NCBI RefSeq assembly: GCF_021401125.1
Contig: NZ_JACBFQ010000009.1
Span: 124,001 to 188,000, forward strand
Origin: Xanthobacter sp. NM-59
GTDB taxonomy: Bacteria; Pseudomonadota; Alphaproteobacteria; Rhizobiales; Xanthobacteraceae
Length of the DNA: 64,000 nt
Direction: 5' to 3'
Below are positions 1 to 64,000 of this stretch, piece by piece; the first letter of the stretch is position 1; each line of letters opens with the position of its first letter. The notes beneath the pieces were generated by a model that saw only the letters and a list, made by a program, of their open reading frames with translations, searched no databases and had not been told where the DNA came from. The translations under genes and the position numbers were made by a program.

Positions 1-245
1 CGCACCTGCTGCATGGAGAATTGCGCCACCGCGAGGCCACGGCCGGGCACCAGCTCCAACAGGCCATCTGCGGTGATGCGCCGTATGGCTTCCCGGATGG
101 GGGTCCGGCTAACCTTGAAGTGCTCGGCGAGGTCGGCCTCTCGCAGCCGCTGGCCCGGCTGGAACTCTCCCGACCGGATCGCATCGCGAATCCGCTGGTA
201 GGCGTATTCCGCACGGGAAAGATTGGTGTCCGAAGGCTCGTCCAT
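1..245 (-). CDS. GntR-family transcriptional regulator, N-terminal part (runs off the window)
   Basis: Only the first ~81 codons are present; the gene continues beyond base 1. The N-terminus reads as a winged-helix GntR domain: an [17 protein letters not shown] segment, then [23 protein letters not shown], which is the recognition-helix signature of the FadR/FCD subfamily. The effector domain lies outside the window, so the ligand cannot be inferred. Its divergent neighbour across ~215 bp would be the stretch before the oxidoreductase gene, which runs on the same strand. The start is the ATG whose complement lies at 243-245. Regulators of this type often control adjacent catabolic genes, but nothing here shows the target. 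Confidence 0.85.
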
Positions 246-460
246 GGTCCTCTGTCATCATCTGCGAGCCGGCCGGTGACAATCGCCCCACCCCGCCGGC
301 GCATGCCGTATCCACTCGTATACTTCGATCCGGGGCCGACTGCATCATAAGCGTGCTGTCCGCGGCCGGCCGCGCGCACATGTCGCGGCGGCCGGACGGT
401 GTTGCCCGCGTGGTGCCACGGGGCACCCCATCCCGGGATACCCCGTCGCAAGGCATGCCC

Positions 461-1453
461 TCAGCGGCGCACGGCCACGACGGTCCGCCCGCGCACATGG
501 CCCGCGAGGATCTCGCCGGCGAGGTCGAAGAGCTCATCCAGCCCAACCTCACGCGTCACCAGGGCAAAATCCGCCTCGGTGAGAAGGACCGCGAGCCGGT
601 TCCATGCCGCGATCCGCCGCGCCACCGGACAATTCACCGAATCGACCCCGAGCAGCGCGACGTTGCGCAGGATGAACGGAAACACGGTGGTGACAAGCTC
701 GGAACTGCCCGCAAGGCCGCAGGCCGCCACGGCGCCGCCATAAGCGGTGGATGCCAGCACATTGGCCAGCACCGGCCCGCCCACCGTGTCCACGGCGCCG
801 GCCCAGCGCTCGCCCGCCAGCGGCTTGCCGGGCGCGGCATAATCGGCCCGATCCACGATGGCGCTGGCGCCGAGGCTCTTCAGGAAGTCCTCTTCGCTGC
901 GCCGGCCGGTGAGCGCGCTCACCTTGTAGCCGAGGCGCGACAGCAGGCGCACCGCCACCGAGCCCACACCGCCCACCGCGCCCGTCACCAGCACCTCGCC
1001 GCCAGCCGCGATGCCGTGGCGCTCCAGCGCATCCACGCAGAGCATGGCGGTGAGGCCGGCGGTGCCGATGGCCATGGCCTGCCGGGGGGAAAGGCCGGCC
1101 GGCAGCTTCACCAGCCACTCGCCCTTCACCTTTGCCCGCTCGGAGAAGCCGCCGGACCAGTTCTCGCCCACGCCCCAGCCGGTGAGCACCACCTTGTCGC
1201 CGGGCTTGAAATCCACGTGTCCGCTCGCGCGCACTGTCCCGGCGAAATCGATGCCGGGCACCATGGGAAAGGTGCGCAGGATGCGCCCGAGCCCCTTCAG
1301 GGCCAGCCCGTCCTTATAATTGAAGGAGGAGTATTCCACGTCCACCGTGACGTCGCCCTCCGGAAGGTCCGCCTCGGTGATCTGCTCCAGGGCGACAGCC
1401 TGTCCCCCCTCGGCCTTGCGCGCGACCAGCGCCCGGAACGTTTCCTGCGTCAT
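461..1453 (-). CDS. acuI: MDR-family quinone oxidoreductase / acrylyl-CoA reductase (AcuI, YhdH/YhfP type)
   Basis: A 330-aa zinc-independent medium-chain dehydrogenase/reductase of the YhdH/YhfP family. Visible features are the N-terminal [16 protein letters not shown] motif (~40-55), [10 protein letters not shown] (~70), the Rossmann glycine motif [11 protein letters not shown] (~150) and [15 protein letters not shown], which binds the NADPH phosphate side. Characterised members reduce acryloyl-CoA to propionyl-CoA with NADPH or act on small quinones or enones. The cytosolic enzyme detoxifies acryloyl-CoA from DMSP, 3-hydroxypropionate or related routes. The start ATG (complement at 1451-1453) gives the normal family length. 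It is monocistronic as far as can be seen. The AcuI assignment is by family resemblance, so the substrate is uncertain. Confidence 0.85.
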
Positions 1454-1660
1454 GGGCCATTCTCCCTGGCATCTTGCGGGCTTGCCGCGCTCGCGGTGCC
1501 CTTGTGCGTGCCTATTGCGGCCCGCTTTCGGAAACAAGCCCCGCCGCGGTGCGCAACCGACGGCGGCGAGCCGAGGGCGCTTCATCCCCCCGCCTTCGAG
1601 GGCTATAGGTGCGCGGTGGCGCGCGCCGGCGCGACCGCGGAACACAGTGAGGATCCGCCC

Positions 1661-3109
1661 ATGCTTCAGGACCAGACCTACCCGAACGTCCAGCTCCATA
1701 TTGACGGGATCTGGCGGGATGCCGAGGGTGGACGCCGCATCGCGGTCCTCAACCCGGCCACTGAGGAGGAGATCGGCAGCGTCGCCCACGCCTCCCGCGG
1801 CGACCTGGACGCGGCCCTGGAGGCGAGCGCCCGTGGCTTTGCCGTCTGGCGGAAGGTGTCGGCCTATGATCGCTCCAAGCTCATGCGCCGCGCCGCCGAC
1901 CTGCTGCGCGAGCGGGCGGAGGGCATTGCCCGCCTCATGACCCAGGAGCAGGGCAAGCCGCTGGCGGAAGCGCGCGGCGAAACCCTCGCCGCCGCCGACA
2001 TCATCGACTGGTTCGCCGAAGAAGGCCGGCGCGCCTATGGCCGCGTCATCCCCGCCCGCGCGCCGGGCGTCTACCAGCTCGTCGTCAAGGAGCCGGTTGG
2101 CCCCGTCGCGGCCTTCACGCCCTGGAATTTTCCCATCAACCAGGTGGTGCGCAAGCTGTGCGGGGCGCTCGCCGCCGGCTGCTCCATCATCGTGAAGGCG
2201 CCGGAGGAGACCCCCGCCTCCCCCGCCGAGCTCATCCGCGCCTTCGTGGATGCGGGCGTGCCCAAGGGCGTCATCGGCCTCGTCTATGGCGTGCCGGCGG
2301 AGATCAGCGAATATCTCATTCCCCATCCCACCATCCGCAAGATCACTTTCACGGGCTCCACCCCGGTGGGCAAGCACCTGGCGGCGCTGGCCGGGGCGCA
2401 CATGAAGCGGGCCACCATGGAGCTGGGCGGCCACTCGCCGGTGATCGTATTCGAGGATGCCGACGTGAAGGCCGCCGCCCGGCAGATCGCCACCGCCAAG
2501 TTCCGCAATGCCGGCCAGGTCTGCGTGTCCCCCACCCGCTACCTGGTGCAGGAAAAGGTGTACCAGGAATTTGTGGACACCTTCGTGGCCGTGGCCAAGA
2601 CGGTGAAGGTGGGCAACGGGCTCGACCCCGACACCACCATGGGCCCGCTCGCCAATGAGCGGCGCATCCCGGCCATGGAAGCGCTGATCGCCGATGCCCG
2701 CCAGCGCGGAGCGGAAGTGGCGACGGGCGGTGCCCGCATCGGCAACAAGGGCTATTTCTTCGAGCCCACGGTGGTGACGGGCGTCACCCGCGAGATGCGG
2801 ATGATGAACGAGGAGCCCTTCGGCCCGCTGGCCATGATGGTGCCCTTCTCGGATTTCGACGAAGCCATCACCGAGGCCAACCGGCTGCCCTTCGGCCTTG
2901 CCTCCTACGCCTATACCCGCTCCGCCAAGACCGCGACAGCGGTGGCGAACGAAGTGGAAGCCGGCATGATGACCATCAACCACCTGGGCCTGGCCCTGCC
3001 GGAAGTGCCGTTCGGCGGCGTGAAGGATTCCGGCTATGGCTCCGAGGGCGGCTCGGAAGCCATCGAAGCCTATCTCAACCCGAAATTCGTCTCCCAGGCC
3101 GGCGTTTGA
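1661..3109 (+). CDS. NAD(P)-dependent aldehyde dehydrogenase (succinate-semialdehyde dehydrogenase-like)
   Basis: A 482-aa ALDH-superfamily enzyme of full length. Seen are [14 protein letters not shown] (~148), which contributes the oxyanion Asn, the cofactor-phosphate region [10 protein letters not shown] (~177), the glycine motif FTGSTPVGK (~227), the general-base Glu in [16 protein letters not shown] (~250) and the nucleophile Cys in [11 protein letters not shown] (~285). The closest resemblance is to succinate-semialdehyde/glutarate-semialdehyde dehydrogenases (GabD type), but the substrate cannot be fixed from sequence. The start ATG at 1661 follows a GAGGA-type ribosome-binding site. 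The gene converges on the amine operon and ends at a shared bidirectional terminator. It could oxidise an aldehyde formed by neighbouring oxidative reactions; that is inference. Confidence 0.88.
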
Positions 3110-3137
3110 GCGGCCTCACCAGCGCCTGACATGAAAA

Positions 3138-3170
3138 AACGGCGGCTCCCGAGGAGCCGCCGTTCTTTGT
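3138..3170. terminator. Bidirectional rho-independent terminator
   Basis: A 12-bp perfect stem (arms 3138-3149 and 3153-3164) with a 3-nt loop. It is flanked by an A-run on the left (3134-3139) and a CTTTGTTT tract on the right, so it can terminate both the plus-strand aldehyde dehydrogenase and the minus-strand transcript leaving no gene in this direction. It lies 28 bp after the ALDH stop codon and 32 bp beyond the end of the DUF3445 gene. Confidence 0.85.
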
Positions 3171-3201
3171 TTCAGGACCGTGGAACGCAAGGCGCCGGGC
3201 G

Positions 3202-4263
3202 TCAGCCCTCCAGCTTGTCGATCTCCGGGGCGATGCCCTTGGAGGTGGGGGCGCCGTCGTCCAGGGCGGCGAGATAGTCCACCGCCGTCTGCCGATAGCG
3301 GGTCATGCCCTTGTATTCGGCCAGTTCCGGCCGCAGGCCGCGCAGCACGCGATGCAGGCGACGGCGCCACTTGGGCACCTTCACCAGATCGTTCAGCGGC
3401 GCCAGATAGCAGCGGATGCCGAACAGGATGGCGTTGGAGCGCGGCAGGCGGAACAGGGTCTGCAGCTCCACCCGCAGATGCACCTTGTCGCCCACATTCT
3501 CCGGCGTCACCGTGGTGCGGTCCGGACCCCACACCGGATAATTCTCCGGCGAGGTGTCGAGGCGCGGATTGATGGTCATGGTCCAGTTGAGCCGGCGCAC
3601 CGGCTGGCCATATTGCAGGCGCATCAAATATTTGAGCGCGCGTTCAAACACGCCGGCCTCGTGCGCCACCGGCACCGGCCCGTGCCACTCCATGAAGCTC
3701 ATGCCGATATTGAACTCGAACGACCAGTCGGCCTGGGTGGTCACCATGCCGCCGTCCACATAGAGCATGTCGTCCCGCTGGTCCTGCAGGGTAAAGTCGC
3801 CCTGCACCTGGCGGGTGATGTACTCGAACGGCCCATAGGGCAGCGTCTCGGCCTTGCCGAAGGTGAAGGTCTGGTGGATGCCCAGCGGGCGGTTCACCCA
3901 GGTCCACACGTCGCCGGCCTTCGACAGAGAGAAGTGCTCGGGATAGTCGGACGCCAGGCTCTCCATGATGAGTTCCAGCGTGTCCCATTCGGCGGTCGCC
4001 ATATGGGGCAGCACCTGGCAGCGCTTGGGGTCCTCCTTCAGCACCCGCTCACGCTCGCGGCACTCGGCGATATAGTGCTCGTCAATGTCGAACGCCGCCT
4101 GGAAGGCAGCGGTGGGGCCACCCTTCACGTGGGGCTCGATGTTCACCGAGTACATGTACTCATCCTCGGGGAACGGGAACGGAAAGCGCAGGATGTCTTC
4201 CGGCGACTTCTTGAAGTTGAACATGTCGCGGAAGGTTTCTGCGGGCTTGAACTGGACGGTCAT
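3202..4263 (-). CDS. Haem-dependent oxidative N-demethylase subunit (DUF3445), dimethylamine monooxygenase component
   Basis: A 353-aa DUF3445 protein. Characterised relatives (HODM of Pseudomonas, and the dimethylamine monooxygenase Dmm of methylotrophs) carry a b-type haem in a PAS-like fold and oxidise dimethylamine to monomethylamine plus formaldehyde with O2. Recognisable segments are RFPFPFPEDEYMYSVNIEPH near the N-terminus, FTFGKAETLPYG, GMSFMEWHGPVPV and the Arg-rich PRSNAILFGIRCYL region near residue 270. It is the last gene of a compact run with the flavin/2Fe-2S reductase (17 bp upstream) and the DmmA-like subunit. Together these supply reductase, accessory subunit and catalytic subunit. 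The start ATG (complement 4261-4263) has GGAGGGAAGACC just upstream. The paralogue letter used in the dmm nomenclature is not certain, so no symbol is given. Confidence 0.88.
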   Translation of the reverse strand: MTVQFKPAETFRDMFNFKKSPEDILRFPFPFPEDEYMYSVNIEPHVKGGPTAAFQAAFDIDEHYIAECRERERVLKEDPKRCQVLPHMATAEWDTLELIMESLASDYPEHFSLSKAGDVWTWVNRPLGIHQTFTFGKAETLPYGPFEYITRQVQGDFTLQDQRDDMLYVDGGMVTTQADWSFEFNIGMSFMEWHGPVPVAHEAGVFERALKYLMRLQYGQPVRRLNWTMTINPRLDTSPENYPVWGPDRTTVTPENVGDKVHLRVELQTLFRLPRSNAILFGIRCYLAPLNDLVKVPKWRRRLHRVLRGLRPELAEYKGMTRYRQTAVDYLAALDDGAPTSKGIAPEIDKLEG

Positions 4264-4280
4264 GGTCTTCCCTCCACGGC

Positions 4281-5234
4281 TCAAAGATCAAGGACGAGGC
4301 GCGGACCCCGGGCGCGCGACACGCACAGCATGACGAGCTTGCCGGCCGCCTTTTCCTCGTCGGACAGGAAGTCGTCGCGATGGTCCAGCTCGCCGTCCAC
4401 CACGGCCGTGGCGCACTCGCCGCAGGCACCGCCCCGGCACAGGCAGGAGGCGGCCACGCCCGCCGCCTCGATGGCCTCGAGCAGGGTCTCGTTCTCCTTG
4501 ACCTCCACCTCGATGCCGGAGCGCTTCAGGATGGCCTTGAACGGCAGGCCGCCGGCGGCGGCGCCGAAGCTTTCCTTGTGCACCTTGCCTTTCGGCCAGC
4601 CCAAGGCGGCGGCGGTGGACACCACCGCATCCATCAGGCTGTGCGGGCCACACACATAAACGTGGGTGCCCAGCGGCTGGCGCGCCAGCAGGCCGGCGAG
4701 GTCGAAGGCCGCGCGCCCGCCGGTGTGAATGGCAATCTCGGCGTCGTCCGAGAACGGGGCCAGCAGGCGCTCGAACACCGGCGCCTCGTCCAGGGACGAG
4801 AGCTGGTGCATCTCGCAGCGCCCGCCCCGGCTCTTCAGCTCCGCCAGGAAGGAAAGCATGGGCGTGATGCCGATGCCGCCGCCGATGAGCAGGTGCTTCT
4901 TCGCGGTGGAGGCCAGCGAGAACAGGCTGCCGGGCATGGCCATGTCCAGCACGTCGCCGGGCGCGACCTTGCTGTGCAGGAAGGCCGAGCCGCCGCGCGA
5001 CTGGGACACCTTGCGCACGATGATCTCGTAGCGCGCGCGCTGCCCGGGGGCGGAAACCAGCGAATAGGCGTTCTTCATCACCTTGTCGCCGTCGCGCAGG
5101 GTGAGCATCACGTGGCCGCCCGCGGGGGCGGTGGGGAACTCGCCGCCATGGGCGGGCTCGAAGGAGAAGCGCTTGAGGGTGGGCGCGAGCTCGGTGATCT
5201 CACGCACGCGCACGCTGAGGGTTCCGGCGTTCAT
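4281..5234 (-). CDS. Phthalate-dioxygenase-reductase-type flavin/2Fe-2S oxidoreductase (Dmm reductase subunit)
   Basis: A 317-aa protein with the PDR/VanB layout: an FMN-binding beta-barrel (~1-100, with NAYSLVSAPG where most relatives have RxYSL), an NAD(H) domain (GGGIGITPMLSF ~125 and YVCGPHSLM ~210), and a C-terminal plant-type ferredoxin domain (~235-317) with CLCRGGACGEC and a fourth Cys in VMLCVSRA. It passes electrons from NAD(P)H to the haem N-demethylase subunit. The start codon overlaps the stop of the DmmA-like gene by 4 bp, and the next gene begins 17 bp later, so the subunits are translationally coupled. The Arg-to-Asn change in the flavin motif is visible but of unknown effect. 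Confidence 0.88.
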   Translation of the reverse strand: MNAGTLSVRVREITELAPTLKRFSFEPAHGGEFPTAPAGGHVMLTLRDGDKVMKNAYSLVSAPGQRARYEIIVRKVSQSRGGSAFLHSKVAPGDVLDMAMPGSLFSLASTAKKHLLIGGGIGITPMLSFLAELKSRGGRCEMHQLSSLDEAPVFERLLAPFSDDAEIAIHTGGRAAFDLAGLLARQPLGTHVYVCGPHSLMDAVVSTAAALGWPKGKVHKESFGAAAGGLPFKAILKRSGIEVEVKENETLLEAIEAAGVAASCLCRGGACGECATAVVDGELDHRDDFLSDEEKAAGKLVMLCVSRARGPRLVLDL

Positions 5235-5818
5235 TTGTAGAGCTCCTCAGCTGCGGGCACCTCGCCGGGGGCCTCGGCATCCACCTGCACGCCCATGTAG
5301 GAGGCGAGGCGCTTGGAGAAATGGTCGCGGACGAACAGGGGCGCGCCGCAGCCGGTGCAGGTGACGATGGACGTGGTGACGCCATCCATCAGGGTGCGGC
5401 AATGGACGCAATAGATGCGCCGCGCCTTCGGCCCCACATGGGCAAACTGCATCTCCTGCTGCGACAGCCCGGCGGCGGAGGCGATGTTGAACGCGTCCCA
5501 CAGGAACGGCTCGGCGCCCACGGCGTAGAAACGCAGGCCCATGGTTTCACGGTCCAACCGTTCCTCCAGGGCCGAGAACATGTGGGAGGCGGAGCGGAAC
5601 GGGCGCACCGTGCCCGGGGCCTCGTCCATCATGGGCGCGGCCGGCAGGGCGCTGGCATGGGCCACCGTCCAGGTCTCGAAGGCGGAGGGGTCAACCCCTT
5701 CCGCCAGCACTTCGGCCGGAATCTCAGCCCCCTCGACCAACAGGAGCTGATAGCGGGCGGCTTTGTCGCCCGCGATCTTGCCATAGGTCGGTTTACTCTT
5801 GATCCCTTGGTCGCTCAT
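5231..5818 (-). CDS. dmmA: Dimethylamine monooxygenase subunit DmmA-like protein
   Basis: A 195-aa protein whose C-terminal half has a zinc ribbon with two CxxC pairs (YCVHCRTL and CTGCGAPLFV, ~137-160) followed by RDHFSKRLASYMGVQVDAE. This is the signature end of the DmmA family. The N-terminal part (RYQLLLVEGAEIPAEVL, then FRSASHMFSALEERLDRETMGLRFYAVGAEPFLWD) resembles a degenerate reductase/NAD-domain remnant. In methylotrophs this subunit accompanies the haem and flavin subunits in dimethylamine N-demethylation; its exact role is not settled. It starts 11 bp after the permease gene and overlaps the reductase gene by 4 bp. Confidence 0.85.
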   Translation of the reverse strand: MSDQGIKSKPTYGKIAGDKAARYQLLLVEGAEIPAEVLAEGVDPSAFETWTVAHASALPAAPMMDEAPGTVRPFRSASHMFSALEERLDRETMGLRFYAVGAEPFLWDAFNIASAAGLSQQEMQFAHVGPKARRIYCVHCRTLMDGVTTSIVTCTGCGAPLFVRDHFSKRLASYMGVQVDAEAPGEVPAAEELYK

Positions 5819-5829
5819 CTCGTTTCCGT

Positions 5830-7512
5830 TCAGTACACCGCGATGGAATGGGCGACGATGACGACCACCGCGCCCAGGAGGAGCGCCAGGTAGGGCAGCA
5901 GCCCGGCGCGGGTTCCGGCACCTTCCTCAGCCTTCAGGTGCATGTCTTCCAGCATGGCCGCCGGGAACTGGCCCTTGTCCGTCACATAGTGGCGGAAGGC
6001 GAACACCGGCAGGATGAGGGCGGCGCACACGAGGCCCGTCACCAGCGTGCCGGCGCCCCAGATGTCCGCGCCCATGCCGAGCAGGGCCATGTTCACGAAG
6101 GACAGCACCACGCCGGTGCCCAGAAGCCAGTTGGGCGCCTTGAAGGGACGCTCCCAGTTCGGGCGGTCGATGCGGTGAATCCAGGCCGCGTTGAGGTTGA
6201 GGAAGTTGAACAGAATGTAGCAAGAGTTCGAGATGGCGAGCACGAACACATAGTCCGACATCATCAGCAGGATGAGGTTGAAGCCGAGGTCCGTCCACAT
6301 GGCGCGGGTGGGTGCGCCATTCTCGTTCACATGCGACAGGTACTTGGGCAGCCAGCCATCCACCGACGCCTGATAGAGCGTGCGCGAAGAGCCGGCCATG
6401 GACGTGATGATGGCCAGCATCAGGGCGAAGATCAGCATCACCACGATGATGTTGTGCACCACCGGGCCACCCTTGATCATGCCCGCCATGGCGGTCGCCA
6501 CCCCCATTCCGGAATAGATGTCGGCGGAGAGGATGCCGTCATAGACGGCCGGCGTCACCACATTGCCCTGGGCGTCCAGCACCGCCGGCGTCACCATCTG
6601 GCCGAGGCCGAGCACGCCCTGGAAGGCGATGGGAACCACGGTGAAGACGAAGATGCACAGAAGGCCGGAATAAAGAATGGCCTTGAAGGTGTCGCGCGCC
6701 GGGTCCTTGAACTCGCGCGTGTAGCACACGGCCGTCTCGAACGCATAAGTGGACCACGCGGCGATGAAGAGGCCGCCGGCCATCAGCGTGATGCCCGCCA
6801 TGTTCCACTGGCCGGCGATCACATGGCCCGCCTCATCCTTCGCCAGCGGCGCGAACGGCCCGAGATTGGCGGCCAGCACGTCTCCCGTAAAGAGCGGCAC
6901 AAGGCCGATGAGGATCAAGGGCAGCAACGCCGCGACACCGAGGATGACCTGCACCCGCGCCGTCTGGCTGATGCCCCGGTGCTGGATGGCGAAGGCGACG
7001 AGCAGCAGCGCCGCCCCCAGGAAGAAGGTGGCGTTGACGCGCAGCTCAAGGCCGCTCTTCAGCCAGTTGAGGTCCAGCAGCGTCAGCGACCAGGTGTTGA
7101 TGACGGAATCGGCCGGGAACAGAATGGAAAGCACATAGCCCGCCGCCAGACCCGAGCCGATGGAGAGCACCGGAGACCAGGCGAGCCAGTTGCACCACAC
7201 TGAGAACGGCGCCAGCAGCTTGGAATAGCGCACCCACGCGATGGCGCCATAAACCGAGGCACCGCCCGACTTGTGCGGGAACAGGCCGGCAATTTCGGCA
7301 TACGTGAAGGCCTGAAGGAAACCGAAGGAGATGGACACGATCCAGATCACCCATGCGGGTGCGCCGACCGTGGCCGCAATGGCTCCAATGGAGAACAGGA
7401 CGAGGGCCGGAACGCCGCTGGCGATCCAGAATGCCCCCGTCCAACTGATCTTTCGCTGAAGCTCGCCCGCCTCTGGGGCAGACGCCGCTTCCTTAAGCGC
7501 TGCAATGCTCAT
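5830..7512 (-). CDS. APC-superfamily amino acid/amine permease
   Basis: A 560-aa integral membrane protein with about 12-14 hydrophobic segments beginning at KISWTGAFWIASGVPALVLFSIGAIAATVG. It keeps the APC-family TM1 glycine-rich region and GLFPHKSGGASVYGAIAWVRYSKLLAPFSVWCNWLAWSPVLSIGSG in TM2-TM3. It is longer than typical APC permeases because of soluble loops near residues 210-240 and 300-330. The chosen ATG (complement 7510-7512) follows an AGAGGGG ribosome-binding site; the upstream in-frame region has no good start. Only 11 bp separate it from the DmmA-like gene, so it is the first gene of the dmm transcript. Uptake of an amine or amino-acid-like methylated substrate is inferred from position alone. 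Confidence 0.82.
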   Translation of the reverse strand: MSIAALKEAASAPEAGELQRKISWTGAFWIASGVPALVLFSIGAIAATVGAPAWVIWIVSISFGFLQAFTYAEIAGLFPHKSGGASVYGAIAWVRYSKLLAPFSVWCNWLAWSPVLSIGSGLAAGYVLSILFPADSVINTWSLTLLDLNWLKSGLELRVNATFFLGAALLLVAFAIQHRGISQTARVQVILGVAALLPLILIGLVPLFTGDVLAANLGPFAPLAKDEAGHVIAGQWNMAGITLMAGGLFIAAWSTYAFETAVCYTREFKDPARDTFKAILYSGLLCIFVFTVVPIAFQGVLGLGQMVTPAVLDAQGNVVTPAVYDGILSADIYSGMGVATAMAGMIKGGPVVHNIIVVMLIFALMLAIITSMAGSSRTLYQASVDGWLPKYLSHVNENGAPTRAMWTDLGFNLILLMMSDYVFVLAISNSCYILFNFLNLNAAWIHRIDRPNWERPFKAPNWLLGTGVVLSFVNMALLGMGADIWGAGTLVTGLVCAALILPVFAFRHYVTDKGQFPAAMLEDMHLKAEEGAGTRAGLLPYLALLLGAVVVIVAHSIAVY

Positions 7513-7850
7513 GGTTTGACCCCTCTTTCTGGAGGGAGTTTCTCCATACGAAAATTTATTGTCAATGAGGATATACAACTGACCCTAAGTAAGATCGAGC
7601 CGATTTTTTATCCATAGCGCTGCCCATTTTGCACGCACGAAGTCTATTTGGTGCGCAGCAGCATGGGGCAGTGAAGCTGACGTAGATATCTGGTGCATCA
7701 ATACTTCCCACCGACCGCAGAAACGCAACCAACCCGCGCAGCGTTTGCCGCGCGGGTTGAAATGGATTGCAGTGACACACCAGGGCGCCGGCGTTGGTCT
7801 TGTCCCCGCCGCCCTTGAGCTTAAGCTCAAGGGGCGAGCGCGGGACGCCC
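7513..7850. other. Intergenic region between Tdm and the permease-dmm operon
   Basis: 338 bp without a convincing gene. The 100 bp next to the permease start are AT-rich compared with the surroundings and presumably hold a promoter for the permease-dmmA transcript, but no clean -35/-10 pair can be assigned. The Tdm-proximal end carries the palindrome listed separately. Short frames here lack ribosome-binding sites and typical codon bias. Confidence 0.6.
7812..7833. repeat. 22-bp perfect palindrome downstream of tdm
   Basis: Each arm is 11 bp (CCCTTGAGCTT and its exact complement), with no spacer, centred between 7822 and 7823. It begins 18 bp beyond the tdm stop codon on the minus strand. 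It can form a stem in RNA, but a T-tract is missing on both sides, so it is not a classical intrinsic terminator. It could be a processing or rho-pausing hairpin, or a protein-binding site for the downstream permease promoter. Confidence 0.7.
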
Positions 7851-10169
7851 TCAGGCGCGAACGCGGGTCTTTTGCGGGTCGAAATGGGGGAAGGGCACGA
7901 TGCGGGCGGGAATGCGCTTCTGCAACCCGTCCAGCTTACCGATTTCCAGCGTCCTGCCGGTCTCGGCCTCGGCCACATCCACCCGCGCCAGCGCGATATT
8001 CGCCTTCAGGATCGGCGACTTGGTGGCGCTGGTGACGACCCCCACCTGGGCCCGGCCCACATAGAGCGGGTCGCCATGGCCCACATCCTCATTGGACTCG
8101 ACGATCAGGCCGACCATCTTTCGGGCCGGATTGGCCTTGCGGCGCAACAGAGCCTCGCGGCCGACGAAATCCTCGTCCTTGTTCGCAACCGCAAAACCGA
8201 TTCCGGCCTCGAAGGGGTCCGTCTGGTCGCAGAAGTCATAGCCGGCGAAGACGAGGCCCGCTTCCACCCGCAGCATGTCGAGCGCCGTCAGGCCCAGCGG
8301 CTTCATGCCCTTGGGCTCGCCCGCTGCCCACACCGCGTCCCACACGGCGGTGGCATCCTTGGGATGACACCAGATCTCGAAGCCCAGCTCACCCGTATAG
8401 CCGGTGCGCGACACCACCACCGGCGCACCCAGCGGCCCGCCGATGCGCGCCACGGCGAAGCGGAACCATTTCAGCTCGGTGATGGACGCCTGCGTGGGGG
8501 CGGTCCACATCACCTCAGAGAGGATCTCCCGGGAGAGAGGACCTTGCACCGCGATGTTATGGAGCTGGTCGGTGGAGGACTTCACCCAGGCCTTGAGGCC
8601 CCATTCGGCAGCCTTGTCGCGCAGCCACTTTCCGGTGAACTCCTCGCCGCACACCACACGGAAATTGGCCGGGCCGAGGCGGAACACGGTGGCATCGTCG
8701 ATCATGCCGCCATGCTCGTAGCACAGGGCCGTATAGACCACCTGGCCCACGGTGAGCTTGCGGATGTCGCGGGTGACGGTGCGCTGAAGCAGCACTTCCG
8801 CATCCGGCCCCGTCACCTCGAACTTACGCAGGGGCGTCAGGTCCATGATGGCGGCCTTCTCGCGGCACGCCCAATATTCGGCGATGGGGCCTTCGCCCGT
8901 GAAGCACGTGGGCAGCCAGAAGCCGCGATATTCCACAAAGTTACGGGTCTTCTCCGCGATGCGCGGATGGAAGGCGCTTTCGCGCGTCAGGCGCGGCTCG
9001 GCTTCGGCATTCATGCGGAACGCTGTTCCCTTGGAGAAGTTCTCGGCGCCATCATAGACGCGCACGTGGATGTCGGTGGGCTCCCAGCCATTGGCGGAAT
9101 CGATGTCGTCGGCGCAGGAGGAGGTGGCGCACACCAGATCCGTGAGCGCACGCAACAGCACATAATCCCCCGGCCGCGACCACGGCTCATCCATGGTGAG
9201 GGCGTTGGTGTGGTCGATGCCCGTATTGAAGAAGAAGTTGATGGCCGGCCAGCCGCGCTTGGGCTTGATGCCCAGGGGCTCCAGCACCGCATTGAAGTTG
9301 TCCGAGCAATTGGCGTGGCCCGGATACCCCATGTCGTCATAATATTTGGCCGAGCAGGCCAGCGCGAACGTGTCGTGCCGCCCCACCGTGTCGCGGATGG
9401 TTTCCACCAGCGCCACCTGGCGCTCGTCATAATACTTGGAGTGGAGCCCCGGTCCGGGATAGGCCGAGCCCATGAGCGTGCGCGTGGTGGTGGCATCCAG
9501 GCCATATTCCTGGCCCCGCTCCAGCGCCGCCGCGTCAAAGGCCAGGAAGTCCGAGCACTGGCGACCAGAAACATCGATGATCTGGATATAGTCGCCCGCC
9601 TTCACCGTATAGACCCGCGCCTCGGCGGCCGGCACGCGAAGGTCCAGCTTCACCGCGCCCAAGGGCGGCGGCAGGGGCACCTCGGCGCCGGGAATGCGGG
9701 TGATGGAGACGAGCAGCTCGGTGGGCGGCGCCTGCTCGTCCGGCGCCATGGCGACGCCGGGGGCGCTGATCACCACCATGAGGTCGGTGGCGCTGGTCAG
9801 CGTGACGCTGCGGCCCGGCTCCTCCTGCGCGGCAAGCACCGGAACGGCCTTCTGCGCGGCAGGATCCACGCCGCGCGCCGAGAGCAGGCGGGCGATGTCT
9901 GTCGCCCCCTCGCCGCCGGCCGCGAGCACCACGGAGAGGCTTTCACCCTCCGCGCCATCCAGACCCAGCCCGGCCCCGGCGGGGCGGCCCGTCACGTCAA
10001 TGGCGAAAAGGTGCGCGGCTTGCAGCCCCTCGGGATCGACAATGGTGATCGCGTCACCGGCATGGAGCTGCGCCATGCCGCAGCCGCCCCCGCGCACCAC
10101 GAAACGCTCGCCCGCGCGCGGGCCCACCGGCTCGCGGACACCGGCCACGGGCAGAAGAGACGCGTCCAT
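7851..10169 (-). CDS. tdm: Trimethylamine N-oxide demethylase (Tdm): DUF1989-GcvT fusion
   Basis: A 772-aa two-domain protein. Residues ~15-385 form the DUF1989 region, with a degenerate first copy (~15-160) and a conserved copy (~175-370). Residues ~395-770 form a GcvT/aminomethyltransferase-type tetrahydrofolate domain ending in a barrel with RKMVGLIVESNEDVGHGDPLYVG. This is the architecture of Tdm from Methylocella, which cleaves trimethylamine N-oxide to dimethylamine and formaldehyde; the folate domain can capture the C1 unit. Cysteines 272, 288 and 352 have spacings of 16 and 64, which match, as I recall them, the zinc cysteines of Methylocella Tdm. The product dimethylamine is the substrate of the Dmm proteins downstream. 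An alternative GTG start lies one codon upstream. A trimethylamine monooxygenase (Tmm) is not present in the window. Confidence 0.85.
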   Translation of the reverse strand: MDASLLPVAGVREPVGPRAGERFVVRGGGCGMAQLHAGDAITIVDPEGLQAAHLFAIDVTGRPAGAGLGLDGAEGESLSVVLAAGGEGATDIARLLSARGVDPAAQKAVPVLAAQEEPGRSVTLTSATDLMVVISAPGVAMAPDEQAPPTELLVSITRIPGAEVPLPPPLGAVKLDLRVPAAEARVYTVKAGDYIQIIDVSGRQCSDFLAFDAAALERGQEYGLDATTTRTLMGSAYPGPGLHSKYYDERQVALVETIRDTVGRHDTFALACSAKYYDDMGYPGHANCSDNFNAVLEPLGIKPKRGWPAINFFFNTGIDHTNALTMDEPWSRPGDYVLLRALTDLVCATSSCADDIDSANGWEPTDIHVRVYDGAENFSKGTAFRMNAEAEPRLTRESAFHPRIAEKTRNFVEYRGFWLPTCFTGEGPIAEYWACREKAAIMDLTPLRKFEVTGPDAEVLLQRTVTRDIRKLTVGQVVYTALCYEHGGMIDDATVFRLGPANFRVVCGEEFTGKWLRDKAAEWGLKAWVKSSTDQLHNIAVQGPLSREILSEVMWTAPTQASITELKWFRFAVARIGGPLGAPVVVSRTGYTGELGFEIWCHPKDATAVWDAVWAAGEPKGMKPLGLTALDMLRVEAGLVFAGYDFCDQTDPFEAGIGFAVANKDEDFVGREALLRRKANPARKMVGLIVESNEDVGHGDPLYVGRAQVGVVTSATKSPILKANIALARVDVAEAETGRTLEIGKLDGLQKRIPARIVPFPHFDPQKTRVRA

Positions 10170-10244
10170 CACACCCCCATCTCACCTGCGGGCGCCCGAG
10201 GCGCCCGCCACTCCCATCAGTCTTCCGAGACGGCCGGAAGACGC

Positions 10245-10748
10245 CTACTCGACGGTGGCCAGCACACGATAGCGGCCCCGGTAATAAAGCAGCGGCGGCT
10301 CTTCCCCTTCCGCGTGCATGTGCACGACGCGGCCGACGAAGATCACATGGTCGCCGCCATCGTAATGGGCATAGGGCACGCACTCGAACACGGCATGGGC
10401 CGGCATCAGGCGCGGCGCGCCGCTCGGGCCATGCTCCCAGCTGGTGCCCGCGAACTTGTCCTCGCCAGCGGTGGCGAAGCGGTTGGAGACATCCTGTTGA
10501 TCTTCCAGCAGGATGTTGACCGAATAGGCATCGACCTTCTCGAAACGCGACAGCGACAGCAGCTTGCGGGCCATGCAGAACAGGATCAGCGGTGGATCGA
10601 GGGAGACGGCCGAAAAGGAATTCACCGTCACGCCCATGAGCCCCTCATCATCACCCGCCATCACAACGGCGATGCCGGTGGCGAAGCGGCCGAGCGCGTT
10701 GCGCAGCTCGCGCGGGTCGAGGCGGGCGTCGAGATCAATGCTGGTCAT
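10245..10748 (-). CDS. HpaC-type flavin reductase (two-component monooxygenase reductase)
   Basis: A 167-aa flavin reductase-like protein of the short NAD(P)H:FMN/FAD reductase family. It shows ALGRFATGIAVV (~18), the flavin-contact motif GVTVNSFSAVSLDPPLILFC (~38-58), FAGTSWEHG and GDHVIFVGRVVH (~130). Such proteins supply reduced flavin by diffusion to a partner oxygenase. The partner is most likely the acyl-CoA-dehydrogenase-fold protein 178 bp upstream on the same strand. Tdm begins 75 bp downstream, so the reductase sits between two amine-related enzymes. A second, related reductase is encoded at 26559-27101. Confidence 0.87.
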   Translation of the reverse strand: MTSIDLDARLDPRELRNALGRFATGIAVVMAGDDEGLMGVTVNSFSAVSLDPPLILFCMARKLLSLSRFEKVDAYSVNILLEDQQDVSNRFATAGEDKFAGTSWEHGPSGAPRLMPAHAVFECVPYAHYDGGDHVIFVGRVVHMHAEGEEPPLLYYRGRYRVLATVE

Positions 10749-10926
10749 GGGGCAATCCCTGGGAAAATCTCACGGATGAAACAGCGGCCGGCGCGCGCGG
10801 CGCCCGGCAGGGAACGCCCGCCCCGGCGGGGGCGGGCGGTGGCCTTTTCCGCCAACGGGTGCGGAAGAGGCCAGCACCCTACGATGATACGGAAGGTTCT
10901 CATCGCGGGGCACATGGGGCGAAAGA

Positions 10927-12330
10927 TCAGGCCACCTTGGCGGTCTTGATCTCGGAGAGCAGCTTCTCGGCGAAGGCGCGCTTCTCCTCGTCATCCATCT
11001 TCTTGACCTCGTTGTTCAGCACACGAGTATTGATGGACTTGTTCCAGTAGTCGAGCACTTCGAAGCCCAGCAGCGAGGCCTTGCCCACGAACTGCCGCAG
11101 CACCTCGTTGGTGGGGCCCATCACCCAGCCGGCCTTGCCGTCGCGCAGATAACGCTCGATCTCCAGCGCCGGGCGATAGCCGGTGCCGCCGGTGGCATGC
11201 ATCATCTTGTCGACCACATGGGTGACGTTCTTGGAGGCGGTGAACTTGAGCTGCCACAGCCAGTGCAGCAGCGGCGAGCGCGGCAGCACGTCCACGTCCT
11301 TGTGGATCGACCAGTCGCAATTGTTGGTCGCCTGATCGAGCGCCGCCGCCATCTGGAAGTCGAAGGCGCGCACCGTGTTGGTGTCCATGATCGCCTCGCC
11401 CACATAATCCTGGATGGTGGGATAATCGGCGACGCGCATGCCCACGTCATTATGGGTCTTGCGGGTGGTGTGGCGCTTGGCAATGTCGATCACTGCCATG
11501 GAGATGCCATTCCAGCAGGCGGAAGACATGGTGAGGAAGAACGGGTCCACCACCTCGTCATTGGACTTGGCGCCATCGCCGATCGGCCCAACCAGAGCGT
11601 GCTTCTCAATCACCACATTGTCGATGACGATGGGGCCGGACTGGTTGCCGTGGAGGCCGAGGCCGTCCCACTCTGCCGGGTTGGACTGCACCTGGTCCTT
11701 GGTGACGAGGAAGCAGGAAAGGTCCGAATAGTCGCCCGAGAAGCCGGGGCTGGTGGTCTGGATGATGTACCAGTCGGCAAAGCCGCCGGACGTGGTCCAG
11801 GACGCCTTCTTGGTCACCTTCCAGCCATCGCCATGGGCTTCGGCCTTGGAGGAGATCGGGTACCAGAAGTGCGAGCCGGTCTCCGGATCCGAGTAGGAAA
11901 GGGTGCCGATGAGCACGTCCTTGTCCAGCCGCTTCAGGATGTCGGTGAGCACCGGGTTGCCGTGGTGGCGCAGCAGCGCGGCCGCCGTGGCGCCCAGATG
12001 CATGGTGTAGCACATGGCCGTGGAGGGGCAGCCGTAGCGGGCGATGGTTTCCACCACCATCGCGGCGCACACATGGTTTTCACCCAGGCCGCCGAGCTCC
12101 TTCGGCACATTCAGGCTGAGAAGTCCGAGGGTGGCCAGGGCCTCGAAATTCTTGCGCGGATAGATATACTTCTGATCGCTCTCAATGGCGTTCGCGCGCA
12201 GGGTGGTCTCGCACAGAGCAATGAGCTTCTTCTGCAGCTCTTTCTGAGCCGGCGTCAGCAGCCATTGCGGGTCCCACTCGAAACCGAGGCCCCAATACTG
12301 CTCTGCACCCCACATCTTGACATCGGACAT
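10927..12330 (-). CDS. Acyl-CoA-dehydrogenase-fold flavoprotein, probable two-component monooxygenase
   Basis: A 467-aa ACAD-superfamily protein with the N-terminal helical domain (~20-140), middle beta domain (~145-260, GTLSYSDPETGSHFWYP) and C-terminal helical domain (MMHATGGTGYRPALEIERYLRDGKAG). In true dehydrogenases the C-terminal signature near here contains Y/E-G-T with the catalytic Glu; this protein reads GWVMGPTNEVLRQF instead, so the usual base is absent. ACAD-fold monooxygenases such as DszC, and others that use reduced flavin from a separate reductase, also lack it. The flavin reductase gene just downstream supports that role. The substrate is unknown; its position next to tdm suggests an N-methylated or amine compound. 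The ATG at 12330 is chosen because it begins the conserved sequence; an upstream extension has non-coding composition. Confidence 0.8.
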   Translation of the reverse strand: MSDVKMWGAEQYWGLGFEWDPQWLLTPAQKELQKKLIALCETTLRANAIESDQKYIYPRKNFEALATLGLLSLNVPKELGGLGENHVCAAMVVETIARYGCPSTAMCYTMHLGATAAALLRHHGNPVLTDILKRLDKDVLIGTLSYSDPETGSHFWYPISSKAEAHGDGWKVTKKASWTTSGGFADWYIIQTTSPGFSGDYSDLSCFLVTKDQVQSNPAEWDGLGLHGNQSGPIVIDNVVIEKHALVGPIGDGAKSNDEVVDPFFLTMSSACWNGISMAVIDIAKRHTTRKTHNDVGMRVADYPTIQDYVGEAIMDTNTVRAFDFQMAAALDQATNNCDWSIHKDVDVLPRSPLLHWLWQLKFTASKNVTHVVDKMMHATGGTGYRPALEIERYLRDGKAGWVMGPTNEVLRQFVGKASLLGFEVLDYWNKSINTRVLNNEVKKMDDEEKRAFAEKLLSEIKTAKVA

Positions 12331-12720
12331 GACATAAGCTCCGCCAGGGCCGGTCCCTGACCTCGGGCCGGCCTGCAGTTGCGCCTTTCGGCGATCTGTT
12401 CCCCTCAGTGAACTTTTTTGACGCCGCAGAAACACACTGCCATCGATTGCGCGCTGTGCAAGCCCATTGATTGAGCATGAAACGGTCATTTCATGTGCAA
12501 GCGCAGCAAAGCTCCGGAAAGACAGGATGAGACGGGATCAATTCTTGGGCGGCGAGAACAATGAATTTCTTCACAAGAAAAGTAATTGACACCTAATGGG
12601 TGCCCTTTCAGGATGCGCGCCACAGGCGGAAGCCGCTCGCACGAATGCGGCGGCATCCTCCGCCAGTGTCCACAAGCGAAGGCCGTCGGGCCGGCAAGTG
12701 CGTTCAAAGAGGGGATGAGG
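12331..12720. promoter_or_regulatory. Divergent promoter region between the ACAD-fold gene and the GcvT-like gene
   Basis: 390 bp with lower GC than its surroundings. A 15-bp palindrome (TTTCTT-CAC-AAGAAA, 12566-12580) lies directly upstream of a plausible plus-strand -35 TTGACA (12586-12591). A weak -10, CAGGAT (12609-12614), follows at 17-bp spacing. The near-palindrome GACACC-TAATG-GGTGCC (12588-12604) overlaps this promoter. These could be regulator sites shared by both directions; none is verified. Confidence 0.45.
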
Positions 12721-13848
12721 ATGACTGAAACCGTTTGGCGCCAATCGATTCTCAACGGGCGTCACCGCGAGCTCGGCTCGAAGCTCGAGGAATCGTGGAA
12801 CAACATGGCCATACCCCAGCACTATGCCACCTGCCCCTATGAGGAGACCGGGGCAGTGCGCTACAAGGCCGGCCTCATCGACGTCTCGGCGCTGAAGATC
12901 ATCAATGTCAGCGGCAAGGACGCGCTCGCCTTCATCAACCAGCTGGTCACCGCCGACATCGCCAAGGTGCCCGCCGGCCGCTCCATGATCGCCTCTTTGG
13001 TGGACGACAATGGCGGCCTCATCGATGACGTGCTGATCTATGTGGACGGGCCGGAGAATTTCCGCCTTTCCCATGGCGGCGGCGCGCTGGAAGAAGCCCT
13101 GCCCGTGGTCGCCAAGGGGTTCGACGTCACCTATGAGCGTGATGACGACATCCACATCCTCTCGCTCCAGGGCCCCAAGGCGCTCGACATCCTCGCGCCG
13201 CACACGCCCATGGACCTGAAGGCCCTGCCCTATTTCGGGCATGGCAAGACCACCCTGTTCGGCGTGCCGGTCTCGCTGGCCCGCGGCGGCTATTCCGCCG
13301 AGCGTGGCTATGAAGTGTTCTGCGCGGCCAAGGACGCCGTGGACCTGTGGGACAAGATCCTGGAGGCGGGCAAGCCGTTCGGCGCCATGGCCGTGTCGTG
13401 GGACTGCCTGGACATCGTCCGCGTGGAAGGCGCCCTGCTCTTCTTCCCGTTCGACATGCCCCACAAGGACACGACCCCCTGGGAAGTGCTGATGGACTGG
13501 TCGGTGGACCTCACCAAGCCGTCCTTCCGCGGCAAGGAGGCCCTCATCAAGCGCAAGGGCACCGAGCGCACCCACCAGGCCGGCATGGAGGTACTCTCCG
13601 CCGCGGCGGTCACCCCCGGCTCGAAGATCTTCAAGGACGGCGCCGAGGTGGGCGTGGTGAACTCGGTCACCTACAGCCAGCACCTCATGAAGTCGCTGGC
13701 CCTCGTCTCGCTCAAGCCGGACGTGACCGCGCTCGGCACCGCGCTCACAGTAAAGGACGGCGACGCCACCTTCGAGGCCAATGTGGTGCGCACGCCCTTC
13801 TACGACCCCATGCGCCTGCGCACCCACCCGCTGGACGAGCGCGCCTGA
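12721..13848 (+). CDS. GcvT-like aminomethyltransferase / folate-dependent demethylase
   Basis: A 375-aa GcvT-superfamily protein. Visible are YKAGLIDVSALKIINVSGKDALAFINQLVTADIAKVPAG (~50-85), LLFFPFDMPHKDTTPWEVLMDWSVDLTKPSFRGKEAL (~235-275) and the C-terminal barrel. The order is that of T-protein/dimethylglycine-oxidase folate domains, which move a one-carbon unit to tetrahydrofolate. A stand-alone GcvT-like protein commonly accompanies dimethylamine and methylamine oxidation genes, where it may turn formaldehyde or aminomethyl intermediates into methylene-tetrahydrofolate. The gene is divergent from the Tdm/Dmm operon and precedes the guanidine operon. Start 12721 is preferred over ATG 12715 because AGAGGGG sits 6 bp before it. 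Confidence 0.8.
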   Translation: MTETVWRQSILNGRHRELGSKLEESWNNMAIPQHYATCPYEETGAVRYKAGLIDVSALKIINVSGKDALAFINQLVTADIAKVPAGRSMIASLVDDNGGLIDDVLIYVDGPENFRLSHGGGALEEALPVVAKGFDVTYERDDDIHILSLQGPKALDILAPHTPMDLKALPYFGHGKTTLFGVPVSLARGGYSAERGYEVFCAAKDAVDLWDKILEAGKPFGAMAVSWDCLDIVRVEGALLFFPFDMPHKDTTPWEVLMDWSVDLTKPSFRGKEALIKRKGTERTHQAGMEVLSAAAVTPGSKIFKDGAEVGVVNSVTYSQHLMKSLALVSLKPDVTALGTALTVKDGDATFEANVVRTPFYDPMRLRTHPLDERA

Positions 13849-14003
13849 GGCGACGACTTCTTCTTCCGGGGCGGCCCCAGCACCGCTCCGGAAGGAGCAA
13901 TTGATCTTTATGCAGGCAAATCGGTGTGCAAAATTTCGGCAGAATGCCCGAAGAACGCCGTTGCCTTCAGGGTATCACCTGCGTTTTATAAACGTATTGA
14001 GTT

Positions 14004-14103
14004 GGCGGCTAGGGTTCCGGCCTCATTGAGGCGCTGGTCCGAGAGCTGCTACCCGAGCGGGAGAAATCCGCACGGGCACGGCGGGGCAAAATCCCGGGAG
14101 ACC
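14004..14103 (+). promoter_or_regulatory. Guanidine-I (ykkC) riboswitch
   Basis: The leader before the transporter gene carries the sequence hallmarks of the ykkC/guanidine-I aptamer: CTAGGGTTCCG (14009-14019), GCTGGTCCGAGAGCTGC (14033-14049), then ACGGCGGGGCAAAA (14078-14091) and TCCCGGGAGA (14092-14101). These are in the right order and spacing for the P1, P2 and P3 helices of the class. The aptamer binds guanidinium and turns on guanidine transport and degradation genes. All downstream genes on the strand fit guanidine catabolism, which strongly supports the call. A covariance-model search would settle it. Confidence 0.92.
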
Positions 14104-14110
14104 TCAGTGG

Positions 14111-14149
14111 CCAGGAATTGGCATCACTAAAGGTCTCGCCAATTCCAGG
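14111..14149 (+). promoter_or_regulatory. Hairpin in the putative riboswitch expression platform
   Basis: Arms CCAGGAATTGGC (14111-14122) and GCCAATTCCAGG (14138-14149) pair over 11 of 12 positions with a 15-nt loop. It begins 8 nt after the aptamer. No U-tract follows, so it may be an anti-structure or a rho/RNase-dependent element rather than an intrinsic terminator. The transporter start codon is 58 nt downstream. Confidence 0.5.
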
Positions 14150-14207
14150 TCTCGATAGGATCTCGCGTCAAAGCAAGACGCGCATCGAACCACGAGGGGA
14201 ATTGGCG

Positions 14208-15302
14208 ATGTCAGGCAAATACCACATCAAGAACATCCTCAAGGCCGGCGCGTTGGCGCTGGGTGTCCTCGCGGCCAGCGTGCCCCTGATGGCGCACGAC
14301 GCATTCGCCGCGCCGAAGAAGGACTTCAAGCTCGCCTGGACTATCTATGTGGGCTGGATGCCCTGGGGCTGGGCGAAGGACGCCGGCATCGTCAAGAAGT
14401 GGGCCGACAAGTACGGTATCAATATCGACGTCGTTCAGGTGAACGACTATGCCGAATCGATCAATCAATACACGGTAGGCGGCTTCGACGCGCTGACCGT
14501 CACCAACATGGACGCCCTCTCCACCCCGGCGGTGGGCGGCGTGGACACCAGCGCCGTCATTATCGGCGACTTCTCCAACGGCAATGATGCCGTGATCCTG
14601 AAGGACAAGGACAAGCTGGCCGACATCAAGGGCCAGAAGGTCAATCTCGTCGAATTCTCCGTTTCCCACTACCTGCTGGCCCGCGCCCTCGCCTCCATCA
14701 ATCTGTCGGAAAAGGACGTGAAGGTGGTTTCCACCTCCGACGCCGACATGGCCGCCGCCTGGAAGACCCCGGACGTGACCTCTGTGGTCACCTGGAACCC
14801 CATCGTCTCCGAGATCCTGGCCGACCCGAAGGCCCACAAGGTGTTCGATTCGTCGCAGATCCCCGGCGAGATCATGGACCTCACCGTGGTCAACACCCAG
14901 ACGCTGAAGGACAACCCCGCCTTCGCCAAGGCCCTGGCCGGCATCTGGTATGAGACGCTCGCCATCATGACCTCGGACACGCCGGAGGGTAAGGCCGCCC
15001 GCGAGGCCATGGGCAAGGCCTCCGGCACCGATCTCGCCGGCTTCGAATCGCAGATGGCCGCCACCAAGCTGTTCGCCAAGCCGGCCGAGGCCGCCGCCTT
15101 CGCGCGCTCTCCCGAAGTGGGCGCCACCATGGACAAGGTGCGTCACTTCCTGTTCGACCATGGCCTGCTCGGCAATGGCGCCCCCTCCGTGGACGTGGTC
15201 GGCATCGAGCTCGCCGACGGCAAGGTGCTGGGCGACAAGGCCAATGTGAAGTTCCGCTTCAACGACGCCTACATGTCGGACGCCGCCGCCGGAAAGCTCT
15301 GA
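14208..15302 (+). CDS. ABC transporter substrate-binding protein, guanidine/urea operon (NMT1/SsuA-like)
   Basis: A 364-aa periplasmic binding protein. Residues 1-~35 form a signal peptide (hydrophobic ALALGVLAASVPLM, Ala-rich cleavage region before APKKDFKLAW). The mature part begins with FKLAWTIYVGWMPWGWAKDAGIVKKWADKYGI, typical of NMT1/THI5-like proteins found with urea-carboxylase genes. The ligand is probably guanidine because of the riboswitch and the downstream enzymes, although such proteins are usually annotated as urea-binding. The ATG at 14208 has a GAGGGG ribosome-binding site 8 bp upstream. It is the first gene of the riboswitch-controlled operon; 161 bp separate it from the permease gene. 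Confidence 0.85.
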   Translation: MSGKYHIKNILKAGALALGVLAASVPLMAHDAFAAPKKDFKLAWTIYVGWMPWGWAKDAGIVKKWADKYGINIDVVQVNDYAESINQYTVGGFDALTVTNMDALSTPAVGGVDTSAVIIGDFSNGNDAVILKDKDKLADIKGQKVNLVEFSVSHYLLARALASINLSEKDVKVVSTSDADMAAAWKTPDVTSVVTWNPIVSEILADPKAHKVFDSSQIPGEIMDLTVVNTQTLKDNPAFAKALAGIWYETLAIMTSDTPEGKAAREAMGKASGTDLAGFESQMAATKLFAKPAEAAAFARSPEVGATMDKVRHFLFDHGLLGNGAPSVDVVGIELADGKVLGDKANVKFRFNDAYMSDAAAGKL

Positions 15303-15463
15303 GCCCCAAGCTCCGCCGCGGCGCCTGCGCGAAAGCGGCTCGGCGCCGCCCGGGGGCGGGGTCCCTCAGCCCCGCCCCTCCTTCCCCGAACGCCCCCGCA
15401 GCACCGGCGCGCCCGGCGCGCCCGGCGCAGCCCCAGCCGAATCCCGCCGAGAGAGGACCGTCG

Positions 15464-16285
15464 ATGCGTCTCGTCAATCGATCGCCCGCCAAAGGATGGG
15501 CCCGTGTCCTGGCGCTGCTGCCCTTCGTCGCCGTGCTGGTGCTCTATCTGATCGCTTCCGCCGTGCGGCTTTCGGAGAACCCGGCCGACAAGCTCCTCCC
15601 GTCGCTGGCGACCATCGGCGACGCCATCGTGCGCATGGCCTTCACGGTGGATGTGCGCACCGGCACCATCCCCCTGTGGAACGACACGGCAGCGAGCCTC
15701 GGCCGCCTGTTCGCGGGTCTGGGCATCGCCACCCTCATCGGCGCGGTGCTCGGCATCGCCATCGGGGTGCTGCCTTATCTTCGGGCACTGCTCGGCCAGT
15801 TCGTGGCGGTGGTGTCCATGGTGCCGCCGCTCGCCATCCTGCCCATCCTGTTCATCACCATGGGGCTGGGCGAGGCCTCGAAGATCGCGCTGATCGCCAT
15901 CGGCATCGCCCCGCTGCTCGTCCGCGATATCGCCTTGCGGGTGATGGACATGCCCCACCAGCAATTCATCAAGGCGCAGACGCTGGGCGCCTCGTCCTGG
16001 ACGCTGGTGCTGCGGGTGGTGCTGCCGCAGATTTTGCCCCGCCTCATCGATTCGGTGCGCCTCCAGATCGGCCCCGCGTGGCTGTTCCTGATCTCGGCGG
16101 AGGCCATCGCCTCGGAGAGTGGGCTTGGCTACCGCATCTTCCTGGTGCGCCGCTATCTCGCCATGGACGTGATCCTGCCTTATGTCGCCTGGATCACGTT
16201 CCTCGCCTTCCTCATGGAAATCGCGTTGGTGCTGCTGCAGCGCCGCGCCTTCCCCTGGTTCGCCGCCGCGAGGACCGCCCAATGA
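15464..16285 (+). CDS. ABC transporter permease, guanidine/urea operon (SsuC/TauC-like)
   Basis: A 273-aa membrane permease with about six transmembrane segments, beginning LALLPFVAVLVLYLIASAVRL. The EAA-type cytoplasmic loop reads QFIKAQTLGASSWTLVLRVVLPQILPRLI (~170-198), which contacts the ATPase. The family is the SsuC/TauC/nitrate-type inner-membrane component. The start follows GAGAGGACC and ATG 15464 fits the family length. Its last 4 bp overlap the ATPase gene (ATGA), indicating coupled translation. Confidence 0.88.
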   Translation: MRLVNRSPAKGWARVLALLPFVAVLVLYLIASAVRLSENPADKLLPSLATIGDAIVRMAFTVDVRTGTIPLWNDTAASLGRLFAGLGIATLIGAVLGIAIGVLPYLRALLGQFVAVVSMVPPLAILPILFITMGLGEASKIALIAIGIAPLLVRDIALRVMDMPHQQFIKAQTLGASSWTLVLRVVLPQILPRLIDSVRLQIGPAWLFLISAEAIASESGLGYRIFLVRRYLAMDVILPYVAWITFLAFLMEIALVLLQRRAFPWFAAARTAQ

Positions 16286-17046
16286 GCCTCATCAGCGTCC
16301 GCCACCTGTGGAAGGAGTACGATGACCGCGTCGTGCTCGAGGACATCAACCTGGAGATCGAGGAGCGGGCCTTCGTGGCGCTGGTCGGCCCCTCCGGCTG
16401 CGGCAAGACCACCTTCCTTAAGATGCTGCTCTCAGAAGAGGTGCCCACCCGCGGGGTCATCGAGCTGGACGGCAAGCCCATTCCGGCCGAGCCGGGCCCC
16501 GAGCGGGGGGTGGTCTACCAGCGCTATTCCGTGTTTCCGCATCTGACGGTGCTGGGCAACATCGTATTGGCGAAGGATCTGGGGGCGCGCAACATCGGCG
16601 GCCGGCTGCTCGGGCGCGTGTTTGGCGCCGAGCTGCACGCCGCCAAGGCGAAGGCCCGCGAGCTATTGGACGCGGTGGGCCTCTCCCACGCGGCGGACAA
16701 GTATCCAAGCCAGCTTTCCGGCGGCATGCAGCAGCGCCTCGCCCTGGCCCAGGCTCTGATGGCCGAGCCCCGTGTTCTGCTGCTGGACGAGCCCTTCGGC
16801 GCCCTCGATCCGGGCATCCGGGCCGACATCCACGTGCTGATGCGCAAGCTGTGGCACGAGCGCGCCCTCACCGCCGTGATGGTGACCCACGATCTGCCCG
16901 AGGCATTCGGCCTCGCCACCCGCGTCATCGCCTTTGAGCGCCGGCGCGACGAGCCCTCCGACGGCGGACGCTATGGCGCCCGCATCGCCAAGGATATCGG
17001 CATCTGGCCGCCCCGCATCGCGGGCGCGCCGGCCGCCCATCCCTGA
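16282..17046 (+). CDS. ABC transporter ATP-binding protein, guanidine/urea operon
   Basis: A 254-aa ATPase with a Walker A motif GPSGCGKTT (~36), Q-loop at VVYQRYSVFPHLT (~78), signature LSGGMQQRLALAQAL (~140), Walker B VLLLDEPFGALD (~160) and H-loop MVTHDLPEAF (~195). It belongs to the SsuB/TauB group. The C-terminal tail (AFERRRDEPSDGG to APAAHP) is longer than in many homologues, and a similar tail is found in transporters that accompany urea carboxylases. It powers uptake with the two upstream proteins. The gene begins inside the permease stop region. Confidence 0.9.
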   Translation: MSLISVRHLWKEYDDRVVLEDINLEIEERAFVALVGPSGCGKTTFLKMLLSEEVPTRGVIELDGKPIPAEPGPERGVVYQRYSVFPHLTVLGNIVLAKDLGARNIGGRLLGRVFGAELHAAKAKARELLDAVGLSHAADKYPSQLSGGMQQRLALAQALMAEPRVLLLDEPFGALDPGIRADIHVLMRKLWHERALTAVMVTHDLPEAFGLATRVIAFERRRDEPSDGGRYGARIAKDIGIWPPRIAGAPAAHP

Positions 17047-17130
17047 GCTGAACCTCTCTCCTCCCGGCCGGGACGACCCGGCGCCAACGGGCATCAGGCG
17101 GGACGACCCGCTCGTTCTAGGCGTTGAGAC

Positions 17131-17967
17131 ATGACACCATCGATCGACACCCGAGATGCCGAAAAGGCAGCCCTGATCGCCGCCCGCCGCCAGCGTTATG
17201 AGGAACTCAAGGCCGCCGGCGACGCGGTGACCCCGCGCGTCCTGCCCGCCCCCACCGCCCGCGACGGCGCCCCCATCGCCCCGGAAACAATCCGCCACAC
17301 CGAAACCATTCCCGGCGGCTGGTACTGGACCAAGGTGATCCGCCGCGGCGAGGGCCTGCGCCTTCTCAACACCGCCGGCAATCCGGGCGTTTCGGTGTTC
17401 GCCTGGAGCCTTGCGGACCCCTCCGAGCGCTATAACAGCGCCGACACGGTGAAGGTCCAGTGGACCGCCGACATCCGCAAGGGGCGGGTGCTGCTCTCGG
17501 ACATGGGCCGCGTGCTGTTCTCCATCGTCGAGGACACCTGCTGCGCTCACGACCCCATCATGGGTGGTTCCACCCCCGCCTCGAACCTTGCGAAATATGG
17601 CGACGCGGCCCTTCGCAACACGCGCGAGAACATGTGGCTCGCCGCCGCCAAGCATGGCCTGGGCCCGCGTGATGTGGCCCCGGTCATCACCTTCTTCGCG
17701 CCGGTCTCGTTCGTGGACCACAAGCCCGTGTGGCGCGACGGCATCGTTCAGAAGGGCGATTTCGTGGACCTCAGGGCCGAGCTCGACCTCATCGTGGCGG
17801 TCTCCAACTGCCCCCATCCGCTGGCGCCCGACACCAGCTTCGCCCCTGAGCCCATCGAGGCGATCGTCTTCCAGCTCTCCGAGCCCGCGACCGACGATTT
17901 GTGCCGCACCGCCACCGCCGAAGCCAAGCGTGGCTTCGAGAACAACGCCACCTGGCTTGAGGCCTGA
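17131..17967 (+). CDS. UAAP1, DUF1989 protein (carboxyguanidine deiminase subunit)
   Basis: A 278-aa DUF1989 protein of the urea-amidolyase-associated protein 1 type. Landmarks are TIPGGWYWTKVIRRGEGLRLLNTAGNPGVSVFAWSLADPSERYN (~55-100), SIVEDTCCAHDPIMGG (~131), RENMWLAAAKHGLG (~165) and VAVSNCPHPL (~225), which carry the conserved Cys, His and Asp of the metal site. Work on guanidine-riboswitch operons showed that this pair deiminates carboxyguanidine to allophanate. It thus acts between guanidine carboxylase and allophanate hydrolase. The gene is 84 bp after the ATPase and 11 bp before its partner. Confidence 0.87.
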   Translation: MTPSIDTRDAEKAALIAARRQRYEELKAAGDAVTPRVLPAPTARDGAPIAPETIRHTETIPGGWYWTKVIRRGEGLRLLNTAGNPGVSVFAWSLADPSERYNSADTVKVQWTADIRKGRVLLSDMGRVLFSIVEDTCCAHDPIMGGSTPASNLAKYGDAALRNTRENMWLAAAKHGLGPRDVAPVITFFAPVSFVDHKPVWRDGIVQKGDFVDLRAELDLIVAVSNCPHPLAPDTSFAPEPIEAIVFQLSEPATDDLCRTATAEAKRGFENNATWLEA

Positions 17968-17978
17968 GGGAGGGGACG

Positions 17979-18650
17979 ATGACCAACGCTCAAACCATGA
18001 CCACCCCCTTCTTCGCCGCCCCCGTGCTGGACGAGGCCAAGGCCGTTTATGATTTCACCGTGCCCGCCAACCGGCCATGGTCCAAGGTGATCCAGAAGGG
18101 TCAGATCCTGCGCATCGTGGATCTCAAGGGCTGCCAGGCGGTGGATACCCTCGTCTATGACGCCCACGACACGTCCGAGCGCTATTCGGCCCAGGACACC
18201 ATCCTCACCCAGGGCGCGCCCTATGTGACCACCGGCACGAAGCTCATGTCGAACTTCGGTAATGTGCTGGCCGTGGTGGTGGGCGATAGCTGCGGGCGGC
18301 ACGACACCTCGGCGGGCGCCTGCTCGTGCGAGGCGAATACGGTGCGCTTCGGCCACCACACCCGCTACATGCACGCCTGCCGCGAGAACTTCGTGATGGC
18401 CGCAGCCGCCCACGGCATGACGAAGCGAGACATCGTGCCCAACATCAACTTCTTCATGAACGTGCCCATTGAGAGCGACGGCAAGCTTGCCATCGTGGAT
18501 GGCGTCTCCGCGCCCGGCGACCATGTGGACCTGCTCGCCGCCCGCGACATGCTGGTTCTCATCTCCAACTGCCCGCAGGTGAACAATCCCTGCAACGATT
18601 TCGACCCGACGCCCATCCGCGTCCTGGTGTTCGATCCGACCGTGGCCTGA
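17979..18650 (+). CDS. UAAP2, DUF1989 protein (carboxyguanidine deiminase subunit)
   Basis: A 223-aa DUF1989 protein of the UAAP2 type. It shows SKVIQKGQILRIVDLKGCQAVDTLVYDAHDTSERYSAQDT (~28-65), VVGDSCGRHDTSAGACSCEANTV (~98-120), YMHACRENFVMAAAAHG (~130) and LISNCPQVNNPCNDFDPTPIRVLVFD (~190-220). It has more of the putative zinc cysteines than UAAP1 and is likely the catalytic or metal-bearing half of the deiminase heteromer. An acetamidase-type function is not implied. It starts 11 bp after UAAP1 and ends 18 bp before the carboxylase start. Confidence 0.88.
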   Translation: MTNAQTMTTPFFAAPVLDEAKAVYDFTVPANRPWSKVIQKGQILRIVDLKGCQAVDTLVYDAHDTSERYSAQDTILTQGAPYVTTGTKLMSNFGNVLAVVVGDSCGRHDTSAGACSCEANTVRFGHHTRYMHACRENFVMAAAAHGMTKRDIVPNINFFMNVPIESDGKLAIVDGVSAPGDHVDLLAARDMLVLISNCPQVNNPCNDFDPTPIRVLVFDPTVA

Positions 18651-18668
18651 CGGATAAAGGTGAGCGCC

Positions 18669-21600
18669 ATGTTCAAGAAGGTTCTCATCGCCAATCGGGG
18701 CGAGATCGCCGGGCGTGTGATCCGCACGCTCCGCAAGATGAACATTCAATCGGTGGCGGTCTATTCCGACGCAGATCGCTTCACCGCGCCTGTTCTTGCC
18801 GCCGACGAGGCCATTCATGTGGGCCCCGACGCGGCCAAGGACAGCTATCTGAAGGCCGATGCCATCCTTGCCGCCTGCAAGGCGACGGGCGCTGAGGCGG
18901 TGCATCCCGGCTACGGCTTTCTGTCGGAAAACGCCGCCTTCGCCGAGCGGCTGAAGGCGGAAGGCATCGCCTTCATCGGCCCGCGCCCGGAGCATTTGCG
19001 CGACTTCGGCCTGAAGCACACGGCGCGCGACATCGCGCGGGCCGCCGGGGTGCCGCTGCTGCCCGGCTCCGGCCTCCTGGACGATGCGGATGCGGCGGTC
19101 GCGGCCGCCCATGAGGTGGGCTATCCGGTGATGCTGAAGAGCACCGCCGGCGGTGGCGGCATCGGCATGCAGCTCTGCGCCAATGAGGAGGAGCTGCGCA
19201 CGAAGTTCGCCAATGTCCAGCGCATGGGCAAGGCCAGCTTCGGCGATGCGCGGGTGTATCTGGAACGCTTCGTCGCCACCGCCCGCCATGTGGAGGTGCA
19301 GATCTTTGGCCTGGGCGATGGCCGGGTGCTGACGCTGGGCGAGCGCGATTGCTCGCTCCAGCGCCGCAACCAGAAGGTCCTGGAGGAAACCCCGCCTCCC
19401 GGCCTCACCCTGGAGCAGCGCGCGCGCCTTGCGGAGGCAGCCCGCAAGCTGGGCGAGGCCGTCTCCTATGAAAGCGCCGGCACGGTGGAATTCATCTGGG
19501 ACGTGGCCCGCCAGGACTTCTATTTTCTTGAGGTGAACACGCGCCTCCAAGTCGAGCATCCGGTGACGGAAGAAGTGTTCGGCGTGGATCTCGTGGAATG
19601 GATGATCCGCCAGGCGGCAGGCGAATTCACCCCGCCCCAGAGCCTCGCCCCCAAGGGTGCGGCCATTGAGGCGCGCATCTATGCGGAGAACCCGCAGGCG
19701 GACTTCCGCCCCTCCACCGGCCGCGTGACGTCACTCACCTTCCCCGGAGGCGCACGGGTGGATGGCTGGATCGAGCGCGGCAGCGAGGTGACCGCCCATT
19801 ACGACCCCATGCTCGCCAAGCTCATCGTCCACGGCACGGACCGGGCCGATGCGGTGGCTAAGCTCCAGGCCGCGCTGAAGGCGGCGCGCATCTACGGCCT
19901 TGAGACCAATCTCGATTATCTCGGTGCCGTCACGGCGGGCGAAGCCTTCGTGTCGGGCGAGGTGGCGACCAGCGTGCTGAAGGATTTCGCCTTCCAGCCC
20001 CGCGCCATCGAGGTGCTGAACCCCGGCGCCCAGACCAGCGTGCAGGACGTGCCCGGCCGCATCGGCCTGTGGGACGTGGGCATTCCCCCGTCCGGCCCCA
20101 TGGATGCGCGTTCCCACCGCCTCGCCAACGTGCTGGTGGGCAATCCGGAAGGCGCGGCGGCGCTGGAATGCACCGTCACCGGCCCCACCTTGCGCTTCCA
20201 TCGCGATGCGGTCATCGCCCTCACCGGCGCCGACATGGGCGCTAGGATCGAAGGCCAGAGCGTGCCGCGCTTCGAGCCGGTGGAGATCAAGGCGGGCGAA
20301 ACCTTGTCGCTGAAGGCCGTCAGCGGTCCCGGCCAGCGGGCTTATCTGGCGGTGGCGGGCGGGCTCGACGTGCCCGACTTCATGGGCTCGAAGGCGACGT
20401 TCGGCCTCGGCGGCTTCGGCGGCCACGCCACGGGGACGCTGCGCGCCGGCGATGTGCTGAAGCTGGGCGATGCCCCCACCACGCCCGCCCGCAAGGCTGC
20501 GCCAGACGAGATTCCGGCCCTCACCAATGAGTGGTCTCTCACCGTGCGGTCCGGTCCCCATGGCGCACCGGACTTCTTCCAGGTGGAGGACATTTCCGAC
20601 CTCTTCACCCACCGCTATGAGGTGCATTTCAACAGCGCCCGCACCGGTGTGCGGCTCATGGGCCCGCAGCCCCGCTGGGCCCGCACCGATGGCGGCGAGG
20701 CGGGCCTGCACCCCTCCAACATCCACGACAACGCCTATGCGGTGGGCGCCCTCGACTTCACCGGCGACATGCCCATCATCCTGGGACCCGATGGTCCCAG
20801 CCTTGGCGGGTTCGTGTGCCCCGTGGTGGTGGCCAACGAGGACCTGTGGAAGGTGGGCCAGCTCAAGCCCGGCGACGGCGTGCGTTTCGTCTGCGCCGAC
20901 GGCTATGTGGCGGAAAGCCCGCGCATCACCGCACCCACTGTGCTGCCGGCCGCCGAGGGGCTGACCCAAAGCCCGATCCTCGGCTCCATTCCCGATGGCG
21001 AGGTGCCGGTGGTCTATCGCCGCGCGGGCGATGCCTATCTGCTGGTGGAATACGGCCCCATGGTGCTCGACATCGCCTTGCGCCTGCGCGTGGGGCTGCT
21101 GGCGAAGGCCATCCGCGCCGCCAACCTGCCGGGCATCGTCGACCTGACCCCGGGCATCCGCTCGCTGCAGATCCATTTCGATCCCGACCGCATGTCCGGC
21201 GCCAAGCTCACGGCGGCGCTGGCGGAGCTGGAAGCGAGCCTGCCCCATGGCGAGGATGTCACCGTGCCCTCGCGCATCGTGCATCTGCCCTTGTCCTGGA
21301 ACGACCCGTCCGTCCAGCTCGCCATGCGCAAGTATCAGGAGCTGGTGCGGCCAGATGCGCCCTGGTGCCCGTCCAATATCGAGTTCATCCGCCGCATCAA
21401 TGGCCTGAACTCCATCGAGGACGTGCATCGCATCGTGTTCGAGGCGGATTATCTGGTGCTGGGCCTGGGCGACGTCTATCTGGGTGCACCGGTGGCGACC
21501 CCGCTCGATCCGCGCCACCGCCTCGTCACCACCAAGTACAATCCGGCCCGCACCTGGACCCCCGAAAACGCGGTGGGCATCGGCGGCGCCTATCTGTGCG

Positions 21601-22226
21601 TCTATGGCATGGAGGGGCCGGGCGGCTACCAGCTCTTCGGCCGCACGGTGCAGATGTGGAATTCCTGGCGCACCACGCGGGAATTCCCGGAAGGCCACCC
21701 CCACCTGCTGCGCTTCTTCGACCGCATCAAGTTCTATCCGGTCGATGAAAAGGAGCTGGCCGAGGCGCGCGCGGCCTTCCCCCATGGCCGCTATCCGCTG
21801 AAAATCGAGGAGACCCACTTCTCGTGGCGCGAGCACGCGCAATTCCTCAGTGAAAACAAAGCGGAGATCGACACCTTCCAGGCCCACCGCCAGGCCGCCT
21901 TCGAGGCGGAACGGGCGGACTGGAAGGCTCGCGGGCTCGACAGCTTCGTGGCCGAGGATGCCCTGGTGCTGGCGGCCGGCGAGGAAGAGCCCCTGCCGTC
22001 CGGCGCCACGGCGGTTGCCGCCCACATGACCGGCACGGTCTGGAAGGTGGTGGTGGAGGAAGGTGCGGTGGTAAAGGCGGGAGAGCCCATCGCCATCCTC
22101 GAATCCATGAAGATGGAGATGGAAGTTCTCGCCCCGGCTTCCGGTCGCCTTGTGGAAGTGCGATGCAAGCCGGGCCGCACCGTGCGCGCCGGCGACGTGA
22201 TCGCCGTCATGGAGGAGAGTGCCTGA
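18669..22226 (+). CDS. Urea/guanidine carboxylase (biotin-dependent), probable guanidine carboxylase
   Basis: A 1185-aa multidomain biotin enzyme. The order is biotin carboxylase (1-~445, MFKKVLIANRGEIAGRVIRT and ATP-grasp KSTAGGGGIGM), carboxyltransferase halves of the KipA/KipI type (~450-1000, with NPGAQTSVQDVPGRIGLWDVG and RRINGLNSIEDVHRIVFEADYLVLGLGDVYLGAP), then a biotinyl domain at the end (ESMKMEME, ~1147, carrying the biotinylated Lys). It is the full length of the urea carboxylase family. The upstream guanidine riboswitch and CgdAB-type partners favour guanidine as substrate, giving carboxyguanidine, rather than urea. The ATG at 18669 follows AAAGGTGAG at good spacing. Confidence 0.9.
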   Translation: MFKKVLIANRGEIAGRVIRTLRKMNIQSVAVYSDADRFTAPVLAADEAIHVGPDAAKDSYLKADAILAACKATGAEAVHPGYGFLSENAAFAERLKAEGIAFIGPRPEHLRDFGLKHTARDIARAAGVPLLPGSGLLDDADAAVAAAHEVGYPVMLKSTAGGGGIGMQLCANEEELRTKFANVQRMGKASFGDARVYLERFVATARHVEVQIFGLGDGRVLTLGERDCSLQRRNQKVLEETPPPGLTLEQRARLAEAARKLGEAVSYESAGTVEFIWDVARQDFYFLEVNTRLQVEHPVTEEVFGVDLVEWMIRQAAGEFTPPQSLAPKGAAIEARIYAENPQADFRPSTGRVTSLTFPGGARVDGWIERGSEVTAHYDPMLAKLIVHGTDRADAVAKLQAALKAARIYGLETNLDYLGAVTAGEAFVSGEVATSVLKDFAFQPRAIEVLNPGAQTSVQDVPGRIGLWDVGIPPSGPMDARSHRLANVLVGNPEGAAALECTVTGPTLRFHRDAVIALTGADMGARIEGQSVPRFEPVEIKAGETLSLKAVSGPGQRAYLAVAGGLDVPDFMGSKATFGLGGFGGHATGTLRAGDVLKLGDAPTTPARKAAPDEIPALTNEWSLTVRSGPHGAPDFFQVEDISDLFTHRYEVHFNSARTGVRLMGPQPRWARTDGGEAGLHPSNIHDNAYAVGALDFTGDMPIILGPDGPSLGGFVCPVVVANEDLWKVGQLKPGDGVRFVCADGYVAESPRITAPTVLPAAEGLTQSPILGSIPDGEVPVVYRRAGDAYLLVEYGPMVLDIALRLRVGLLAKAIRAANLPGIVDLTPGIRSLQIHFDPDRMSGAKLTAALAELEASLPHGEDVTVPSRIVHLPLSWNDPSVQLAMRKYQELVRPDAPWCPSNIEFIRRINGLNSIEDVHRIVFEADYLVLGLGDVYLGAPVATPLDPRHRLVTTKYNPARTWTPENAVGIGGAYLCVYGMEGPGGYQLFGRTVQMWNSWRTTREFPEGHPHLLRFFDRIKFYPVDEKELAEARAAFPHGRYPLKIEETHFSWREHAQFLSENKAEIDTFQAHRQAAFEAERADWKARGLDSFVAEDALVLAAGEEEPLPSGATAVAAHMTGTVWKVVVEEGAVVKAGEPIAILESMKMEMEVLAPASGRLVEVRCKPGRTVRAGDVIAVMEESA

Positions 22227-24043
22227 TGCTGCCGGACATGCTCGATATCTCGACCCTGAAGGCAGGCTATGGGGCCGGCACCTTCACCCCCCTCGACGTG
22301 ATCGAGGAGGTGATCCGCCGTCTCCATCAGGCCACCGACCCCGCCATCTGGATCTCGCGCTTCTCCGATGACGAGTTGCGCGCCGCCGCGCGGGCGCTCA
22401 TGGCCGAGGGTGGGCGCGAAGCGCGCCCGCTGTGGGGCATGCCCTTCGCGGTGAAGGACAATATCGACGTGAAGGGGCTGGCCACCACCGCCGCCTGCCC
22501 CGCCTTCGCCTATGAGCCGGCGCGTGACGCCGTGGTGGTCGAGCGCCTGAAGGCGGCGGGCGCGCTGGTCATCGGCAAGACCAATCTCGACCAGTTCGCC
22601 ACCGGCCTCAACGGCACCCGCTCGCCCTATGGCGCGCCGCGCAGCGTGTTCAATGCCGACTATATCTCCGGCGGTTCCTCCTCCGGCTCGGCTGTGGCGG
22701 TGGCCTCGGGGCTGGTGGCCTTCTCGCTGGGCACCGACACGGCGGGCTCGGGCCGCGTGCCGGCGGCGTTCAACAATCTGGTGGGCGTGAAGCCCACCAA
22801 GGGCCTGGTGCCGAACACCGGGCTCGTGCCCGCATGCCGCAGCCTCGACTGCATCTCCGTCTTCGGCGTCACCACCGGGGATGCAACGCTGGTGCGCCAG
22901 ATGATGGAAGGCGCGGACGAAGGCGACGCCTATTCCCGCGCCAGCGCCGCCCGTCCCCTGCCGCTCACGGGCTTCCGCTTCGGAGTGCTCGCGGGCAAGG
23001 AACGCTTCTTCGACGGCGACAAGGAGGCCGAGGCCCTCTACGACACCTCCATTGCGCGCCTCACGGCGCTGGGCGGCACCGCCGTTCCCATCAATTACGC
23101 GCCGTTCCGCGACTGCGCGAACCTGCTCTATGGCGGCCCCTGGGTGGCCGAGCGCCTCGCGGCCATCGAGAACTTCTTCGATGGCCACGCGCAGGAGATG
23201 GACCCCACCGTGCGCACCATCGTCGGCGGCGGGCGCAAGTTCTCGGCCGTGGATGCCTTCTGCGGCGCCTATGCGCTGGAAGCCTATCGCAAGGCCACCG
23301 ACGGCGAATGGGCGAAGATGGACGTGCTGCTGCTGCCCACCGCGCCGCGCATCACCACGGTGGCCGACATGCAGGCCGAACCCATCGCCCTCAATTCCAT
23401 GCTCGGGCGCTACACCAATTTCGTGAACCTGCTGGACTGCTGCGGCGTCGCCGTGCCCGCCGGCTTCCGCGCCGATGGGCTGCCGGTGGGCGTGACGCTC
23501 ATCGCCCCCGCTTTCTGCGATGATGCCCTGGCGGTGCTGGCGGACCGGCTGCACCGCGCCGCCGCCAAGGACACCCCTTGCGGCCTTGGGCGCGATCGCG
23601 GCGCCGCGCTGCCGGAGGCCGCCCGGCTTGCCCCCTCCACCGATGGGCTGGTGCCCCTGGTGGTCGTGGGCGCCCACCTGTCGGGCATGCCGCTCAATCC
23701 CGAGCTGACGCGGGCCGGCGGCGTGCTGCTGAAGGCCTGCCGCACCACGCCGGACTATCGCCTGCACGAACTGCCGGGTACGGTGCCGCCCAAGCCTGGA
23801 CTGGTGCGCGAGCCGGGCTTTGCCGGCCCCGGCATCGAGGTGGAGGTGTGGGGGCTGCCGGCCGCCGCCTTCGGTGCGTTCGTGGCCGCCATTCCCGCCC
23901 CCTTGGGCATCGGCAAGATCTCGCTGGATGACGGCAGCGCCGCCAGCGGCTTCCTGTGCGAGGCCCACGCCATCGCCCAGGCCCGCGACATCACCAGCTT
24001 CGGCGGCTGGCGCGCTTGGCGCGCCCAAGGCAGCGCGGCATAG
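22226..24043 (+). CDS. atzF: Allophanate hydrolase AtzF
   Basis: A 605-aa amidase-signature enzyme that hydrolyses allophanate to two ammonia and two CO2. The catalytic Lys is in AVKDNIDVKG (~76) and the Ser-cisSer pair in GGSSSGSAVAVASG (~150). The C-terminal ~150 residues (from LVPLVVVGAHLSGMPLNPELTRAGG) are the AtzF-specific C-terminal domain. Translation is coupled to the carboxylase: its ATG overlaps the preceding stop in TGATG at 22224-22228. It is the final enzyme of the guanidine pathway in this operon. The usual length for the family is ~600 residues. Confidence 0.93.
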   Translation: MLPDMLDISTLKAGYGAGTFTPLDVIEEVIRRLHQATDPAIWISRFSDDELRAAARALMAEGGREARPLWGMPFAVKDNIDVKGLATTAACPAFAYEPARDAVVVERLKAAGALVIGKTNLDQFATGLNGTRSPYGAPRSVFNADYISGGSSSGSAVAVASGLVAFSLGTDTAGSGRVPAAFNNLVGVKPTKGLVPNTGLVPACRSLDCISVFGVTTGDATLVRQMMEGADEGDAYSRASAARPLPLTGFRFGVLAGKERFFDGDKEAEALYDTSIARLTALGGTAVPINYAPFRDCANLLYGGPWVAERLAAIENFFDGHAQEMDPTVRTIVGGGRKFSAVDAFCGAYALEAYRKATDGEWAKMDVLLLPTAPRITTVADMQAEPIALNSMLGRYTNFVNLLDCCGVAVPAGFRADGLPVGVTLIAPAFCDDALAVLADRLHRAAAKDTPCGLGRDRGAALPEAARLAPSTDGLVPLVVVGAHLSGMPLNPELTRAGGVLLKACRTTPDYRLHELPGTVPPKPGLVREPGFAGPGIEVEVWGLPAAAFGAFVAAIPAPLGIGKISLDDGSAASGFLCEAHAIAQARDITSFGGWRAWRAQGSAA

Positions 24044-24163
24044 GTCGGATCAAGCTTCAGGGGGCATGCCCGCCACAAGGCTCGCCCCTTGGGCCACCAC
24101 TGGCGCGTGGCTTGGGCCCCAGCATGGGCGTGCGGAATGGGCGCGCCTCACACCGCAGCCTCT

Positions 24164-24322
24164 CTCCCGCTTGCGGGGGGTGACTGGGGAAGCGCGTGAA
24201 CGCAGGGACGAAAGCACGGCAAGAACTGAAAGGCACGGCCTCGGAAAGGCCGCGTGCTTTCAACGTCGACCATCTGACTACGGGGCGGCATCGGGGCCGC
24301 CTCCCCTCCCCGCAAGCGGGAG
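24164..24322. repeat. REP-like inverted repeat pair
   Basis: The copies at 24164-24178 and 24308-24322 are exact reverse complements of 15 nt (CCCCGCAAGCGGGAG). A related motif, CACCCGCTCGCGGGG, occurs near 60716. The copies lie in non-coding DNA between convergent genes, which is typical for REP elements. Confidence 0.6.
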
Positions 24323-24414
24323 CGGGGACGAGACGCAAACCAAGCCTTGCGCGTTGAATCTCGATCCGGCCTTGCACACAGCGCCGGGACTGCATCCGCC
24401 GGATGGGTCCGATC

Positions 24415-24451
24415 CACAAAAGCAAAGGGGCCGCCCCCGCGACGGCCCCTT
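24415..24451 (-). terminator. Rho-independent terminator of the catabolic operon
   Basis: A 9-bp stem (AAGGGGCCG at 24425-24433 with CGGCCCCTT at 24443-24451) and a 9-nt loop. On the minus strand the stem is followed by TTTGCTTTTG. It lies about 20-40 bp after the end of the ferredoxin reductase gene and is the expected end of the ten-gene transcript. Confidence 0.8.
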
Positions 24452-24467
24452 GCCCGCTCGATGCACG

Positions 24468-25448
24468 TCAGAAGAAGCGATCGAAGCGCACGCGGTCGGC
24501 GGGCAGCCCACCTTCGCGCACAAGCATCGTCTCCAGCGCCTGCATCATCGGAGGCGGGCCGGCGCAATAATAGTCGAAGCGATCCATGGTCCCCTCAAGC
24601 CAGGCCTGCGCCGCCTCGTGCACCATGCCGTGCGCGAGCCCGCGCACCATCTCCCCCGACACCACCGGCACATAAGTCAGGCGCGGCCCGAGACCGGTCA
24701 GCGCATCGAGACACGCCACATCCAGCACATCGGCGCCGGTGCGCCCGCCATGGAAGAAGATCACGCGCCTGGGCGATCCCTCCGCCGCCACGGCACGGGC
24801 AATGGAGACCATCGGCGCCAGGCCCGAGCCCCCCGCCAGGCACACCACGTCCCTTTCCCCCGGCCGCAGATGGGCCAGGCCGAACGGCCCGTCGAGCGTG
24901 ACCTCGTCCACCGCCCCCTCGAACAGGCGCGTGGTCATGCGCCCGCCGGGCACACGGCGCACCATCACCTCGAACACCCCCGCCTCATTGGGCAGGTTGG
25001 CGAGGGAATAGGCGCGCTCCAGGCCATCGGACAAAGACAGCATCACATATTGCCCAGGCAGGAAACGCGCCGGCCCCTCGGCCCGGAAGCGGAAGCTGCG
25101 GATGTCGTGGGTGATGTCGTCGCTGCCGTCCAGCACCGCCTTGCACCGCACGGGAGAGATCAACGGCACGCAGGCCGGGTCCAGCCGCACCTTCACCGTG
25201 CAATCCCCACGCGCACGGCATTGGCAGGCCAGAACGCGCCCCTTGCGCCGGTCGCGATCGGAGAGGCCCGGCGCGTCGGGCCAAAGGTTCTCCACCTCGC
25301 CGGAGGTGACTTCCACCTTGCAGGTGCCACAGCCGCCGGCATTGCATTCGTAAGGCAGGCCGAGGCCCGCGCGCAGGCCGGCCCGCAACAGGGTGTCGTG
25401 GTCCGCGCAGTCGAAGGTGTCGCCGGTGTCGAGGGTGATCCGCGCCAT
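24468..25448 (-). CDS. Ferredoxin-FNR-type oxidoreductase (oxygenase reductase component)
   Basis: A 326-aa protein. An N-terminal plant-type 2Fe-2S ferredoxin domain (~1-90) has CNAGGCGTCKVEV and a late CQCRARGDC Cys. It is followed by an FAD domain (~100-200, RAYSLANLPNEAG) and an NAD domain (VCLAGGSGLAPMVSIARAV ~220, YYCAGPPPMM ~300). This is the arrangement of reductases for class IA/II Rieske or soluble di-iron oxygenases (BenC/XylZ-like). It probably reduces the neighbouring Rieske ferredoxin or the Rieske oxygenase directly. It is the last gene of the operon, 3 bp after the ferredoxin gene. Confidence 0.9.
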   Translation of the reverse strand: MARITLDTGDTFDCADHDTLLRAGLRAGLGLPYECNAGGCGTCKVEVTSGEVENLWPDAPGLSDRDRRKGRVLACQCRARGDCTVKVRLDPACVPLISPVRCKAVLDGSDDITHDIRSFRFRAEGPARFLPGQYVMLSLSDGLERAYSLANLPNEAGVFEVMVRRVPGGRMTTRLFEGAVDEVTLDGPFGLAHLRPGERDVVCLAGGSGLAPMVSIARAVAAEGSPRRVIFFHGGRTGADVLDVACLDALTGLGPRLTYVPVVSGEMVRGLAHGMVHEAAQAWLEGTMDRFDYYCAGPPPMMQALETMLVREGGLPADRVRFDRFF

Positions 25449-25451
25449 GGC

Positions 25452-25781
25452 TCAGGCCACCAGCACAATGTCGCCGCCGCGCAGCTCGAAGCGATGGACC
25501 TTCAGGGGAATGGTGCACGGCGCCCCGCACGGCTTGCCGGTGGCGAGCTCAAACGCCCCCGAATGCCAGGGGCATTCCACCACCATGTCCTCCGCATCCA
25601 GCTCCCCTTCGGAAAGGGAGGCATCCCCATGGGTGCAGGTGTCGTCGGTGACGAAAAAATGCCCGCCGACGCGGAACACGGCCAGCGGCGCGCGGCCGTC
25701 CAATTCCACCTTCAGCGCCCCGCCTTCCGGCACGTCGGAAGCGCGGCAGAGCACGATGTCGTCCGTCAGGGTCTCGCTCAT
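25452..25781 (-). CDS. Rieske-type [2Fe-2S] ferredoxin
   Basis: A 109-aa ferredoxin with the Rieske ligands CTHGDASLSEG (~49) and CPWHSGAFELATGKP (~70): one Cys-His pair in each. It is the BphF/NdoA-type electron carrier of Rieske non-haem iron oxygenases, cytosolic. The start ATG overlaps the SDR stop by 4 bp. Its presence beside both a 2Fe-2S reductase and a Rieske oxygenase alpha subunit indicates a three-component oxygenase, although the operon also encodes a flavin monooxygenase. Confidence 0.93.
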   Translation of the reverse strand: MSETLTDDIVLCRASDVPEGGALKVELDGRAPLAVFRVGGHFFVTDDTCTHGDASLSEGELDAEDMVVECPWHSGAFELATGKPCGAPCTIPLKVHRFELRGGDIVLVA

Positions 25782-26566
25782 GCTTCGATCTCCGCCAGGG
25801 AAAGGCCCCGCCGCTCGGGCCCCAGGGTCAGATAGCCGCCATCCACCGACAGGGTGGTGCCGGTGATGAGGGAGGCGCGCGGCGACAGCAGAAACAGCAC
25901 CGCCTCGGCCACCTCGTCCGGATCTCCGACCCGGCCGGTGATGTGCATGGGCGCGGCGATGCGATCCGCCTTCGCCCGGTCACCGCCGACCATGGCGGAG
26001 ATGGGCGCGGACCAAGTCCAGCCCAGCGACACCGCGTTCACGCGGATGCCGTCGCCGGCAAGATCAAGGGCCTCCGAGCGCGTGACCTGCTCGATGGTGG
26101 CCTTGGTGGCGGGATAGACCCAGCGTCCCGCCTGGGCGATGTGCCCCGACACGCTGGTGAAGTTCACCACCGAGCCGCCGCCCTGGGCCGCCATGTGCGG
26201 TCGGCAGGCCTGAAGGAAGGCGATGCCCCCGAACACGTTCACATTGAACGCCGCCGCCCAGTCCGCCCGCGAGGAGGACGGCCCCTGGTCGATGTAGCAG
26301 GCGGCCGCATTCACCAAGGCGTCGATACGTCCGAAGCGCTCCACGCAGGTGGCGACCGTGGCCGCGATGGCGCCATCATCCCCCACGTCGGTGCGGACGA
26401 AGAGCCCGGCGGCGCCGAGCTCCGTCACCACCCGCGCGCCACCCTCCGCGTCGATATCGGCGATGACGACGCGGGCGCCCGCCTCCACCAGCTTGCGCGC
26501 CACAGCGGCGCCGATGAGGGTGGCGCCGCCGGTGACGATGGCCACCTTGCCCGACAAATCAGCCAT
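25778..26566 (-). CDS. Short-chain dehydrogenase/reductase
   Basis: A 262-aa classical SDR. It has an N-terminal cofactor motif VTGGATLIGAAVA (~10), NAAA at ~90 in place of NNAG, the catalytic Ser in VVNFTSVSGHIA (~140) and WVYPATKATIEQV with Tyr and Lys (~150). D in VVIADIDAEGG suggests NAD preference. It may oxidise a dihydrodiol, hydroxy or epoxide-derived intermediate in this pathway. Its ATG overlaps the flavin reductase stop by 8 bp and its own end overlaps the ferredoxin gene by 4 bp. It is probably a dihydrodiol dehydrogenase or an IifB-like hydroxyindolinone enzyme, but this is inference. Confidence 0.9.
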   Translation of the reverse strand: MADLSGKVAIVTGGATLIGAAVARKLVEAGARVVIADIDAEGGARVVTELGAAGLFVRTDVGDDGAIAATVATCVERFGRIDALVNAAACYIDQGPSSSRADWAAAFNVNVFGGIAFLQACRPHMAAQGGGSVVNFTSVSGHIAQAGRWVYPATKATIEQVTRSEALDLAGDGIRVNAVSLGWTWSAPISAMVGGDRAKADRIAAPMHITGRVGDPDEVAEAVLFLLSPRASLITGTTLSVDGGYLTLGPERRGLSLAEIEA

Positions 26567-27101
26567 GGCTCGCCTCCTGAAGGCTCGGCCAGCTTCGGAG
26601 CGCCCCGTTGCAGAACACAAGGGGCTGGGCTCCGGCGCCGCGCCGGTGCGCAACCACCCGGCCGATGAGAATGATGTGGTCGCCGCCCTCCACCACCTCG
26701 TGCCGCGCGCACTCGAACGTGGCGAGGCAGCCCGGCAACAGCGGCGCGCCGCCCGCGCCCGCATCGAGATCGAGCCCCGCGAACCGGTCCGCGCCCGGGC
26801 GGGCGAAGCGGTTGCACAGTTCTTCCTGGGCGGCGGAAAGCACATTGATCGCGAAATGCGTCGCGCCCCGGAACAGGGACAGGCGCGGCGAAGTCTTGGC
26901 CAGGCTCCACAGCACCAAGGGCGGATCCAGGGAGACCGAGGCGAAGGAGTTCACCGTCAGCCCCACCTTCTCACCCTCCGGCGCCAGCGTGGTCACCACG
27001 CACACGCCGGTGGCGTAGAGGGAGAGGGAACGGCGCAAGGCGCGCCGCTCCGCTTCCACGGTCTCGGACGCAGCGTCGAGCGACACCATCTCACGCGACA
27101 T
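26559..27101 (-). CDS. Flavin reductase of the HpaC/StyB family
   Basis: A 180-aa NAD(P)H:flavin oxidoreductase with LRRSLSLYATGVCVVTT, VGLTVNSFASVSLDPPLVLWSLAKTS (~45-75), FAGLDLDAGAGGAPLLPGCLATFEC and GDHIILIGRVVAHR (~145). It provides reduced FAD for the styrene-monooxygenase-like enzyme encoded just upstream. The ATG at 27101 lies within the end of that gene, 11 bp before its stop, so the two are translationally coupled like styA-styB. An alternative start is the second Met (MVSLDAA). It is clearly related to, but not the same as, the flavin reductase at 10245-10748. Confidence 0.9.
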   Translation of the reverse strand: MSREMVSLDAASETVEAERRALRRSLSLYATGVCVVTTLAPEGEKVGLTVNSFASVSLDPPLVLWSLAKTSPRLSLFRGATHFAINVLSAAQEELCNRFARPGADRFAGLDLDAGAGGAPLLPGCLATFECARHEVVEGGDHIILIGRVVAHRRGAGAQPLVFCNGALRSWPSLQEASHG

Positions 27102-28356
27102 GGGCCACCTTCGACGCCACATAACGCTTGGCCGCGTCGAGGTCGGCGATGGCCGGCCAGAAGCGGGTGGGATCGTTGAAGTTACCGCAGAACTCGTCGG
27201 CGATGGCCGGCACCTTGGAGGCGGCGCCGAGGATTTCCATCACCGCCGGCGTGGGCGGCACCAGCAGGCCATTGGTGAACCCGCAGGTATATTGCCCGGA
27301 GGTCTCCCAGAAGCCGTTGAACAGGCTTTCCATCCAGTCGCGGTCGAACGGCTTGTCGCCCCGCTCCAGAATGGCGGCGAGATAGGCCTTCACCATACGA
27401 TTGGCATTGTTGGCGCCCTGCCCGGCGATGGGATCGTTGAGCACCACCGCGTCGCCGATGCCGAACACGATATTGCCCGAGGGCAGCACGCCCACCGGCT
27501 TGCGGGTGACGGGCGTGAACGAGCCCTTCAGCCACGCATTAGCGTCGGTCAGCTCCATGTCGTCGGGCACGTGCTCGGCCTGGTCGGGGGTGAGGCGCTT
27601 CACCACCTCACGCACGGTGGCCAGCATCTCCGCGCCGTCCTTCACGTCCTGGAACACATCCATGGGGCCGCCGGGCACGGCCTCGAAGAGGAAGGAGCGG
27701 CACTCGCCCTTGGTGTGCGTATAGAAGGGCAGCGAGAAGTATTCGCCCGCCCCCGCAATGAAGTTGAAGCGCAGCGGACGGAACGGGATCTCGCGCCATG
27801 GCCGGTCACCGGTGAGGTTCGACCCCGTCACCAGCACGGCGGCGAGATTGCGCGGCGGCACCTTGTGGGGCGAGCGGGCCTCGTCGCGCTCAAACAGGGC
27901 CGTGATTGCGCCCTTGCCGGCGGCGACGATGGTAAGGTCGTTCTCGGCCGAGATGCGCTCCAGGTCGGCGATGGTGATGGCCTGGATGACGAGCCGCCCG
28001 CCACGCCGGGAGAATTCGTTCATCCAGCGGTGGAACTTGGTGCGCACGTCCAGCGCCTGGCCATGATTGACGCCGAGCCGCCCCTGCACGGACAGGCCCA
28101 CGGTGCCGTCCGGCCCGCGGAAGTCCACATGGATGCCCTCGCCATAGGGGCCGACGTCTTCCCAGAAATTCAGGCACAGATCGCGCTCGATCTTCAGCGA
28201 GCTTTCGAACAGGAAGGCCGTGGTGGCGAGGCGCGAATGCAGCACCTGCTCTGCCGTGCGGTCCGAATAGATGGTGACGTCGTAGCCTTTGTCGATCAGG
28301 CCGAAGCCGAGCAGCAGGCCGGCCTGCCCGCCGCCGATGATGGCGATCTTGCGCAT
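27091..28356 (-). CDS. Styrene/indole monooxygenase-type FAD oxygenase (StyA/IifC family)
   Basis: A 421-aa flavoprotein monooxygenase with an N-terminal FAD motif IAIIGGGQAGLLLGFGL and YDVTIYSDR. The C-terminal part (IADEFCGNFNDPTRFW) resembles the end of StyA. The second FAD motif is at GIGDAVVLNDPIAGQGANNANRM (~300-325). Family members epoxidise styrene or indole with reduced FAD from a separate reductase. The N-terminus was set at ATG 28356 because the FAD motif begins five residues later. The gene has its reductase immediately downstream and SnoaL-fold and Rieske genes upstream, a combination not found in plain styrene clusters. The substrate is unknown: styrene, indole or a similar alkene/heteroarene. 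Confidence 0.88.
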   Translation of the reverse strand: MRKIAIIGGGQAGLLLGFGLIDKGYDVTIYSDRTAEQVLHSRLATTAFLFESSLKIERDLCLNFWEDVGPYGEGIHVDFRGPDGTVGLSVQGRLGVNHGQALDVRTKFHRWMNEFSRRGGRLVIQAITIADLERISAENDLTIVAAGKGAITALFERDEARSPHKVPPRNLAAVLVTGSNLTGDRPWREIPFRPLRFNFIAGAGEYFSLPFYTHTKGECRSFLFEAVPGGPMDVFQDVKDGAEMLATVREVVKRLTPDQAEHVPDDMELTDANAWLKGSFTPVTRKPVGVLPSGNIVFGIGDAVVLNDPIAGQGANNANRMVKAYLAAILERGDKPFDRDWMESLFNGFWETSGQYTCGFTNGLLVPPTPAVMEILGAASKVPAIADEFCGNFNDPTRFWPAIADLDAAKRYVASKVAHVA

Positions 28357-28381
28357 GGGATGTTCCTTGAAATCTGGAAGG

Positions 28382-28876
28382 TCACGGCCGGGTCTTGAAG
28401 CCCGGCTCGTGGGGGCTGATGAGGGGCAGATCGAGGGTGACGTGGCAGAAGCGCCAGCCGTCGGGCGCGCGCTTGAGGCGCGTGTCGTAGGTGCCGCCCA
28501 GGAAGTGGGCCACCGCCTCGTCGCCGGGCTGGTCCTTGATCTTGGAGAGCTCCCACAGCCACCAGCGGCAGCGGGCGCCCTCCCCGTCCTCGTCGATGTC
28601 AATCACCGGCGAGGTCATGTAATGCAGCGTCCAGACGATGGTTTCGCGGCCGATGCGGGCGAGCTCGCTCACGATCAGCTCGCGGCCCTGGAAGCGGCCG
28701 AAGCCGGCCGCCTCCCACACCGCATCCCCGGTGTACAATCCGGCGAAGATCTCCGGATCGTTCCGCCGGTCGGCGCCGAGGGCATAGAGCCCGACGAGCC
28801 TGCGGATCTCCTCCAGGCTTTCGAGCCGCGCCAAGCGGCGCTCCAGCCCATCGGTACCGCCCATCGCGGTGCTCAT
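28382..28876 (-). CDS. SnoaL/NTF2-fold protein (possible oxygenase small subunit)
   Basis: A 164-aa protein with the NTF2-like order LEEIRRLVGLYALGADRRNDPEIFAGLYTGDAVWEAAGFGRFQG, then WTLHYMTSPVIDIDEDGEGARCRWWLWE and a C-terminal HVTLDLPLISPHEPG. It matches SnoaL_4-type proteins that go with Rieske oxygenases or act as isomerases/hydrolases; aromatic oxygenase beta subunits have a related fold. It overlaps the small gene upstream by 4 bp and precedes the StyA-like gene by 25 bp. It might be the beta subunit for the Rieske alpha, or a free enzyme in the pathway (IifA-like roles have been reported for unrelated folds). The function is not assigned. Confidence 0.78.
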   Translation of the reverse strand: MSTAMGGTDGLERRLARLESLEEIRRLVGLYALGADRRNDPEIFAGLYTGDAVWEAAGFGRFQGRELIVSELARIGRETIVWTLHYMTSPVIDIDEDGEGARCRWWLWELSKIKDQPGDEAVAHFLGGTYDTRLKRAPDGWRFCHVTLDLPLISPHEPGFKTRP

Positions 28877-29211
28877 GCCGGGATCTGGCCGTGCTCGGCG
28901 ACGAAGCGGGCCTCGTCGAACGAGTGCGGCACCTTCGGATCGCCGCGATAGAGCTCCACGTGGGGCGCCACCTCGGCCATGGACAGGGCCATCCAGAACA
29001 CCGGCTTGGCCTCCGGCGCGATCTGACCAAGGGGGAATTGATCCACATATTCCAGGATCTTGGGCAGCGCGGGCAGCATCGCCTCGTAGAATTCCTTCAG
29101 CTCCACCTTGGTGGAGCTGATGCGCTTGTGCTGCCGCTCATCCTGGGTGGACAGCGCCCAGGCGGCGAAGGGGGCGAGGCCCTGGAAATCCGCGGGAAGG
29201 GTCGTGGTCAT
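28873..29211 (-). CDS. Conserved small protein of unknown function (Rieske operon)
   Basis: A 112-aa protein; I recognise no named domain. It is mostly helical in appearance: DFQGLAPFAAWALSTQDERQHKRISSTKVELKEFYEAMLPALPKILEYVDQ, then PVFWMALSMAEVAPHVELYRGDPKVPHSFDEARFV. It has no signal peptide, no Cys and no membrane segment. Its start lies 11 bp after the Rieske alpha gene and its end overlaps the SnoaL gene by 4 bp, so it is a real translated member of the operon. Position and size suggest an accessory or assembly subunit of the Rieske oxygenase. Confidence 0.72.
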   Translation of the reverse strand: MTTTLPADFQGLAPFAAWALSTQDERQHKRISSTKVELKEFYEAMLPALPKILEYVDQFPLGQIAPEAKPVFWMALSMAEVAPHVELYRGDPKVPHSFDEARFVAEHGQIPA

Positions 29212-29221
29212 CGCGTCATCC

Positions 29222-30424
29222 TCACTCGGCGGCGGTCATGAAGTGTTCAAGGGCGTGGTAGCCGTGGCGGATGAGCACCTCGTCATCCTGCAGGTGCATC
29301 ACGGTCTTGGCGCCGGATTCGAGGGCGTCCTGGGTATCCTCCATGGTGGCGGTATCTTCCAGCCACGCATTGCGCTGGAGCACCTGGGAGAATTCCTGCG
29401 CCCACACTTCCGAGTTGGTCTTCGGCATGGGCAAGTAATACTTACCTTCCCACCGCGTCTTGTTGTGGGCGAGCGGCCAGAACTGGTGGGTGAACCAGAT
29501 GCCTTCCGAGACATGCAGCAGCAGGTTCGGGAACAGCACCGACAGCTCGAAGGAGAAATCGGGGCGGCGATCCGGGTTCACGCTCGGCGGCAGCATGGAG
29601 GCGCCGCGATTGGTGACCAGCGAGGCGCCGGTGATGGAGTTGGCGAGCTTGGCCACGGGCTTGGGCTCGGCATCCATGGACAGGCACACCGCCGTGGTGC
29701 GGTGGGGGCCGAACAGCTGCACGTTCTGAAGGCCCGAGGAGAACACGTTCGGGAACGAACCGGCGTGGATGGTGGCCACGTGATAGGCTTCCGCGAAGGC
29801 GTCGTGGGCGACCTTCCAGTTGCAGTTCAGAACCGTGTTGTAGGCATAGCACTTGCCCATCTTCTCATAGGGGAAGTCGCCGAGATGCCGGCCGATGCCG
29901 CCCAGGAAATCGGTGAGGCTCTCCTTGCCCTCCGCGTCGAGATTGACGAACACGAAGCCGGCCCACACCTCAGTGCGCACGGGGGTCAGGCCATTTTCGC
30001 CGCGATGGAAGCAGGAGTGGAACTTCTCCTCCTCCGGCACGGAGACCAGTTCGCCCTTGGCGTCATAGACCCAGCCGTGGAAGCGGCAGGTGACCACCGC
30101 CGCCTTGCTGGAGCCGAAGGTTTCGTCGCCGGTCTCCACCACCACCTTGTTGCCCCGGTGGGAGCACACATTGTGGAAGCCGCGAACGGTACCGTCCTTG
30201 CCGCGGATGAGGATGATGGAGGTGTGGGCGAAGGCCAGCTTCTTCACCTTGAAGTCGCCGGCCTTGGGCATTTCCTCCACCCGCGCCACCTTCAGCCAGG
30301 CCTTCTTGAACACCTTCTCCATCTCGGCGTCGAAGAAAGCGGGGGAGACGCAGGGTTCCACCGGGATGGGGCCGGTGCCGAGCTCGGGAAAGGCCGAAGC
30401 CCACTTCTGCTGGGTGTCAGACAT
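29222..30424 (-). CDS. Rieske non-haem iron oxygenase, alpha subunit
   Basis: A 400-aa ring-hydroxylating oxygenase alpha subunit. The Rieske domain (~40-155) shows CSHRGNKVV and CRFHGWVYDAKGE, giving Cys-X-His and Cys-X2-His ligands. The catalytic domain has the mononuclear iron motif AFAEAYHVATIH (~205-217) with the bridging Asp before it. It belongs to the group of aromatic, terpenoid and amine-acting oxygenases with a 400-residue alpha chain. The start at 30424 is preferred to the Met 15 bp upstream because SDTQQKWAS begins the conserved part. Gene order (alpha, small, SnoaL, StyA-like, reductase, SDR, ferredoxin, FNR) is unusual. Confidence 0.9.
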   Translation of the reverse strand: MSDTQQKWASAFPELGTGPIPVEPCVSPAFFDAEMEKVFKKAWLKVARVEEMPKAGDFKVKKLAFAHTSIILIRGKDGTVRGFHNVCSHRGNKVVVETGDETFGSSKAAVVTCRFHGWVYDAKGELVSVPEEEKFHSCFHRGENGLTPVRTEVWAGFVFVNLDAEGKESLTDFLGGIGRHLGDFPYEKMGKCYAYNTVLNCNWKVAHDAFAEAYHVATIHAGSFPNVFSSGLQNVQLFGPHRTTAVCLSMDAEPKPVAKLANSITGASLVTNRGASMLPPSVNPDRRPDFSFELSVLFPNLLLHVSEGIWFTHQFWPLAHNKTRWEGKYYLPMPKTNSEVWAQEFSQVLQRNAWLEDTATMEDTQDALESGAKTVMHLQDDEVLIRHGYHALEHFMTAAE

Positions 30425-30435
30425 GGATGTGCTCC

Positions 30436-31734
30436 TCAAAGTCCGTATTGGGCGCGCACGAGATGGGCGATGCCGAGCCGTTCCAGGATCGACATGGGGC
30501 AGAGGAAGGTGACGCGCACCACGCCCGGCAGACGGCTGATCTCGATGGAGCCGGTGATGGTGGCCCGGTTCAGGATCTCGTCGTAGGGCAGGCCCGTGAT
30601 GGCGGCGGCGCGCTCCAGGCCGTTCTTGGTGGCATCATTGAGGTTGGCGGCGGAGCCGATGAAGGTGATGGGGCCGTTCTCCTCCACCTCCATCTGGCCG
30701 TAGCGGGCGCCGAGCGCCTTCACGGCAGCCTTCTGGGCGCCGGTCATGGGGCGTGCCATGGGCGGCAGGTCGTCGGGGCGCTGGAGCAGGATGGGGCCAT
30801 CGATGCCAAGGCCCTTGATGACCTCCACCTCGACCTCGGTCTCGCCCGAGACGTCGGTGGCGTGGCCGGCGATCTCGCCATTGCCCTGCTGGGCGTGCAT
30901 GTCGCCCATATAGATGCCGGCGCCCTTCACCTTCACCGGGCAGATGAGGATGGCCCCCTCGCGCACCGAATTGGTGTCCATGTGGCCATCGGTCTTGGCG
31001 GCGGCCAGGGCCTCGGCGGTCAGCGCGTATTTGTGCGGCGCGCCCACCAGGAAGGAGCCGAAATCGCCCGCATTGTGGGAGTCCGGAATGTCGGCCGAAG
31101 GAGTCGAGCCGATATTGCCGAGGAAGGGCTGCATGTGGGCCGCAAGGCCCGCAATGTCCGCATGGGCAAGGCTGAGGATGGAATGCTGCTCCGCCGCCGC
31201 CGGCAGGGCCGAGAACGCGCTCGCCTCGCCGGCCAGCTTCGCCGCCACGTCCTTGCTGACGGTGAGGCTCACGCCCGCCTCGCGGTCCAGCACGATCACA
31301 TAGCCATTGGCGACACGGAACGCATTCACCTCGGAGCCGCAGACGTCGCAGTGAATGGCCTCGTCGCCGATGCCTTCCACGTGGCTCGGCGGGCTCATGG
31401 TGCCGCACACCGGGCAGAGCTTGGCCACGAAGGGGTCACCCTGATAACGCCCCTCCACAAACTCCATCACGCCCGAGGCGGTGGCGAGCGAGGTGACCTG
31501 CATCCTGCGGATCTTGATGGCCACCGCGTCGCCCACCTCGGCGCCCTCCACGGCCACCGGCTGGGTCACCTCATGACCACCCTGGAATTTGGGGGTGATC
31601 ATGGGCCCCCAGCAGCCCGGAGGCGTGCCGGTGCGGATGGTGCCGCCATCGGCCACCGGGCCGAGCATGGGAACCGACGGACCGACGATGCCGCCGGAAT
31701 AGGAAAACACATCGATGACGGGCACAGCCGGCAT
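30436..31734 (-). CDS. Acetamidase/formamidase family hydrolase
   Basis: A 432-aa member of the FmdA/AmdA acetamidase-formamidase family. It shows VFSYSGGIVGPSVPMLGPVADGGTIRTGTPPGCWGPM near the N-terminus, an internal zinc-ribbon-like element (CPVCG ~107 and CDVCG ~130) and GDMHAQQGNGEIAGHATDVSGETEVEVEV (~285). Such enzymes release ammonia from formamide, acetamide or larger amides. In this operon it could remove an amide or N-formyl group produced by ring cleavage or present in the substrate. It starts 30 bp after the outer-membrane channel gene and ends 11 bp before the Rieske gene. Confidence 0.85.
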   Translation of the reverse strand: MPAVPVIDVFSYSGGIVGPSVPMLGPVADGGTIRTGTPPGCWGPMITPKFQGGHEVTQPVAVEGAEVGDAVAIKIRRMQVTSLATASGVMEFVEGRYQGDPFVAKLCPVCGTMSPPSHVEGIGDEAIHCDVCGSEVNAFRVANGYVIVLDREAGVSLTVSKDVAAKLAGEASAFSALPAAAEQHSILSLAHADIAGLAAHMQPFLGNIGSTPSADIPDSHNAGDFGSFLVGAPHKYALTAEALAAAKTDGHMDTNSVREGAILICPVKVKGAGIYMGDMHAQQGNGEIAGHATDVSGETEVEVEVIKGLGIDGPILLQRPDDLPPMARPMTGAQKAAVKALGARYGQMEVEENGPITFIGSAANLNDATKNGLERAAAITGLPYDEILNRATITGSIEISRLPGVVRVTFLCPMSILERLGIAHLVRAQYGL

Positions 31735-31764
31735 GATCTTGAACTCCGAAAAATGTGCAGAAAT

Positions 31765-32646
31765 TCAGAAAGCAGCGATGATGTTGACCCACACCCGGTC
31801 GCCCTGCGGCTTATTTTCCACCGCGAACTCGCTCATATACTTGGCGACAGCGGTGAGTTTTCCGGACGTGTACATGATCTGCGGGCCGAGACCGACCGCC
31901 TGCCCTTCAAAGCCGCCGAACACGGCGCCAAGGCCACTGTCAGGCGTGGTCTGCTTATAGGCATAGCCGCCGACGCCGATGGCGAACGGGCCGAAATGCT
32001 TGGCCGCCACGAAGTCCGTGTGCAACTCCTGGCCGGACTGGTAGTTGGTATCCTGGTTCTCCGTGTTGAAGTCGTACATGACCTTCGCGGAGAACTCCCA
32101 ACCATCCTTATTCAGGTAGGTGAAGGCGAAGACGGGCGTGAAAGTGAAGTAGTTCCGCCCGGTATTGGCGAGCGAGTTCGCATCGTAGCGCCCGGTCGGC
32201 AAGGTGATGTCGAAGCCGGTGATGAAGTTCCAGTCGCCGAAGTGCCAGCCCAGAATAAAGGGATCGATGGTGATATCGCTGATGCCGGTGGAATGCCCCG
32301 ACATGCCGCCGAAGGACGCGTCCACGCTGGCGATGGGCAGGAAGGCGTGCATGGCCCAGTTGGCGCCCAGGATCTGCACATCGGTAACATAGATGGCGCG
32401 GAATACGGTGGCCGCGGCCGTGGCACTGAAGTCGTTGAAGAGCGGACTGCTGTTCTTGAAGGTGCTGGCCGTATAATATTCGTTGTAGCTGACCAGATAG
32501 AAACCGGGCGGCGGCAGATAGCCGGTCATGAAGCTTTCGGCGCCGTTCTGGTAGGAGCCGCCACCACCTTCGGTGGCGTGCGCCGCCCCCGCGCCGCAGA
32601 ACAGCAGCGAAGTGGCAACAAGAATACGCTGTGCTGTGTGAGACAT
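31765..32646 (-). CDS. SphA/MetA-type outer-membrane channel protein
   Basis: A 293-aa protein with a clear signal peptide (ILVATSLLFCGAGAAHA, cleavage ~24) and a beta-barrel-like alternating pattern ending in aromatic Phe (WVNIIAAF). It resembles the MetA-pathway-of-phenol-degradation / SphA family, which forms outer-membrane channels for hydrophobic aromatics. This supports an aromatic or hydrophobic substrate for the operon. It is the first gene of the operon, 138 bp after the response regulator, with a palindrome upstream. Confidence 0.85.
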   Translation of the reverse strand: MSHTAQRILVATSLLFCGAGAAHATEGGGGSYQNGAESFMTGYLPPPGFYLVSYNEYYTASTFKNSSPLFNDFSATAAATVFRAIYVTDVQILGANWAMHAFLPIASVDASFGGMSGHSTGISDITIDPFILGWHFGDWNFITGFDITLPTGRYDANSLANTGRNYFTFTPVFAFTYLNKDGWEFSAKVMYDFNTENQDTNYQSGQELHTDFVAAKHFGPFAIGVGGYAYKQTTPDSGLGAVFGGFEGQAVGLGPQIMYTSGKLTAVAKYMSEFAVENKPQGDRVWVNIIAAF

Positions 32647-32771
32647 CGTGACCCCAGTGTCAGGTTTCGCCGCCAGATTTGACTTCCGGCTGGCTCCCGC
32701 GTCCCCGCAGGTTCTGGAGTCACTTTAGAAAGGCGCACGGATCGCCCTCAATTGGGGACGATCGCAGACCT

Positions 32772-32789
32772 ATTAGGGTTTTCCCTAAT
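32772..32789. promoter_or_regulatory. Candidate operator for the two-component regulator (ATTAGGG palindrome)
   Basis: The plus strand reads ATTAGGG-TTTT-CCCTAAT, a perfect 7-bp inverted repeat with a 4-bp spacer. Read on the minus strand, its ATTAGGG arm contains the TAG stop codon of the response regulator. It lies about 125-145 bp upstream of the channel-protein start. The short arms and 4-bp spacer fit the symmetric sites bound by StyR/TodT- and FixJ-type regulators, so it may activate the catabolic operon. Confidence 0.6.
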
Positions 32790-33447
32790 GGATGTCGGGG
32801 GTCTCCCCAGATGCCGGCTTCACGCCGCACACCATCTGCACAATCTTGGCAAGGCTGTCGGTGCCCAACTTCTGTCGAATATTGGCGCGATGCACCTCGA
32901 CGGTCTTGGGACTGATGCCCAATTCATGGGCGATCTGCTTATTTTGATGCCCTTCGATCATCAGGTCAAGTACCGCCCGCTCGCGGGGGGAGAGGGAATG
33001 CAGGCGCTGGGCCCGGCGCGTATTGTGCTGCGCCTCGGCAAAAAGGCGTGCGCCTTCCGCCACGGCCGCCTGGATGGTGTCGATCATCACCTGATAATTG
33101 AAGGGCTTCTGGATGAAGTCGAAAGCCCCGCTTTTGAGCGCCCGCACCGACATGGGCACGTCGCCATGGCCGGTGATGAAGACGATGGGCAAGGGCGCGC
33201 CCCGCCGCGACAGCTCCTTCTGAAGGTCGAAACCGCCCATCATGGGCATGCGCACGTCGAGCACCACGCAGCCGGGCCTGCCCGTGTCATAGGCATCGAG
33301 GAACTCGGCCGCCCCCGCGCACACGCGCAAGTCACACCCAACGGATTCCAAAAGGAAGCGCAGGGAGGTGCGCACCGCGTCGTCGTCATCCACGATATAG
33401 ACGACAGGCACGGGGGCCCCGGCCTCCGGTCGCGGCGGTGTGCTCAT
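32785..33447 (-). CDS. FixJ/StyR-type LuxR-family response regulator
   Basis: A 220-aa response regulator. The receiver domain (~15-130) has VYIVDDDDAV, the phosphoacceptor Asp in VVLDVRMPMMGG (~65), FITGHGDVPMSVRALKSGAFDFIQKPF and Lys at ~115. The C-terminal LuxR/GerE helix-turn-helix is LSPRERAVLDLMIEGHQNKQIAHELGISPKTVEVHRANI (~150-190). It overlaps the kinase gene by 4 bp. The same strand and adjacency to the operon, plus the palindrome at its 3' end, suggest it activates the catabolic genes. Confidence 0.92.
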   Translation of the reverse strand: MSTPPRPEAGAPVPVVYIVDDDDAVRTSLRFLLESVGCDLRVCAGAAEFLDAYDTGRPGCVVLDVRMPMMGGFDLQKELSRRGAPLPIVFITGHGDVPMSVRALKSGAFDFIQKPFNYQVMIDTIQAAVAEGARLFAEAQHNTRRAQRLHSLSPRERAVLDLMIEGHQNKQIAHELGISPKTVEVHRANIRQKLGTDSLAKIVQMVCGVKPASGETPDIH

Positions 33448-34946
33448 GCGCGGCCTCCCTTTTCTTCCTCGATGGGCAAGGCGACGTGGAACACCGTGCC
33501 CCTCGCCCCGGATGTCGCCCACATGTGCCCGGCATGGGAATCGACGATGGTGCGGCACAGAGCCAGGCCGATGCCCAGCCCCTCCTTCTTGGTGGTGTAG
33601 AAGGCGTCGAAGATCTGGTCCGGATTCATGCGCGGCAGGCCGTGGCCATTGTCCTCCACCGAGATGCGCACGGCGCGCGGCAGCCGATCGGTGGTGATCC
33701 GCAGCACCCGCCGCCCGGGCGCCGTGGCGGCCATCGCCTCGATGCCATTGAAAGCAATGTTGAGGATGACCTGCTCGATGAGGATGGGGTCCGCCACCGC
33801 GCTGACCGGCTGCTCGCACAGCCCATATTCCACCCGCGCCTCGGATCGCTCCGCCTTCAGGTCGATGAAGGAGGCCACGTCCCGCACCATCTCGTTCACA
33901 TCCACCTGCTGGCGCTGGGGTTCATTTCGGCGCGTGAAATTGAGGATGGACCCCATGATGCGCCCTGCCCGCTCAGCCTGGGCATTCACCTCGCGCAGCG
34001 CCGTCAGCGTCTCGTCCGGATCGAAGCGGCCGCTCTCCAGGCGATGGATGCAGCCGCCGATATAATTGCCGATGGCCGCGAACGGCTGGTTCAACTCGTG
34101 GGCCAGGGCCGAGGCCAATTCGCCCATGGAGCGGCAGCGCGCCACATGCTCCAGCTCACGCTCACGCTCGCGTGCCTTGCGCTCGGCCTCCACGCGCTCG
34201 GTCACGTCGCGGTAATTGACCAGGATGCCCTCCATCTCGGAGGTCCGCAGCAGGTTCTTCACCGTCGCCTCGTGATGGCGCCAGCCGCCGTCGCGGTGGA
34301 GGATGCGATAGGTGACGTGCTGGGCCCCATCCGCGTCGGCCGGGATCTGCCCCTCGGGACGCAGCAGCAGGCGGACCCGTTCGATGTCCGCAGGATGGAT
34401 ATAGTCCAGCACGTTGCGGCCGGTGGCGCGACGTTCGTCATAGCCCAACACCGTGGAGATGGAGGGTGACACATAGCGCAGCCGGCCGTTGGGCTGCACG
34501 ATGGCAATGCCATCGGAGGAATGCTGGATCAGGCGCCGGAAATGGGCCTCGCGCGCAATCAGCCGCTCCTCATAGAGCTTGCGCTCGCGAATGTCGCGGA
34601 ACAGCGCCAGCACCAGCCGGCGCCCTTCCACGGTGATGACCTTGAGGTTCACCTCCACCGGCAGCTCATCGCCCCCGCGCGGCAGTATGGTCCACTCAAA
34701 GGTCGAGCCGCCCTGCTCGCTGGCGCGGCGGATGAGCCGCAGCGCCTGCTCCGGGCAGAAGGGCTTGCGCGGCGGGCTGATGCCCGCAACCGTCATGGTC
34801 AGCAATTCATCGCGCGAGTACCCGGTCAGCAGTTCCGAGGTCTCGTTGGCCTCCAGGATCTGCCCGTCGTCAGGATCATGGATGAAGATCGCGTCGCTCG
34901 CGTTCTCGAATGCGGTTCGGTAATGGCTGTCGGAAAGCTGGCTCAT
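33444..34946 (-). CDS. PAS-domain sensor histidine kinase (FixL/StyS-like)
   Basis: A 500-aa soluble kinase with two PAS domains (YRTAFENASDAIFIHDPDDGQILEANETSELLTGYSRDEL ~10-120; FRRLIQHSSDGIAIVQPNGRLRYVSPSISTVLGYD ~130-250). The dimerisation/phosphoacceptor domain has SALAHELNQPFAAIGNYIGG with the His (~280). The ATPase domain has FNGIEAMAA, DNGHGLP and GLGIGLALCRTIVDSHAGHMWA. No membrane segment is seen, so a cytosolic small-molecule, redox or aromatic ligand sensed by a PAS domain is likely. The kinase is upstream of the regulator in the same operon and probably detects the pathway substrate. Confidence 0.92.
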   Translation of the reverse strand: MSQLSDSHYRTAFENASDAIFIHDPDDGQILEANETSELLTGYSRDELLTMTVAGISPPRKPFCPEQALRLIRRASEQGGSTFEWTILPRGGDELPVEVNLKVITVEGRRLVLALFRDIRERKLYEERLIAREAHFRRLIQHSSDGIAIVQPNGRLRYVSPSISTVLGYDERRATGRNVLDYIHPADIERVRLLLRPEGQIPADADGAQHVTYRILHRDGGWRHHEATVKNLLRTSEMEGILVNYRDVTERVEAERKARERERELEHVARCRSMGELASALAHELNQPFAAIGNYIGGCIHRLESGRFDPDETLTALREVNAQAERAGRIMGSILNFTRRNEPQRQQVDVNEMVRDVASFIDLKAERSEARVEYGLCEQPVSAVADPILIEQVILNIAFNGIEAMAATAPGRRVLRITTDRLPRAVRISVEDNGHGLPRMNPDQIFDAFYTTKKEGLGIGLALCRTIVDSHAGHMWATSGARGTVFHVALPIEEEKGGRA

Positions 34947-35911
34947 GGCAAGCTGGCTCGCAGGGGCAAAGGGCGCAATCGAGGGTACATGCGACAGTCA
35001 TGTGTCGTTTCCCCGCCCATTTTCAAGTCGCGATCCTACGGTGCACATTTTTTCCGCATCGGCGCCGAGGCTTCGCGGAGGTGAGATGCCCTGCCGCGAA
35101 CCACAACCGGAAAGTTTATTCCACTTTGAAGCAAACCAACACCAAGAGGCCCCGGCGCGCGACCCGCAAGCCGAGGCACGTTCGCGCTAAGGTTTCATTT
35201 CGCACCAAAAGCTAAATCCACGACTCACACAACCGACTCAAGCCATCGCCTGCGGCAGAAGATAGCATGGCATCCATATAACCCTACGGAAGACTTGCTA
35301 AAAGCTATATTCCGTCATACACGCATTGCATGATGGGATATGGTCGTATCTCGCTGATAAAACTACAATTTATGCAGAAAATTCCGGAGTGGAACAAAAC
35401 CGTCTCCTCACTCCAAAAGGCCAACCAATACCAATTCAACAGAAGATTTATTTCTTTTCGCGCGCTCTGAAACTTGATAAGACAAATTACTCGCGATGCG
35501 AGCACACTTGATTTCAGGTTGCTGTGCACCGCGAACATGCGAGCTGAAGGCTCCCCCCGAGGGCGCGAGCTCGCGGTGAAATTTGAGCTACCCATGCCAA
35601 GCCCTGACCGGCATGGGCTAGCGGGCCGGATGGTGAGCCCCCATTTCACCGTCCGGCCCGTCAAACTGCCCCCGGAGCGCGACAAGAGAGCCCGCAGGAA
35701 ACGGCGTGGACCACGGCTGGTGGCCGGGAAGGGCACAAGGGCGATCGCTGCGTGTTAAGCGCAGTCACATCAGGTCCCGGCACGACGGGGCAACCTATGT
35801 CACGGGATAAGGGCGCGTCCGCGCGCTCTACGCACGGGGCGTGAATGAGGAGCCCGCCCGCGCCGCCGCACGCGGCGTGCGCCTCCCCTTCAACGGAAGC
35901 CTTGAAATGCC
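34947..35911. other. Long non-coding region with an AT-rich core and paired hairpins
   Basis: 965 bp with no gene I can support. From about 35.1 to 35.5 kb the base composition drops sharply against the GC-rich background. The short frames here on both strands have no recognisable family. Close to the kinase start there is CGACA-(6 nt)-TGTCG near 34991-35006, a possible regulator site. Two hairpins at 35591-35617 and 35623-35659 are listed separately. This may be a foreign remnant, an unannotated small RNA or a long regulatory leader. Confidence 0.6.
35591..35659. repeat. Tandem stem-loops
   Basis: The first stem has 8 bp (CCCATGCC 35591-35598 with GGCATGGG 35610-35617). The second, only 5 bp away, pairs GGGCCGGATGGTGA (35623-35636) with TCACCGTCCGGCCC (35646-35659) over 14 positions with one G-T mismatch. 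No U-tract follows either one, and the two sit inside the non-coding stretch. Confidence 0.65.
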
Positions 35912-38203
35912 TCAGGCGTGCCCTAAGGCCCGCTTCGCCTCGGCATAACCGTCGGCAATATTGGCCTGCACCGCGAGATCGGAGAAATCATAGTCGCGCG
36001 AAGCATGCTCCGCGCCCTGGCCGCTGCGGACGATGCGGGTCATGGAGCTCATGGCGCCATCGCCCATGAGCTGGATAAAGGCGGGCAGACGCTTCACCTT
36101 GGCCGCCTCCACATCGTCGAGGCGGCTGACGATGTGGTCGACCAGCTTGCGATAATATTCGATCTTCTCGCGATAATGCAGATCACTCTGCACCCGTTCG
36201 GAATAGACGATCTCCTCGCGCCGCGCGAACACTTCGATCATGTTTGAGGGCAGCGGCCGGCGGCCGGAGAACAGGTCGACGATGAAGACCCGCTTGCCGT
36301 CCGGCCCGCAGCGCTCCAGCAGCAGATCCAGCGGCGAATTGTTGACGATCCCGCCATCCCAATAAGGCTTGCCGTCGATGATGGTCCAAGGGAAGCTCGG
36401 CGGCAGGCTGCCGCTGGCCAGAACGTGGTCGGCGGTCAGCTCGTCCACATAGCTGTCGAACACCTCCAGGCTGGCGGTGGTGACGTTCACCGCGCTCATC
36501 AGCAGCCGGACCGGGCTGTCCTTCAAGGTGGAGAAGTCCACATATTTGGCCAGCAGCGCCTTCATGGGCGAGGTGTCGTAATAGCTGGTCCAGTTGGCCG
36601 GCCAGTCCTCCGGCCCACGCGGGGGGATGACCCAGCGCGGCGTGAAGAAGTTCGGCACGCCCATGGTGAGAATGGTGGAGGCCGCCGCCGCCCGCCGCAT
36701 CTCCAGAAAGGGGAGCTGCGGGGTGGCCACGGACAGGTCGGCCCAGAAGGATTCCAGCGCCTCTGTGGCATGGCGCGGATTGGCCGCCACCACCGCGCCG
36801 TTCAGCGCGCCGATCGAGACGCCGGCGACGATGTCGGGGAAAATGCCCTCTTCCTCCAGCGCCTTCACCACCCCGCACTCGAACGCGCCGAGCGCGCCGC
36901 CGCCCTGGAGAATCAGCGCCGTCTGGGTGGGGATGTGATCAAGCACGAAGCTCGGCTCGCGCAGGCGATGCTTCACCGCGCCGAGAGACACCCGATAGCG
37001 GATCAGCCCTTCCGCCACCCGGATTTCATCGGGCGGCCGCCCCACGGTGAACAGTGCGCGCGGCACATCTCCCTTCAGGTAGAAGAGCCCGAACGAGCCG
37101 TTCTCCAGAGAACCGCGCGCAATCCAGTTGTCCGCCTCCTCGGTGGCGCCGAGCACGTTGAAGCCGATGTCGCCCACCTCGCAGAAGAAATAGGAGACTT
37201 CGTCATAGCGCAGCCGGCGCCCCAGCATGTTGCGGGCGGCCAGCCGGCCCTGCTTCAGCGCATTGTCCCAATGCTGCAGGTGACGGCGTCGGGCGAACAC
37301 GGGATCATGGAAATTGGTGATGTCGCCGGCGGCGAACACATTGGCGACGCCCGTGCGCAACTGTTCGTCCACCAGCACATAGCCCTCGTCGTCGAGGGGA
37401 ATGCCGCTCCCCGCGAGAAAGCTGGTGGCCGGGGTCGCGCCGATGGAAACGACAACGAGCTCGCACGGCACCCGGCGGCCGCCCGCGGTTTCCACCCCCT
37501 CCACCTTGTTCTTGCCGCGCACGGCGCTGACCGCGTCGCCCAGCAGCAGGGTGGCGCCCCGCTCGCGTGCATAGCCCTCGAAATATTGGGACAGGCTGTG
37601 AGCTTCCAGATGGGGCAGAAGGCGCGGCCCCTTCTCGATGATGGTGACCTTGAGGCCCTTCTCCAGCAGCGACATGGCGATTTCCATGCCGAGATAGCTG
37701 CCACCCAGCACCACCGCCCGCTTGGCCCCGACCATGGCGGCGCGAATGGCATCCGCATCGGTCTTGTGGCGCAGGCTGAAGACGCCGGGCAGCTTGGCGC
37801 CCGGCACGTCCAGCGGACGCGGCTTGGCGCCGGTGGCGATCAGCAGTTGGCCATAGCCGATGTGCTCGCCAGCGGCGGTGACGATCTGCTGCTTGACCGT
37901 GTCGATCCGCACCACCTTGGTGCCCAGCACCAGCGAGATGGCATTCTCTTCATAGAAACTCTGGGGATGGATGTAGATGTGCCCATCCGGGTCGTCGCCC
38001 AGCAGCAGGCCCTTGGACAGGGCCGTGTGATGATAGGGCGGCACATCCTCGGCCGAAACCATCATCACGGAGCCGGTGGCCCCCTCCGACCGCAGGGTTG
38101 CGGCCGCCGAAGCACTGGCGATGCCGCCCCCGAGCAGCAGGCAGTCCGCATAGCGCGTGATGCCGCCATGAAGCTGCTCTTGCGCTGGTCCGACCGCGTT
38201 CAT
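35912..38203 (-). CDS. FAD-dependent oxidoreductase-patatin phospholipase fusion
   Basis: A 763-aa fusion. Residues ~1-410 form a ferredoxin/rubredoxin-reductase-type FAD-NAD(P) oxidoreductase: CLLLGGGIASASAAATLRSEGA at the start, the second nucleotide motif AVVLGGSYLGMEIAMSLLEKG (~165) and NVFAAGDITNFHD (~290). Residues ~430-763 form a patatin-like lipase: LQGGGALGAFECGVVKAL (oxyanion glycines), GVSIGALNG (GxSxG nucleophile, ~470) and DGGIVNN (catalytic Asp, ~610). Both parts have intact motifs, so it is probably bifunctional: redox plus lipid hydrolysis. It may act at the membrane on lipid or polyester substrates. The start ATG (38203) follows the -GGGGAAGCG ribosome-binding region. Confidence 0.87.
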   Translation of the reverse strand: MNAVGPAQEQLHGGITRYADCLLLGGGIASASAAATLRSEGATGSVMMVSAEDVPPYHHTALSKGLLLGDDPDGHIYIHPQSFYEENAISLVLGTKVVRIDTVKQQIVTAAGEHIGYGQLLIATGAKPRPLDVPGAKLPGVFSLRHKTDADAIRAAMVGAKRAVVLGGSYLGMEIAMSLLEKGLKVTIIEKGPRLLPHLEAHSLSQYFEGYARERGATLLLGDAVSAVRGKNKVEGVETAGGRRVPCELVVVSIGATPATSFLAGSGIPLDDEGYVLVDEQLRTGVANVFAAGDITNFHDPVFARRRHLQHWDNALKQGRLAARNMLGRRLRYDEVSYFFCEVGDIGFNVLGATEEADNWIARGSLENGSFGLFYLKGDVPRALFTVGRPPDEIRVAEGLIRYRVSLGAVKHRLREPSFVLDHIPTQTALILQGGGALGAFECGVVKALEEEGIFPDIVAGVSIGALNGAVVAANPRHATEALESFWADLSVATPQLPFLEMRRAAAASTILTMGVPNFFTPRWVIPPRGPEDWPANWTSYYDTSPMKALLAKYVDFSTLKDSPVRLLMSAVNVTTASLEVFDSYVDELTADHVLASGSLPPSFPWTIIDGKPYWDGGIVNNSPLDLLLERCGPDGKRVFIVDLFSGRRPLPSNMIEVFARREEIVYSERVQSDLHYREKIEYYRKLVDHIVSRLDDVEAAKVKRLPAFIQLMGDGAMSSMTRIVRSGQGAEHASRDYDFSDLAVQANIADGYAEAKRALGHA

Positions 38204-38339
38204 CGCTTCCCCTCGCCAATCCGGCACCAGGAGCCGGCACCACATGGCGCCTGCTCCTGGTGACCTGTCGCGACAGAGGATAGCCTAGCGACATGACACG
38301 CAATCAAAAAGATCGCTGTCGCGCCGCGCGGGCGCCGGT

Positions 38340-39332
38340 TCAGCCGGCCTTCCGGCTCCCGTAATACTTGGCGATGGCGAGCACCTCGCCCACGATGCCC
38401 CTGCGGAACAGCGACACCGCGGCCACGAAAATGACGCCCTGGATCACCAGCACCCACTCGCCGAGCCCGGCAAGATAGTTCTGCATGGTGACGATGACAG
38501 CGGCGCCCACCACCGGGCCGAGAATGGTGCCCATGCCGCCCACCAGCGTCATCAGGATCACCTCGCCGGACATCTGCCAGGCCACGTCCGTGAGCGAGGC
38601 CAGCTGGAACACGAGCACCTTGGTGGAGCCCGCAAGACCCGCCAGGCCCGCCGACAGCACGAACGCGAGCAGCTTGTACTGGTTCGCCCGATAGCCCAGC
38701 GAGATGGCGCGCGGCTCATTCTCGCGGATGGCCTTGAGCACCTGCCCGAACGGCGAGTGGATGGTGCGGTAGATGACCAGGAAGCCGATCACGAAGATGG
38801 CCAGCACCACGTAATACAGATGCACGTCGTTGGTGATGTCGATGAAGCCGAACAGCGGCCGGCGCGGCACCGACTGCAGACCATCCTCGCCGCCGGTGAA
38901 GGGGGCCTGGAGGCAGAAGAAGAAGAACATCTGCGCCAGGGCCAGCGTGACCATTGCGAAATAAATGCCCTGCCGGCGGATGGCGATGATGCCCACGACG
39001 AAGCCCAGCGCCGCCGCGAACGCGACGCCCGCCAGAATACCCAGCTCCGGCGAGAAGCCCATCACCTTGATGGTGTGGGCGGTGATGTAGGCCGAGCCGC
39101 CGAAGAACATGGCATGGCCGAACGAGAGCAGGCCCGTATAGCCCAGCATCAGGTTGAAGGCGCACGCGAACAGCGCGAAGCACATCACCTTCATCAGGAA
39201 CACGGGATAGACGCCGAACGGCGCCACCAGCAGCACCGCGATGGCCGCAAGGCCCATCACGGTGAGCACGGACGAGCCACCGGAGGCGGCGCCGGCCGGG
39301 GCGCGGGAAGAAGAACTGGTCGATGCGCTCAT
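38340..39332 (-). CDS. livM: HAAT-family ABC transporter permease (LivM-like)
   Basis: A 330-aa permease with about nine transmembrane segments, the LivM/BraE type. The conserved loop contains MLGYTGLLSFGHAMFFGGSAY (~65-85), and IRENEPRAISLGYRANQYKLLAFVLSAGLAGLAGS (~210-245) forms the ATPase contact. It works with LivH as the second inner-membrane subunit of a branched-chain-amino-acid-type, amide-type or aromatic-type importer. The N-terminal ~25 residues are Ser/Ala-rich. It is the last gene of the ABC operon. Confidence 0.88.
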   Translation of the reverse strand: MSASTSSSSRAPAGAASGGSSVLTVMGLAAIAVLLVAPFGVYPVFLMKVMCFALFACAFNLMLGYTGLLSFGHAMFFGGSAYITAHTIKVMGFSPELGILAGVAFAAALGFVVGIIAIRRQGIYFAMVTLALAQMFFFFCLQAPFTGGEDGLQSVPRRPLFGFIDITNDVHLYYVVLAIFVIGFLVIYRTIHSPFGQVLKAIRENEPRAISLGYRANQYKLLAFVLSAGLAGLAGSTKVLVFQLASLTDVAWQMSGEVILMTLVGGMGTILGPVVGAAVIVTMQNYLAGLGEWVLVIQGVIFVAAVSLFRRGIVGEVLAIAKYYGSRKAG

Positions 39333-39342
39333 GGCAGCCGCC

Positions 39343-40224
39343 TCACTTCGCCGTGCCGAACAGGCCGGCGGGCTTCACCATGAGCACGATGGCCATGATG
39401 ACGAAAATCACGGTGGACGAGGCCTCCGGGTAGAACACCTTTGTGAGACCCTCCACCACGCCCAGGCCGAAGCCGGTGAGGATGGCGCCCATGATGGAGC
39501 CCATGCCGCCGATCACCACTACCGCGAACACCACGATGATGAGGTTTGAGCCCATGGTAGGGCTCACCTGGTAGGCGGGCGCCGCGAGCACGCCGGCGAG
39601 CGCCGCCAAGCCCACGCCGAAGCCGTAGGTGAGCGTGATCATGCGCGGCACGTCGATGCCAAAGGCCTGCACCAGATCCGGCCGCTCGGTGGCCGCGCGC
39701 AGGTAAGAGCCGAGCTTCGTGCGTTCGATGACGAACCAGGTGGCGAAGCACACCACCAGCGAGGCCACCACCACGAAGGCGCGGTAATTGGGCAGGAACA
39801 TGAAGCCCAGATTGGTGCCGCCCGGCAGCGGATTGTTGTAGGGCAGGCCCGACGACCCGTATTGCCGCCGGAACAGCCCCTCGAAGATGAGCGCGAGGCC
39901 GAAGGTGAGCAGCAGGCCGTAGAGATGATCGAGATTATAGAGGCGCCGCAAGAGCGTGCGCTCGATCACCATGCCGATGATAGCAACGATCACCGGCGCG
40001 ATGACGAGCGCGCCCCAGAACGGCACGCCCAGATAGTTGAGCAGCATCCACGCCGCGAACGCGCCCATCATGTATTGCGCGCCGTGGGTGAAGTTGATGA
40101 CGTTCAACAGGCCGAAGATCACCGCGAGCCCGAGGCTCAGCATGGCGTAGAACGCGCCGTTGATAAGGCCCAGCAGCAGCTGGCCAAACAGCGCCTGGGG
40201 AGGAATGCCGAGAAGCTCGAACAT
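39343..40224 (-). CDS. livH: HAAT-family ABC transporter permease (LivH-like)
   Basis: A 293-aa permease of the LivH type. It shows GQLLLGLINGAFYAMLSLGLAVIFGLLNVINFTHGAQYMMGAF at the N-terminus and YLRAATERPDLVQAFGIDVPRMI (~175-200) as the coupling loop. It ends 11 bp before LivM starts. It forms the channel with LivM. Confidence 0.9.
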   Translation of the reverse strand: MFELLGIPPQALFGQLLLGLINGAFYAMLSLGLAVIFGLLNVINFTHGAQYMMGAFAAWMLLNYLGVPFWGALVIAPVIVAIIGMVIERTLLRRLYNLDHLYGLLLTFGLALIFEGLFRRQYGSSGLPYNNPLPGGTNLGFMFLPNYRAFVVVASLVVCFATWFVIERTKLGSYLRAATERPDLVQAFGIDVPRMITLTYGFGVGLAALAGVLAAPAYQVSPTMGSNLIIVVFAVVVIGGMGSIMGAILTGFGLGVVEGLTKVFYPEASSTVIFVIMAIVLMVKPAGLFGTAK

Positions 40225-40293
40225 GGGACATCCGTCTCGTCAGGAGAAAGCGGGCCGGCCCGCGGGGGAAGGTCGGCCCGTCTCGAGTTGGCC

Positions 40294-41505
40294 TCAGCCC
40301 TTCTTCACCAGGGGGCAGTCGCTCTCGCTCAGCGGGCGGAACGCTTCATTGGCGGGAATGGTCGCCTTCAGGATGTAATAATCCCACGGCCCCTTGGATT
40401 CGGACGGCTTCTTCACCTCGTAGAGGTACATGGGGTGGATGTGGCGCCCGTCCGCGCGCACCTCGCCCTTGCCGAACAGCGGGTCGTCGGTGGGGATCTT
40501 CTTCATCTCGGCCACCACGGCCGCGCCATCCTTGGCGGACTTCAAGGCCTCGACCGCCTTCAGATAGTGCAGCACGCCCGAATACACGCCGGCCTGCACC
40601 ATGGTGGGGCGCCGGCCGCCATTGGCCTTAGCGAATTCGTCTGCGAACTTGCGGTTGGCGTCGGTCTGGTCCCAGTACCAGGCGGAGGTGAGGTTCAGCC
40701 CCTGCGCGGTCTTCAGGCCCAGCGAATGCACATCGGTGAGGAAGATCAGCAGGCCGGCAAGCTTCTGCCCACCCTCGACGATGCCGTATTCCGACGCCTG
40801 CTTGATGGAATTGATGGTGTCACCACCGGCATTGGCAAGGCCGATGATCTTGGCCTTAGAGCTTTGCGCCTGCAGCAGGAAGGAGGAGAAGTCCGCATTG
40901 TTGAGCGGCACCTTCACGGAACCCACCACCTTGCCGCCATTGTCCACCACCACCTTGGAGGTGTCGCGCTCCAGCGCGTGGCCGAAGGCATAATCGGCGG
41001 TGAGGAAGAACCAGGTGTCGCCACCAGTCTTCACGATCGCCTTGCCGGTGCCGTTCGCGAGCGCCCAGGTATCATAGGTCCAATGCACGGTATTGGGCGT
41101 GCAGGCCTTGCCGGTGAGGTCGGAGGTGGCGGCGCCGGAATTGATGAAGACCTTGTTCTTCTCCTGCGTCACGCCGGAGACCGCGAGGGCCACGCCGGAA
41201 TTGGGCGTGTCGAGGATCACGTCCACGCCTTCCGTATCGTACCACTTGCGGGCGATGGAGGTGCCCACGTCGGCCTTGTTCTGGTGGTCGGCGGCGATCA
41301 CCTCCACCTTCAGGCCCTTGGCGGCGGCACCGAAGTCTTCCACCGCCTTCTTGGCGGCCCAAACCGAGCCGGGCCCGCCGAGATCGGCATAAAGGCCGGA
41401 CTGATCGTTGAGCACGCCGATCTTCACGGGAACGGGGTCTGCAGCCTGGGCCACGCCGATGCCGACGAGGCTCGTGGCCGCCAGCAGAATGGCAGCAAAT
41501 CGCAT
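40294..41505 (-). CDS. HAAT-family substrate-binding protein
   Basis: A 403-aa periplasmic binding protein of the branched-chain amino acid/amide type. The signal peptide is MRFAAILLAATSLVGIGVAQAA, and the mature start is DPVPVKIGVLNDQSGLYADLGGPGSV. The ligand-pocket region includes VFINSGAATSDLTGKACTPNTVHWTYDTWALANGTG (~125-160). Several members of this group with similar sequence bind aromatic acids, so the ligand may be a small aromatic or amide rather than Leu/Ile/Val. It is 69 bp upstream of LivH and 76 bp downstream of the ATPase LivF. Confidence 0.87.
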   Translation of the reverse strand: MRFAAILLAATSLVGIGVAQAADPVPVKIGVLNDQSGLYADLGGPGSVWAAKKAVEDFGAAAKGLKVEVIAADHQNKADVGTSIARKWYDTEGVDVILDTPNSGVALAVSGVTQEKNKVFINSGAATSDLTGKACTPNTVHWTYDTWALANGTGKAIVKTGGDTWFFLTADYAFGHALERDTSKVVVDNGGKVVGSVKVPLNNADFSSFLLQAQSSKAKIIGLANAGGDTINSIKQASEYGIVEGGQKLAGLLIFLTDVHSLGLKTAQGLNLTSAWYWDQTDANRKFADEFAKANGGRRPTMVQAGVYSGVLHYLKAVEALKSAKDGAAVVAEMKKIPTDDPLFGKGEVRADGRHIHPMYLYEVKKPSESKGPWDYYILKATIPANEAFRPLSESDCPLVKKG

Positions 41506-41581
41506 GATGTCTCCTCCGTGCCGGACTTTCGCCGGCTTTATATTTGTCAGGAACACAAGTGCACTGGGCGCACTGATCGAA

Positions 41582-42295
41582 TCACACGCCCAGGAATGCT
41601 TCGAGACGCGCCGCGTTTTCCGCGATCTTGTCATTCTCCACCATGTCCACCACGCGACCATGCTCGACCACATAGTGGCGGTCGGCGACGGTGGAGGCGA
41701 AGTGGAAGTTCTGCTCCACCAGCAGCACCGTGAAGCCCTTTTTCTTCAGGTCGCGGATGATTTGGCCGATATGCTGCACGATGACGGGGGCCAGGCCCTC
41801 GCTCGGCTCATCCAGCAGCAGCAGCTTGGCGCCCGTGCGCAGGATGCGGGCGATGGCCAGCATCTGCTGCTCGCCGCCGGAAAGCTTGGTGCCCTGGCTG
41901 TTGCGGCGCTCATCGAGGCGCGGGAACAGTTCGTGGATCTCGTCCACTGTGAGCCCGCCCGGCAGCACCACCGGCGGCAGCAGGAGGTTCTCGCGCACCG
42001 AGAGAGACGCGAAGATGCCGCGCTCCTCCGGGCAGATGGCGATGCCGAGGCGGGCGATCTTGTTGGGCGCGAGGCCCACCGTCTCCGTGCCTTCATAGCG
42101 GATGGAGCCGGCACGCTTGCGCAAGAGGCCCATGATGGCCCGCATGGTGGTGGTCTTGCCGGCGCCATTGCGGCCGAGCAGGGTCACCACCTCGCCGGGA
42201 TGCACGTCGAAGGTCATGCCGTGCAGCACATGGCTCTCGCCATAATGGCCGTGCAGGTCCTTCACCTGAAGCAGGGGCGCGTTGGTCTCGGCCAT
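41582..42295 (-). CDS. livF: HAAT-family ABC transporter ATP-binding protein (LivF-like)
   Basis: A 237-aa ATPase with Walker A LLGRNGAGKTTTMRAIMGLL (~40), Q-loop GIAICPEERGIFASLSVRENL, signature LSGGEQQMLAIARIL (~136), Walker B LLLLDEPSEGLAPVI and H-loop. It matches LivF rather than LivG in size and C-terminus. The start ATG (42295) lies 1 bp beyond the LivG stop, so the two are effectively contiguous. Confidence 0.9.
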   Translation of the reverse strand: MAETNAPLLQVKDLHGHYGESHVLHGMTFDVHPGEVVTLLGRNGAGKTTTMRAIMGLLRKRAGSIRYEGTETVGLAPNKIARLGIAICPEERGIFASLSVRENLLLPPVVLPGGLTVDEIHELFPRLDERRNSQGTKLSGGEQQMLAIARILRTGAKLLLLDEPSEGLAPVIVQHIGQIIRDLKKKGFTVLLVEQNFHFASTVADRHYVVEHGRVVDMVENDKIAENAARLEAFLGV

Positions 42296-42296
42296 G

Positions 42297-43070
42297 TCAG
42301 TGCGCTCCATGCCCGGTGCCCATATAGGCCTCGACGACCTGCGGGTTCTTGGAAACCTCGGCATAGGGCCCCTCGGTGAGGATCTCGCCGCGCGCCAGCA
42401 CGGTGATCATGTCCGAGAGGTCCGCCACCACCGAGAGATTGTGCTCCACCATGAGGATGGTGCGGTTGGCCGAGACCCGCTTGATGAGCTCGGCCGTGCG
42501 GGCGATATCCTCCCGGCCCATGCCGGAAGTGGGCTCGTCCAGCAGCAGCATCTCAGGGTCAAGCGCGAGTGTGGTGGCGATTTCCAGGGCGCGCTTGCGG
42601 CCATAGGGCAGCTCCACCGCGAGATGGTCGCGATAGGAGGTCAGGTCCACGTCCTCCAGCAGCTCCAACGCGCGATCGTTCAGCTCGTTGAGCGTCGCGT
42701 CGGACTGCCAGAAGCGGAACGAATTGCCCAAGGGCCGCTGCAGCGCGATGCGCACATTCTCCAACACCGTGAGATGCGGGAACGTGGCCGAGATCTGGAA
42801 CGAACGCACCATGCCCTGCCGCGCCACGTCGGCCGGCGGCGTACGCGTGATATCGCGGCCGTTGAGGCGGATGGTTCCGCGGGTCGGCTCCAGAAACTTG
42901 GTGATGAGATTGAAGCATGTGGTCTTGCCCGCTCCATTCGGCCCGATGAGGGCGTGAATGGTGTGGCGGCGGATCTTGAGGTTCACGTTCTTGACGGCCG
43001 CGAACCCCTTGAACTCCTTCGTGAGACCTGATGCTTCAACGATGTAGGGCACGTCTGCGACGGTGTCCAT
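42297..43070 (-). CDS. livG: HAAT-family ABC transporter ATP-binding protein (LivG-like)
   Basis: A 257-aa ATPase with Walker A LIGPNGAGKTTCFNLITKFL (~42), Q-loop and GMVRSFQISATFPHLTVLENVRIAL (~90), the signature-equivalent ELPYGRKRALEIATTLAL (~155), Walker B MLLLDEPTSGMG and H-loop MVEHNLSVVADLSD. It is the first gene of the five-gene operon. The ATG at 43070 was chosen as the start of the conserved part. Confidence 0.9.
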   Translation of the reverse strand: MDTVADVPYIVEASGLTKEFKGFAAVKNVNLKIRRHTIHALIGPNGAGKTTCFNLITKFLEPTRGTIRLNGRDITRTPPADVARQGMVRSFQISATFPHLTVLENVRIALQRPLGNSFRFWQSDATLNELNDRALELLEDVDLTSYRDHLAVELPYGRKRALEIATTLALDPEMLLLDEPTSGMGREDIARTAELIKRVSANRTILMVEHNLSVVADLSDMITVLARGEILTEGPYAEVSKNPQVVEAYMGTGHGAH

Positions 43071-43387
43071 GATCGGTGGGCGCCCTCGTGTTGAGGCCAT
43101 GGGGGCGCATGCGCGCACGCTGTGCGCACCCTTCTGGCGGTTTCCTCCGGATCGGCACCTTGAGCGGTGCGCTTTATCGTGCGGCGCACCCTAGCACGCG
43201 ATGCGCCGGATGCGTCAACCGGTCCTCCCAGCGAACATTCGTCCGCCGAGAGGCCAAGTCCTTCATACCACAATGCGGAATAGAACGAGCGTACGCTCGG
43301 AAAAATTTTTGTGATGCCCACATGGTTGAGGGCATCCACGCCGCGCACCGATGCCCTGGCGGGCCCGTTGCACCGGCGTGCGAGCCG
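43071..43387. other. Intergenic region upstream of livG with palindromes
   Basis: 317 bp with no gene. It should hold the livG promoter and the end of the AhpD-like transcript. A 14-bp palindrome and an adjoining A5T5 block are listed separately. I could not define a -35/-10 pair. Confidence 0.55.
43286..43310. promoter_or_regulatory. Adjacent palindromes (CGAGCGTACGCTCG and A5T5)
   Basis: A perfect 14-bp palindrome (43286-43299) is followed after one base by AAAAATTTTT (43301-43310). It lies about 80-100 bp downstream of the AhpD-like gene and about 215-240 bp upstream of livG. It could be a regulator site for livG or part of a transcription end. Confidence 0.45.
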
Positions 43388-44113
43388 TTATTGCGCCAGG
43401 GCGCGCGCGTCCCCGTGATAGGATTCGTTCGGCCTCATGTCGGTGGCGGAGGCCAGGCGATTCGTCATGTTGAAGAAACCGGTGACGGCGCCGATATCCC
43501 AGATGTCCCGCTCCGTGAAACCGACATTCCGCAGAGTGGCACGATCAGCCTCTTCCACCTCATGGGGGCGCTCGGTGAGCTTCACGGCGAAATCGAGCAT
43601 GGCGCGCTGGCGCGGATCGAGCCGGGCGGCGCGATAGTTCATCACCAATTGCTCGCCCAGCACCGGATCGCCCGACAGCTGGCGCACCGCTGCGCCGTGG
43701 GCGGTGAGGCAGTAATAGCAGCGATTCACGCTGGAAACGGCAACGGCGATCATCTCCCGCTCCAGCTTGGACAGACCGGAGGGAGCCAGCATCAGATCGT
43801 TGTACATGGCGGAAAAAGCGGAAAGCTTCGCCAGGTCGAAGGCATAGGCCTGCAAGACATTGGGCACGAAGCCGATCTTGGTGCGGCACTTCTCGAAATA
43901 CGCCTCATTCGCCGCGTCCAGCTCCGCCATGGGCAGGTCGAGCGCGATGGCGGGCGTGTCGTCCCGCTTGCGCGTCACCACCGCGGCAGCCTTGGCCGGG
44001 GCGGAAGCCGCCTTCGGCGCGGCGGGCGCCCGCTTCGCAGGCGTGCTGGTTTTTTCGGCGGCGGCGCTTTTCGCTCTTGAACGGGCGGCCGCGGTCTTCA
44101 CTGTGGGGGGCAT
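43388..44113 (-). CDS. AhpD-like carboxymuconolactone decarboxylase family / peroxidase-related protein
   Basis: A 241-aa protein. The first ~50 residues are Lys/Ala/Pro-rich and low complexity (KTAAARSRAKSAAAEKTSTPAKRAPAAPK). The rest is an AhpD-fold alkylhydroperoxidase-like domain with the redox CYYCLTAH motif (~133) preceded by LSKLEREMIAVAVSSVNR. Such proteins, often annotated as peroxidase-related enzymes, reduce peroxides through a CxxC pair. The start at 44113 keeps the unusual basic tail. It is divergent from the glutamate dehydrogenase gene across 118 bp. Confidence 0.85.
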   Translation of the reverse strand: MPPTVKTAAARSRAKSAAAEKTSTPAKRAPAAPKAASAPAKAAAVVTRKRDDTPAIALDLPMAELDAANEAYFEKCRTKIGFVPNVLQAYAFDLAKLSAFSAMYNDLMLAPSGLSKLEREMIAVAVSSVNRCYYCLTAHGAAVRQLSGDPVLGEQLVMNYRAARLDPRQRAMLDFAVKLTERPHEVEEADRATLRNVGFTERDIWDIGAVTGFFNMTNRLASATDMRPNESYHGDARALAQ

Positions 44114-44231
44114 TGGCGTTTCCTCGTCATCTTGGCGTCGTGGCTCGGGCCGAACGTTCCCTACCGGGAACCGACGGTTCCAGGAGGAACCGGGCCGGTG
44201 CGGGCGAGGGCGTCCATTCGGGGGAGTGGCC

Positions 44232-47200
44232 ATGACTGTTCAAGGCGTTCAGACTGCCGAAACCGATCATGACGTGCAAGGACGCATCGACGCGATCCGC
44301 GCCATCCTCTCGGCAACCGCGCCCGAGGTGCCGGAGTTGTTCGCCCGCACCTTCCTCGGCGCCATCGCGCCGGAAGACCTCGCGCCCCTCGATCCGGCCC
44401 TGGCCGCCGGGCTGATCCGCGACGCCTGGACCCACCTCATCACCCGCCCGCGCGGCGTTGCCGACGTGCGCGTGTTCGATGCCGGCACGGGCGCCGCGGC
44501 CGTGACCGTGATCGAGGCCATCAATGACGACATGGCCTTCCTGTTCGATTCCGTCGCCGGCGAGCTCGCTGATCGGAAACTTCAACTGAAGCTTGCAGCC
44601 CACCCGATCTTCCATGTGGTGCGCGACCGTGACGGCAAGGCCTCGGGCCTCGCCGAGCATTCGGACCGGGAGGCGGAGGACAATCGCGAAAGCCTCATCC
44701 ACCTGCACGTGGCCACCATCGACGCCGCAGAACAAGTGCGCCTCAAGGCCGGCATCGAGGCGACGCTGGGCGATGTCCACGCCATCAATGCCGATTTCCA
44801 GGCCATGCGCCGGCAGGCGAAAAGCCTGGCCAAGAGCCTGCGCAAGGACAAGACGCCCTATTCCGAAAAGGACAGGCTGGAGGCCGCCGACGTCATCTCC
44901 TGGCTCACCGAGGACAATTTCACCTTCCTCGGGGTGCGCACCTACACGCTGGATGGCAAAGGCGGACTGGAGATGGACCCTGGCTCCGGCCTCGGCGTGC
45001 TGCGCGACCCCACGGTGCGCGCGCTGCGCCTGGGCGACACGCCGGTGGTGACCTCGCCGGAGATCCGCTCCTTCCTGGAAGGGCCGCTGCCTCTGGTCTT
45101 CTCCAAGGCCAGCCTGCGCTCGCGCGTGCACCGGCGCAATGTCATGGACTATGTGGGCATCAAGACCCACGACGAGAAAGGCCGGCTCACCGGCGTCGTC
45201 CATCTCGTGGGGCTCTTGACCTCGGCCGCCTACACCCATTCGGTGCGGGAAATCCCCTATCTGCGGCTGAAGGCCGATGCGGTCGTGCGCGGCTCCGGCC
45301 TGGAGCCGGAGAGCCACTCCGCCCGTGCGCTGGAAACGGTGCTCGAAACCTACCCGCGCGACGACTTCTTCCAGATCGAGATCGCCACCCTCGCCACCCA
45401 CGCCCGCGAGATCCTCTCCCTTTATGACCGGCCGCGCGTGCGGGTGCTGCCGCGCCTGGATCGCTTCGGCCGCTTCGCCTCGGTGCTGGTCTATGTGCCG
45501 CGCGAGCGCTTCGATGCGGAGGTGCGCGAGCAGGTGGGCACGATCCTGGAAGGCGCCTTCGGCGGCGCCATCTCCGCTTTCACCGAAAGCTTCCTGGCCG
45601 CCGTGCCGCTCACCCGCGTGCATTACACGGTGGACCGCTCGGGCGGCCCGACGCCGCAGCTGGAGCTGCCGGCGCTGGAGCGCGCCGTTTCGGCCGCCAC
45701 CCAGTCCTGGGCCGATCGCCTGTGCGCCGCCATTACGGCTGACCCCGTCCTGGCTGGGACCAATGGCGCCCTGCTGCGACACCGCTACGGCCCGGCCTTC
45801 GATGCCGGCTACCAGGCCGCCTATGACGTGACCACCGCCCTCGCCGACATCGAGCGCGTCGAGCGTCTGTCGCCGGAGCGCCCGGTGGCCATCGACTTCT
45901 ACCGGCGCCCCAATGATGCGGCCACGCGCATCTCCCTGCGCCTGCTCTCATACGGGGCGCCGCTGCCGCTGTCACTGCGCGTGCCCATGCTGGAAAACAT
46001 GGGCCTCAAGGCCATCAACGAGCGCACCTACCGCATCGAGCCCCAGGACGGCGACAGCATCGCCAGCGAGGAGGAAGCCGAGGGCACGCCCAGCGTGGAA
46101 CGCTGCTGGCTCCACGACATGTCGCTGGAGCGGGCCGATGGCGGCGCCATCTCCATCACCGGGGCGGACGAACGCCTGGAGGACTGCCTCAACGCGGTGC
46201 TGCGCGGAGCCGCCGAGAATGACGGCTTCAACGCCTTGGTGCTCGATGCCGGCCTTTCCTGGCGCGAGGCCGCTTTGGTGCGCACGCTGGCACGCTACCT
46301 GCGCCAGGCCGGCCTTCCCTTCAGCCTTGATTATCTGTGGCGCACGCTGGCCAAGCATGAGGCCATCGCCCGTGACATCGTGGCCCTGTTCCGCACCCGC
46401 TTCGATCCCGCCCCGGCGCTGACACCCGAGGCCCGCGCCGGCCGGGAGGGCTCCCTGCGCGAGGCGCTGGCCGGCGCGCTGACCCAGGTGTCGAGCCTGG
46501 ACGAGGATCGCATCATCCGGCGCATCATCAATCTGGTCGATGCGACCGTGCGCACGACCTATTACCAGGCCGACGAGGAGGGCCGCCCGCGCGAGGCGAT
46601 CGCCCTCAAACTGGAGAGCGCGAAGGTGGAGGGGCTTCCCCTGCCCCGGCCGCTCTACGAGGTCTTCGTCTGCGCGCCGCGCGTGGAGGGCGTGCATCTG
46701 CGCTTCGGCAAGGTGGCGCGCGGCGGCCTGCGCTGGTCCGACCGGCCGCAGGACTTCCGCACCGAGATCCTCGGCCTGGTGAAGGCGCAGCAGGTGAAGA
46801 ATGCGGTGATCGTGCCAGTGGGGGCGAAAGGCGGCTTCGTGCCCCGGCGCCTGCCCGCCGGCGGCAGCCGCGAAGCCATTTTCGCGGAAGGCACCGCCGC
46901 CTACGAGCTGTTCGTCTCCAGCCTGCTCGACCTCACCGACAACCTGAAGGGCGGCGTGGTGATCCACCCCGCCGACACCGTGCGCCTCGACGGCGACGAC
47001 CCCTATCTCGTGGTGGCCGCGGACAAGGGCACCGCCACCTTCTCCGACACCGCCAACGCCATTTCCGCCCGCCACGGCTTCTGGCTGGACGACGCGTTCG
47101 CCTCCGGCGGCTCCGTGGGCTACGACCACAAGGCCATGGGCATCACCGCGCGCGGCGCCTGGGAGGCGGTGAAGCGGCATTTCCGCGAGATGGACATCGA

Positions 47201-49103
47201 CATTCAGACCACGCCGGTGACGGTGGCGGGCGTGGGTGACATGTCCGGCGACGTGTTCGGCAATGGCATGCTGTTGTCATCCGCCATCAAGCTGGTGGCC
47301 GCCTTCGACCATCGCCACATTTTCCTCGACCCCGCCCCCGACCCGGAACGCGCCCATGCCGAGCGCCGGCGCCTGTTCGACCTGCCGCGCTCCTCCTGGG
47401 CCGACTATGACGCGCGCCTCATCTCCCCCGGCGGCGGCGTGTTTCCGCGCTCGGCCAAGAGCATCGAGCTTTCGGACGAAGTGCAGGCGCTGCTGCGGTT
47501 CCCCAAGACCCACGCCACCCCGGCGGAGCTCATCAACGCCATTCTGAAGTCGTCCGTGGACCTTCTGTTTTTCGGCGGCATCGGCACCTATGTGCGCGCC
47601 TCCGCCGAGACCGACGCCGATGCCGGCGACCGCGCCAATGATGCCGTGCGCGTCACCGGCGCCGAGCTCAACGCCAAAGTCATCGGCGAGGGCGCAAACC
47701 TGGGCATGACCCAGCGCTCCCGCATCGAGGCGGCACGGCGCGGCATTCGCCTCAACACCGATGCCATCGACAATTCGGCGGGTGTGAACACCTCCGACGT
47801 GGAGGTGAACATCAAGATCGCCCTGGCCCACCCGCTGGAGGCCCGGGCGCTCACCCGCGACAGCCGCGCCAGCCTGCTGAAGGAGATGACCGACGAAGTG
47901 GCGCGCCTGGTTCTGCGCAACAATTATGCCCAGACCCTGGCCCTTTCCCTGGCCCAGCGCAGCGGCGCCGACAACCTCGCCTTCCAGCAGCGGCTCATGC
48001 AGATGCTCGAGGCGCGCGGCGAGCTGGACCGGGCGGTGGAATTCCTGCCCTCCGACGCAGAGATCGCCGACCGGCGCTCGCGCGGGGACGTGCTCACCCG
48101 GCCTGAGCTGGCGGTGCTGCTGGCCTATGCCAAGCTCACCCTCAATGCCGACCTTGTCGCCTCCAGCGTGCCGGACGACCCCTATCTTGCCCGCGAGCTG
48201 GTCACCTACTTCCCGCCGGAGGTGGAGGCGCGTTTCCCCGAGGCCATTGCCGCTCATCCGCTGAAGCGGGAGATCATCGCCACCGGACTTTCCAACGCCA
48301 TTGTGAACCTATGCGGCCCGTCCGCCCTCGCCCGCATCGCGGACCAGACCGGGGCCGACGCCGCCGCCATTACCCGCGCCTTCGCCGTGGTGCGCGACAG
48401 CTATGGGCTACCCGAGCTCATGGCGGAGATCGATGCGCTCGACACCAAGGTGAAGGGAATGACCCAGCTCGGCCTCTATGCCGCGCTTGAGGAGCTGGCG
48501 CTGAGCCGCATCATCTGGTTCCTCGGCAATGTCTCGTTCGCCGAGGGCATTGCGGCGGTGGTGGAGCGATATCGCGCCGGCATCGCGGCGGTGGCCGCGG
48601 CGCTGGATGAGAGCCTGCCCGAGGCGTGGCGGATCGCCCGCCAGGCGCGCATCGACGAGCTCGCCGCCGACGAGGTGCCACCGGATCTGGCGCGGCGGCT
48701 CGCCTCCACCCAAGCGCTCGCGGCGGCGGCCGACATCGCGCTCCTGGCCCAGACCACGGGCCGCCCCATCCCCGATGTCGCCAGCACCTTCTTCGCCACC
48801 GGGCGCTACTTCGCGGTGGATGACCTGGTGATGCAGGCGCGCAGCATCGTGGCGCCCGATTACTATGACCGCCTGGCCCTCGACCGCGCCTTGATGCAGC
48901 TCGAAACCTTCCTGCGGCGCATCACCGGGCTGGTCCTGACCGAGGGCGGCGCCGGGGAGGCAGGGCTTGATGCCTATGTGTCCGCCCACCGCGACGAGGT
49001 GGAGCGCATGCGCGGCACCGTGCGCGACATCGCCGCCTCCGGCCTCAGCCTTTCCAAGCTGACGCTCGCGGCCAGCCTGCTTGGGGATCTGGTGCGCGGC
49101 TGA
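44232..49103 (+). CDS. NAD-specific glutamate dehydrogenase (180-kDa class)
   Basis: A 1623-aa enzyme of the large NAD-GDH class (L_180), of the expected ~1600 residues. It oxidatively deaminates glutamate to 2-oxoglutarate and ammonia. The N-terminal ACT-like and helical regulatory segments occupy ~1-700. The catalytic core is around 820-1250, with KVARGGLRWSDRPQDFRTEILGLVKAQQVKNAVIVPVGAKGGFVPRR (~825-870, substrate-binding Lys residues) and VTVAGVGDMSGDVFGNGML (~995). The ATG 44232 begins MTVQGVQTAETDHD. It is monocistronic, ending at a stem-loop at 49118-49147. It would draw amino-acid nitrogen into ammonia and carbon into the TCA cycle. Confidence 0.92.
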   Translation: MTVQGVQTAETDHDVQGRIDAIRAILSATAPEVPELFARTFLGAIAPEDLAPLDPALAAGLIRDAWTHLITRPRGVADVRVFDAGTGAAAVTVIEAINDDMAFLFDSVAGELADRKLQLKLAAHPIFHVVRDRDGKASGLAEHSDREAEDNRESLIHLHVATIDAAEQVRLKAGIEATLGDVHAINADFQAMRRQAKSLAKSLRKDKTPYSEKDRLEAADVISWLTEDNFTFLGVRTYTLDGKGGLEMDPGSGLGVLRDPTVRALRLGDTPVVTSPEIRSFLEGPLPLVFSKASLRSRVHRRNVMDYVGIKTHDEKGRLTGVVHLVGLLTSAAYTHSVREIPYLRLKADAVVRGSGLEPESHSARALETVLETYPRDDFFQIEIATLATHAREILSLYDRPRVRVLPRLDRFGRFASVLVYVPRERFDAEVREQVGTILEGAFGGAISAFTESFLAAVPLTRVHYTVDRSGGPTPQLELPALERAVSAATQSWADRLCAAITADPVLAGTNGALLRHRYGPAFDAGYQAAYDVTTALADIERVERLSPERPVAIDFYRRPNDAATRISLRLLSYGAPLPLSLRVPMLENMGLKAINERTYRIEPQDGDSIASEEEAEGTPSVERCWLHDMSLERADGGAISITGADERLEDCLNAVLRGAAENDGFNALVLDAGLSWREAALVRTLARYLRQAGLPFSLDYLWRTLAKHEAIARDIVALFRTRFDPAPALTPEARAGREGSLREALAGALTQVSSLDEDRIIRRIINLVDATVRTTYYQADEEGRPREAIALKLESAKVEGLPLPRPLYEVFVCAPRVEGVHLRFGKVARGGLRWSDRPQDFRTEILGLVKAQQVKNAVIVPVGAKGGFVPRRLPAGGSREAIFAEGTAAYELFVSSLLDLTDNLKGGVVIHPADTVRLDGDDPYLVVAADKGTATFSDTANAISARHGFWLDDAFASGGSVGYDHKAMGITARGAWEAVKRHFREMDIDIQTTPVTVAGVGDMSGDVFGNGMLLSSAIKLVAAFDHRHIFLDPAPDPERAHAERRRLFDLPRSSWADYDARLISPGGGVFPRSAKSIELSDEVQALLRFPKTHATPAELINAILKSSVDLLFFGGIGTYVRASAETDADAGDRANDAVRVTGAELNAKVIGEGANLGMTQRSRIEAARRGIRLNTDAIDNSAGVNTSDVEVNIKIALAHPLEARALTRDSRASLLKEMTDEVARLVLRNNYAQTLALSLAQRSGADNLAFQQRLMQMLEARGELDRAVEFLPSDAEIADRRSRGDVLTRPELAVLLAYAKLTLNADLVASSVPDDPYLARELVTYFPPEVEARFPEAIAAHPLKREIIATGLSNAIVNLCGPSALARIADQTGADAAAITRAFAVVRDSYGLPELMAEIDALDTKVKGMTQLGLYAALEELALSRIIWFLGNVSFAEGIAAVVERYRAGIAAVAAALDESLPEAWRIARQARIDELAADEVPPDLARRLASTQALAAAADIALLAQTTGRPIPDVASTFFATGRYFAVDDLVMQARSIVAPDYYDRLALDRALMQLETFLRRITGLVLTEGGAGEAGLDAYVSAHRDEVERMRGTVRDIAASGLSLSKLTLAASLLGDLVRG

Positions 49104-49117
49104 GACACGACGACGGC

Positions 49118-49147
49118 ACCGCCGGGGCCAATGATGGGCCCGGCGGT
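49118..49147 (+). terminator. Stem-loop after NAD-GDH
   Basis: Arms 49118-49129 and 49136-49147 pair with one mismatch in 12 and a 6-nt loop. There is no strong T-tract, so termination may need Rho. It lies 14 bp beyond the stop codon of the NAD-GDH gene. Confidence 0.6.
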
Positions 49148-49167
49148 CCAACCCAAAGGCCGGACTT

Positions 49168-49776
49168 TCAATAGCCGACGGTCATCCGCATGCGGATGTG
49201 GGCCGGCTTCTCGATCTCGTCGAGGAGAGCCACGGCATAGTCCTCGGCCGAGATCGCGCTGCGCCCGTCCGCCCCCACGAGAAGCTGGTCGCCACCCAGC
49301 CGGAACACGCCGGTGCGCGCGCCCGGTTCAAAGAAGGCGGACGGCGAGATGAACGTCCAGTCGAGCTCGCTTTCGGCCCGCAACTGCTGGAGAAAATCGA
49401 CCCCCGGACGGGCGAAGGGTTTCCACTCCGCGGGAAACTCGGGGGTATCGACGAGCAAAACACCCGGCGCCACCTCCAGGCTCCCCGCTCCGCCGACGAT
49501 CAACACACGGCGCACGCCGGCCGCCTTCAGGGCGCTGGCCAACGCAGGTTCCCCAAGGGTCTGGAAATGAAGCGCGCTCACGACCGCGTCGTGCCCCCGC
49601 AGCAATTCTGCAAGACCAGGAGCAGCGACATCGGCGGCCACCCGGGTCAGTGCGGCATGATTGGCGAGCCCCTCGGGCTTGCGCGCGATGGCGGTCACCT
49701 CGTGACCACGGGCGAGGGCCTCAGCCACGATGCGAGACCCCGCCATGCCAGTGGCCCCGAGAACGGCAATCTTCAT
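49168..49776 (-). CDS. NAD(P)-binding oxidoreductase (atypical SDR, NmrA/YwnB-like)
   Basis: A 202-aa atypical SDR with an N-terminal MKIAVLGATGMAGSRIVAEALARGHEVTAIARK cofactor motif and a short C-terminus (FISPSAFFEPGARTGVFRLGGDQLL). Related proteins sense or reduce quinones or carry NADPH. It is the divergent target gene of the HxlR regulator, with the operator between them. It lacks the YxxxK catalytic pair of classical SDRs. It is probably a redox/electrophile-stress protein. Confidence 0.87.
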   Translation of the reverse strand: MKIAVLGATGMAGSRIVAEALARGHEVTAIARKPEGLANHAALTRVAADVAAPGLAELLRGHDAVVSALHFQTLGEPALASALKAAGVRRVLIVGGAGSLEVAPGVLLVDTPEFPAEWKPFARPGVDFLQQLRAESELDWTFISPSAFFEPGARTGVFRLGGDQLLVGADGRSAISAEDYAVALLDEIEKPAHIRMRMTVGY

Positions 49777-49850
49777 GACATGCTCCCTATCTCCACGCTC
49801 CCGCGCATCAATCCCGCAAAGCGGCGGGACGCGACGGATCGCGCGGAGCT

Positions 49851-49877
49851 GATATGGTTCCCATTGAGAACCATATC
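49851..49877. promoter_or_regulatory. HxlR-type operator (inverted repeat)
   Basis: GATATGGTTC (49851-49860) and GAACCATATC (49868-49877) form a perfect 10-bp inverted repeat with a 7-bp spacer. A partial AGGAACCT copy follows at 49884-49891. It lies in the 163-bp divergent promoter region; a TATAAA at 49894-49899 may be the -10 of the regulator gene. The site is consistent with an HxlR dimer repressing both genes. Confidence 0.75.
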
Positions 49878-49939
49878 CCTATCAGGAACCTGGTATAAAG
49901 AAGGCACCTTCCGAACACGAGGTAACGCCGGAGGAACCG

Positions 49940-50398
49940 ATGGCCCCGCGCAAGGCTCCCGTCCATGAGAGGGCTCAAGGCCAAATGGCGCCGCTCCAGC
50001 CGCCTGAAGCCGCCACGACCACGAGCCGCGCGCCGGTGACGATCGACACGCAGACCGCAGGAGGCTGCCCGACCCGCAATGTGCTCGACCGCATCGGGGA
50101 TACCTGGAGCGTGCTGGTTGTCCTGAATCTGATTGCCGGCCCCTGCCGCTTCAATGCTCTGCGCCGGCAGGTCGGCTCGGTCTCGCAACGCATGCTCACG
50201 GTCACGTTGCGCGGCCTGGAGCGGGACGGGATGGTGGCGCGCACCGTGTTCCCGACCACTCCGCCCCGGGTCCAATATGAGCTCACCCCCCTGGGACGAT
50301 CCCTCGCCGGGGTCCTGGAGAGCCTGAATGGATGGGCCCATGAGCATTCGGGTGAAGTGGCGGCAGCCCGCCGCCACTTCGATGCCAGGACGGCGTGA
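49940..50398 (+). CDS. HxlR-family transcriptional regulator
   Basis: A 152-aa winged-helix regulator. It starts with a ~40-residue extension, then CPTRNVLDRIGDTWSVLVVLNLIAGPCRFNALRRQVGSVSQRMLTVTLRGLERDGMVARTVFPTTPPRVQYELTPLGRSL. The Cys at ~43 corresponds to the redox-sensing position of QorR/HypR-like members, so it may respond to electrophiles or oxidants. The ATG has GGAGGA just upstream. It is divergent from the NAD(P)-binding protein gene, its likely target. Confidence 0.9.
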   Translation: MAPRKAPVHERAQGQMAPLQPPEAATTTSRAPVTIDTQTAGGCPTRNVLDRIGDTWSVLVVLNLIAGPCRFNALRRQVGSVSQRMLTVTLRGLERDGMVARTVFPTTPPRVQYELTPLGRSLAGVLESLNGWAHEHSGEVAAARRHFDARTA

Positions 50399-50443
50399 AG
50401 CGGCGAGCCGCCCCACCGTGCGCGCCAGAAAAGCGCTGGCGCT

Positions 50444-52045
50444 TCAGGCGTGCGCCTTGGCGCCACGCCAGCCTTCCACCACGCGCAGCTCGCCCTCCAG
50501 GCGGTCGACAGTGATCCGCCCCCGGCCGAGATAGACGGCCCCGGCCACCCCATCCACGGAAAGCCAGTCGCCTTCGCTGATCCGGGTGTCGCCCACACGG
50601 GCCTCGCCCGCCTCCGGTTCCACCGCGAGTTCGACACAGCCGGCGACGCAGGGCTTGCCCATCTGGCGCGCCACCAGCGCCGCATGGGCCGTACGCCCGC
50701 CCACGGCCGTGACGATGCCGGCGGAAACCGAGAAGCCGGCCACGTCCGAGGTCGATGTGTCGGGCCGCACCAGGATCACCGGCTCGCCGCCATCGGCCAG
50801 GCGCTGGGCGCTCCGGGAAGAAAAGGCCGCGCGCCCCACCGCCACGCCGGCGGAAGCGCCGGTGCCGAGCACCAGCGGCTCGCCCACATCGGTCAGGCGC
50901 GCTTCCACCAGCATCTCAGGATCCAGCGCACCGACGCGCTTGAGGCCTTCCTCGGGCGTGATGATGCCCTCCCGGACGAGATCGATGGCGATGCGCAGGG
51001 CCGCCCGCGGCGTGCGCTTGGCGGAGCGGGTCTGCAGCATCCAAAGCCGCCCGTCCTCGATGGTGAATTCCACGTCCTGCACGTCGCGGAAGGCCCGCTC
51101 CAGGGTCACCAGGGTCTCGCGCAGGTTCCTGGCGGCCACCGGCACCACGCGCCCCAGGGCCGCCTCGGTCTGCGGCGAGCGGGAGCCGGACACCACATCC
51201 TCGCCCTGCGCCTCGAACAGCACGTCGATGACCGGCTCCGGCGCCCCGCTGGAGGGATCGCGCGAGAAGGCGACGCCCGAGCCGGAGGTCAGGCTGCGAT
51301 TGCCGAACACCATGGCCTGCACCGTCACCGCCGTGCCCTCGAGATATTCCAGGCGCTCCAGCGCGCGATAGGTCCGCGCCCGCTCGCCCATCCAGGAGCG
51401 GTAGACCGCCTGGGCGGCGGCCTCCAGCTGCGCCATCGGGTCGGCGGGGGCAGCGTCCCCATCATCGTCCAGGGCCTCGGAATAGGCGCGGGCCAGGCGT
51501 TCCAGGGCCTCGCCGTCGAGCTGCTCCACCCGCCGCACGCCTTCTTCCGCCAGCAAGGCCGCGCGGGGCGCCGAGAGAATCGCCTGATCGATGCCGAGCA
51601 CGACGGAGGCGAAGCTCTCCAGGAACCGCCGGCGGCAGTCCCAGGCGAAGCGCGGATTGCCGGTGCTGCGGATCAGGCCATGCACCGCCTCGGGCGTGGC
51701 GCCCACATCCAGCACCGTGTCGAGCATGCCGGGCATGGAGCGCGCGGCGCCCGAGCGCACCGAAACCAGCAGCGGCTTGCGACGATCCCCCAGCATGCGG
51801 CCGGTGGCCTCCTGCAGAAAGCCGATGCCCTCGGCAAGGCCGGCCCGCAGCTTCTCGCGGGCATCCCCATCGCCCCGCACGATGGCGGCGCACAGGCTCA
51901 CCGGGAGCACGAAGGCGGGCGGAACGGGCAACCCCAGGGCCGCCATCTGCGCCAGATTGGCCGCCTTCGCCCCCACCGTGTCGGCCGATGGCAGGGTGCC
52001 GGGCTCGGCTGGCGCGCGCGTCGCGCCGATGCGCACGATCTTCAT
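50444..52045 (-). CDS. Truncated pyruvate phosphate dikinase-like protein (ATP-grasp + phosphohistidine domains only)
   Basis: A 533-aa PPDK relative. The ATP-grasp part has LLVSVRSGAARSMPGMLDTVLDVG (~92-115), GNPRFAWDCRRRFLESFASVVLGID and ENPTLQTR-like motifs replaced by DGRLWMLQTRSAKRTPRAALRIA (~345). The phosphohistidine part has GGRTAHAALVARQMGKPCVAG (~458). The C-terminal PEP/pyruvate TIM-barrel domain of normal PPDK (~880 aa) is missing, so it cannot run the full ATP-to-PEP reaction alone. It overlaps nothing but begins 13 bp after the end of the neighbouring DUF47-like gene. It may phosphorylate its own His in a regulatory relay. The C-terminal domain begins ~370. Confidence 0.82.
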   Translation of the reverse strand: MKIVRIGATRAPAEPGTLPSADTVGAKAANLAQMAALGLPVPPAFVLPVSLCAAIVRGDGDAREKLRAGLAEGIGFLQEATGRMLGDRRKPLLVSVRSGAARSMPGMLDTVLDVGATPEAVHGLIRSTGNPRFAWDCRRRFLESFASVVLGIDQAILSAPRAALLAEEGVRRVEQLDGEALERLARAYSEALDDDGDAAPADPMAQLEAAAQAVYRSWMGERARTYRALERLEYLEGTAVTVQAMVFGNRSLTSGSGVAFSRDPSSGAPEPVIDVLFEAQGEDVVSGSRSPQTEAALGRVVPVAARNLRETLVTLERAFRDVQDVEFTIEDGRLWMLQTRSAKRTPRAALRIAIDLVREGIITPEEGLKRVGALDPEMLVEARLTDVGEPLVLGTGASAGVAVGRAAFSSRSAQRLADGGEPVILVRPDTSTSDVAGFSVSAGIVTAVGGRTAHAALVARQMGKPCVAGCVELAVEPEAGEARVGDTRISEGDWLSVDGVAGAVYLGRGRITVDRLEGELRVVEGWRGAKAHA

Positions 52046-52058
52046 GGATGAGCCCTTC

Positions 52059-53987
52059 CTATTTGGTGAGGTCGGCGAGAACATGGGCATGCAGCAGATG
52101 GCCGAAACCGGCGAGCTGATCAGTGGCCCGCTCCAGAGAGCGGGCCAGCTCCAAGGCGGAGAGGGCCACCTTCATGTCGTAGTCGCCGCGCAGCACCCGC
52201 GTGGTCACGGCCCGCTCGGCGGTGTCGCCCTCATGCTCGATCTCGACCAGGCGCGCGAAGGCGGCAAGGGCGTCCTCGCTGTCCACCCGGTTGCCGTCGG
52301 GGATCTCGGAGGCCGCGGCCACCCCCATGGCGGCCGCCTCGCTGCCCTCGACCGCTATCCGCGCCAGATGCACCAGCACCTCGGCAAGGTCGGCATCGAA
52401 CCCCGAGGGCACCAGGGAGGCGATGAAGGCAGCCTGCTCCAGCTCATCGATGGCCTCCTCGATGCTGTTGGCCAGCCGCTCCACGCCACGGTCGGCATCA
52501 AGCCGGGCGATCTCGCCGCGCACTTCGAGGGCGATGCGGTCCGCTTTCTGCTCGATATTGCGGGCCCGCTCAGCCAGGGCATCGCCATCGGTCTCGCGGC
52601 CATTGGCGATGGCGTCCACGTGCTGGGCGATGTCCACCGCCACCTCGCGCGCAAGGCCCGCCTGCCGGATCACCACCGCCAGCAGCGCCGTATCCACCCG
52701 CTGCAGGCGCCACACCAGATCCGCTTCGATGCGGTCGCGCGCCAGCCGCAGCGAGCTGCCGTCGAGCAGCGCCTCCGCCGAAATGCGCAGGACGGATTGA
52801 AGGAAGCTCACCGCCGCCTCGCGGCCCAGCACCGCATCGAGCCGCTCGCCGAAGCCGATGCGGGTGGGCGCGGCATGATGCACCGCCGCCGCCACCAGCT
52901 CGCTGCCGCCGAGCTCCAGGAAGGCGCGATGGCCCACGCGGTTGCGGGCGCCCCATTGCAGAATGCGCAGCGCGTCCGCCTTCGGCACCCAGGTGCGCAG
53001 CACCTTGCGCGCCTTGTTCCAATCGATGAGGAACACCAGCGCCGCCCCAAGCGCTTCCAGGAAGGCGAAGCGCTTGGCCTCGTCCGCATCGGTCAGGCGG
53101 CCGGACACGAGATAGAAGACGCCGCCTTCTGCGAGCCCTTCCGCATGGTGCGCGTCCAAGTCGCTCCAGCGCGCCGGAAAGTCGTCGAAGCAGGCGACGA
53201 AAAATTTCGCGCGCGGGCGATGCACGTCTGAATACGTCACGCTGACCGTGTCGTTCTCCACCACGATCACCACCACATGAGCGTCGGTTTCGCCGATGTC
53301 GTTCTGGATGGTGAGCCGCGTGCCGGAACGGGTGGCGATGGTGGCGAGGCCCGGATGGTCAAACTTCAGCCGCCGGGTCGCCTCCACCCCGCGCATGAAC
53401 GCCTCCACCGCCGGCCGGTCCTCCGGCTGAAGGCCATAGACATGGGCCCCCGCCACCACCTCCTCGGCGTGGGTCGCGGCGAGCTGGTTCAGCTCCTTGT
53501 GCAGATCCATGATGAGGCGATGCAGGCTGTCGCCGCCATTGGCGGACAGGCTGGAAAGCGTCAGGATCTCGGCTTCCGACAGGGTGTCGCTGTGGCCAAG
53601 GGCGGTGTTGGCGCGCAAGGCCGCGAGGCGTTGCTGGGCGGCCTCGCCCGCAGCGGCATCACCCGCCGCCACGGCCCGCGCCATGGTCGCCACATCCTCC
53701 CACACGCCGACGCCCAGCGCCCCGATGCCCGGCGCGCTGACATCGCTGGCCGCCGCGCGCCCCGCCCGTGTCACCAGCGCATCCATGGCCACCGGGTCGA
53801 GGCCCACCTGCCGGCATTCGTCGCCCAGGTCGAAACGCTGCACAGCAGGGGCCCGGGCGTGGCGGCTGGCATCCTGCAGCACGCTGAGCCGCACCTTCAC
53901 GCGATCATTGGCCTTGAGGCCCTCCGCGATGAGGGACGGCAGGAGAATCTCGCCCTGGCCGAGCTCCTCGACGATCTGGGACTTCAT
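52059..53987 (-). CDS. Large protein with PhoU/DUF47-like C-terminus, partner of the PPDK-like protein
   Basis: A 642-aa protein without a recognised named family. The N-terminal half is mixed alpha/beta; a middle segment (~230-300) has VVVIVVENDTVSVTYSDVHRPRAKFFVACFDDF. The C-terminal half (~420-640) is a long helical repeat region that resembles PhoU/DUF47 phosphate-regulator helices (AISSLVPSGFDADLAEVLVHL, LVEIEHEGDTAERAVTTRVLRGDYDMKVALSALELARSLERATDQLAGFGHLLHAHVLADL). The third Met of MMMK is preferred because the ribosome-binding GGTGGGAG is 6 bp upstream. It is 13 bp upstream of the PPDK-like gene. Function unknown. Confidence 0.75.
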   Translation of the reverse strand: MKSQIVEELGQGEILLPSLIAEGLKANDRVKVRLSVLQDASRHARAPAVQRFDLGDECRQVGLDPVAMDALVTRAGRAAASDVSAPGIGALGVGVWEDVATMARAVAAGDAAAGEAAQQRLAALRANTALGHSDTLSEAEILTLSSLSANGGDSLHRLIMDLHKELNQLAATHAEEVVAGAHVYGLQPEDRPAVEAFMRGVEATRRLKFDHPGLATIATRSGTRLTIQNDIGETDAHVVVIVVENDTVSVTYSDVHRPRAKFFVACFDDFPARWSDLDAHHAEGLAEGGVFYLVSGRLTDADEAKRFAFLEALGAALVFLIDWNKARKVLRTWVPKADALRILQWGARNRVGHRAFLELGGSELVAAAVHHAAPTRIGFGERLDAVLGREAAVSFLQSVLRISAEALLDGSSLRLARDRIEADLVWRLQRVDTALLAVVIRQAGLAREVAVDIAQHVDAIANGRETDGDALAERARNIEQKADRIALEVRGEIARLDADRGVERLANSIEEAIDELEQAAFIASLVPSGFDADLAEVLVHLARIAVEGSEAAAMGVAAASEIPDGNRVDSEDALAAFARLVEIEHEGDTAERAVTTRVLRGDYDMKVALSALELARSLERATDQLAGFGHLLHAHVLADLTK

Positions 53988-54525
53988 CATCATCTCCCAC
54001 CTTTGGCGGCGGCTTTTTGCCGGCCAAGACCGGCACTACGCACAGGGGCGCAGCCATGAACCGCATCCCGGCACATGCGACAGAGACATATCCGCATATG
54101 TAGCAATGGCATATGAAATCATGGACGAGATGCGATAAATTTTTTGCGGTATCCCGATCTAGCCCGTCATGAAATCGTCATTGAATGACGTTTTCATAAA
54201 CATGACTTCATCATTACCTTAGCGGATGAACTGAATGCCGCCGAGGATCCGCTCCATTTATGCATAGGCCGCTTCCGCTGGGAGAATGCCTTCCGCCAAA
54301 ATGCGCGAAGGCCGCCCCGGCCCCGCGGGCACAGCCCAGGCGACCAAGGATGTCCCCAGCCACCTTAAGTGGCGCAGCCGCCCCGGCAGGCGGAGGACAC
54401 TCCCGCCTCAGGCGAAAATGCGGGAAGGAAAGACGCGGCAGGCGGATGCCCCTGTCATGGCCGCTCCAGGCGTGCCGTGAGGCCCGCCGCCATCGCCCGA
54501 CACAAACAACACCATGTCCAGGGGG
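53988..54525. other. Intergenic region before the diguanylate cyclase
   Basis: 538 bp with no supported gene, lower GC around 54.1-54.25 kb. It includes a 29-bp near-palindrome listed separately. It should contain the promoter of the DUF47/PPDK-like pair. The 54.26-54.5 kb part is GC-rich and contains no recognisable gene or RNA. Confidence 0.6.
54169..54197. promoter_or_regulatory. Near-perfect 13-bp palindrome upstream of the DUF47-like gene
   Basis: Arms ATGAAATCGTCAT (54169-54181) and ATGACGTTTTCAT (54185-54197) pair at 12 of 13 positions around a TGA spacer. It lies about 180 bp upstream of the 53987 start. It could be a regulator binding site or a stem-loop. Confidence 0.55.
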
Positions 54526-55962
54526 TTACGCACGCCGGGGGCGCGGATGGGCCTTCGCGTCGTCCGCGCCACGCTGGTGCGCGGCGCCCTTCACCGCATA
54601 CATGGCGGAATCCGCCCGCGCGAACAGGTCCGTCACGGACGCGCTGCCGCCTTCTCCGCCGCCCGCTCGCGCGATGCCGACGGACGCACCGACGCTGAAG
54701 ACCTGGCCGAGCGCGCAGATGGGCTTTGCAATTTCCTCCACCGCCGCGCGCGCCCGCCCCTCCAGCCTGGAGACCGCATGTCCGCCGCGCACCAGCACGG
54801 CGAACTCGTCCCCGCCGATGCGGGCGATCACCTCCGCCCCGCGGAAAATGCGGCGCAGTCGGGCCGCAACCTCCACAAGGCAGGCATCGCCGACCGCATG
54901 ACCGTAGGTGTCGTTGACCGCCTTGAAGCCATCGAGATCGACCAGCAGCAGCGCGCACACGGGCCCGCCCGCAGGATCCGCGGCGGACTGGGCAGCAAGC
55001 GCCTGCTCGAACATGGCGCGGTTGGCGAGGCCGGTGAGGGCGTCGTGCTCGGCATACTGGCGCAGGCGCTCCATCTGCCGATGATCGGCGGTGATGTCCT
55101 GCTTGAGGCCGAAGATGCGCACCGGCGTGCCATTCTCCATCTCCACCTCGGCGGTCACGCGCATCCATTTGAGGGTGCCGCGCACATCCCGAATGCGCAC
55201 GTCGAGGGTGAAGCCGGTGCCGGTTTCGATGGCCTGCTCGCGCCGGCGTTCCAGCTCCCGGCGCGAGGCATGGTCATAAAGCGGCAGCACGATCTCGCGG
55301 GTAATGCGGCTGCCGCGCGGCAGGCCGAAAATGTCATAAACGCCATCGGTCCAGGAGAGCCGGCCGGTGACGAGATCGCACTCCCATACGCCGATCTTGG
55401 CCAGCGCGGCGGCCCGCTCATACATCTTCCGGTATCGCTGCTCACCCGCCACATGGGCCCGCGATGCGCTCTCCGCCTGCGCGAGATCGAAGCCGAGCTG
55501 GGCCAGGGTGGCGCCATCCAGCCGCGGCGCCAGCAGCGAGGCCGCCACGCGCGCCGCATCCTCCAGGCGGGCGGCGAGTTCGGCCATCCCGATGTCATGG
55601 GGCTGCGTGTCCACCGCGCACAAAGCCCCAAGGCCCGCGCCGGTCGGCGCGATCAGGGGCACGCTCGCGAAGAAGCGCAGCGGCTCGTCGACCCCGGGAA
55701 GCCGCGTGTCGCTATAGGCTGCGCACTCTTGAAGATCGTCGATGGCCAGGCGCTGCCGGAGCGCCGCAGCCACCTCGAACAGATGCGCGGGCGTCGCCGT
55801 GTCATTGCCCCCGACCCGCCCTTCGGCATCCACGACCACCTCCCCCTTGCCGGGGCAGGCCAGCACCATGAACCCAACCCCAAGCGCACTGCGCAACAGC
55901 CGCAGGAAGGACAAGACCTCCTCGCCAATGACAATGTCACGCTCGGGAACGAACAGCCGCAT
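54526..55962 (-). CDS. Diguanylate cyclase with GAF- and PAS-like sensor domains
   Basis: A 478-aa GGDEF protein. An N-terminal GAF-like region (~1-165) contains FFASVPLIAPTGAGLGALCAVDTQPHDI; a PAS/PAC segment (~175-300) contains ALAKIGVWECDLVTGRLSWTDGVYDIFGLP and WMRVTAEVEMENGTPVRIFGLKQDI. The GGDEF domain (~310-465) has DALTGLANRAMF, LLVDLDGFKAVNDTYGHAVGD and RIGGDEFAVLVRGG. The catalytic motif is intact, so it probably makes cyclic-di-GMP. The inhibitory site before the motif reads RGAE where RxxD is usual, so product inhibition may be weak. Confidence 0.88.
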   Translation of the reverse strand: MRLFVPERDIVIGEEVLSFLRLLRSALGVGFMVLACPGKGEVVVDAEGRVGGNDTATPAHLFEVAAALRQRLAIDDLQECAAYSDTRLPGVDEPLRFFASVPLIAPTGAGLGALCAVDTQPHDIGMAELAARLEDAARVAASLLAPRLDGATLAQLGFDLAQAESASRAHVAGEQRYRKMYERAAALAKIGVWECDLVTGRLSWTDGVYDIFGLPRGSRITREIVLPLYDHASRRELERRREQAIETGTGFTLDVRIRDVRGTLKWMRVTAEVEMENGTPVRIFGLKQDITADHRQMERLRQYAEHDALTGLANRAMFEQALAAQSAADPAGGPVCALLLVDLDGFKAVNDTYGHAVGDACLVEVAARLRRIFRGAEVIARIGGDEFAVLVRGGHAVSRLEGRARAAVEEIAKPICALGQVFSVGASVGIARAGGGEGGSASVTDLFARADSAMYAVKGAAHQRGADDAKAHPRPRRA

Positions 55963-56154
55963 GGCTCAAGACCTTCGCTTGGCGCCGGGCAGCGCCAGGG
56001 ACATCACGGACGACGCCCATCGCTTACGCCCGCGAACCTCCGGCCACGACCACGGGCGCAGGGGAAAGGCCACCTCGCCGGGGTTCGTCGCTCATGAAGG
56101 GTCACGGTCGGGAGTGTACGGAACACGCCGCGTCGTTCAAGGCAAAATAGCTTG

Positions 56155-56160
56155 TATAAT
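56155..56160 (+). promoter_or_regulatory. Candidate -10 element (TATAAT)
   Basis: A perfect TATAAT lies ~100 bp upstream of the MFS transporter start, in an AT-rich patch between the divergent cyclase and transporter genes. No good -35 is found at the usual distance, so it is tentative. Confidence 0.3.
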
Positions 56161-56258
56161 AAACGAAATTCTTGCATCCCGTTGCCGGCGAACGGATTGT
56201 GATAAGGTCAAAAATCCGCATTGGCATCCCCATTCCACCAACGCGATAATTCTTCTCC

Positions 56259-57635
56259 ATGCCCCCGATCGACACGAACCGGGAAAGACGGCGGGCGGCC
56301 TTTGGCTGGATCCTTTTCGATCCCGCCTGCCAGCCTTATTTCACACTGATCACCACCTTCATCTTCGCGCCCTACTTCGCCTCGGCGGTGGCGCCCACGC
56401 CGGCGGACGGGCAGGCCCTCTGGGGCTTCGCCACCGGAGCGGCCGGCCTCATCATCGCCGTGCTGTCGCCGGTGCTGGGTGCGGTCGCGGATGCCTCCGG
56501 ACGGCGCAAGCCCTGGATCGCCCTATTCGGCGCCATGCTGATGCTGGGCTCGGGCCTGCTGTGGTTTTCGCCGCCCGGGGACGAAAGCCGCATTCCCTTG
56601 ATTTTGGTCGCGTTCGCGGTGGGCACCATCGGCGTCGAATTTGCCACGGTGTTCAACAATGCCATGATGCCCCGGCTCGCCCCGCCGGAGCAGCTCGGCC
56701 GGCTTTCAGGCATCGGCTGGGCGGCGGGCTATTTCGGCGGCCTGATCTCGCTGGCGCTGATGCTCGCATTCTTCTCCACCCAGCCGGACACGGGCCTCAC
56801 CCTGCTGGGCCACCCCCCGGCCTTCGGGCTGAACGCGGCCGAGCGGCAGGGCGACCGGCTGGCAGGGCCGTTCACCGCCGTCTGGTTCGCCGTGCTGGTG
56901 ACGCCCCTGTTTCTGCTGGTGCGTGATCCGCCATCGGCCATGCCCATGGCGCTGGCGGCGCGGACCGGGCTCGCGCGCATCCGCGCCCTGCTGCCACGCC
57001 TGAAGGCCCGGCCGATGCTCACGCGCTTCCTCATCGGCAACATGATCTATGCGGACGGGCTGGTGGCCCTGTTCGCCTTCGGCGGCATTTATGCGGCCGG
57101 GGTGTTCGGCTGGAGTTCGGTGCAAATCGGCATCTTCGGGATCCTGATCACCATTACCGGCACGTTCGGGGCGCTGGCGGGCGGGTGGCTGGACGACCGG
57201 CTGGGCTCGCGCACGGTGATCCTCGTCTCGCTCATCAGCCTGATCGCCGCCTGCATCGGTCTGCTCTCGCTGGCGCGGGATTCGGTCCTGTTCGGCCTGC
57301 TGCCCACGGCGCCCGCCAGCGGACTGTTCGCCACCGTGCCGGAGCAGGCCTATCTCGGCCTTGGCCTTCTCATCGGCCTGGTGGCGGGCCCGCTGCAGGC
57401 GGCCTCGCGCACCCTGCTGGTGCGGCTGGCCCCGACCGAGCATCTCACCGAATGCTTCGGCCTGTTCGCGCTGTCGGGGCGCATCACCTCCTTCGCCGCG
57501 CCGACCACGGTGGCGCTGGTGACCGCCATCACCGCCAGCCAAAGGGCCGGCGTCGCGGTACTGCTGGCTTTCTTTGGCCTAGGCGCGCTGCTGATCGCCG
57601 GGCTGAAGAGCTCACCGCAGGAGCCTGTGCGGTGA
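56259..57635 (+). CDS. MFS transporter of the UMF1/Atg22 family
   Basis: A 458-aa MFS protein with 12 predicted membrane segments. Seen are FGWILFDPACQPYFTLITTFIFAPYFASAVAP at the N-terminus (the UMF1-family signature around F-W-x-x-Y/F-D), LGAVADASGRRKPWI (~80), the loop A motif, and LPTAPASGLFATVPEQAYLGLGLLIGLVAGPLQAASRTLLVRLAP (~350-395), close to the PEALxG-like region of UMF1. Bacterial UMF1 proteins export or recycle amino acids or sugars. The cargo is unknown. It is separate from its neighbours, with 79 bp to the next gene. Confidence 0.88.
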   Translation: MPPIDTNRERRRAAFGWILFDPACQPYFTLITTFIFAPYFASAVAPTPADGQALWGFATGAAGLIIAVLSPVLGAVADASGRRKPWIALFGAMLMLGSGLLWFSPPGDESRIPLILVAFAVGTIGVEFATVFNNAMMPRLAPPEQLGRLSGIGWAAGYFGGLISLALMLAFFSTQPDTGLTLLGHPPAFGLNAAERQGDRLAGPFTAVWFAVLVTPLFLLVRDPPSAMPMALAARTGLARIRALLPRLKARPMLTRFLIGNMIYADGLVALFAFGGIYAAGVFGWSSVQIGIFGILITITGTFGALAGGWLDDRLGSRTVILVSLISLIAACIGLLSLARDSVLFGLLPTAPASGLFATVPEQAYLGLGLLIGLVAGPLQAASRTLLVRLAPTEHLTECFGLFALSGRITSFAAPTTVALVTAITASQRAGVAVLLAFFGLGALLIAGLKSSPQEPVR

Positions 57636-57714
57636 GCGGCCTCCTTGCCGCCGCCGGAATCGTCCGCCAAGGATGGCGCACCGCCGGACCCTGTCCGCAA
57701 GCGCCGAGGCTGCC

Positions 57715-58089
57715 ATGACGCTCCGTTCCATCCGCTTCAATCCCGTGCCCCATGTGGACCCGGCTTCCGCCACCACCGTCCACGAATGGTACCAGGACAA
57801 GACCGGGGCCTTTTCCGCCGGCTTCTGGGCCTCGGAGAGCTCCACCCTCTCCGTCCATTATGACGAGGACGAATTCTGCGTGCTCATCGAGGGCACGGTG
57901 GAACTGACCGACGCCTCCGGCCACCTGGAAACTTATACCGCCGGGGAATCCTTCCTGATCCCCGCGGGCTTCAAGGGCATCTGGCGCTCGGTCACGCCCG
58001 TGCGCAAATTCTATGTGGTGCACCTGCCCAAGGACACCGCCGAGGCGCAGGCCGCCGCTCCCGAGGCGACCGCCCGCACCACCGACTGA
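57715..58089 (+). CDS. Cupin-domain protein (DUF861/ureidoglycine aminohydrolase-like)
   Basis: A 124-aa single cupin of the DUF861 type. It shows VHYDEDEFCVLIEGTVELTDASGHLETYTAGESFLIPAGFKGIWRSVTPVRKFYVVHLPK, with the E-x-C and GESFLIPAG motifs of this cupin group. Metal-binding residues are partly changed (DEDE rather than HxH). It may be a small binding or isomerase protein. ATG 57715 has GAGG about 6 bp upstream; a longer reading frame to 57673 has no good start context. Confidence 0.85.
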   Translation: MTLRSIRFNPVPHVDPASATTVHEWYQDKTGAFSAGFWASESSTLSVHYDEDEFCVLIEGTVELTDASGHLETYTAGESFLIPAGFKGIWRSVTPVRKFYVVHLPKDTAEAQAAAPEATARTTD

Positions 58090-58200
58090 GGGCGGCCCGA
58101 AGGCCGCCAGCCCCATCCGCGCTCTGCCTCTCGCTTTCCGGGGGCTCGAGTGCCATTTTGTTCTCCTGCGAGAATCGCGGAGCGACACGAGATATCCGTT

Positions 58201-60642
58201 TTGAGCACGCCTTCCGATCCCATCCACCGCGCCGACACCCCCGCTCCCGCCGCGACGCCCCGCCCTGGCGGCATTGCGGCGCGGGCGCGCGCGGCGATGA
58301 TGGCTTCCGCCCCCGGCCCCTCCTATCTCGACGGGCTCAATCCCGAACAGCGCGCGGCGGTGGAGACCCTTGAGGGCCCGCTGCTGGTGCTGGCCGGCGC
58401 GGGCACCGGCAAGACGCGCGTGCTCACCACCCGCATCGCCCACATCCTCGCCACCGGGCGTGCCTTTCCCTCCCAGATCCTGGCCGTGACCTTCACCAAC
58501 AAGGCCGCGCGCGAGATGAAGGACCGCATCGGCACCATGGTGGGGGACCAGGTGGAGGGGATGCCCTGGCTCGGCACCTTCCACGCCATCGGCGTGCGCA
58601 TCCTGCGGCGCCATCACGAGCTGGTGGGGCTGAAGAGCGGCTTCACCATCCTCGACACCGACGACCAGATCCGCCTTCTCAAGCAGCTGCTGGCCGCAGA
58701 CAACATCGATGAGAAGCGCTGGCCGGCGCGCCTGCTGGCCGCCACCATCGACGGCTGGAAGAATCGCGGCCTCTCCCCCAAGGACGTGCCCGCCGGCGAG
58801 GGCGCGGCCTTCGCCAATGGCAAGGGCGGCGCGCTTTATGCCGCCTACCAAGCGCGGCTGAAGGCCCTCAATGCGGTGGATTTCGGCGACCTCCTGCTGG
58901 AAGGCATCCGCCTGTTCCGCGAAAACCCCGATGTGCTCGCCGAATACCACCGCAGGTTCAAGTATCTGCTGGTGGATGAGTACCAGGATACGAACGTCGC
59001 CCAGTATCTGTGGCTGCGGCTTCTGGCCCAGGGTTCGAAAAACGTGTGCTGCGTAGGCGACGACGACCAGTCCATCTATGGCTGGCGCGGCGCCGAAGTG
59101 GACAACATCCTGCGCTTCGAGAGCGATTTCCCCGGCGCCACCGTCATCCGCCTGGAGCGCAATTATCGCTCCACCGGCCACATCCTGGCCGCCGCCTCCC
59201 ACCTCATCGCCCATAATGAGGGCCGGCTCGGCAAGACCCTGTTTTCCGAAGGCGAGGATGGCGAGCACGTCACTGTCACCGGCGCCTGGGACAGTGGCGA
59301 GGAAGCCCGCGCCATCGGCGAGGAGATCGAGGCGCTCCAGCGCGCCGGCCATCCGCTCTCGCAGATCGCCATATTGGTGCGCGCCTCGTTCCAGATGCGG
59401 GAGTTCGAGGACCGCTTCGTCACACTGGGCCTCAATTATCGCGTCATCGGCGGCCCGCGCTTCTATGAGCGGGCGGAAATCCGCGATGCGCTGGCCTATC
59501 TGCGCTGCGTGAACTCCGCCTCGGACGATCTCGCCTTCGAGCGCATCGTGAACGTTCCCAAGCGCGGCATCGGCGATGCCACCATGAAGCAGATCCACGA
59601 CGTGGCCCGCGCCGCCGGCGTGCCGCTTCAGGACGCCGCGCGGGTGCTGACCGAGAGCGAGGAGCTGAAGCCCAAGGTGCGCTCCACACTGCGCGGCCTC
59701 ATGGAATCCTTCGAGCGCTGGCGCGAGCAGGCCCGCGTGCTGCCCCACACCGAACTGGCCGAGATCGTCCTCGACGACAGCGGCTACACGGAGATGTGGC
59801 AGAAGGACCGCTCCGCCGAGGCGGCCGGGCGCCTCGAAAACCTGAAGGAGCTGGTGCGCTCCATGGAGCCGTTCGAGAATCTCGGCGGCTTCCTGGAGCA
59901 CATCTCCCTGGTGATGGACACCGATAACGGCGCCGGCGAAGACGCCGTGCAGGTAATGACCCTGCATTCCGCCAAGGGCCTGGAATTCGATACCGTCTTC
60001 CTGCCCGGCTGGGAGGAGGGCCTGTTCCCCCACCAGCGCGCGCTGGACGAGCAGGGCAAAGCGGGGCTCGAGGAAGAGCGGCGCCTGGCCTATGTGGGCA
60101 TCACCCGCGCGCGGGCATCGGCACGCATCTATTTCGCCTCCAACCGGCGCATTCACGGCCTGTGGAATTCCACCGTGCCGAGCCGTTTCCTGGACGAGCT
60201 GCCGGACGCCCATGTGCGGGTGGAGGAAAGCCGCGGCGGCGCCGGCTGGGGCGGATCGGGCTACGGCCATTCCGGTTATGGCAATTCCGGCTATGGCGAG
60301 AGCCGCTTCGACCGCATGGGCGGCTCGTTCGGCAACTCGTCCTATTCCACGCCCGGCTGGCAGCGCGCGCAAAGCCAGCGCAGCGACAGCGCCAACGACC
60401 GCGGCGGCTACAATGCCGGACGCGGCAGCGCCCGCAGCCCGCAGCGCAGCGCGCCGGTCATCGAGGGCACGCTGGTGGCGTCCTCTACCGCATCGTCCTC
60501 CGCCTTCAGCTGCGGCGAGCGGGTGTTCCACATCAAGTTCGGCTACGGCGACATCATCGGCATCGACGGCAACAAGCTCACCGTCCAGTTCGACAAAGCG
60601 GGCGAGAAGCGGGTGCTTGAAACCTTTGTGGAGAAGGCCTGA
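58201..60642 (+). CDS. uvrD: ATP-dependent DNA helicase UvrD/PcrA
   Basis: A ~813-aa superfamily-1 helicase. Motif I is LAGAGTGKTRVLTTR (~65), motif Ia is TFTNKAAREMKDRI, motif II is LLVDEYQDTN (~260), motif III is VGDDDQSIYGWRGA, motif IV is RLERNYRSTGHI, motif V is VMTLHSAKGLEFDTVFLPG (~580) and motif VI is AYVGITRARA. The C-terminus adds a Gly/Ser/Tyr-rich stretch of repeats (SGYGHSGYGNSGYG, ~680-700) and a Tudor-like end (CGERVFHIKFGYGDIIGIDGNKLTVQFDKAG). It unwinds DNA in nucleotide-excision and mismatch repair. The start is uncertain: TTG 58201 keeps the conserved GGIAARARAAM N-terminus; ATG 58297 is the shortest alternative. Confidence 0.93.
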   Translation: MSTPSDPIHRADTPAPAATPRPGGIAARARAAMMASAPGPSYLDGLNPEQRAAVETLEGPLLVLAGAGTGKTRVLTTRIAHILATGRAFPSQILAVTFTNKAAREMKDRIGTMVGDQVEGMPWLGTFHAIGVRILRRHHELVGLKSGFTILDTDDQIRLLKQLLAADNIDEKRWPARLLAATIDGWKNRGLSPKDVPAGEGAAFANGKGGALYAAYQARLKALNAVDFGDLLLEGIRLFRENPDVLAEYHRRFKYLLVDEYQDTNVAQYLWLRLLAQGSKNVCCVGDDDQSIYGWRGAEVDNILRFESDFPGATVIRLERNYRSTGHILAAASHLIAHNEGRLGKTLFSEGEDGEHVTVTGAWDSGEEARAIGEEIEALQRAGHPLSQIAILVRASFQMREFEDRFVTLGLNYRVIGGPRFYERAEIRDALAYLRCVNSASDDLAFERIVNVPKRGIGDATMKQIHDVARAAGVPLQDAARVLTESEELKPKVRSTLRGLMESFERWREQARVLPHTELAEIVLDDSGYTEMWQKDRSAEAAGRLENLKELVRSMEPFENLGGFLEHISLVMDTDNGAGEDAVQVMTLHSAKGLEFDTVFLPGWEEGLFPHQRALDEQGKAGLEEERRLAYVGITRARASARIYFASNRRIHGLWNSTVPSRFLDELPDAHVRVEESRGGAGWGGSGYGHSGYGNSGYGESRFDRMGGSFGNSSYSTPGWQRAQSQRSDSANDRGGYNAGRGSARSPQRSAPVIEGTLVASSTASSSAFSCGERVFHIKFGYGDIIGIDGNKLTVQFDKAGEKRVLETFVEKA

Positions 60643-61088
60643 AACCGAGCGCGGCTCGTGCTGGCCGCGCGCGGCGCACTCCCGGCCACCAAAGCATCCT
60701 CATGCCACAGCCCCTCACCCGCTCGCGGGGGGCGAGGGAAAAGGGCAACGCAGCGGAAGACCGACAGGGCCACCACGCCCAGAAGGCCCTTCTCCCGCGC
60801 TGCCGATACGTCATCGGCCCGTCGGTGAGCGGCAATGAATGCTTGGCCGACCCTTTGTTTGCAGATGCGAGTGGCGCAGCCGGTGCGTCCGGCAGATCAA
60901 AAGATGCATTAAAGAAAAATTGCACGCCTAAACTACGGTCCTGGTCCTTGTCAGAGGCCGTCATCATGCTTTAATTTTCCTCGTCGCGCGGTGGGAGGTG
61001 CCTTCCCAAGCGGCATCCGGTAGCCAACGCATTCTCTCCTCCCTGCGAACGGCGCCGCCGCCGGGTCGCTCGGTGTCGCATCCGACCC
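60643..61088. other. Intergenic region after uvrD
   Basis: 446 bp with no supported gene. Near 60709-60735 there is a REP-like palindromic stretch, CTCACCCGCTCGCGGGG followed by GGCGAGGG, similar to the repeat at 24.2-24.3 kb. The part from 60.85 to 60.97 kb is relatively AT-rich and may hold the promoter of the diguanylate cyclase. Confidence 0.6.
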
Positions 61089-62342
61089 ATGGCCCTGCTG
61101 ACATTGACCCCGCTCCTGCTCGCGCTGCTCCTCTATATCGGAGCCATGCTGGCGCTGTTCCGGCTGCGCGCCACCCTGGGCATCGGCACCTTCTTCTGCG
61201 CGCTGGGCAGTCTCCATTTCATGGAGACTTATCTTGCGGCCACATTCTACCTCTCATTGCCTTTTGGCGTGTCCCTTTCACCGGGCTCGGTGGTCATGTT
61301 CTCTGGCAAGCTGGCGCTGCTGCTCCTGGTCTACATCCGGGAGGATGCGGAGATGGCACGCCAACCGATCTACGGGCTGCTTCTGGGCAACGCCATCCTC
61401 ATCGCCCTGGTCTCGATCCTACGGCTGGAGTTCGCGCACGGGACGGGCCCGGCGACGAGCGAGCTCTCGTTCATGGACCAGATCGGCGGCCTCATGCTGT
61501 GGGGCACCGCGCTGCTGTTCGTGGACTGCATCGCGATGATCCTGCTTTACGAACGCATTTCGCGGCCACTGCGGCGCATGCCGGTGCTCGCCATCTGGCT
61601 GACGCTGGCGCTGGTGCTCACCTTCGATCAGGCGGGCTTCTTCACGGTGCTGCACCTCAGCGTCGGGGTTCCCCTGTCCGCCGGCCTTGGCGGCTGGATC
61701 GGCAAGCTGGTGGCCGCGGGCATCTATGCGGTCATCCTTGTCTTCTACCTCCAGCGCTATGAGCTGCACACCGCCAGCACCCCGCGCCGCCTGCGCGATG
61801 TGTTCGACGCCCTCACCTACCGGCAGCGCTATGAGGCGCTGAGCCTGGCTGCGCGCCGCGACCCGCTGACCCAGGTTCTGCACCGCGGCCAGTTCGAGCC
61901 GCTGGGGCGCGAGCTGCTCAAGCTGGCGCAGGCCACCCGCCGGCCCACAAGCCTGCTGCTCATCGACATCGACAACTTCAAGGACGTGAACGATCAGCAC
62001 GGCCACCCCATGGGGGATCAGGTGCTGCGGCAGGTGGCGGACGCCTTGGCCGACGCCCTGCGGCAATCGGACTATGTGGTGCGTTACGGCGGCGACGAGT
62101 TCGCCGCCTTCGCCCCGGGTGTGGACCATACCGGCGCATTGCGGCTGGCCTCCGTTCTGCGGGCGCGCGTCGCCGCCCTGACGTTGCCGGACGGCGTGCC
62201 CACGCTCACCCTGTCCATCGGCGTCGCCACCGCCCCCCATGATGGGGAGAGCTTGACGGACCTGCTCGGGGTGGCCGACAAGCGCCTTTATGCGGCCAAG
62301 GCCGGTGGACGCGACAATTTCGTCGGAGCGTTCGAAGCCTGA
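61089..62342 (+). CDS. Membrane-anchored diguanylate cyclase
   Basis: A 417-aa GGDEF protein with a hydrophobic N-terminal region of about 6-8 membrane segments (~5-225; LTPLLLALLLYIGAMLALF and later LALLLLVYIREDAEMARQPIYGLLLGNAILIALVSIL). This part resembles VUT_1-like sensory membrane domains. A GGDEF domain (~255-410) follows, with DPLTQVLHRGQFE, LLIDIDNFKDVNDQHGHPMGD and VVRYGGDEFAAFAPG. It keeps the inhibitory-site motif RQSD just upstream. It probably makes cyclic-di-GMP in response to a membrane or extracellular cue. Confidence 0.9.
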   Translation: MALLTLTPLLLALLLYIGAMLALFRLRATLGIGTFFCALGSLHFMETYLAATFYLSLPFGVSLSPGSVVMFSGKLALLLLVYIREDAEMARQPIYGLLLGNAILIALVSILRLEFAHGTGPATSELSFMDQIGGLMLWGTALLFVDCIAMILLYERISRPLRRMPVLAIWLTLALVLTFDQAGFFTVLHLSVGVPLSAGLGGWIGKLVAAGIYAVILVFYLQRYELHTASTPRRLRDVFDALTYRQRYEALSLAARRDPLTQVLHRGQFEPLGRELLKLAQATRRPTSLLLIDIDNFKDVNDQHGHPMGDQVLRQVADALADALRQSDYVVRYGGDEFAAFAPGVDHTGALRLASVLRARVAALTLPDGVPTLTLSIGVATAPHDGESLTDLLGVADKRLYAAKAGGRDNFVGAFEA

Positions 62343-62372
62343 GGCGCCCCTGAAGTCCGGATACCGTTCCCG

Positions 62373-63272
62373 ATGCTCGAAGGCCTTCCCCCGAACGATG
62401 CCACCCACGTGATGCGCGTGGCCGCCCCTCGCCTCGCGGCCCTGCACATCTCCGACCTCATCTCCGAGAGCTTCGACCCCGCCGATGTGGCTGTGACGGA
62501 CTTTGAGCGGACGGAGGACGAATGGGTGGTGGAGGTGTTCGCCGGCGAGGCGTTCGATGCCGACCGCCTGCGCGCCCTGGTGGCCGCCGCCGCGGGGGAG
62601 GAAATCGCTGCCACCGCCGTCTTTTCCGCCATCGAGGAGAAGGACTGGGTGGCCGCGAGCCTGGAAGGTCTTGCCCCCGTGAAGGTGGGCTCGTTCATGG
62701 TGCATGGCGCCCATGATCGCGGGCGGGTGCCGGCCAGTGTCATCGGCATCGAGATCGAAGCCGCCCTCGCCTTCGGCACCGGGCATCATGGCACCACCCA
62801 GGGGTGCCTGGCCGCGATCGCCGACATCGCGCGCATCGGGCGGCCGCAGCGGATTCTGGATGTGGGCACCGGCACCGGCGTGCTCGCCATCGCCGCCGCT
62901 CGCCGCTTTCACACCCAGGTGGTGGCCAGCGATATCGACATCGTTGCCGTGCGGACAGCCAAGGCCAATGCGCGCGCCAACAAGGCCGGGCCCGGTGTCA
63001 CCCTGCTGCATGCGGCGGGCGCCGACGCCCAGAGCATCCGGGCGGCCGGCCCCTATGATCTGATCCTCGCGAATATCCTGCTGCCGCCGCTGAAGCGCCT
63101 CGCCAAGCCGCTGCGGGCGCTGCTGGCGCCGGGTGGGCGGATCGTGCTCTCGGGCCTGCTGGTGGCGCAGGAGCCGGCTGCCCTCGCCGCCTATCGCAGC
63201 CAGGGTCTCCACCTGGTTTCCCGACGTCATATCGAGGGCTGGGCCACTCTGATGCTCGCCGCCTACGACTGA
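62373..63272 (+). CDS. prmA: Ribosomal protein L11 methyltransferase
   Basis: A 299-aa SAM-dependent enzyme that trimethylates ribosomal protein L11. The N-terminal substrate-recognition domain is ~1-110. The methyltransferase domain has AFGTGHHGTTQGCLAAI (~130), the SAM motif LDVGTGTGVLAIAAAR (~162), VVASDIDIVAVRTAKANARAN and the catalytic-loop YDLILANILLPPLKRLA (~230). It is the normal PrmA length. It starts 30 bp after the cyclase stop and both are on the same strand. Confidence 0.92.
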   Translation: MLEGLPPNDATHVMRVAAPRLAALHISDLISESFDPADVAVTDFERTEDEWVVEVFAGEAFDADRLRALVAAAAGEEIAATAVFSAIEEKDWVAASLEGLAPVKVGSFMVHGAHDRGRVPASVIGIEIEAALAFGTGHHGTTQGCLAAIADIARIGRPQRILDVGTGTGVLAIAAARRFHTQVVASDIDIVAVRTAKANARANKAGPGVTLLHAAGADAQSIRAAGPYDLILANILLPPLKRLAKPLRALLAPGGRIVLSGLLVAQEPAALAAYRSQGLHLVSRRHIEGWATLMLAAYD

Positions 63273-63765
63273 ACGCCCGCCCAAGGAGCGGTGATGGCGG
63301 ACGCCCTTCCGCCGTCACCTTGCTGCGCGCGTCAATGCGGTTACCGCCGTCATGCGCAATCAAGCAGAGGCGCAGCCGCCTGACACCAGCGGCGTCAGCA
63401 GGGCGAGCAAAGACAAGAAAAAGGCCGCAAGTGCTTCATGCTGCGCGGCCGGTCCGCCCCCACCAAGCCTCCACCACACAGACCTGAGCCGGCCAGGGCT
63501 AAGGGCCTTTCCGCGCGAGGTGCGAACCGGCTTGCGTGGAGGAAACGCATCAAGACAAAAAGACAGACGGCTCTGTGCTTCCTGAAAAACGGAAGCCACC
63601 GAGGTCGCACGGGACCCTGTGCGGTGCGATCAGGCACACGCCATGCGCGGCCAGTTGTATTTCAGTGCATGAGGCCCGGCCCGGAGGCCGGGCCTCATCA
63701 TCCGCACCCACCCTCCGGGTGCGGAGCAAACTTCAAAAGCAGGGCTCACGCGCGTCGCGAGAGGC
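63273..63765. other. Intergenic region after prmA with two strong hairpins
   Basis: 493 bp with no supported gene. A minus-strand 79-codon frame ending in a hydrophobic stretch (63360-63599) has no ribosome-binding site and is not called. Two stem-loops close to the end are listed separately and probably end transcription of the small gene. Confidence 0.6.
63669..63725. terminator. Two adjacent strong stem-loops near the small gene end
   Basis: The first has a perfect 13-bp stem (63669-63681 with 63686-63698) and a 4-nt loop; the second has a 9-bp stem (TCCGCACCC at 63701-63709 with GGGTGCGGA at 63717-63725). They lie ~40-100 bp downstream of the 65-aa gene on the minus strand and could end its transcript or protect its 3' end. 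No U-tract follows. Confidence 0.55.
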
Positions 63766-63963
63766 TCACAGGCTGAGATCGCGAAAATCCTGGCCGCGGT
63801 GAGCGAGATAGCGCGCCACTTCACGCTCGGCCTGAGCGGTCCGCGCGGCGATGAGGGCATCGAACATCCGCCCCCAGAAGCCCCGTTCAGGCTTCACGGC
63901 GGAAGCGGCAGCCACATCGCGCGGGAGGGAGAACGACTTCGCGGGATAGGTCACGGCACTCAT
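63766..63963 (-). CDS. Small conserved protein of unknown function (65 aa)
   Basis: A 65-aa protein: an N-terminal AVTYPAKSFSLPRDVAAASAVKPERGFWGRMFDALIAARTAQAEREVARYLAHRG. The W-G-R-M-F-D-A-L-I-x-A-R core followed by an Arg/Ala amphipathic helix ending ARYLAHRGQDF is typical of short DUF1127-related or similar small proteins in the Hyphomicrobiales. An AGGAGG ribosome-binding site stands 5 bp before the ATG. No membrane segment or signal peptide. Its function is unknown. Confidence 0.75.
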   Translation of the reverse strand: MSAVTYPAKSFSLPRDVAAASAVKPERGFWGRMFDALIAARTAQAEREVARYLAHRGQDFRDLSL

Positions 63964-64000
63964 GGAGGCCTCCTGTTCCGGGTCACGTCATCCGGCATCG

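Follow-up and report, generated by a model that had tools for sequence, protein, structure and literature searches.

Skatole (3-methylindole) is a malodorous compound of manure, and catechol is a common intermediate of aromatic degradation. In Acinetobacter piscicola p38, skatole induces genes 1684, 1687 and 1690, and the pair 1687 and 1688 degrades both skatole and indole, as tested in whole cells and with purified proteins (PMC11434297). Gene 1684 was upregulated on indole as well, and 1687 is absent from the indole list, in which a separate indole-degrading monooxygenase, gene 1650, does appear (PMC11434297). The Rieske part is thus not specific for skatole. Skatole cultures of p38 contained a metabolite named 2-aminobenzene acetone (PMC11434297). 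Of the enzymes, the paper tests none but the monooxygenases with their flavin reductases; its Figure 6b depicts the gene cluster, and the word "amidase" is absent from its main text (PMC11434297).

The locus studied here lies in a window of 64,000 nucleotides from Xanthobacter sp. NM-59, and its products correspond to those of p38 genes 1684 (Rieske alpha), 1687 (StyA-type monooxygenase), 1688 (flavin reductase) and 1690 (HcaC-type ferredoxin), with order and spacing agreeing at all four positions described. This likeness is based on the order of the genes and their families, not on sequence identity, and the same is true for SkaA of Rhodococcus. As described, the Rhodococcus ska cluster likewise combines a Group E monooxygenase, a flavin reductase and a three-component ring-hydroxylating oxygenase, but it has 14 genes and a LuxR-type regulator, and its flavin reductase gene lies 7 kb from the monooxygenase gene (PMC13101512). 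We searched for ska-like clusters in 397 genomes of one actinobacterial order, 75 of which had a match, and annotated 14 candidate regions; in these and in one indole-type region (L220) no homologue of the Rieske alpha subunit, the amidase or the 112-aa protein was found, in a sample from which R. aetherivorans may be absent.

The iif/ind indole cluster shares with the window a Group E monooxygenase, a flavin reductase and an SDR, but ends in anthranilate through the oxygenase IifA, where the window has an amidase and a Rieske system instead (PMC6221969). By domain content, none of the 12 genes encodes a two-domain oxygenase with a C-terminal SnoaL fold like IifA, the SnoaL protein of the window being a single domain of 164 aa. 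Similar roles and a catechol end product are also reported for the iac cluster for indole-3-acetate, of which, however, the first oxygenase has an acyl-CoA-dehydrogenase fold and the amidase belongs to another family (PMC7225977, PMC11373566, PMC11676955); no IacA-type acyl-CoA-dehydrogenase domain occurs in the ten catabolic proteins of the window, setting it apart from iac. The earlier note on this DNA knew of no described pathway with exactly this set. In view of the p38 products and their spacing, and of Rhodococcus ska, the set is not wholly undescribed. Our searches of open-licence papers gave none on the pathway as a whole, on this amidase or on the 112-aa protein. The cluster is known in kind and partly described.

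Layout, regulation and conservation of the cluster

All genes described earlier are present on the minus strand between 34946 and 24468 (Table 1), and the domains then assigned to them agree with our domain search, the 112-aa protein having no family. The proposed "ten-gene operon" has to be recounted as 12 genes, namely a histidine kinase, a response regulator and ten catabolic genes. With the gene starts chosen in this analysis, overlaps occur between kinase and regulator (4 bp), 112-aa and SnoaL (4 bp), flavin reductase and SDR (8 bp), and SDR and ferredoxin (4 bp). The remaining core junctions have gaps of 11, 10, 25, 1 and 3 bp, with 30 bp between channel and amidase and 138 bp between regulator and channel. 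A hairpin of 11 pairs (24451-24425) that resembles a terminator lies 3' of the last gene. As the 12-kb stretch holds 12 terminator-like sites of all strengths against 6.4 expected, this hairpin is only suggestive of a terminator.

Table 1. Features of the cluster, in order along the minus strand.
Feature	Length	Position	Strand	Family or score
PAS-domain sensor histidine kinase	500 aa	33444..34946	-	best NCBIfam FixL, 197 bits (cut-off 850)
FixJ-family response regulator	220 aa	32785..33447	-	NCBIfam FixJ, 232 bits (cut-off 255)
Palindrome-like site, candidate operator, between regulator and channel gene	24 bp	32740..32763	.	
Outer-membrane channel, Phenol_MetA_deg family	293 aa	31765..32646	-	PF13557, 1.1e-64
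FmdA_AmdA family amidase, proposed oxindole lactam hydrolase	432 aa	30436..31734	-	PF03069
Rieske oxygenase alpha subunit	400 aa	29222..30424	-	PF00355, PF00848
Member of an all-helical, unnamed family associated with Rieske alpha genes	112 aa	28873..29211	-	
SnoaL/NTF2-fold protein, single-domain	164 aa	28382..28876	-	PF13577 (SnoaL_4), 3.4e-20
Group E (StyA-type) flavoprotein monooxygenase	421 aa	27091..28356	-	PF17885 (Smoa_sbd), 97.8 bits (threshold 25)
Flavin reductase, partner of the monooxygenase	176 aa	26559..27089	-	PF01613, 2.6e-41
SDR, proposed dihydrodiol dehydrogenase	262 aa	25778..26566	-	PRK08265, 344.6 bits (cut-off 294)
Rieske ferredoxin	109 aa	25452..25781	-	PF00355, 8.9e-18
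BenC-like [2Fe-2S]/FAD/NAD reductase	326 aa	24468..25448	-	Fer2, FAD_binding_6, NAD_binding_1

We compared the cluster with 12 relatives, defined as loci with a monooxygenase 55-80% identical to that of the window. The nine-gene core (amidase, Rieske alpha, 112-aa, SnoaL, StyA-type monooxygenase, flavin reductase, SDR, Rieske ferredoxin and reductase) is kept in the same order in eight of them. Gene-order conservation, which the earlier note had proposed as a check, thus bears out that the StyA-type monooxygenase, the Rieske system and the amidase form a single conserved unit, and since the order is kept in other families, chance is untenable as an explanation for the grouping. Two of the relatives with conserved order are on Acinetobacter plasmids that come from feces and manure of pigs, and on one of these plasmids catA, catC, muconate cycloisomerase and CoA-transferase genes flank the cluster. 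The amidase (median 77%) and the Rieske alpha subunit (median 74%) are the best conserved proteins among the relatives, as expected of a committed core.

Homologues of the histidine kinase adjoin the cluster in 9/12 relatives, homologues of the response regulator are found in 8/12, and the channel gene in 4/12. Judged by its score, which falls far short of the cut-off (Table 1), the likeness of the kinase to FixL is a family resemblance only. In one relative (L024, position 7629), the channel gene is preceded by a copy of the inner 22 bp of the palindrome-like site that differs at a single position; the two versions are symmetric at 18/22 and 20/22 positions. A pattern made from the site had no match at the other loci compared. 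An operator shared by all clusters was rejected, as the site is common to the window and L024 only, with upstream stretches compared by eye.

Monooxygenase, SDR and amidase

The monooxygenase carries the styrene-monooxygenase substrate-binding domain (PF17885) that marks Group E, and in the PDB it scores 348 bits with 7z4x and 114 bits with the styrene monooxygenase 3ihm. In a tree built without SkaA of R. aetherivorans and without the p38 protein, it groups with those of the other clusters in a clade of their own (support 100/99), apart from the indole-type rows. It is only 56-59% identical to the Acinetobacter monooxygenases, no second StyA-type gene, be it IMO or other, was found in its own genome, and one genome (L043) has the monooxygenase and no amidase of this subfamily. 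Two published signatures (from the part of PMC13101512 that gives them) were compared. The styrene signature Asn-Val-His is absent in all 12 clade rows. At the positions of the indole-monooxygenase signature S46-Q48-M50, mapped by number on our own alignment with positions 73, 76 and 96 left out, the window reads T-A-L. The Gln of this signature occurs in none of the 12 clade rows versus 11/11 indole-type rows compared, and at the position where the window carries Thr, all other 11 clade rows carry Ser. The SDR is 59% and 50% identical to those adjoining the indole-type monooxygenase genes of L033 and L034.

As for the amidase, the earlier label "acetamidase/formamidase" holds at the level of the family (PF03069), but a formamidase was rejected: the protein scores 41 bits with the NCBIfam formamidase FmdA equivalog, of which the cut-off is 500. 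Its relatives in six genomes are 71-87% identical and the next best matches do not exceed 40% and span less than 90 residues, which makes the amidase a subfamily of its own.

Rieske system and the 112-aa protein

Residues C87, H89, C113, H116, E212, H215, H220 and D357 of the Rieske alpha subunit are invariant in 28/28 sequences; we take E212 to be the bridging residue and D357 the third iron ligand. An AF2 model (pLDDT 90.8) has CntA (6zgp) as its nearest PDB structure (E 3.1e-26). With its Rieske and iron-ligand residues, and a separate ferredoxin and reductase, the system has the composition of a three-component Rieske oxygenase, of which the reductase scores 172 bits with BenC, below the cut-off of 430. 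The domain search at E 0.001 gave no match to a Ring_hydroxyl_B beta subunit, as an alpha3beta3 enzyme would have, and found SnoaL_4 instead. The SnoaL protein is possibly a stand-in for the beta subunit, and a search at that threshold leaves room for a diverged one.

The least expected part of the cluster is the 112-aa protein, for which we found no Pfam or NCBIfam family and no fold match in the PDB. In our class sample, a Rieske alpha gene adjoins the gene of this family in 36/36 members. In the phylum sample, the family occurs in one of 398 genomes, its own, where at most 11 candidates were scored per genome, making this weak evidence of absence. The protein was also considered as a possible IacB; it had no match in one A. 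baumannii record, a comparison made without the IacB sequence and with a record whose iac genes are unconfirmed. We tentatively consider, while thinking it rather less probable than its alternatives taken together, that the 112-aa protein marks a class of Rieske oxygenases, for which it would serve as a subunit or assembly factor so far unrecognised. This class would here perform a new ring-freeing reaction, in which a lactam-derived 2-aminophenyl carbinol acid is dioxygenated with release of ammonia and pyruvate. The amide hydrolase and this class might then form the second half of a pathway to catechol, a portable half that is combined with different first oxygenases in sphingomonads, Azospirillum and others.

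A proposed route to catechol and its alternatives

What then is the substrate? We favour, at somewhat better than even chances, a cluster whose products take up skatole or a close 3-alkylindole, regulate the process and convert the compound to catechol. The N-heterocycle suggested in the earlier note is thereby the likely kind of substrate. Speaking against the skatole reading are the low identity with the Acinetobacter monooxygenases, the Thr by which the window departs from its clade, the occurrence of the monooxygenase in L043 without this amidase, and the response of p38 gene 1684 to indole. First, the StyA-type monooxygenase with its flavin reductase would epoxidise the indole 2,3-bond, and the SDR would oxidise the hydrated epoxide to 3-hydroxy-3-methyloxindole. 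This first step and the product of the second have been shown in published relatives. The role of the SDR is proposed by analogy with the indole pathway, and it may not be needed, since purified SkaA alone yields the same product (PMC13101512). The FmdA-type amidase would then hydrolyse the lactam to 2-(2-aminophenyl)-2-hydroxypropanoate. As C3 would by now be quaternary, the cofactor-free ring opening of plain indole should not work here. Next, the Rieske alpha subunit, supplied with electrons by ferredoxin and reductase and partnered by the 112-aa protein, perhaps together with the SnoaL protein, would dioxygenate the two carbons to which the amino group and the side chain are attached. A beta-hydroxyketone would remain once ammonia is lost, and retro-aldol cleavage would release catechol and pyruvate. 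We infer both the lactam hydrolysis and the Rieske step. The catechol would finally enter ortho-cleavage, which gene content supports: on another contig, the same genome has catechol 1,2-dioxygenase, muconolactone isomerase and muconate cycloisomerase, all above cut-off. Genes of the catechol pathway are also found close to the module in L021 and L026, those of L026 having domains of alpha/beta-hydrolase, thiolase, CoA-transferase and muconate-cycloisomerase type, and in L237 they occur close to a Rieske/112-aa pair that is accompanied by an asparaginase.

Plain indole as the natural substrate, passing through the same steps by way of 3-hydroxyindolin-2-one and 2-aminomandelate to catechol and glyoxylate, seems unlikely to us. 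The p38 pair does act on indole, to which 1684 also responds (PMC11434297), and the SDR resembles those beside indole-type monooxygenases. However, the monooxygenase itself does not group with the indole-type rows and is without the Gln that these carry, p38 has a separate monooxygenase, 1650, that degraded indole (PMC11434297), and an amidase and Rieske part would be needless, as IifA is reported to yield anthranilate directly (PMC6221969).

Somewhat less probable still is an oxidative ring opening to 2-formamidoacetophenone, with the amidase as deformylase and the Rieske enzyme turning 2-aminoacetophenone into catechol and acetate. The formamidase score and the reported SkaA product, 3-hydroxy-3-methyloxindole and not a formamide (PMC13101512), argue against it, as does the absence of a ring-opening 2,3-dioxygenase domain from the ten catabolic proteins. 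The family is nonetheless named acetamidase/formamidase, and the 2-aminobenzene acetone of p38, if it equals 2-aminoacetophenone, would fit this route better than the one via lactam hydrolysis (PMC11434297).

An analogue of the iac pathway for another 3-substituted indole, such as indole-3-acetate or tryptophol, we hold to be improbable to a slightly greater degree. The reported iac roles do match, with an oxygenase, flavin reductase, SDR, amidase, Rieske component, small unknown protein and SnoaL-fold protein (PMC7225977, PMC11373566, PMC11676955), but the ten catabolic proteins contain neither an IacA-type acyl-CoA-dehydrogenase nor a Pfam Amidase domain, and for the syntenic genes of p38 the inducers reported are skatole and, in the case of 1684, also indole (PMC11434297). 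Styrene or an aromatic amide, allowed for in the earlier note because a StyA-type protein and an amidase are present, is very improbable: with 196 bits against an NCBIfam equivalog cut-off of 550 the protein was rejected as StyA, making styrene unlikely, and both readings are disfavoured on such scores and on the missing Asn-Val-His signature, no aldehyde dehydrogenase domain being found in the ten catabolic proteins.

Bacterial skatole breakdown past 3-hydroxy-3-methyloxindole was called unresolved in 2026 (PMC13101512), and in auxin breakdown the conversion of dioxindole-3-acetate to catechol was described as an unfilled step in 2020 (PMC7225977). Rieske oxygenases are a much-studied class of enzymes, to which a small unnamed family that accompanies their alpha genes could add a component, and a conserved unit in which an amidase and a Rieske system are combined offers concrete, testable enzymes for gaps of this kind.

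Organization and conservation of the cluster

Gene calls place the cluster on the minus strand with exactly the ends that an earlier note, made from the sequence alone, had given it, and domain and family-model searches show that the gene list of that note was correct in kind. Its count of ten genes, however, has to be raised to twelve, a kinase/regulator pair plus ten catabolic genes. The tight 3-11 bp junctions it described do hold for most of the catabolic part, where neighbouring genes overlap or lie less than 12 bases apart, but gaps of 138, 30 and 25 bases, as reckoned from the chosen gene starts, separate regulator from channel, channel from amidase, and SnoaL from monooxygenase, respectively. 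A hairpin of 11 pairs follows the last gene.

Features of the window, in window coordinates
Feature	Position	Strand	Content
Catabolic cluster	34946 to 24468	minus	kinase to reductase
Palindrome-like site	32740-32763		common to the window and L024, a locus of genome G169
Fusion frame	35912-38245	minus	one 777-aa frame: pyridine-nucleotide-disulphide reductase joined to patatin-like phospholipase with DUF3734
Urea-related genes	18660-24043	plus	urea-carboxylase type protein, then amidase with allophanate hydrolase C-terminal domain

In the 20-kb stretch of L024, which carries the palindrome-like site, no kinase or regulator homologue was found. Elsewhere in the window, the reductase/phospholipase fusion, which to our knowledge is unusual, adjoins branched-chain amino acid ABC transporter genes, and ABC and NMT1-type transporter genes lie upstream of the urea-carboxylase type gene.

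Relatives of the monooxygenase were sought with an alignment of seven proteins as query, each species being represented by one genome. The best 80 of at least 299 stretches were kept, and they form two groups set apart in identity: L038-L046 (nine loci) at 55-65%, and L047-L117 (71 loci) at 46% or less. Together with two Acinetobacter plasmids (L021, L022) and L024, these nine from the best 80 of at least 299 make up 12 relatives. Checking gene order, as the earlier note had proposed, we found that eight of the 12 (L021, L022, L024, L038-L041 and L045) have all nine core genes, amidase through reductase, in the order of the window. Contigs end inside the cluster in L042 and L046, while in Paraburkholderia fungorum (L044) it is split into two blocks, with no ferredoxin detected. 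L043 has the monooxygenase only, with the contig end 1.8 kb off, and an amidase search of its genome did not find the window type. A kinase homologue is present in nine of the 12 relatives, the regulator in eight and the channel in four. Neither a 112-aa nor a SnoaL homologue turned up at E 1e-3 in any of the 71 more distant loci (55 spanning at least 19 kb, the others cut by contig ends); there is an amidase match in one (L078) and a short Rieske match (27-29%) in two (L055, L073). The cluster is real and conserved. Furthermore, it has likely been transferred between lineages, since the 112-aa gene is not among the matches listed in any of the 11 other genomes representing the host's family in the sample of the phylum, and the nearest cluster found sits in a genome of another family (G169).

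The monooxygenase and a probable link to skatole

The PDB search puts the window monooxygenase nearest to 7z4x (348 bits), an indole monooxygenase of Variovorax, and 9lrq (334 bits), and far from the styrene monooxygenase 3ihm (114 bits). A tree was built from 47 loci plus the window, of which 43 rows were left after a length filter dropped L041, L049, L057, L058 and L071. Eleven rows from cluster-bearing loci, the window included, form one clade with L043 (support 100/99); as very long branches lead to some distant rows, only this clade was used. At the signature positions its members read S/T, then A/T/P, then L/M/F in all 12 rows that reach this region (L046 stops short of it), and indole-type rows read S-S-Q-C in 11 of 11.

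Skatole serves as a carbon source for Acinetobacter piscicola p38, a strain from a pig sample (PMC11434297). Tables in that report place gene1684 (ring-hydroxylating alpha subunit), gene1687 (styrene monooxygenase) and gene1690 (ferredoxin, hcaC) among the oxygenases raised by skatole; 1687 together with the flavin reductase gene1688 degraded indole and skatole with FAD and NAD(P)H, and 1684 and 1650 appear in the corresponding list for indole, from which 1687 is absent (PMC11434297). The products of 1684, 1687, 1688 and 1690 match those of the window cluster at positions 0, +3, +4 and +6, a likeness of product and spacing (PMC11434297).

The amidase and Rieske part

The Rieske alpha residues C87, H89, C113, H116, E212, H215, H220 and D357 are kept in 28 of 28 aligned homologues, and its predicted model (pLDDT 90.8) is most like carnitine monooxygenase CntA and terephthalate dioxygenase, followed closely by biphenyl-type alpha subunits. 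The amidase had a match of any kind in seven of the nine genomes or records searched. Identity is 71-87% in six genomes (G326 and five that have a full or split cluster), and beyond these the best matches cover fewer than 90 residues at no more than 40%. In the G326 stretch (L026), genes for an amidase and Rieske proteins occur and a StyA-type gene does not; proteins of the hydrolase, thiolase, CoA-transferase and muconate-cycloisomerase types are encoded there as well. On a Novosphingobium plasmid (L023), consecutive genes encode an amidase-family member, a Rieske alpha, a 112-aa protein, a SnoaL-type protein and a ferredoxin, and the 25 kb examined show no StyA-type gene. As such, the second half of the cluster occurs without the first.

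A plasmid of Azospirillum ramasamyi from cow dung (L237) carries a Rieske alpha, a 112-aa protein, two cupins, an NTF2-like protein, a ferredoxin and an asparaginase next to an intradiol dioxygenase and a muconate cycloisomerase, possibly a parallel pathway with another hydrolase.

The 112-aa protein family

The 112-aa family gave 36 matches, spread over 18 of the 385 genomes sampled from the class (the host included). Twenty lie in loci already read and 16 in loci examined for the neighbour test; all 36 adjoin a Rieske alpha homologue, which a contig end cuts short in two of the 16. In the reverse test, the alpha protein gave 43 matches, and 30 of these loci were examined. In 22 the match spans 345 residues or more, and 19 of these have a 112-aa-family gene in the part examined, with one shared between the two alpha genes of L196 and L203. 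The stretches read at L178, L179 and L201 hold none, nor do longer stretches around them (L221-L223), and it is likewise missing from all eight alpha loci that match over the first half only. The 2.5-Mb genome G138 has ten family copies, each adjoining a Rieske alpha gene (L005, L020, L128-L132, L134, L136, L137), and two further clade alpha genes without one (L179, L201).

On plasmids the pairing is less strict, the two genes being adjacent in 12 of 20 matching records by annotation, reading or match coordinates. Seven of the 20 hit an identical part of the query with equal score; the three of these that were read (L234, L235, L241) share an IS6100-flanked unit that contains linC and has no alpha gene next to the family member, and L239 has no alpha gene within 3 kb of its match. 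In these three Sphingobium plasmids the unit also encodes an EthD-domain protein; linA is close to it on two of them, and L235 has a shortened alpha-like gene about 4 kb from the family member.

Of 30 family members, at most two hit any one Pfam or NCBIfam model at E 1 (best single values 0.041 and 0.0034), and no PDB sequence scored better than 0.024 in a profile search. The predicted model has four helices (pLDDT 89.5), and its best Foldseek match to the PDB reaches only E 3.6.

A putative route to catechol

The host genome (4.96 Mb) has one StyA-type gene. Its catechol 1,2-dioxygenase, muconolactone isomerase, muconate cycloisomerase and BenC, encoded on a different contig from the cluster, score above the cut-off, and a BenA-like protein, likewise encoded away from the cluster's contig, falls under it (728 versus 781 bits). 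The suggestion that the pathway is undescribed stands only in part: its first half is known from relatives, whereas the second half and the 112-aa protein are not worked out in the literature searched. From the amidase and Rieske parts we infer that step 3 would be lactam hydrolysis by the FmdA_AmdA-family amidase, and step 4 a Rieske oxygenation leading to catechol. As a whole, the cluster is best read as a pathway from skatole or 3-alkylindole to catechol.
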